From positions 1 through 20,285 of IMG/VR virus record IMGVR_UViG_3300027777_001705: a stretch of DNA of 20,285 nt, one strand, 5' to 3'. A program made the translations under genes and the position numbers. The notes under the pieces were generated by a model. That model did no database searches and was not told where the DNA came from. It saw only the letters and a program-made list of their open reading frames with translations. Positions 1 to 20,285 of this stretch are shown piece by piece; positions within the stretch are counted from its first letter, which is position 1; each line of letters starts with the position of its first letter. The DNA comes from a virus.

Positions 1-419
1 ATACCTTTTACATAATAATCTTTAAATGGAACAGAAAGCCCTGTATAAACCCAATTAGTAGCTTGGTATATATATCCATGATGATTATGTGAAGTATCTG
101 CATAACTTACAATAACTAAAGTTTTTTTTATTTGCTTAAAACATTGTGAAACAAAAAAAGATAAACTATTTTCTTTTAAACCATCATTTACTACAAGCCT
201 ATTTAATTCCATTAATTTGTATTTATTATCCCATAAATTTCTCAATGTATTACTTACAGGAGTTCCTATAGTACAAACACCATTTAATTTATTATCAATA
301 AATAATCCAAATGAATATTCAATGGGTGGCATACGTTTTGCATAATGTTTTTTTAAAATCCATTCTTTACATTGAAAGGTATCAATTGATTTAACTATAT
401 ATTCATTTTTTATTGACAC
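1..419 (-). CDS. Mu Mom-like DNA-modification acyltransferase (partial, 3' end beyond window)
   Basis: The 139 codons present read as a Mom-family protein. Mom is a GNAT-fold enzyme that, in phage Mu, modifies adenines in phage DNA to an N6-carbamoylmethyl form and so blocks restriction. Seen here: ELNRLVV at residues 71-77 followed by a Ser/Phe-rich helix, then VSYADTSHNHHGYIYQATNW at about 104-123. These match the pattern L-R-M/L-V...SYxD...H-G-YxY-x-x-x-x-W that I recall from Mu Mom. The start is taken as GTG at 419-417. An in-frame stop lies immediately upstream (425-423) and no in-frame ATG occurs before codon 30, which would remove conserved sequence. The GTG overlaps the stop of the upstream 44-aa ORF (TAGTG), suggesting translational coupling. 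The chemistry performed here is inferred from the family, and the C-terminus is not visible. Confidence 0.75.
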   Translation of the reverse strand, partial: MSIKNEYIVKSIDTFQCKEWILKKHYAKRMPPIEYSFGLFIDNKLNGVCTIGTPVSNTLRNLWDNKYKLMELNRLVVNDGLKENSLSFFVSQCFKQIKKTLVIVSYADTSHNHHGYIYQATNWVYTGLSVPFKDYYVKG

Positions 420-553
420 TATTTATTTTTTATTTTTATTGGCTTGTTTAATTGGTAATCCCACTTCCAATGAGTAATAATTCCATTACTATTAACCTCC
501 ATATATCCAAGTAACTTTAGCAATAAATATATGTTATCTCTGTTCACATTCAT
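419..553 (-). CDS. 44-aa protein preceding and overlapping the Mom-like gene
   Basis: A 44-codon frame begins with ATG at 553-551, only 7 nt after a consensus Bacteroidota -7 box, and ends with TAG at 421-419. Its last base is the first base of the GTG of the Mom-like gene. The product starts MNVNRDNIYLLLKLLGYMEV and ends in a Lys/Ile-rich tail. It has no cysteines and matches no family I recognise. The placement (promoter, then small ORF, then a stop/start overlap with the modification gene) recalls Mu com-mom, where Com activates mom translation. Com, however, is a larger zinc-binding protein, and this product has no zinc ligands of that kind. It may be a translated leader that couples expression, or a small regulator. 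The coding call rests on position and overlap, not on homology. Confidence 0.55.
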   Translation of the reverse strand: MNVNRDNIYLLLKLLGYMEVNSNGIITHWKWDYQLNKPIKIKNK

Positions 554-560
554 TGTTCCA

Positions 561-592
561 CAAAGATAAGAAAAAACATTCTTAATCCACAA
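561..592 (-). promoter_or_regulatory. Bacteroidota-type promoter for the minus-strand Mom unit
   Basis: Read on the minus strand, TTG (592-590) is followed after 21 nt by TATCTTTG (568-561), a full match to the TAnnTTTG -7 element with accepted spacing. Transcription would start within a few bases of the ATG at 553, giving a nearly leaderless mRNA. Confidence 0.65.
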
Positions 593-600
593 CTTTTTTT

Positions 601-632
601 AATAAATAAATAAATTTGTTTATTAATTTATT
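601..632. repeat. AT-rich inverted repeat between the divergent promoters (possible operator)
   Basis: The arms AATAAATAAATAAA (601-614) and TTTATTAATTTATT (619-632) pair at 13 of 14 positions around a 4-nt centre. The repeat covers the -33 element of the plus-strand promoter and lies 8 bp from the -33 element of the minus-strand one. That is a fitting place for a regulator such as the XRE protein encoded at 667 to bind. The arms are low-complexity A/T, so part of the symmetry may be chance. Confidence 0.35.
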
Positions 633-646
633 TGTATTTATGTTTG
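616..646 (+). promoter_or_regulatory. Bacteroidota-type promoter for the plus-strand replication block
   Basis: TTG at 616-618, a 20-nt spacer, and TATGTTTG at 639-646 match the TTG/TAnnTTTG consensus. The first start codon lies 20 nt further on (667), after an A-rich leader without a Shine-Dalgarno sequence. This is the natural promoter for the XRE gene and the tightly packed genes after it. Confidence 0.7.
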
Positions 647-666
647 CGACACACAAAAATTAAAAA

Positions 667-855
667 ATGAAAAAAGAAAAAAACCTTCCTGAAGAAATTA
701 AAACTGCATTAGATGGTAGAACACAAAGATGGTTATCATTAAATGCCAAGATTCCTGAATCTGAATTATCTAGAAAAATGAAAGGTAAGAATAATTTTAT
801 AGATTCTGAATTACAAAGAATAAATGAATTATTGAAAACAAATTTTACTAATTAG
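667..855 (+). CDS. small XRE/Cro-type helix-turn-helix regulator
   Basis: This 62-aa protein is little more than one DNA-binding domain. Residues 18-55 (RTQRWLSLNAKIPESELSRK and the GKNNF...LQRINELL that follows) fit the Cro/CI five-helix pattern. The recognition helix lies around SELSRKMKG, and a loop follows before the last helix. It is the first gene of the plus-strand operon, 20 nt after a consensus promoter and next to an inverted repeat between two divergent promoters. A role in repressing one or both promoters is therefore likely but inferred. It lacks an oligomerisation or cleavage domain, so it is closer in build to Cro or a small early regulator than to a full CI-like repressor. Confidence 0.75.
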   Translation: MKKEKNLPEEIKTALDGRTQRWLSLNAKIPESELSRKMKGKNNFIDSELQRINELLKTNFTN

Positions 856-869
856 TTAATTAATATCAA

Positions 870-1256
870 ATGAGTATAACATCAAAAGATAAAGTTGCAT
901 TAAAAATCAAACTTTATAATAAAACAAATGGATGTTGTGCATATTGTGGATGCGAATTACATAACGGAAATTTTCAAATAGACCATATTATTCCAAAAAG
1001 ACGTGGCAGTAATAGTCAATACCATAGTAATTATAACAAAGAAAAAGGTAGTGATAATGAAAATAATTTAATTGCTTGTTGCGGTTCTTGTAATTCTTCT
1101 AAATCAGATTTAGACTTAGAAGATTTTAGAGAAAGAGTTTTAGATAGAATTAAAAGACTTAATGATTATTCAACGGAATATAATATTGCTAAGAGATTTG
1201 GATTAATTAAAGAATTAGATATTCCTATTATATTTTATTTTGAAAAATTAACTTAA
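870..1256 (+). CDS. HNH endonuclease
   Basis: This 128-aa protein has a complete HNH (McrA-type) nuclease core. CAYC at residues 23-26 and CGSC at 71-74 form two zinc knuckles. FQIDHIIPKRRG carries the catalytic Asp38-His39, N66 is the central Asn, and N75...K78 follow the second knuckle. Such enzymes nick or cut double-stranded DNA using a divalent metal. The gene starts 14 nt after the XRE gene and ends 4 nt before the DUF4373 gene, so it is co-transcribed with the replication genes. Three roles are possible from context: a free-standing homing endonuclease, a defence or host-DNA degradation enzyme, or a packaging helper. Packaging HNH proteins usually sit beside terminase, which is not seen here. 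Confidence 0.88.
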   Translation: MSITSKDKVALKIKLYNKTNGCCAYCGCELHNGNFQIDHIIPKRRGSNSQYHSNYNKEKGSDNENNLIACCGSCNSSKSDLDLEDFRERVLDRIKRLNDYSTEYNIAKRFGLIKELDIPIIFYFEKLT

Positions 1257-1260
1257 AATA

Positions 1261-1812
1261 ATGGCTAAAGATAGTTTTTGGTTTCGGCATGATTATAATG
1301 CTAGAAACGATGAAAAAATATTAGAATTAATGTCAGAATATGGTGCTGAATCATACGGTATTTATTGGATGATTATAGAAACTATGGCTGAAAATGAGAA
1401 TGGATGTATTAAAGCATCATTACTAGGGGGGCTTTCGCATGGCTTTAGGGTGGCTAAAACTAGATTAATTGAAATAATTCAATGTTGTATTAGGGTTGAA
1501 TTATTACACGAAAAAGATGGTAACTACTTTAGTAACAGGCTTTTAAAGCATAAAGAAGAACGTAAGTTTTTCTCTGATAAAGGTAAAGAAGGTGCTGCTA
1601 TTAAAAAAGAAAAAAATAGGGGGGCTTCAGGGGGCTTTAACAGAGGAAAGGATATAACAGGATATAACAATATAAAAAAGGGAATTAATTTTGAAAATGA
1701 TAGGGTTTATTTTGAAGATGGAAGTTTTCAAGAACTAGGAAAAGACCAAAAGGCATTATTTGAAGATGGTAGAATCAAACCAAGCGATATTACTAAAGGA
1801 CTTATAAATTAA
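1261..1812 (+). CDS. Lin1244/Lin1753-like (DUF4373) phage replication protein
   Basis: The N-terminal part of this 183-aa protein, about residues 1-95, is a DUF4373-like domain. It opens MAKDSFWFRHDYNARNDEKI, followed by LMSEYGAESYGIYWMIIETM and a second helical stretch ending in a GNYFSNRLL-type strand. Domains of this type sit at the N-terminus of phage and plasmid replication-initiation or DnaD-like replisome-organiser proteins and probably bind origin DNA. The rest is basic and low-complexity (KEERKFFSDKGKEGAAIKKE), then a Gly/Asn-rich segment and a short acidic tail. It lies directly upstream of the primase-helicase, as expected for a helicase-recruiting initiator. An odd point is three in-frame runs of 5-6 guanines, rare in this AT-rich window and described as a separate feature. 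The replication role is inferred from family and neighbours. Confidence 0.7.
   Translation: MAKDSFWFRHDYNARNDEKILELMSEYGAESYGIYWMIIETMAENENGCIKASLLGGLSHGFRVAKTRLIEIIQCCIRVELLHEKDGNYFSNRLLKHKEERKFFSDKGKEGAAIKKEKNRGASGGFNRGKDITGYNNIKKGINFENDRVYFEDGSFQELGKDQKALFEDGRIKPSDITKGLIN
1425..1638 (+). repeat. cluster of G-run repeats (AGGGGG(G)CTT) inside the DUF4373 gene
   Basis: AGGGGGGCTT occurs at 1425-1434 and again at 1618-1627, and AGGGGGCTTT at 1629-1638. Related GGCTTTAGGG and GGTGGCT follow the first copy (about 1441-1456). Runs of five or six G are striking in DNA this A+T-rich. Clusters of direct repeats inside an initiator gene are how lambda places its origin in gene O, so an internal origin is possible. 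A G-quadruplex or chance coding of Gly-rich peptide are alternatives. Confidence 0.35.
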
Positions 1813-1821
1813 AATTAAAAT

Positions 1822-3702
1822 ATGTACTACGACCAATTAAGTGATTTAGGAATTAAATTAAGGAGAAGAAGTGGACAAGAGAAAACTACTTGCCCACAAT
1901 GTTCTGAAAGTAGAAGAAATAAAAAAGATACTTCATTGTCGGTAAATATTACAGAAGGAACTTATAATTGCCATCACTGTAGTTGGAAGGGTAGTGTCAA
2001 GCAATTTCAGCAAAAAGAAATGAAGAAGAAGTTTGAGAAGCCTGACCAATCAATGCTAAAAAGCATAAGTCTAAACGAAAAAGTTGTAGCATATTCAAAA
2101 GCAAGAGGAATATCTGAAGAGACTTTAAAACGATTTATGATTCATGCAAAAGAAGAATGGATGCCACAGACTCAGAAGAAAGAAAGATGTATTGTATTTC
2201 CATATATTCGTAGTGGTGAATTAATTAATGCAAAGTTTAGGGATGGCGCAAAAAATTTCAGATTATGTAAAGATGCTGAAATGACTTTTTTTGGTATGCA
2301 AACATTAGATGGAAAACATTGTGCAATAATTACGGAAGGAGAATGGGATGCCTTAGCAGCTTATGAAGCAGGATTTGGTAAGAATTATGAAACAGTAGCA
2401 GACAAAGATGGAGTTGTGGTTGAACATGATTTGGGTAGATGGGCAGTATTATCAGTTCCAAATGGCGCAAGTATGGGAAGTCAGAAGTTAGAATACCTTG
2501 ATAATTGTTCTGATTGGTTAAGTTCTATTGATGAATTTGTAATAGCAACAGATGGTGATGAAGCAGGTATTTCTTTAAGGGATGAATTGGTAAGAAGATT
2601 AGGAGTTGAGAAGTGCAGGATACTACATTATCCTTCAGATGCCGTTATTTCGAACATAGATGGCTCAAAACGGGCTTGTAAGGATTTAAATGAGGTTTTA
2701 CTTGTCTTTGGAAAAGATGCCCTTATTTCGCTTGTAAATGAGTCTGATGCGCTACCTGTAGATGGGATTACATATTTAGGCGATATATTTCCTACTATGT
2801 TAGAGAATTTTAGAAATGGTGTTAAATTATCTCCAACAACAAGATTTGGTGATTTTGATGAATATTTTAGATGGAAGAAAGGTGACATTAACGTAGTTAT
2901 TGGATATGGAAATCATGGTAAAACTACATTTTGGTTACAAATGATGCTTACCAAAAGTATTTATGATGGTTGGAAATGGGCTATTTTTAGTCCTGAAAAT
3001 TATCCTGCAAATGATTTTTATGATGATTTGGTTGAAATGTATGCAGGAAAATGGTTAGATAAAATGGATGAAAAAGAATATGTAGAAGCCTGTGGATTTG
3101 TTAATGACCATATTTTTTATGTGTATCCTGAAAACGAACATGATATTGAATCTATACATGAAAAATTTAGATATTTAATATTAAAAAAGGGTTGCGATGG
3201 AGTAATGATTGACCCATTTAATCAATTGGATAAAACACAAAAACCTTACGAAAGGGATGACCAATATATTGGAAATGTGCTGAAGGATATAAAAAGATTT
3301 GCGTTACTTAATGCTGTTTCGTACAATATTGTTATGCACCCTAAAAATCCAAATTATAATAATGATAAATCATTACCTGTCGTAGATATGTACGATATTG
3401 CAGGTGGTGCTATGACAGGCAATAAATCTGACCAAATAATTTCATATTACCGACCTAATTTTCATTTAGATAAAAACGACCCTAATGTTCAGGTTTATAT
3501 TCAAAAATTAAAAAGAAGAAGAACAGGTGGTAAATTAGGGCAGTTTGATATCAAGTTAAATTGGAGTACAAAAAGGTATTCAGATATGTTTGACCATACT
3601 TATTGCGACCCTGAAAGAGCAAAAAGAATATTATTTCAAGAAAATAATGGCATATTGCAAAATCCACAACAGCAAGAATTAACCGATGAAACACCATTCT
3701 AA
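1822..3702 (+). CDS. T7 gp4-like bifunctional primase-helicase
   Basis: This 626-aa protein has the full order of a replicative primase-helicase. A zinc-binding domain uses Cys24, Cys27, Cys50 and Cys53 (CPQC...CHHC). A TOPRIM core has the catalytic glutamate in ITEGEWDALAAYE (E172) and the acidic pair ATDGDEAG (D244, D246). The C-terminal part is a RecA-type helicase with Walker A GYGNHGKTT (361-369), Walker B GVMIDPFNQLD (D464), a H506 region (VMHPKN) and the basic KLKRRRTGG segment. It synthesises RNA primers and unwinds DNA 5'-3' at the fork as a ring. Its 626 aa are somewhat longer than T7 gp4 (about 566 aa). It starts 9 nt after the DUF4373 gene, and its stop overlaps the next start (TAATG). 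The polymerase partner is not in this window. Confidence 0.95.
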   Translation: MYYDQLSDLGIKLRRRSGQEKTTCPQCSESRRNKKDTSLSVNITEGTYNCHHCSWKGSVKQFQQKEMKKKFEKPDQSMLKSISLNEKVVAYSKARGISEETLKRFMIHAKEEWMPQTQKKERCIVFPYIRSGELINAKFRDGAKNFRLCKDAEMTFFGMQTLDGKHCAIITEGEWDALAAYEAGFGKNYETVADKDGVVVEHDLGRWAVLSVPNGASMGSQKLEYLDNCSDWLSSIDEFVIATDGDEAGISLRDELVRRLGVEKCRILHYPSDAVISNIDGSKRACKDLNEVLLVFGKDALISLVNESDALPVDGITYLGDIFPTMLENFRNGVKLSPTTRFGDFDEYFRWKKGDINVVIGYGNHGKTTFWLQMMLTKSIYDGWKWAIFSPENYPANDFYDDLVEMYAGKWLDKMDEKEYVEACGFVNDHIFYVYPENEHDIESIHEKFRYLILKKGCDGVMIDPFNQLDKTQKPYERDDQYIGNVLKDIKRFALLNAVSYNIVMHPKNPNYNNDKSLPVVDMYDIAGGAMTGNKSDQIISYYRPNFHLDKNDPNVQVYIQKLKRRRTGGKLGQFDIKLNWSTKRYSDMFDHTYCDPERAKRILFQENNGILQNPQQQELTDETPF

Positions 3703-3878
3703 TGACATCACTAGAAAAGTTTATGCTACACATGAAGCAATTTGATTATCATTTGAGTAAAGACTTAATTGAACTTTACCAAAAATTGGTAAAAGAAGAA
3801 TTAGAGATGCAAAAAGAATTGATACAATTAAAAATAGAAAACGAAAGACTTAGTACTTTAAATTTAAATAACAAATAA
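3702..3878 (+). CDS. 58-aa coiled-coil-like small protein
   Basis: The start ATG (3702-3704) shares its A with the TAA stop of the primase-helicase, a TAATG overlap typical of translational coupling. The product, MTSLEKFMLHMKQFDYHLSK and onward, is almost wholly predicted helix. From residue 21 it shows leucine/isoleucine spacing with alternating Lys/Glu (LVKEELEMQKELIQLKIENE), as in a short coiled coil. It ends in an Asn/Leu-rich tail 12 nt before the SSB start. I recognise no family. Its place between helicase and SSB suggests a small replication accessory factor, for example an oligomerising adaptor, but that is only context. Confidence 0.65.
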   Translation: MTSLEKFMLHMKQFDYHLSKDLIELYQKLVKEELEMQKELIQLKIENERLSTLNLNNK

Positions 3879-3890
3879 AAACAAAACAAA

Positions 3891-4271
3891 ATGAGTTTCT
3901 TAAAACTACAATTAATCGGAAATCTAGGAAATGATGCTATCGTTAACGATGTTAATGGCAAAAAAGTAATTAATGCTAACGTAGCTGTTTCAGAAAAATG
4001 GAAAGATGCCCAAAACAATCCAAAAGAAAAAACAACATGGGTATCTATTAGTTATTGGACTGATAAAACAGGTTTGATTCCTTACCTTACAAAGGGTTGT
4101 TTAGTGTATATTGAAGGAAAGCCTGAAAGTAAAATATACACTAACAAAGAAGGAGTTGCAATACCACAGTTACACCTTACAGTAGCTTCTTTGCAGCTTT
4201 TATCAAGCAATAAAACTCAGCAAGTAGAAAAAAATATTTCTGATGATGATAATCTTGGATTGCCTTTTTAG
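3891..4271 (+). CDS. ssb: single-stranded DNA-binding protein
   Basis: This 126-aa protein is a bacterial-type SSB with one OB fold. MSFLKLQLIGNLGNDAIVND is the usual first strand and 'IGNLG.D' motif. INANVAVSEKW is strand two. KTTWVSISYW leads into the L45-like region, then GCLVYIEGKPESKIYTNKEG and HLTVASLQLL complete the barrel. After a short linker the protein ends DDDNLGLPF, an acidic tip with the terminal Pro-Phe that recruits partner proteins in SSBs. It coats single-stranded DNA made by the upstream helicase. It is compact compared with about 178 aa for E. coli SSB because the linker is very short. An A-rich leader (AATAAAAACAAAACAAA) precedes the ATG. Confidence 0.95.
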   Translation: MSFLKLQLIGNLGNDAIVNDVNGKKVINANVAVSEKWKDAQNNPKEKTTWVSISYWTDKTGLIPYLTKGCLVYIEGKPESKIYTNKEGVAIPQLHLTVASLQLLSSNKTQQVEKNISDDDNLGLPF

Positions 4272-4291
4272 GATAAACAAAAAATGTTTTT

Positions 4292-5233
4292 ATGGAATTA
4301 AATAAAATATATCAAGAACCTTGCTTAGATACACTTAAACGTATGCCTAATAATTATTTAGATTGCGTTATTACATCACCACCTTATTGGCAATTAAGAG
4401 ATTATGGCTACGATGGACAATGGGGATTAGAACCAACATTTCAAGAATATCTTGAACACCTTTGGGAAATGATGGATGAAATTTGGCGAGTGTTGAAAAA
4501 CGATGGTACGGTTTGGATTAACTTGGGAGATACTTATGGTGGTGGTATTAGTGGACAAGGGGGGAATACAAGTAAACATACAGAAGAAAAAGCAAGTATA
4601 AAAGGAACAAAATTTGAAAGTGGAATTAAAAAACCTTTAAATAAGTGTCTTTTGCTTATACCACACCGTTTTGCTATTGGTTGTATAGATAGAGGTTGGA
4701 TAATAAGAAACGATATAATTTGGGCAAAACGTAATGGGATGCCCGAAAGTACAAAAGATAGATTTAGCAAGAAACACGAGTATTTCTTTTTAATAGTTAA
4801 ATCTGAAAAGTATTTTTTTGATTTAGATGCTATAAGAGATAAACATAATGCTGCTTCTTTAGAAAGATATAAATATGAATTTAGTGGCAATAAATTAGAT
4901 GCAGATAGAGATAAAATTGGTACTCCTAGTGGTATTTTTGAAAATAAAAAAGGCAAAAATCCTGGTTCTGTATCTGATTTTTGGGATATACCAACAAAAC
5001 CATCTTCAAATGAACATTATGCTGCATACAATGATAAATTATTAGAGAAACCAATATTAGCAGGTTGTCCTATTGGTGGCATAGTTTACGACCCATTTAT
5101 GGGAACAGGTAGTACTGCAGAAATTTCTTTACGAACTAATAGAAATTATATTGGAAGCGAAATGAGTATTGAATATTGTAAAATAGCAGAACAAAGACTA
5201 AATCCATACAAACAACAAATTTCATTATTTTAA
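4292..5233 (+). CDS. beta-class DNA methyltransferase (N6-adenine or N4-cytosine)
   Basis: This 313-aa protein is a site-specific DNA amino-methyltransferase. The catalytic motif IV comes first (TSPPYWQLRDYG, S29-P-P-Y32). The AdoMet-binding motif I lies near the C-terminus (YDPFMGTGSTAE, residues 266-277), and between them are the target-recognition region and FFLIVKSEKYFFD. This permuted order (IV before I) defines the beta class. SPPY in place of DPPY is common in N4-cytosine enzymes but also occurs in N6-adenine ones, so the base is left open. It starts 20 nt after ssb. A neighbouring ATG at 4284 opens only a five-codon frame and is not the start. No restriction partner is present, so it is probably an orphan phage enzyme protecting or marking phage DNA, alongside the Mom-like gene at the left edge. 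Confidence 0.92.
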   Translation: MELNKIYQEPCLDTLKRMPNNYLDCVITSPPYWQLRDYGYDGQWGLEPTFQEYLEHLWEMMDEIWRVLKNDGTVWINLGDTYGGGISGQGGNTSKHTEEKASIKGTKFESGIKKPLNKCLLLIPHRFAIGCIDRGWIIRNDIIWAKRNGMPESTKDRFSKKHEYFFLIVKSEKYFFDLDAIRDKHNAASLERYKYEFSGNKLDADRDKIGTPSGIFENKKGKNPGSVSDFWDIPTKPSSNEHYAAYNDKLLEKPILAGCPIGGIVYDPFMGTGSTAEISLRTNRNYIGSEMSIEYCKIAEQRLNPYKQQISLF

Positions 5234-5234
5234 T

Positions 5235-5456
5235 ATGATACACGAATTTAAAACCCCATTAGCAGTTCATACACCACATGGTGAAGGAGAAGCTTATTTA
5301 TTAGTTGACTATGGGTTAAATACAAATAGTGTTTGGATAGTCCGTATAAAAGGTGGAAGAATTAACCATTATTATTCTGATGATATTAGAATTTATGATA
5401 ACCCTATGAATGGAAAAGGATGGGATACTGAAATACCTGAAAATTGGAAAAAATAA
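5235..5456 (+). CDS. conserved small phage protein, function unknown
   Basis: This 73-aa protein starts one base after the methyltransferase stop. Its pattern, THPHGEGEAYLLVDYG-type opening followed by SVWIVRIKGGRI, YYSDDIRIYDNPMNG and GWDTEIP, is one I have seen in small conserved proteins of Bacteroidetes phages. It looks like a compact beta-rich fold, with alternating hydrophobic strands around residues 20-26 and 33-45. No catalytic residues or metal ligands stand out. Position alone links it to DNA metabolism. A role as partner of the methyltransferase is possible but unsupported. Confidence 0.7.
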   Translation: MIHEFKTPLAVHTPHGEGEAYLLVDYGLNTNSVWIVRIKGGRINHYYSDDIRIYDNPMNGKGWDTEIPENWKK

Positions 5457-5474
5457 GAATATAATAAAAAATCA

Positions 5475-5482
5475 TATCTTTA
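5475..5482 (+). promoter_or_regulatory. possible -7 promoter element before the GroES gene
   Basis: TATCTTTA differs from TAnnTTTG at one base and lies 19 nt before the GroES start, almost the spacing seen before the XRE gene. No TTG lies at the expected -33 distance (the nearest, 5444-5446, is 28 nt away), so this is a weak candidate. Confidence 0.25.
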
Positions 5483-5501
5483 TCACCCAAAAACACACAA
5501 T

Positions 5502-5765
5502 ATGAGTTCGTTTAAACCTTTAGGACAAAGAATTTTAGTTGAAGAATTGCCATTAGAAAAGCAAACTGAAAGCGGATTAATTATCCCTGATACAGTTGCT
5601 AAAATATATGCAAAAGGAATTGTAAGGTACAAAAGTGATGAAGTTACTAAGGTAGAAGTAGGAGATAAAATTTTATTCCCTGCTAACATTGGTAACATTA
5701 TTACTCAAGATGGAGTAGATATGAAGTTGATGCTTGTAGAGATGGTTGATGGAATTATTTCTTAG
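5502..5765 (+). CDS. groES: GroES-like co-chaperonin
   Basis: This 87-aa protein has the cpn10 pattern throughout. FKPLGQRILVEEL is the first strand, and EKQTESGLIIPDTVA (19-33) is the mobile loop that docks on GroEL, with its Ile-Ile-Pro hydrophobic anchor. AKGIVRYKSDEV corresponds to the usual 'GEVLAVG' strand, VEVGDKILFPANIG to 'VKVGDxVLF', and MLVEMVDGII closes the barrel. Host GroES is usually about 95 aa, so loops are slightly shortened. It would cap a GroEL ring (not encoded in the window) during folding of phage proteins, as T4 gp31 does. It follows a 45-nt gap that may hold a promoter of its own. Confidence 0.9.
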   Translation: MSSFKPLGQRILVEELPLEKQTESGLIIPDTVAKIYAKGIVRYKSDEVTKVEVGDKILFPANIGNIITQDGVDMKLMLVEMVDGIIS

Positions 5766-5806
5766 TTTAAGATAATTTTCTTAATATTGGGTATAAATTT
5801 TTAGTT

Positions 5807-6007
5807 ATGGCAATGGAAACTTTACCTCCGCAACAAGGAAAACCTTCAATAAAATTTCATAAAGGTGGCTTACATGAGTCACTTGGAGTTGCCGCAGACA
5901 AAAAAATACCTAAAGAAAAAATTCAAGCAGCATTAGCAGGTTCATATGGCGATAAAGCCCAAAAACAAGCACAATTTGCAAAAAATGTATTAGTTGGAAG
6001 TAAGTAA
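5807..6007 (+). CDS. 66-aa conserved phage protein, function unknown
   Basis: This small basic protein runs IKFHKGGLHESLGVAADKKI, then PKEKIQAALAGSYGDKAQKQAQFAKNVL. The GxLHxxLGV...KIP motif followed by a helix ending in 'A.FAKNVL' recurs in short proteins of many tailed phages, often next to structural genes. I know of no established function. It is the last gene before the terminator at 6039, so it ends the first plus-strand block. A second ATG lies two codons in (5813). The upstream one is chosen because it follows the Ala-rich MAMET opening without overlapping anything. Either start leaves the conserved part intact. Confidence 0.7.
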   Translation: MAMETLPPQQGKPSIKFHKGGLHESLGVAADKKIPKEKIQAALAGSYGDKAQKQAQFAKNVLVGSK

Positions 6008-6038
6008 TTTCCCCCCGTAACAAGTTACTTACTAAATT

Positions 6039-6062
6039 GCAGCCCTAACAGGCTGCTTTTTT
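6039..6062 (+). terminator. intrinsic (Rho-independent) terminator
   Basis: A perfect 6-bp stem GCAGCC (6039-6044) / GGCTGC (6051-6056) with a 6-nt loop is followed directly by six T (6057-6062). It is the only strong GC-rich hairpin plus T-run seen in the window. It separates the DNA-metabolism block from the virion block. Confidence 0.88.
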
Positions 6063-6065
6063 ATT

Positions 6066-6097
6066 TTGTTAATTGTCCGAAATATTTAATAAATTCG
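6066..6097 (+). promoter_or_regulatory. possible promoter opening the virion block
   Basis: TTG at 6066-6068, a 21-nt spacer, and TAAATTCG at 6090-6097 match the Bacteroidota consensus with one mismatch in the -7 box. It lies just after the terminator. It would start transcription almost at the ATG at 6106 (8 nt after the box), as in the minus-strand Mom unit. Confidence 0.4.
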
Positions 6098-6105
6098 TGG
6101 TTAAT

Positions 6106-6936
6106 ATGACTAATACCAATATAAAAGCAGTAAATAGTGTTCTTTTAAAACTAAAAGAACCTGTTAAAACTGTGATTGAAACCGAAAGCGGATTTAAACT
6201 AGAACTTGCAGGAAACTTTAACATCGAATGGAATGTAACCGTACAAGGTGTTATAGAGTCATTACCAAAAAATAGCCCATACTTGGGTGAAATAAAAAAA
6301 GGAGACGAGGTTTGTTTTTCTTATTTTATTGTAAATGACAGAAGTTTTGATACTGATGTAGATATGTTTAATCCATCAATTGAAAGCAATTATATGCAGC
6401 AGTTTATTGATGGCAGGGGTGCTAGGATTAATATTATAGCAGTACCGGGAATTATAACCAAAAAATGGGTTTGTTCTTACATCGATGAAAATGGAAACTT
6501 TGTTCATGGCTTTGAGGGAACAGAATCAGAAATGGAAAGATGGAAGTCTCAGTATAAATTTGGTAGTGTACAAAGATTTAAGTTTGAAAATTTAATAGAT
6601 TATAATTCTGAACACTATTGGAGATGTGACAACCAATTTTTATTTGCTAAGATAGTGGATGGTAAACTTGTTTCACTTGGAGACAGAGTAATTTTAACTC
6701 CCATAGACATAGATGTTCCTAAAGAAACATTGACTGCAATGGGTATTAAAATACCTGATACTTCAGTTCAGGCAAGGCTTTCAGATAGGGCTATGGTTTA
6801 TTCAGGTGGCGAAAGAATGGGGATTAAGCAAGGAGATACGGTAGGGTTTGACCCAAGATTTGTAGAAAAATATGAATTCAATAATAAACAATACTTTTTA
6901 CTTAGAGAAGATAGAGTTCTAGGTACTTGGAATTAA
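6106..6936 (+). CDS. probable tandem GroES-like (double cpn10) protein
   Basis: This 276-aa protein reads as two GroES-like barrels in one chain. Half one has SVLLKL (11-16), ESGFKL (27-32, mobile-loop position), VTVQGVIESL (44-53), IKKGDEVCFSYF (63-74) and, after an insertion of about 90 residues, HYWRCDNQFLFAKI (170-183). Half two has LGDRVILTPI (191-200), GIKIPD (213-218), RAMVYSGG (228-235), IKQGDTVGFDP (240-250) and KQYFLLREDRVLGTW (261-275). Each line matches a cpn10 strand in order. A role as a specialised GroEL cap or virion-folding factor is inference. The start is taken as ATG 6106. A TTG at 6073 would add 11 residues but begins only 11 nt after the terminator T-run and inside the candidate promoter. 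The gene stands first in the virion block. Confidence 0.68.
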   Translation: MTNTNIKAVNSVLLKLKEPVKTVIETESGFKLELAGNFNIEWNVTVQGVIESLPKNSPYLGEIKKGDEVCFSYFIVNDRSFDTDVDMFNPSIESNYMQQFIDGRGARINIIAVPGIITKKWVCSYIDENGNFVHGFEGTESEMERWKSQYKFGSVQRFKFENLIDYNSEHYWRCDNQFLFAKIVDGKLVSLGDRVILTPIDIDVPKETLTAMGIKIPDTSVQARLSDRAMVYSGGERMGIKQGDTVGFDPRFVEKYEFNNKQYFLLREDRVLGTWN

Positions 6937-6947
6937 AAATTAATATT

Positions 6948-7442
6948 ATGGCAGTAAAATTATTATTAAATGCAAACATGAAAAAGTGGTTGCAAAAATC
7001 AATAGAAAGCGAATTATACGCATCAAATTTGTATAAGCATTTAGCTAATCAACTTCAAAGATTAGGACTATTTGGTACTCAAGCATTTTTCTTAAATGAA
7101 AGTGCTGATGAATTAAAGCATTATCAAATTATTGTTGAATTTATCAATGATATGGGGGATGTAGCAAGTATGCCAAAGGTTGATGCTTGTGCAGATAAGG
7201 TTACTTGTATTGGTGATGCATTAGATATTGCCTATGAAACCGAATATGATTTGTTAGAACACTACAAAGAGTTTTATGACATGGCAGAAGAAGATGATTG
7301 TATTGTTGGGCAATTCTTATTGCAATTTATTGAAATTCAAAGAAAATCAGTTGGTGATTATGGTGATTTGTTATCTAAATATGAAATAGCTAAAGAAAAC
7401 AAAGAAATACTATTTTTCGACAAACAAATAGGTAAAATCTAA
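6948..7442 (+). CDS. ferritin (non-haem iron storage type)
   Basis: This 164-aa protein aligns by eye with bacterial ferritin FtnA along its whole length. Helix A has ESELYASNLY (E22 as ligand), helix B ESADELKHYQ (E55 and H58, the ExxH pair), helix C YETEYDLLEHYK (E97 and E99) and helix D QFIEIQRKSV (E129 and Q131). The tail EILFFDKQIG resembles the ferritin C-terminal 'LYFIDKEL'. The ferroxidase ligands are therefore present. Such proteins oxidise Fe(II) and store the mineral in a 24-subunit shell. The ATG at 6948 is preferred over a TTG at 6927 that overlaps the previous gene. The gene lies 11 nt after the double-GroES gene and its stop is only 3 nt before the first ring protein, so it is co-expressed with virion genes. 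Confidence 0.85.
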   Translation: MAVKLLLNANMKKWLQKSIESELYASNLYKHLANQLQRLGLFGTQAFFLNESADELKHYQIIVEFINDMGDVASMPKVDACADKVTCIGDALDIAYETEYDLLEHYKEFYDMAEEDDCIVGQFLLQFIEIQRKSVGDYGDLLSKYEIAKENKEILFFDKQIGKI

Positions 7443-7445
7443 GAT

Positions 7446-8123
7446 ATGGGATGGAATATAAATACTATTTATAATTTTTTAAATTATATGGTTAGGAAGG
7501 AAAGAGGTGCTTTTATCTCTCCTGAAGAAGCATCTACTGCCCTAGATAGTGCGCAAATGGAATTATATGAAGGGTATTTTAAAATTTATGGTATTAACCA
7601 ACAGGTACACGATAGCCTTTCTCCATTTAAAGTTAGATTGCAATTTACATCTGCATCTAATGGTATAGTTACACAACCTAATGATTATCAACATTTATTA
7701 GGTGGTGTTTTTACAGTTTCAGGAAGTACAATTTGCCCATTAAGATTTATAAGCGAAGACGAATTACCTGATGCGCTTACAAATCAATTAAGACCCGTTA
7801 ATATAAATAGTCCTGTTGCTTTAGATACACCTAATGGTTTTCAAATATATCCACAAGTAACACAAATAGGATTTTATACTTATATGCGCAGACCTGCAGT
7901 ACCAATTTTAGGGTATGTTCCGCAAGCACCGGGCAGTAGAACATTAGTATATAATCCAACACAATATAATGCTATAACAAATCCAACAGGAAGCCAACAA
8001 ATAGAATTTTTAGATGCTTATATTAATAATATTATGGCTAGGGCATTAAAGTTCTTAGGTGTAAACATGGATGAACAAAGTATCGTAGCATTTGCAGAAT
8101 CACAAACTCAACAAACAGTATAA
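7446..8123 (+). CDS. head-tail connector/ring-type virion protein
   Basis: This 225-aa protein opens MGWNINTIYNFLNYMVRKER with a helical N-terminal region, then 'ISPEEASTALDSAQMELYEG'. It continues with a beta-rich centre (VTQPNDYQHLLGGVF; CPLRFISEDELPDALTNQLR; GFQIYPQVTQIGFYTYMRRP) and a C-terminal helix (EFLDAYINNIMARALKFLGV). This layout and the three-gene series after it resemble the ring/connector proteins between portal and tail in short-tailed Bacteroidetes phages, including crAss-like ones. Its stop overlaps the next start (TAATG). Family assignment is by overall look and position. No active-site motif is expected or seen. Confidence 0.6.
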   Translation: MGWNINTIYNFLNYMVRKERGAFISPEEASTALDSAQMELYEGYFKIYGINQQVHDSLSPFKVRLQFTSASNGIVTQPNDYQHLLGGVFTVSGSTICPLRFISEDELPDALTNQLRPVNINSPVALDTPNGFQIYPQVTQIGFYTYMRRPAVPILGYVPQAPGSRTLVYNPTQYNAITNPTGSQQIEFLDAYINNIMARALKFLGVNMDEQSIVAFAESQTQQTV

Positions 8124-8758
8124 TGCCAAATATAACTAAGAGATTATTATCCGACCAACTGTTATTTAAATTAGATGGCAGTTTTCCTGAAGTATCTATG
8201 GCTGTCCAAAAGCAAGATGTTTGGAAAGCAATAGAACAATGGATTAATTCAAAGTTTAAGTTAAAGCACTTTCAAGAAACACTTCCAACGGGTGAAACAA
8301 TTCCTGAAGGCGCATCATTAGCAACTTACACAAGTATAGCAGTTACCGCAGCAGGTAATAAGTCTATTTGTACTTTGCCTGTTATGCCAATATCATTACC
8401 TAGAAATATGGGTGTTTATGATATTAATGATGGTAATGGTTATAGTTTTATTCCTCTTCAAAAAGGACAAATAAATCTTTTAGGACAAGAGTTTTTAGCA
8501 AATACTTTATTAGGACAAATATGCTATGAAATAGCAGGCAGAAATGTAACATTTTCGCAAGACATTACTTTATTGAAAATGGATACAGTAAATATGGACT
8601 TAATGGTATTTGATATGTCTAAATATAGTGAAACCGATATATTGCCATTACCATCTGATATGGAACAACAATTATTAGATGATTTATATAAGATGTTTGC
8701 GCCAATTCAACCTGAACCTGCAACTGTTAGCAACTATCCTGTAAATTTACAAAAATAA
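8123..8758 (+). CDS. ring-type virion structural protein
   Basis: This 211-aa protein has MPNITKRLLSDQLLFKLDG, a helical segment (VWKAIEQWINSKFKLKHFQE), then a beta-rich part with PTGETIPEGASLATYTSI and CTLPVMPISLPRNMGVYDIN. The 'LPVMPI-LPRNMGV' string is one I associate with structural proteins of Bacteroidetes phages encoded between the head-tail genes and the muzzle gene. The C-terminal part (LPSDMEQQLLDDLYKMF) is helical. It is coupled to the preceding gene by the TAATG overlap and followed after 4 nt by a third ring-type gene. The structural role is well supported by context. Its exact slot in the tail is not. Confidence 0.6.
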   Translation: MPNITKRLLSDQLLFKLDGSFPEVSMAVQKQDVWKAIEQWINSKFKLKHFQETLPTGETIPEGASLATYTSIAVTAAGNKSICTLPVMPISLPRNMGVYDINDGNGYSFIPLQKGQINLLGQEFLANTLLGQICYEIAGRNVTFSQDITLLKMDTVNMDLMVFDMSKYSETDILPLPSDMEQQLLDDLYKMFAPIQPEPATVSNYPVNLQK

Positions 8759-8762
8759 TAAA

Positions 8763-9542
8763 ATGACAGCTACATCGTTAGATTCAATAGTAAGAACAGC
8801 ATTGATGAAAAAAGGTTACCCTTTACATCAATACGTTCAGTTTTTAATATATGCAAGAGAATGCTTGCAAGAACTTACAATGGATGATTTAAAAATATTT
8901 AATACAAAATTACTTCCCATAGATGCGTTTAATGCAATTGAATTGCCTAATGATTATCAAGATTATGTAATGGTAGGTGTTATGTCAAATCAAGGTATTA
9001 GACCTTTAGTAGAAAGTAGAAGATTAAATGTATTAAATAATTATAATACAGACTTAGAACAAGTTAAATGGACTTCTGATAACCAAACAGATACTCAAAA
9101 TCAAAGTTTGCTTTATTATGGGGCATTCCCTTATTCACAATGGTATACGGTAAGATATAATGCTTATGGTGAAAATTTAGGTCGTTCATATGGTTCTAGA
9201 AGTGGATATGCAGATACATTTATAGTAGTAAAAGAAAGAAATCAAATACAACTTAATGAGAAAATGGGTGGAATTGATTATATCTACTTACAATATATGT
9301 CAGATGGTAGTGATAGTGGAAGTGCAACAATGATTGACCCGTATGCACAAATGACTATTCAAACATATTGCAATTGGATGCATAAAGAAAATAATAGAAC
9401 TTATAATGAAGGTGAAAGGGCTAGAGCAAAACAAGAATACATTCAACAAAGACAAATAATGAGGGCTAGAAAATCAGACCTTACATTACCTACACTTAAA
9501 CGAATTATTCAACGTACCTCTATTGCTTCTCCTAAAAATTAA
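8763..9542 (+). CDS. ring/tail-tube-type virion protein (T7 gp11-like position)
   Basis: This 259-aa protein has an N-terminal helical region (SLDSIVRTALMKKGYPLHQY, then FLIYARECLQELTMDDL), the 'ELPNDYQDYVMVGVMSNQGIRPL' segment, and a C-terminal helix (YAQMTIQTYCNWMHKENNRTYN) ending in EYIQQRQIMRARKSDLTLPT and SPKN. The order 'helices, P-DY-DYV-VG, long terminal helix with Arg-rich end' is that of gatekeeper/ring proteins of short-tailed phages (T7 gp11-like; crAss ring proteins). A glycine/tyrosine/serine-rich loop (GENLGRSYGSRSGYAD) lies in the middle. It precedes the large muzzle-type gene by 11 nt, matching its expected location in the tail. Confidence 0.6.
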   Translation: MTATSLDSIVRTALMKKGYPLHQYVQFLIYARECLQELTMDDLKIFNTKLLPIDAFNAIELPNDYQDYVMVGVMSNQGIRPLVESRRLNVLNNYNTDLEQVKWTSDNQTDTQNQSLLYYGAFPYSQWYTVRYNAYGENLGRSYGSRSGYADTFIVVKERNQIQLNEKMGGIDYIYLQYMSDGSDSGSATMIDPYAQMTIQTYCNWMHKENNRTYNEGERARAKQEYIQQRQIMRARKSDLTLPTLKRIIQRTSIASPKN

Positions 9543-9553
9543 TATAAGAACAA

Positions 9554-12500
9554 ATGGTAACTCAAAAACAGGTAAGGTTAGCAGGGATGAACTCAGACGA
9601 TAACTTAGAGTTATTAGCTGAAGGCGATTATTTGAATTTAATGAATGGCAGAATTGGTTTTAGTGAATATGGTAAGTCATTAAGAATAGAAAACATCCCC
9701 GGAACAACTGCCCTTACTAATAATAAATATCCTCCTTATGGAACAAATAAATGTATTGGTAGTTGCATAGATATTGAAGGGCAAAGACTAATATGGTTTA
9801 TTTATAATACCTCAAACGACCACGGAATTTATTGTTATGATTTTAGAGACAAGCAAATCTATGCGGTATTGTATGATACTCAAATAATAGATACTTACAA
9901 TTCAGGATTAGGTTTTGATAAAGATTTTAGAATAGATAGAAACTGTAAGGTTGACCAAGGATTACTTTATTGGACAGATAATAAAAATGAACCTAAGAAA
10001 ATTAATATTGACTCAGGTATAAAACTAAATCAACCTTCTTACGTTACAAAAGCAAGGGCTTACACTACATTACAAGATTCATATGAGATAACTGTAATTC
10101 GCAGACCTCCTACATATGCACCTGTAATAGAAAAAAAATATAAATCAACTTATGCCAATAACTTTATAAGCAAGCATTCTTGGCAATTTTCTTGGCAGTA
10201 TATTTACTTTGATGGGGAAATATCTGTATTAGGAGAATATAGTCGTGCATCAATGCTTAATTTAGTTTATATAGTTTCAGGAACAGTTACTGCAGAAAAT
10301 TATAATTATATTCAATGCGATTTGCCATTAGCAGAAAAAATACCACAAACAGCTAGAATTATTAGGTTAATTGCTAAAAATCAAGATACAGGTGTTGCTA
10401 GTGTTGTAAAAACATTTGACAAACTTATAAGTGAAGCACCTTTTATTGCACATAACGCAGGAACAAATAAACTTACATTTGATTATTATGGGGATTTAAT
10501 TGGTGAAACAATTGATGCAGCAGATACTGTAAAACCATACGATTCAGTTCCATTATTATCAAAAACGGCAGAAACAGCAGTTAATAGGTTATTTTTAGGT
10601 AATAACTTATCGGGTTATGATACACCTACAAAAACTTCTTTGTCTGTATCACAAATACTAGCAAACTCTAGTACTTATCATAGATTTTTTAAAGCTGAAT
10701 CATCTTATCAAGTAGGTATTGTATTTTATGACAAAGCAAGGAGAAAATGTGGAGTAACTACATTAAATGATGGTTTATTTACAACAGATAAAAAAACATA
10801 TCCTGCTGCATCAGATTGTACTTTTTGGGATGTAACTATTCAACAAGCAGATATAAATGATGCAACAGGAAATACAAACGGTAAAGATGGTATAGTATAT
10901 GTAAATTATACAAGTTGTCAAGGTTCATCAACTTTGTTACAATATACATTTGCTGATACATTTTATAATCAACTTTGTTTACACCCTGCAGATGTAATGT
11001 CAATTCAATTGTCATATTTTAAAAATGACATTCAAATGTTAGCTATTTCTACTGCTACAAATAATAGTATTTCATGTGATAATGGAGGTTTGACACAAAC
11101 ATATACAGTTAATTGGCAATTAAGCAATGCAAACCCATCATTAGAAATACCTATTTGGGCATATTATTATTCAATAGTTAGAACAAAAAATTTAAAGACA
11201 AGATACTTTATAGATTCTTTAAGTAATGACAATAAATATGCTACTAAAGTAATTACGGCAGGCGTAGTTACTTATAATTATAGTCCAACATTTGCAACAG
11301 GTGCAATTTATTTAGCTATTGATACAACACCATTAATAAATTCAGGTTTAGGTTATGTATACAACGAAGGAGATATGTGTGTATTACTTCGTTCAACAGG
11401 AGGTAAAAGATATGAAGTACCTGTAGTTGGAACTGATGGAATTTATATTTTGGTTAGTTTAACAAATCAATTTAATATTGATAATGCTAGTTTATCAGGT
11501 ACTTACTTTACTTATGAAATTTATACTCCTTATACAAGAAGTGAAAATGAACCTTATTATGAAGTAGGTAATATTTATCCTGTAACAAACCCAACTCTTT
11601 CAAATAGACAGTATTCTACCCTTACAGGAAGTTTAATAGGAGATATTTTTGCATTTCAAAGACTTTATATAGGCACTTATTATTGGGTAGAGGCAATGTC
11701 GCCAAGTGACTTATTTTATCAAAATTGGTTTACAGATGGTGGTTTTATAAATTTTGTTACTTTATTGGGGCAAACTCAAAATAACCATGAAATAAGGTAC
11801 TCTAATGTATTTACCCCCGGTACAAGTAATAACGGACTTAGCACATTTGAAGCCCTAAATTTCAAGACTGTTCCACTAGGTACAGGTAATATACAAAAGT
11901 TACAATTAGCTTCTAAAACAGAGGAACAGGGGGTAATAATGCTATCTATTGATGCATTCCAAACTGTATCATGTTACTTAGGTGAAGTTCAGGTAATTGG
12001 TTCTTCAAAAAATGCATTCTTGGCACAAGATTCTGCCGTAATAGGAACAATGAATGTGCTAAAAGGAATGTATGGTACAACTCATCCTGAAACAGTAATA
12101 GAATACTTAGGTAATGTATTTTGGTATGATTTGAATAATGGCGCAATAGTTCAATATAGTGCAAATGGATTATACCCTGTTAGTTCATTTAAAATGGTTA
12201 ATTTCTTTAGTAATTATGCTAAAGATTATACAAATACAAGTTCTGCTACTCTTGATTCGCTTAATGGGTTTCATCATATACCAACAGCAATAAATCCATT
12301 TACAAAAAGATTTCAAGTAACAACACCTGCATTAATAGCAACAAATACTGCAGCCGTACTACCTAGTTATGATGGAGTAACACCTGATTATGCTAGTTCT
12401 ATTATTAATAGGTTCAATCCATATACTAAATTATCGCAAACAGTATGTCTTGATATCATAGAAAATAGATGGAAAGAAGTATTTGAATACGCAGGAGAAT

Positions 12501-12979
12501 GGTATGATTATTTTGAAAATCAAATGATTGGTTTTAAAAATGGTGCAATATATACTCACGAAACAAATACAACCAATTTAAATACATTCTACGGAACTCA
12601 GTATCCTATTAGATATTGCCTTACCCCTAACCAACCATTATCATCAATAAAAGATGTAGTTGGAATAACAGTAGAAGGAAGTGTAATACCTGATTATTCT
12701 GTATGCTATAGTGTATACCCTTGGGAACAAATAACAGATTTAATAAATGAAGATTTTAGAAACCAAGAAGGGGTAATGTACTCATCATTATTTAGGGATA
12801 GACTTTCTCCAAACACAACAGGAACAGCAATTAATAAATTATATTACGGAGACATAGTTAAATCAAAAACACCATTAATTATGGTAGAGTTCCAACAATA
12901 TACTAACTTAGTGTATATTTCATTTATTGATATAGATTTTGCAGAAAGTTATGGTCAAACCAAAATATTAACAAAATAA
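9554..12979 (+). CDS. tail muzzle/stabilisation-type protein
   Basis: This 1141-aa protein is the largest complete one in the window. Its N-terminus (VRLAGMNSDDNLELLAEGDY, LNGRIGF-like segment, IENIPGTTAL, GTNKCIGSCIDIEGQRLIWF) and the string LLYWTDNKNEPKKINID near residues 138-153 are the marks of the large tail proteins called stabilisation or muzzle proteins in crAss-like and related phages. Repeated beta-strand units there form a propeller-like tube at the tail tip. The middle is rich in Tyr/Thr/Asn beta strands without membrane segments. The C-terminus (YTNLVYISFIDIDFAESYGQ) is also beta. By analogy with T7 gp12 it would seal the tail channel until ejection. Its stop overlaps the next start (TAATG), coupling it to the cupin-like gene. 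Confidence 0.72.
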   Translation: MVTQKQVRLAGMNSDDNLELLAEGDYLNLMNGRIGFSEYGKSLRIENIPGTTALTNNKYPPYGTNKCIGSCIDIEGQRLIWFIYNTSNDHGIYCYDFRDKQIYAVLYDTQIIDTYNSGLGFDKDFRIDRNCKVDQGLLYWTDNKNEPKKINIDSGIKLNQPSYVTKARAYTTLQDSYEITVIRRPPTYAPVIEKKYKSTYANNFISKHSWQFSWQYIYFDGEISVLGEYSRASMLNLVYIVSGTVTAENYNYIQCDLPLAEKIPQTARIIRLIAKNQDTGVASVVKTFDKLISEAPFIAHNAGTNKLTFDYYGDLIGETIDAADTVKPYDSVPLLSKTAETAVNRLFLGNNLSGYDTPTKTSLSVSQILANSSTYHRFFKAESSYQVGIVFYDKARRKCGVTTLNDGLFTTDKKTYPAASDCTFWDVTIQQADINDATGNTNGKDGIVYVNYTSCQGSSTLLQYTFADTFYNQLCLHPADVMSIQLSYFKNDIQMLAISTATNNSISCDNGGLTQTYTVNWQLSNANPSLEIPIWAYYYSIVRTKNLKTRYFIDSLSNDNKYATKVITAGVVTYNYSPTFATGAIYLAIDTTPLINSGLGYVYNEGDMCVLLRSTGGKRYEVPVVGTDGIYILVSLTNQFNIDNASLSGTYFTYEIYTPYTRSENEPYYEVGNIYPVTNPTLSNRQYSTLTGSLIGDIFAFQRLYIGTYYWVEAMSPSDLFYQNWFTDGGFINFVTLLGQTQNNHEIRYSNVFTPGTSNNGLSTFEALNFKTVPLGTGNIQKLQLASKTEEQGVIMLSIDAFQTVSCYLGEVQVIGSSKNAFLAQDSAVIGTMNVLKGMYGTTHPETVIEYLGNVFWYDLNNGAIVQYSANGLYPVSSFKMVNFFSNYAKDYTNTSSATLDSLNGFHHIPTAINPFTKRFQVTTPALIATNTAAVLPSYDGVTPDYASSIINRFNPYTKLSQTVCLDIIENRWKEVFEYAGEWYDYFENQMIGFKNGAIYTHETNTTNLNTFYGTQYPIRYCLTPNQPLSSIKDVVGITVEGSVIPDYSVCYSVYPWEQITDLINEDFRNQEGVMYSSLFRDRLSPNTTGTAINKLYYGDIVKSKTPLIMVEFQQYTNLVYISFIDIDFAESYGQTKILTK

Positions 12980-13452
12980 TGGTAAATAGCATTATACATA
13001 GGGTAAATGACGATAGAATTGACGAGTTAGAATCGACAATGGTAAATAATTTCCCACCCGTAGAATGTCCATTAATACATAGGTTTACCAAAGGAATGTA
13101 TATAAGAGAAATATTTATGCCTAAAGATTCTCTAATAACATCTAAAATACACAATACTAACCATCCTTTTGTCGTTTCACAAGGCACAGTAGCAGTAGCA
13201 ATAGATGGAGATAATTGGCAAGAAATACAAGCACCATATACAGGAATAACACAAGCAGGAACTAGAAGAGTATTAATTATACTTGAAGATACAACTTGGA
13301 TTACATTTCATCCATTGCCTTATATAACAGGTGATGAAAATGAATTTAGTGATGATGAAAAGTTAAAATTAGTAGAGAAAATAGAAGATGAAATATTAAG
13401 CAAATACGAAAATTTGCTTTTATATAAAGAACAAGATTTATTAAAAGATTAA
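12979..13452 (+). CDS. cupin-like phage protein of the tail region
   Basis: This 157-aa protein has a single beta-barrel with the pattern PLIHRFTKGMYIREIFMPKD, SLITSKIHNTNHPFVVSQGT, APYTGITQAGTRRVLIILED and TTWITFHP. I know this arrangement (hydrophobic strands, K-I-H-x-x-x-H, then T-x-W-x-T-F-H-P) from cupin-fold proteins encoded beside tail genes in many phages. H58, H62, E103 and H111 could form a metal site. The substrate, if it is an enzyme, is unknown, and a structural or receptor-related role is equally possible. A glutamate-rich C-terminal helix (residues 120-155) follows the barrel. It overlaps the muzzle-type gene by one base and precedes the ejection-type gene by 11 nt. Confidence 0.68.
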   Translation: MVNSIIHRVNDDRIDELESTMVNNFPPVECPLIHRFTKGMYIREIFMPKDSLITSKIHNTNHPFVVSQGTVAVAIDGDNWQEIQAPYTGITQAGTRRVLIILEDTTWITFHPLPYITGDENEFSDDEKLKLVEKIEDEILSKYENLLLYKEQDLLKD

Positions 13453-13463
13453 AATAAAATATC

Positions 13464-14096
13464 ATGAGTTTCGTAGCCATTGGAGCAGGATTAGGAGCAG
13501 CATCAGCAGGGTATAAATTATACTCAGGAATTAAACAAGTTGGACAAGCCAATAAAATAAATCCCGTATATACCCCATATACAGCTTCTAATGCAGTAAA
13601 ACAACAATTAGGAACTGTACAAAATGCGTATCAAGGTAGAATGGCAGGCGCAGTATCTGCATCAGATAGAATACTTCAATCACAAGCTAATACATTAGCA
13701 AATGCATCAAGAGGTGCTACAGATGCTTCTCAATTACTTGCATTAGGTGCTTCTACAGAAGGTACTGCAGACCAAGCATCAGTTGATTTAGCAGCTAGAG
13801 AAGGACAAAATAAAGCAGGTATTTTAGATAATCTACAAAATGCTTATAATAAAATGACTGAAGATGAAAGACAGGTATATCAATCAAAACTTCAGAAATA
13901 TCAAATGGATACACAAGCTAAACAAGCACTAGGACAAGCAGGTATGAGTAATATATATGGTGCAGGAAGTGACTTAGCAGGTATGGCATTACAAGGTGCG
14001 CAATTAGGAAATGTAGGAAGTTTTAAGTCAGGTTTTGGCGCAGCAAATAAAGTTGCAGGCGCAGGCAAACAACTTGGACAATTAATAGGCGGTTAA
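13464..14096 (+). CDS. internal virion/ejection protein (T7 gp14-like)
   Basis: This 210-aa protein is rich in Ala, Gly and Gln. It opens with a hydrophobic Gly/Ala stretch (MSFVAIGAGLGAASAGYKLY) able to enter a membrane. It continues as long amphipathic helices (VKQQLGTVQNAYQGRMAGAV; AREGQNKAGILDNLQNAYNK) and closes with a Gly-rich tail (GAANKVAGAGKQLGQLIGG). Size, composition and position match the smallest internal virion proteins of T7-type phages, which leave the capsid first and form a pore in the outer membrane for DNA entry. There is no catalytic motif. The assignment rests on composition, order (followed by two larger cargo-like genes) and context rather than on a recognisable sequence motif. 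Confidence 0.6.
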   Translation: MSFVAIGAGLGAASAGYKLYSGIKQVGQANKINPVYTPYTASNAVKQQLGTVQNAYQGRMAGAVSASDRILQSQANTLANASRGATDASQLLALGASTEGTADQASVDLAAREGQNKAGILDNLQNAYNKMTEDERQVYQSKLQKYQMDTQAKQALGQAGMSNIYGAGSDLAGMALQGAQLGNVGSFKSGFGAANKVAGAGKQLGQLIGG

Positions 14097-14120
14097 TAAT
14101 AAAATACAAATAGTAATAAA

Positions 14121-15713
14121 ATGGCAGATGATACTCAAGGTTACGCAACAGTGTTGCCAAATCAATTTCCAAGTCCGGGGCAAGCACTTCAAGGTTTAAT
14201 TCAATCTAAAGAAAGACAGCAAGAAAAACAAGCTGCTTTAGATGAAAGACAACAAGAACAAAAGCAGAAAATAGCTGCTGCCCAACAAGAACGCACTAGA
14301 CAAAATGAATTATATAATTTAGCTGCCCTAAATAAACAAACAGAAGCAAAACAATACGAAACTGCTGATGAACAGGTTAATAATTTAACTAGAAAAACAT
14401 TAGCAGATATATATAACGAAGGAATAAAAGGAACAAGATTAGACCCAATGGAATTTGAGCAAATGCTAAAAGGAAAATTAGGTGATTTAGTTCAATGGAA
14501 TGGAAATGTTAAAGACCAATTGAGGACTATAGGAACACAAAGAGCAGATTTTTTTAAAGTACTTCCAAATACAGACCAAACAGGAGTAGATAGAAGAGTA
14601 ACAAAAGATTTTTTACAAAATGTCGCAAATTTAGATGAAAACGGAAATATAATATCAATTAAACCATTAAATCAAATCAAACCAAATGTAAATTATTTTG
14701 GTGCATTTGCAGACCCTAAAGTTTTAGCAGGTGTAACTAATGATACTACACCATTGCCTGAATTTTTTGCTAAAATACCTAAAGAAAAAACATCTGAAAG
14801 TCATTTTAAAAATTTATCAGGTAATATTGATTCTAGAGGATATAATGCTATGGTTACTCCTCATTCTGAAATGTATACAAACGAATCAGGTAAAGTAGCA
14901 GTAAGACCTAAATCTGAAGTTGCAATGGTTACTGATAATGGAGAACCTATAAGAGTAGCTTCAGAAGAACTTAAAAATTCAATGGCAGGAAATCCAAAAG
15001 TAGAAGCTGCATTCAATAAACAATGGCAAGATTATGTACAACAACATAATTTAGAAGCTGCTACTAATCAAGACCCACACGCACTTGATGTTTTAAAAGA
15101 AAATTATAGATATAAATTAGCAGAGCAATATTTACCACATCAAGTTAATCCAATTGAGAAACAAGTAACTCCTACAATTGTCAATAAATTAAGTATAGAA
15201 AATAGGCATAAAGAAGATGTAATAGATGATAATGCAGGAACTTTAAAATCTCATTTAGAAAATGCATTTACAAATAATCCTGTAACATTTAGGTTGCCTA
15301 TAAAAGGAGGAGGAACAGGAACTCAAACATGGGGTAATTTAGGACATTCAGATATAACAACTCCATTTACTATAAAAGTAGAGGAAAAAGAACAAGATAA
15401 ACAAACAATAACTAAAGTAGTTTCTTTTGATGATTACTTTGTATCTCCTGATAATAAAATATATGGTGTTTATTATAAAAGAACACCAACAGGAGAAATA
15501 TCAGATGATGTTAAACAAAAACAAGAAATACCATTAGAAAGATATGCTGAAAGATTATTTGAAAAATCTACACCACAAAAGTATAGGGCAGAAGTAGTTA
15601 AAAATAATGTAAATGAAGTATTAGGTGTAACTGAAAAACCTAAAACAAAAACAACTACTAAAGTAGCTACAAAAAAAGACAATAAAAATACAAAAACAGG
15701 AGAATTAGACTAA
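14121..15713 (+). CDS. internal virion/cargo protein with N-terminal coiled coil
   Basis: Residues about 27-75 of this 530-aa protein form a Gln/Glu/Lys-rich helix (SKERQQEKQAALDERQQEQK and onward) of strong coiled-coil character. A mixed region follows with ADIYNEGIKGTRLDPMEFEQ, KVEAAFNKQWQDYVQQHN and a beta-rich C-terminal section containing a Gly-rich turn (IKGGGTGTQTWGNLGH). The last 30 residues are a Lys/Thr-rich disordered tail. There are no membrane spans and no catalytic motif I recognise. Lying between the T7 gp14-like protein and the giant polyvalent frame, it fits the second internal (gp15-like) component of an ejection apparatus. Function is inferred from location and build only. 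Confidence 0.55.
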   Translation: MADDTQGYATVLPNQFPSPGQALQGLIQSKERQQEKQAALDERQQEQKQKIAAAQQERTRQNELYNLAALNKQTEAKQYETADEQVNNLTRKTLADIYNEGIKGTRLDPMEFEQMLKGKLGDLVQWNGNVKDQLRTIGTQRADFFKVLPNTDQTGVDRRVTKDFLQNVANLDENGNIISIKPLNQIKPNVNYFGAFADPKVLAGVTNDTTPLPEFFAKIPKEKTSESHFKNLSGNIDSRGYNAMVTPHSEMYTNESGKVAVRPKSEVAMVTDNGEPIRVASEELKNSMAGNPKVEAAFNKQWQDYVQQHNLEAATNQDPHALDVLKENYRYKLAEQYLPHQVNPIEKQVTPTIVNKLSIENRHKEDVIDDNAGTLKSHLENAFTNNPVTFRLPIKGGGTGTQTWGNLGHSDITTPFTIKVEEKEQDKQTITKVVSFDDYFVSPDNKIYGVYYKRTPTGEISDDVKQKQEIPLERYAERLFEKSTPQKYRAEVVKNNVNEVLGVTEKPKTKTTTKVATKKDNKNTKTGELD

Positions 15714-15715
15714 TA

Positions 15716-18700
15716 ATGGCAGAAGAATCAGTTCAACCCGAAGTTCAAGATGTTAATCAAGAAGCACCTAAAACAGGTGAAATTGATAAATTATTTAATG
15801 TAGTTTCAAGTAAAGGATTATATACTAAGTCTAAAGATGAATTTATTCAAAAGTATAGTACACCTGAAAGTGTAGATAAATTATTTCAAGTTGTTTCAGA
15901 TAAAGGATTATATACAAAATCTAAAGGAGATTTTTATTCTAAATATTATCCAAATTTATCATCACAAAAAAATACAGAACAAGTTGGAGGATTAACAGCA
16001 TATAGTGATTCAAGACAAAAAACAATACCTACAGAAGAAATTAAAAGACCTTCAAAACTAACAGACTATACAAGTGCGCCATTAGAAATGGTTTCTAAAG
16101 CAAAAGCAACTGAAGTTTCTAGAAAACCATCTACACAACCTGTTAGAAAAATAGCAACAGAAGAAAAAGCAGCAGCAGAAGGAACAAGTACTAATTTACA
16201 ATTACCAACAACATTAAAGGGTGGACAATTTGGAATAGTTGCAGAACCACAACAAGAAGGAGAATTACAACAAAAATTACAAAAAAGGGAAGATGATAAA
16301 CAAACTGCAATAAAAAATTCTCTTTTAAATCAAGGAATAAAACCTAATACACAACAATATTTACAAAAAGAAAGAGATTTAAATAATCAATTATCTAATG
16401 ATAATTTAGTTGTAGATAAAGATAATAGTGGAGAACCAAAATTATTTAGAAGTGAAGGGTTTGCGGAAACATTAGGTAAAACAATTTACAATAGTTTTAA
16501 AGCACCTATAGATGCATATGATGTAAATAAAATAAGCGACCCGAATCAGTTTGTTCAAAAAATGAATGAACAAACAGAAGAAGAATCATCTAAACCATCT
16601 AAAATATTGGGTAGTGGGGCTGAATTAATAGGGGGTGTAGTTAAACCTATATCATTATTAGCATTAAATGCTGTAGCAGGTGGAATGGGAACTACTGCTA
16701 TGGTAGCTGAAGCATATTATAGTGCATTAGCAAATGAAAAAAGAAAATTATATATAGCAGGAAAACAACAAGGATTAAGTGATGTAGATGCTGCAAAAAA
16801 AGCAATGGATGTTGCTACATATACGGCATTACCTGATGCTGCTATGGCTTTTGTAATGTCAGGTGAATTAGGAAATTTACCTAAGACAGTACCTGCAGTA
16901 GCAGATAATACATTTAAAAATGCATTAATAAAATCAGGTAAAAGTGTATTAAAAATTGCAGCATTAGGTGGTGCATCTGAAATAGGTAAAATAGGTGTTG
17001 AATCATTAGGAGGATATAAGGAAACACTTCCAAATGCTATTGGTAGAGTTTGGGGAAGTACAGCAGAGTGGGGTAAAATGGATTTAGGATTTAGAATTAT
17101 AGGAGGAATAATTCCTGCAGCAGGTTATTTAAAAGCAGCAGCTAAGAATTGGTTAAAAAATGTACCCGAAGAACTAATACAATTAAAATCAGAGCAATAT
17201 GGTGATGCAGGAGAAAAAATAAAACAATCAATAGCAGATTATAAAAATGCTGCATCTAATGTAGAAGGATATGTACCTGATGAACATTTAGCATCATTTG
17301 CAGGTAAAATAGAAAAATCAAATAAACTACAAGACGATATAACACAAAAACAATTAGATAAAATAGGCAAACCTGAATTTGTTCAAAATAAAATAGATGA
17401 AGAAATATCAGATATTCAAAAGCAAATAGATGGTATAAATAAAGAAGTAAATACAGCAGCTAAAAAAGGAGTAGAACCAAAAGAAATAGATGATGCAACA
17501 GGTATTGAAGCAGGTGTAGAACCTAAAATAAATGTAGAACCTATTAAAACTGAAACTAAACTTGAAAAACAAGCCCCTGAAGTACAGCAGCCCACAGAAA
17601 CTCAAAAGCCTACAGTTGAAGCAATTACTGAAGTTAAGCCAACAACAGAAAAAACAGAAACTAAAACAATAGAAGAAGTAACTCCTGTAGTTGAAGAAGT
17701 TAAACCTACAATAGCAAAAGAAGAAGTTAAACCTGTCAAAGAAGTTTACGATAGAAATGATACTCCAATTAATATAGATGATATTGGAGAAGGATTTGTA
17801 TTGCATAGAGGAGGTCAAGAAGTTTTAGATAAAGGATTTCATTCAATAGATAAAATTGGTGCAGAAGGATATGCAGGCGATGAGGGTAAAACGACATCTT
17901 CTACAATTAAAAAAGATGCAAAAATATTAAAATTAGTAAGTGGCGATAGTGAAAACTATTCTGACAATGCAAAAGATATTGATGAATTTTATAGGATAAT
18001 CGGAGAAAAGGAAAGAAAAAAAGGTTCTGAATGGGCTACAGGAGAAAATCCATCTGATATCACAACAAGGCTTTGGGATAATAAATCTGCCCAAGAAAAA
18101 TTAAAAAAAGCAGGAGTTGATATTGTAATTGGAAATACAATAGACGGAGTAGATGCCTTTGTAGTAAATAAAGATGCACTAGAGCCAATATCAAAACCTA
18201 AATCAGAAACACCTAAAGAACAAGTAAATGCAGTAGCTAAAAATAAAACTAAAAAAGTAAAGGATAATGATAATGAGCAAGTAATAGAAACTGTAAAAAG
18301 CCTATTACAAGTTATAAAATCGGCAGAAGCTAGATTAAGCGAATACCCAAAAGAAGCATCAATGCAAATAAATGAAGCTATTGGGCTATTGAAACCATTT
18401 TTAGATTTATTACCTGAATCAGAAAAGAAAAGCCAATTAAAACAACTTACGGGTACATACCCACAATTAGAAGGTGCTAAAGAACAATTAAAACCAAAAG
18501 AAGAAAAAACAACAGCAGATACAGTACATGATGATTTATTAACTCATTTAGGAATAATAGAAGAACCTAAAGGTGAAACAAAACCTGCTAAAAAATATAC
18601 TTCTAAAAATATAGATACAATAACAGAAGAAGGATTAAATGACACACAAAAGAAAGTAGTTAAAGATGTTAAAAATGTAGTTAAAGCTGTTTCTAAATTA

Positions 18701-20285
18701 GTAGAAAAAACTACAGGAAACCCATTAGAAGTAAACATACACGAAACACCATCTAGTTATGAAAAAGCAGTAATAGATGCAGGTGGAACAAAACAAGATT
18801 CTACTACAAAAGGATTTTATTTAGATGCTGATGGAACTATCCATCTAAACATGGAAAGAGTTACTACAGATACTATGCTTCATGAAGGGTTTCATCCTGT
18901 TTTAGATTATATGGCTAAAAATAGACCTGATATAATTGACAACCTACATAGTCAATTAGAAGGTTTAAAAGGTGGTAAAGAAGTCATAGATAACGCAAAC
19001 AAACTTTATGAAGGTTCAGATGCAACAACTATAAAAAAAGAAGCAATTACTGATTTTATAGCAAAAGTAGCAGATGGAACAATTAAAATAGATAAAACAA
19101 ATTTTCAAAAAGTAAAAGACTTTTTTGTAAATGCTGTAAATAAGTTAGGATTTGAATTAGGAAAAGATATAAATACTATTACTGACCTTAAAAAATTAGC
19201 AGAATTAGTTTCTGAGAAATTTAATAAAGGAGAAGAGATAAAAGTAATGCAGAAAAATTTTATCCAAATAGATAATAGAGGTGAGTCAGGAGATGCTATA
19301 GGAGGTGGTAAATTAACTGCATCTGATATATCTAAAGCAAAAGTAGGGGATACAAATCCATTACAGTTATCAAAAAATGAAGAAAAAGAGGATAAATTTA
19401 AAGAAGTAAATTTAGTAAAACTACCTGTAGTTTCTCTTGAAGAAAAAGCAAAAGAATTTAATAATAAAGCAGTAGCAATAAATTCAGACCCAACAAAAGT
19501 TGGAAAATTAACATTGGAATCAGGAAAAGAAATTTTCATGTATGGTGGATTGAATTATACAGCATTAGAGCCAAATGTAAAAAATGAAATAGGGTTTGCA
19601 TCAACTAATTTAGGTAAACCAAAGCAAGTTCAAGGGTTAATGAAATCATTATTTCCTGAAAGGGATGGTAGCGGTTTAATATTGACTACATCTCAAAAAC
19701 CTGAAAGTATGCTTGGGAATGCTTATTCATTAGAATATACATTAGATGCAATATCTAAATTGCCTAAAAGTATTTTAAAATCATCAGAATTTAAAAATGA
19801 ATTTTTTGGAAAAGATATTGTTGCAGTTAAAGATGCATTTGGAGAAAAAGAATACGATGCGTTTGTTAATAAATACAGTAAATCTGATTTAGGAAATCCT
19901 GATGTTATTGCTGATATGATTAAAAATTTGCTAACAGATATTGGGAATAATTTTGTTGCAAGAAATAGCCTTGTTGATAATATGTTGGCAGGGATTACAT
20001 CAAAAGAAAGTAGAGCAGATACAAAGGGCGAACTTGGGTATGTATCAAAAGACCCTAAAAAATATATTGCTAAAAATCTTTTTGATAGATTTGGATTAAA
20101 CCAAGAAGCCTTATTTTACAAAATAGGTGAGAAAGGAATTGTAGATGCTTATATGAAAGAAGGTAAGTGGGGATTTGTAACAGGTGGATTTGAATCAGAC
20201 TCAAAAGTAGACTATAATAGCATACAAGAAAAAGGTATCATTCATCCTCAATTTAATTCTAAATTTCATGGTAAAAATCCATTTA
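15716..20285 (+). CDS. giant polyvalent protein with ADP-ribosyltransferase-like and zincin peptidase domains (3' end beyond window)
   Basis: I read this frame codon by codon: it is open from ATG 15716 to the window edge, 1523 codons, with no stop. Parts in order are as follows. Two 30-residue-period repeats span residues 23-77. A hydrophobic Gly/Ala helix region (about 300-480) may touch membrane. A K/E/P/V-rich linker covers about 586-677. A probable ART-like domain (about 690-830) starts FVLHRGG and ends AGVDIVIGNTIDGVDAFVVN. A metallopeptidase domain centres on TMLHEGFHPVLD, with H1056, E1057 and H1060 as the HExxH motif and E1109 in KKEAITDF as probable third ligand. A further domain (about 1250-1500) contains MYGGLNYTAL and MLGNAYSLEYTL, which I cannot name. 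Such combinations are known as polyvalent proteins, delivered with phage DNA to act on host targets. It starts 2 nt after the previous gene. Confidence 0.8.
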   Translation, partial: MAEESVQPEVQDVNQEAPKTGEIDKLFNVVSSKGLYTKSKDEFIQKYSTPESVDKLFQVVSDKGLYTKSKGDFYSKYYPNLSSQKNTEQVGGLTAYSDSRQKTIPTEEIKRPSKLTDYTSAPLEMVSKAKATEVSRKPSTQPVRKIATEEKAAAEGTSTNLQLPTTLKGGQFGIVAEPQQEGELQQKLQKREDDKQTAIKNSLLNQGIKPNTQQYLQKERDLNNQLSNDNLVVDKDNSGEPKLFRSEGFAETLGKTIYNSFKAPIDAYDVNKISDPNQFVQKMNEQTEEESSKPSKILGSGAELIGGVVKPISLLALNAVAGGMGTTAMVAEAYYSALANEKRKLYIAGKQQGLSDVDAAKKAMDVATYTALPDAAMAFVMSGELGNLPKTVPAVADNTFKNALIKSGKSVLKIAALGGASEIGKIGVESLGGYKETLPNAIGRVWGSTAEWGKMDLGFRIIGGIIPAAGYLKAAAKNWLKNVPEELIQLKSEQYGDAGEKIKQSIADYKNAASNVEGYVPDEHLASFAGKIEKSNKLQDDITQKQLDKIGKPEFVQNKIDEEISDIQKQIDGINKEVNTAAKKGVEPKEIDDATGIEAGVEPKINVEPIKTETKLEKQAPEVQQPTETQKPTVEAITEVKPTTEKTETKTIEEVTPVVEEVKPTIAKEEVKPVKEVYDRNDTPINIDDIGEGFVLHRGGQEVLDKGFHSIDKIGAEGYAGDEGKTTSSTIKKDAKILKLVSGDSENYSDNAKDIDEFYRIIGEKERKKGSEWATGENPSDITTRLWDNKSAQEKLKKAGVDIVIGNTIDGVDAFVVNKDALEPISKPKSETPKEQVNAVAKNKTKKVKDNDNEQVIETVKSLLQVIKSAEARLSEYPKEASMQINEAIGLLKPFLDLLPESEKKSQLKQLTGTYPQLEGAKEQLKPKEEKTTADTVHDDLLTHLGIIEEPKGETKPAKKYTSKNIDTITEEGLNDTQKKVVKDVKNVVKAVSKLVEKTTGNPLEVNIHETPSSYEKAVIDAGGTKQDSTTKGFYLDADGTIHLNMERVTTDTMLHEGFHPVLDYMAKNRPDIIDNLHSQLEGLKGGKEVIDNANKLYEGSDATTIKKEAITDFIAKVADGTIKIDKTNFQKVKDFFVNAVNKLGFELGKDINTITDLKKLAELVSEKFNKGEEIKVMQKNFIQIDNRGESGDAIGGGKLTASDISKAKVGDTNPLQLSKNEEKEDKFKEVNLVKLPVVSLEEKAKEFNNKAVAINSDPTKVGKLTLESGKEIFMYGGLNYTALEPNVKNEIGFASTNLGKPKQVQGLMKSLFPERDGSGLILTTSQKPESMLGNAYSLEYTLDAISKLPKSILKSSEFKNEFFGKDIVAVKDAFGEKEYDAFVNKYSKSDLGNPDVIADMIKNLLTDIGNNFVARNSLVDNMLAGITSKESRADTKGELGYVSKDPKKYIAKNLFDRFGLNQEALFYKIGEKGIVDAYMKEGKWGFVTGGFESDSKVDYNSIQEKGIIHPQFNSKFHGKNPF
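15782..15946 (+). repeat. two tandem 30-residue-period repeats at the N-terminus of the giant protein
   Basis: Residues 23-47 (IDKLFNVVSSKGLYTKSKDE...Y) and 53-77 (VDKLFQVVSDKGLYTKSKGD...Y) repeat with a 30-residue period. DKLF, VVS and KGLYTKSK are identical in both. The DNA copies differ mostly at third positions, so the repeat is kept at protein level. Short 'SKxY...F' repeats of this sort occur at the N-termini of large virion cargo proteins in Bacteroidetes phages and may be a packaging or docking tag. Confidence 0.75.

Follow-up and report, generated by a model that had tools for sequence, protein, structure and literature searches.

The window analysed here is a 20.3-kb phage fragment, and the record from which it is taken, a 20,285-base IMG/VR virus record, ends at the same point. 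Its plus strand carries genes for three head/tail completion proteins (225, 211 and 259 aa; 7446..9542), two of which are assigned to phrog_14543 and phrog_13977, followed by a nozzle/tail-tip-like virion protein of 1,141 aa (9554..12979; phrog_14478, E=5e-47, and an alignment with six families) and a short tail fibre/adhesin-like protein of 157 aa (12979..13452; phrog_12032, E=8e-26). Two putative ejection proteins come next on the same strand. The first, of 210 aa (13464..14096), is called gp14-like from synteny and from a match to PF24072 T7_gp14 that lies below the cut-off (E=0.002; 18.5 bits against a cut-off of 27), and the second, of 530 aa (14121..15713), is called gp15-like from its position, size and synteny. 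The remainder of the window is occupied by the gene of a giant virion/ejection protein (15716..20284, plus strand), of which 1,523 codons are visible and the 3′ end lies beyond the window; an earlier reading of the letters alone (hereafter the sequence-only reading) had correctly described a frame of more than 1523 codons that is open at the window edge. The window phage has a short tail and is a relative of phages that infect Flavobacteria. Upstream of these genes, two GroES-like-looking proteins are encoded in the one phage (5502-5765 and 6073-6936), and the 287-aa GroES-like protein matches co-chaperonin GroES families (phrog_13932, E=7.5e-9).

The same phage is found in two further IMG/VR contigs, G001 (72,427 bases, locus L003) and G002 (21,735 bases, locus L002), and both encode a complete giant of 3,073 aa. 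Downstream of it, both contigs carry a 190-aa gene and then a 690-aa gene, which we take to be the large terminase from the appearance of its sequence. Window positions 417-19247 are about 100% identical to G001 (18.8 kb), and the one amino-acid difference that we noticed falls in the 259-aa protein. The sequence of the giant past the window edge is known only from these two sister contigs, which diverge from the window after residue ~1169. The sequence-only reading had asked for the DNA beyond position 20285; the sister contigs supply the full protein, but in a version that has by then departed from the window's own. At its left end, too, the window differs from G001: the two part at base 417, and positions 1-416 contain a 139-aa minus-strand frame. 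The two ends of G001 (L016:153-2831 and L018:12597-15275) carry the same genes in inverted order, as either a terminal inverted duplication or an assembly palindrome. Its terminase-to-portal interval (L017:518-6905) holds about eight genes resembling glycosyltransferases, methyltransferases and a sugar epimerase.

These genes are arranged as in the ejection cassette of podoviruses, which runs from the nozzle through the gp14-like and gp15-like genes to the giant and on to the terminase, with the giant as third and largest gene of the cassette: in the window phage, gp14-like, gp15-like and large third gene stand in this order behind the tail genes, and the giant is encoded beside late virion genes. 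The order of nozzle, gp14-like, gp15-like and giant is common to the window, elemoviruses, Cellulophaga phages phi38:1 and phi18:3, Manatee Spring phage, Maribacter phage Panino and IMG/VR contigs. For phi18:3, the record of the syntenic giant (gp123) names it a virion structural protein, ‘based on experimental MS/MS proteomics analysis’. Since the giants of phi18:3 and phi38:1 have no HExxH motif, this virion evidence covers the gene position and not the zincin domain described below. In loci L037-L042 the nozzle is 61-64% identical to that of the window, and a BLASTP comparison at E<=1e-4 gives no match between the first 1,500-1,800 residues of their giant and the giant of the window.

The conserved gene order, the MS/MS record of phi18:3 and the parallels with crAss001 and T7/P22 make an ejected cargo protein the most likely role. 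We consider it probable, with good confidence, that the giant is a polyvalent cargo protein, the third of the ejection cassette, which is loaded into the virion and ejected together with its enzymatic modules. Its way out would be the short tail, shared with the gp14-like and gp15-like proteins, and it would deliver its enzymatic modules to the host as infection starts; the step from virion into host cell is a prediction, as is the peptidase activity. Several points count against the cargo reading: the giant has no significant Pfam or PHROG match, the T7_gp14 match of its neighbour falls below the curated cut-off, its own hydrophobic stretches are marginal, the curated MPTase-PolyVal and ART-PolyVal profiles do not match it, no PDB fold match is significant, and the virion evidence from phi18:3 concerns the gene position.

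The name giant polyvalent protein, given in the sequence-only reading, finds support in the size, the architecture, the zincin and the position beside virion genes. With regard to the several unrelated domains that define such proteins, a zincin and an exchangeable module are supported within the 3,073 aa, and the ART-like part lacks a profile match. Searches of the giant against Pfam, PHROG and PDB sequences returned nothing above cut-off, and the 3,073-aa protein has no Pfam match to an RNA polymerase domain. A match to HFX_2341_N was set aside as weak (E=0.003, under the curated cut-off). The hydrophobic region that had been proposed comes down to one stretch of 19 aa (16625..16681, plus strand; aa 304-322), which is marginal with a mean hydropathy of 1.64. 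The proposed ART-like domain is kept as a candidate at 17765..18190 (plus strand; aa 684-825, with HRG at 697, Y719 and the D813 region). Its HRG...Y...D pattern plausibly resembles the H-Y-D ARTs of polyvalent proteins, and a 62%-identical counterpart in L028/L029 retains HRG, a Tyr and GVDAF(V/I)VNKD, but there is no profile match to Pfam ART-PolyVal PF18760 at E<=10. The L029 giant (L029:1875-10121) is 2,749 aa long with no HExxH seen, and it also shows what look like a GNAT-like segment, a ParB-like one and a second ART-like one.

Better defined is the zincin-like metallopeptidase domain, which is placed at 18599..19210 (plus strand; aa 962-1165) from homology, conserved residues and a predicted model. 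It contains the HEGFH catalytic motif (18881..18895, plus strand; aa 1056-1060), a candidate third zinc ligand, E1109 (19040..19042, plus strand), and a conserved His, H1043 (18842..18844, plus strand), which ends core strand 2 in the model. H1043, H1056, E1057, H1060 and E1109 are invariant across six sequences, of which five are relatives at 31-35% identity to the first, so that both HExxH and the downstream Glu are conserved in divergent relatives. These five residues correspond to the features given for phage-type polyvalent MPTases by Iyer et al. 2017 (PMC5512222), namely a His in strand 2, HExxH and, in the next helix, a Glu. An AlphaFold model of the sister protein's zincin (identical to the window's) and the module that follows it, built from six sequences, has a mean pLDDT of 64.6, with 75-87 over the zincin core, and the predicted elements follow the zincin-type order. 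In a PDB fold search with the zincin model the best matches were weak and none was significant (the collagenase G peptidase domain at E=0.066, and also selecase). In a viral structure library an elemoC structural protein ranked first, and several proteins named for the Large polyvalent protein associated domain (LPD) ranked below it. The zincin and module are homologous to the elemovirus ‘structural protein’ (E=7e-74, 31% over 636 aa). Because the curated Pfam profile MPTase-PolyVal PF18818 does not match at E<=10, we use the term zincin-like for the domain and leave it outside that family. For the peptidase that the sequence-only reading saw in HEGFH and E1109, support comes from the five invariant residues and from the predicted fold; a metal-dependent zincin peptidase is the best supported of the enzymatic modules that the giant would deliver, with peptidase activity predicted.

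This zincin may either process the giant itself or act in the host. Self-processing and cleavage of host proteins, the two roles offered in the sequence-only reading, are also the two proposed for this class by Iyer et al. 2017 (PMC5512222). In the first case, as has been proposed for P1 DdrB, the zincin would cleave the giant, or else other proteins of the head, while the particle is assembled, and the mature virion would hold fragments, a reading that we regard as possible and somewhat doubtful. P1 DdrB is processed before packaging, with autoproteolysis suggested by Iyer et al. (PMC5512222), and the window's zincin is located mid-chain with other modules on both sides. On the other hand, the same paper has the zincin-bearing N4 vRNAP packaged unprocessed, and the lack of HExxH in the syntenic phi18:3 and phi38:1 giants means that processing by a zincin is not general for this gene position. 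In the second case the zincin, and the ART-like part if real, would act on host proteins after entry, and the turnover of modules would reflect an arms race. Our confidence in this reading stops just short of an even balance: modules by the zincin are swapped between phages that are otherwise ~100% (window and G001) or ~90% (L037 and L039) identical, and the related L029 giant shares the ART-like part and has no HExxH, but fast module turnover would also be expected from drift or from co-variation with virion partners.

In the window, identity with the sister contigs stops abruptly at base 19224 (residue ~1169-1170), some 20 more bases are similar, and the sequence is then different throughout (breakpoint 19223..19246, plus strand, by comparison with G001); beyond this point L002 and L003 agree with each other. 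The exchanged module of the window (19247..20284, plus strand; aa 1178-1523) is joined in frame, directly after the zincin. The module that it replaces, as present in L003, recurs at 36-40% identity in five other phages, with a more distant copy in Manatee Spring phage. For the window's module, scans of viral and genome contigs yielded no relative, and residues ~1178-1523 have no family match in Pfam or PHROG. Aligned with a profile of the replaced module, it falls in register with z=2.3, and with a wider profile z is 3.0-7.4, dependent on gap cost; its local HMM score against the A5 profile is not above shuffles. Because of that shuffle-level score, and of a z that varies with profile and gap costs, we regard homology as probable only: the window's module is probably a far-diverged form of the one found behind the zincin in relatives, acquired through a recent swap. 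The C-terminal region from about residue 1250 had been said to belong to no nameable family, which agrees with the libraries, although the weak in-register similarity suggests a link with the post-zincin module of relatives. A single-sequence model of the module was discarded (pLDDT 32).

A further possible source of the breakpoint is the assembly itself, in that the last kilobase of the window could be a metagenome join of two phages and no real variant. Both window ends (1-416 and 19247-20285) depart from G001 and the 18.8 kb between them are ~100% identical, as would be the case for a contig ending at strain branch points, and two independent sister contigs agree past the breakpoint. We nevertheless think a join unlikely, as it is in frame, keeps 345 codons open and falls right after the zincin, and as the new part is weakly similar, in register, to the module it replaces. 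A similar mid-gene replacement also occurs elsewhere: between the giants of L037 and L039, identity is 89% in residues 200-900 and drops to 23% in residues 900-1500. In L039/L040 the module (E=1e-27) sits before HExxH and not behind it, which marks it as a mobile unit. A swap beside the peptidase, in genomes that are ~100% identical over 18.8 kb, means that payload turnover outpaces nearly all else in the virion module.

At its other end, the giant starts with a doubled tag. Copy 1 (15782..15856, plus strand; aa 23-47) reads IDKLFNVVSSKGLYTKSKDEFIQKY and copy 2 (15872..15946, plus strand; aa 53-77) reads VDKLFQVVSDKGLYTKSKGDFYSKY; tags of this type, related to the window's, also occur in L067 and L116. 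The repeat scores 95, against at most 42 in 73 other 85-aa windows of the full protein, which confirms the N-terminal repeats noted in the sequence-only reading. What that reading did not see is that repeats of this kind recur at the N-terminus of proteins encoded at this position, where they can be exchanged. By the same test, the N-terminal window scores best in the giants of phi38:1, Manatee Spring, L022, L023, L024 and L025, and second-best in L029, and eight of the nine highest N-terminal repeat scores among 138 ORFs of >=200 aa from reference and sister loci belong to giants. For an unbiased survey, 80 loci were fetched by a nozzle alignment scan that was blind to the giant. Of the 18 giants whose start was usable, 13 have an N-terminal repeat that beats every other window, with a modest score in two of these (L056, L100), and the top 15 repeat scores of the 507 ORFs in these loci are starts of the gene at the giant position, with one exception, a collagen-like protein. 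A clear doubled tag at the start is absent by the same test from the elemovirus giant, the Panino giant and crAss001 gp47, and the tag is therefore not universal.

Most giants examined start with a doubled tag, and at least 10 tag sequence types were found among them. The tags have many unrelated sequences, are always short and are usually followed by a Lys run. One class consists of short linear tags (DEFGIPxKK, NPFAEFGG, IPTPDEVFG, LPxGFTLDE, KVPSMDEVLG, F[ND]PxxYL, WKPPTDA, KPWExYS and GPxFPTGR), and a second consists of ~30-residue tags with units such as LYTKSKxxFxxKY, as in the window. No tag motif that was tested recurs elsewhere within its locus. A tblastn search of phages with the window tag found nothing; one with the L025 tag found Pachyviridae tags. 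A literature search, with most subscription journals outside its reach, returned no N-terminal tandem repeats in ejection proteins. In Cellulophaga phages phi18:3 (L010:17310-17640), phi19:3 (L030:6486-6810) and phi46:3 (L031:6986-7310) the doubled tag lies in a separate ORF of ~102 aa; its frame breaks at nine or ten consecutive A, from where the other frame leads on into the giant, which reflects either a homopolymer error shared by the three records or a programmed frameshift.

Such repeats could in principle be attributed to chance or to slippage duplication without function. Tag length and sequence do vary widely, and the three giants without a clear doubled tag fit that explanation, which we nonetheless find very improbable in view of the lead of the N-terminal repeat in 13 of 18 giants from the nozzle scan and of two further observations. 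First, tag copies inside one protein often differ at synonymous sites, and in L106, over 10 codons, the two copies differ at 6 sites that are synonymous and at 0 that are non-synonymous; differences that are synonymous only indicate that the tag peptide is kept under constraint. Second, a DNA pattern search of 2.9 million viral contigs in IMG/VR found DEFGIPxKK in 16 stretches, in all 16 within the first ~32 residues of the visible frame. It is doubled in 15 of 15 with a complete N-terminus, the second copy being slightly changed in four, and frames that start with it run to 3,353 aa, many being cut by the locus end.

Whole tags are also exchanged on nearly constant proteins. Behind the tag, the L039 and L040 giants are 95-99% identical, and the doubled tag is IPTPDEVFG in one and LPxGFTLDE in the other; the L106 and L109 giants are 97% identical over 657 residues, with DEFGIPIKK twice in one and F[DN]P[ND]xYL twice in the other. 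Pairs with the same tag have gp15/gp14-like identities of 93/92%, 88/82% and 69/85% (one pair overlaps), and pairs with different tags 75/76, 53/59, 56/57 and 61/56%. Where tags differ, the gp14/gp15-like neighbours are, in these few pairs, more diverged than the nozzle and the giant backbone. This is suggestive of co-variation between tag type and the gp14/gp15-like partners, across few pairs of which one same-tag pair overlaps. Within the ejection set, the tag at residues 23-77 may provide docking or an address, and we propose that it serves loading or ejection addressing; T4-type capsid targeting sequences serve here as an analogy only. As a tentative and wider proposal, many giants of Bacteroidota-type podoviruses might carry a doubled address tag that is exchanged as a cassette on a constant protein along with gp14/gp15-like divergence, and that would set cargo loading or the place in the conduit, the two copies providing avidity. 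If true, a position-specific doubled tag would make the selection, loading and ordering of very large cargo in podoviruses directly testable, and could flag unknown cargo proteins in metagenomes.

Several known systems resemble the giant in part. Polyvalent proteins with MPTase and LPD domains, as described in PMC5512222, are likewise very large, multidomain and encoded near virion genes, and their MPTases share HExxH, the downstream Glu and the strand-2 His. The window giant differs in that the curated MPTase-PolyVal and ART-PolyVal profiles do not match it, and its doubled, exchangeable N-terminal tag is not described in the accessible text of that paper. The T7/P22 ejection cassettes, with gp14-gp15-gp16 order and mosaic domains (PMC8954989), also have three genes with the largest last and rapid mosaic divergence of the third protein; the window giant is 2-3 times larger than that protein, with no gp15/gp16 sequence match and no lysozyme domain seen. 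In crAss001 the cargo proteins gp45, gp46 and gp47 lie behind the muzzle gp44, and cargo is present in the virion (PMC10172136). This Bacteroidota-type phage has the same order behind a nozzle-type protein and a giant cargo, and is likened to the window phage by gene order, not sequence; unlike the window giant, its gp47 shows no doubled N-terminal tag in the repeat test. The N4 virion RNA polymerase, an ejected protein of ~3,500 residues that is delivered with two further ejection proteins (PMC12633501), is also very large and has an HExxH domain, whereas no RNA polymerase domain was found in the window giant. The elemovirus giant of Flavobacterium phages (L004:2-11002) differs in its DUF3293 domain (PF11697, E=1e-12), in having no clear doubled tag and in the rest of the protein, which is not alignable, but it shares with the window giant a homologous zincin and module within the same gene order.
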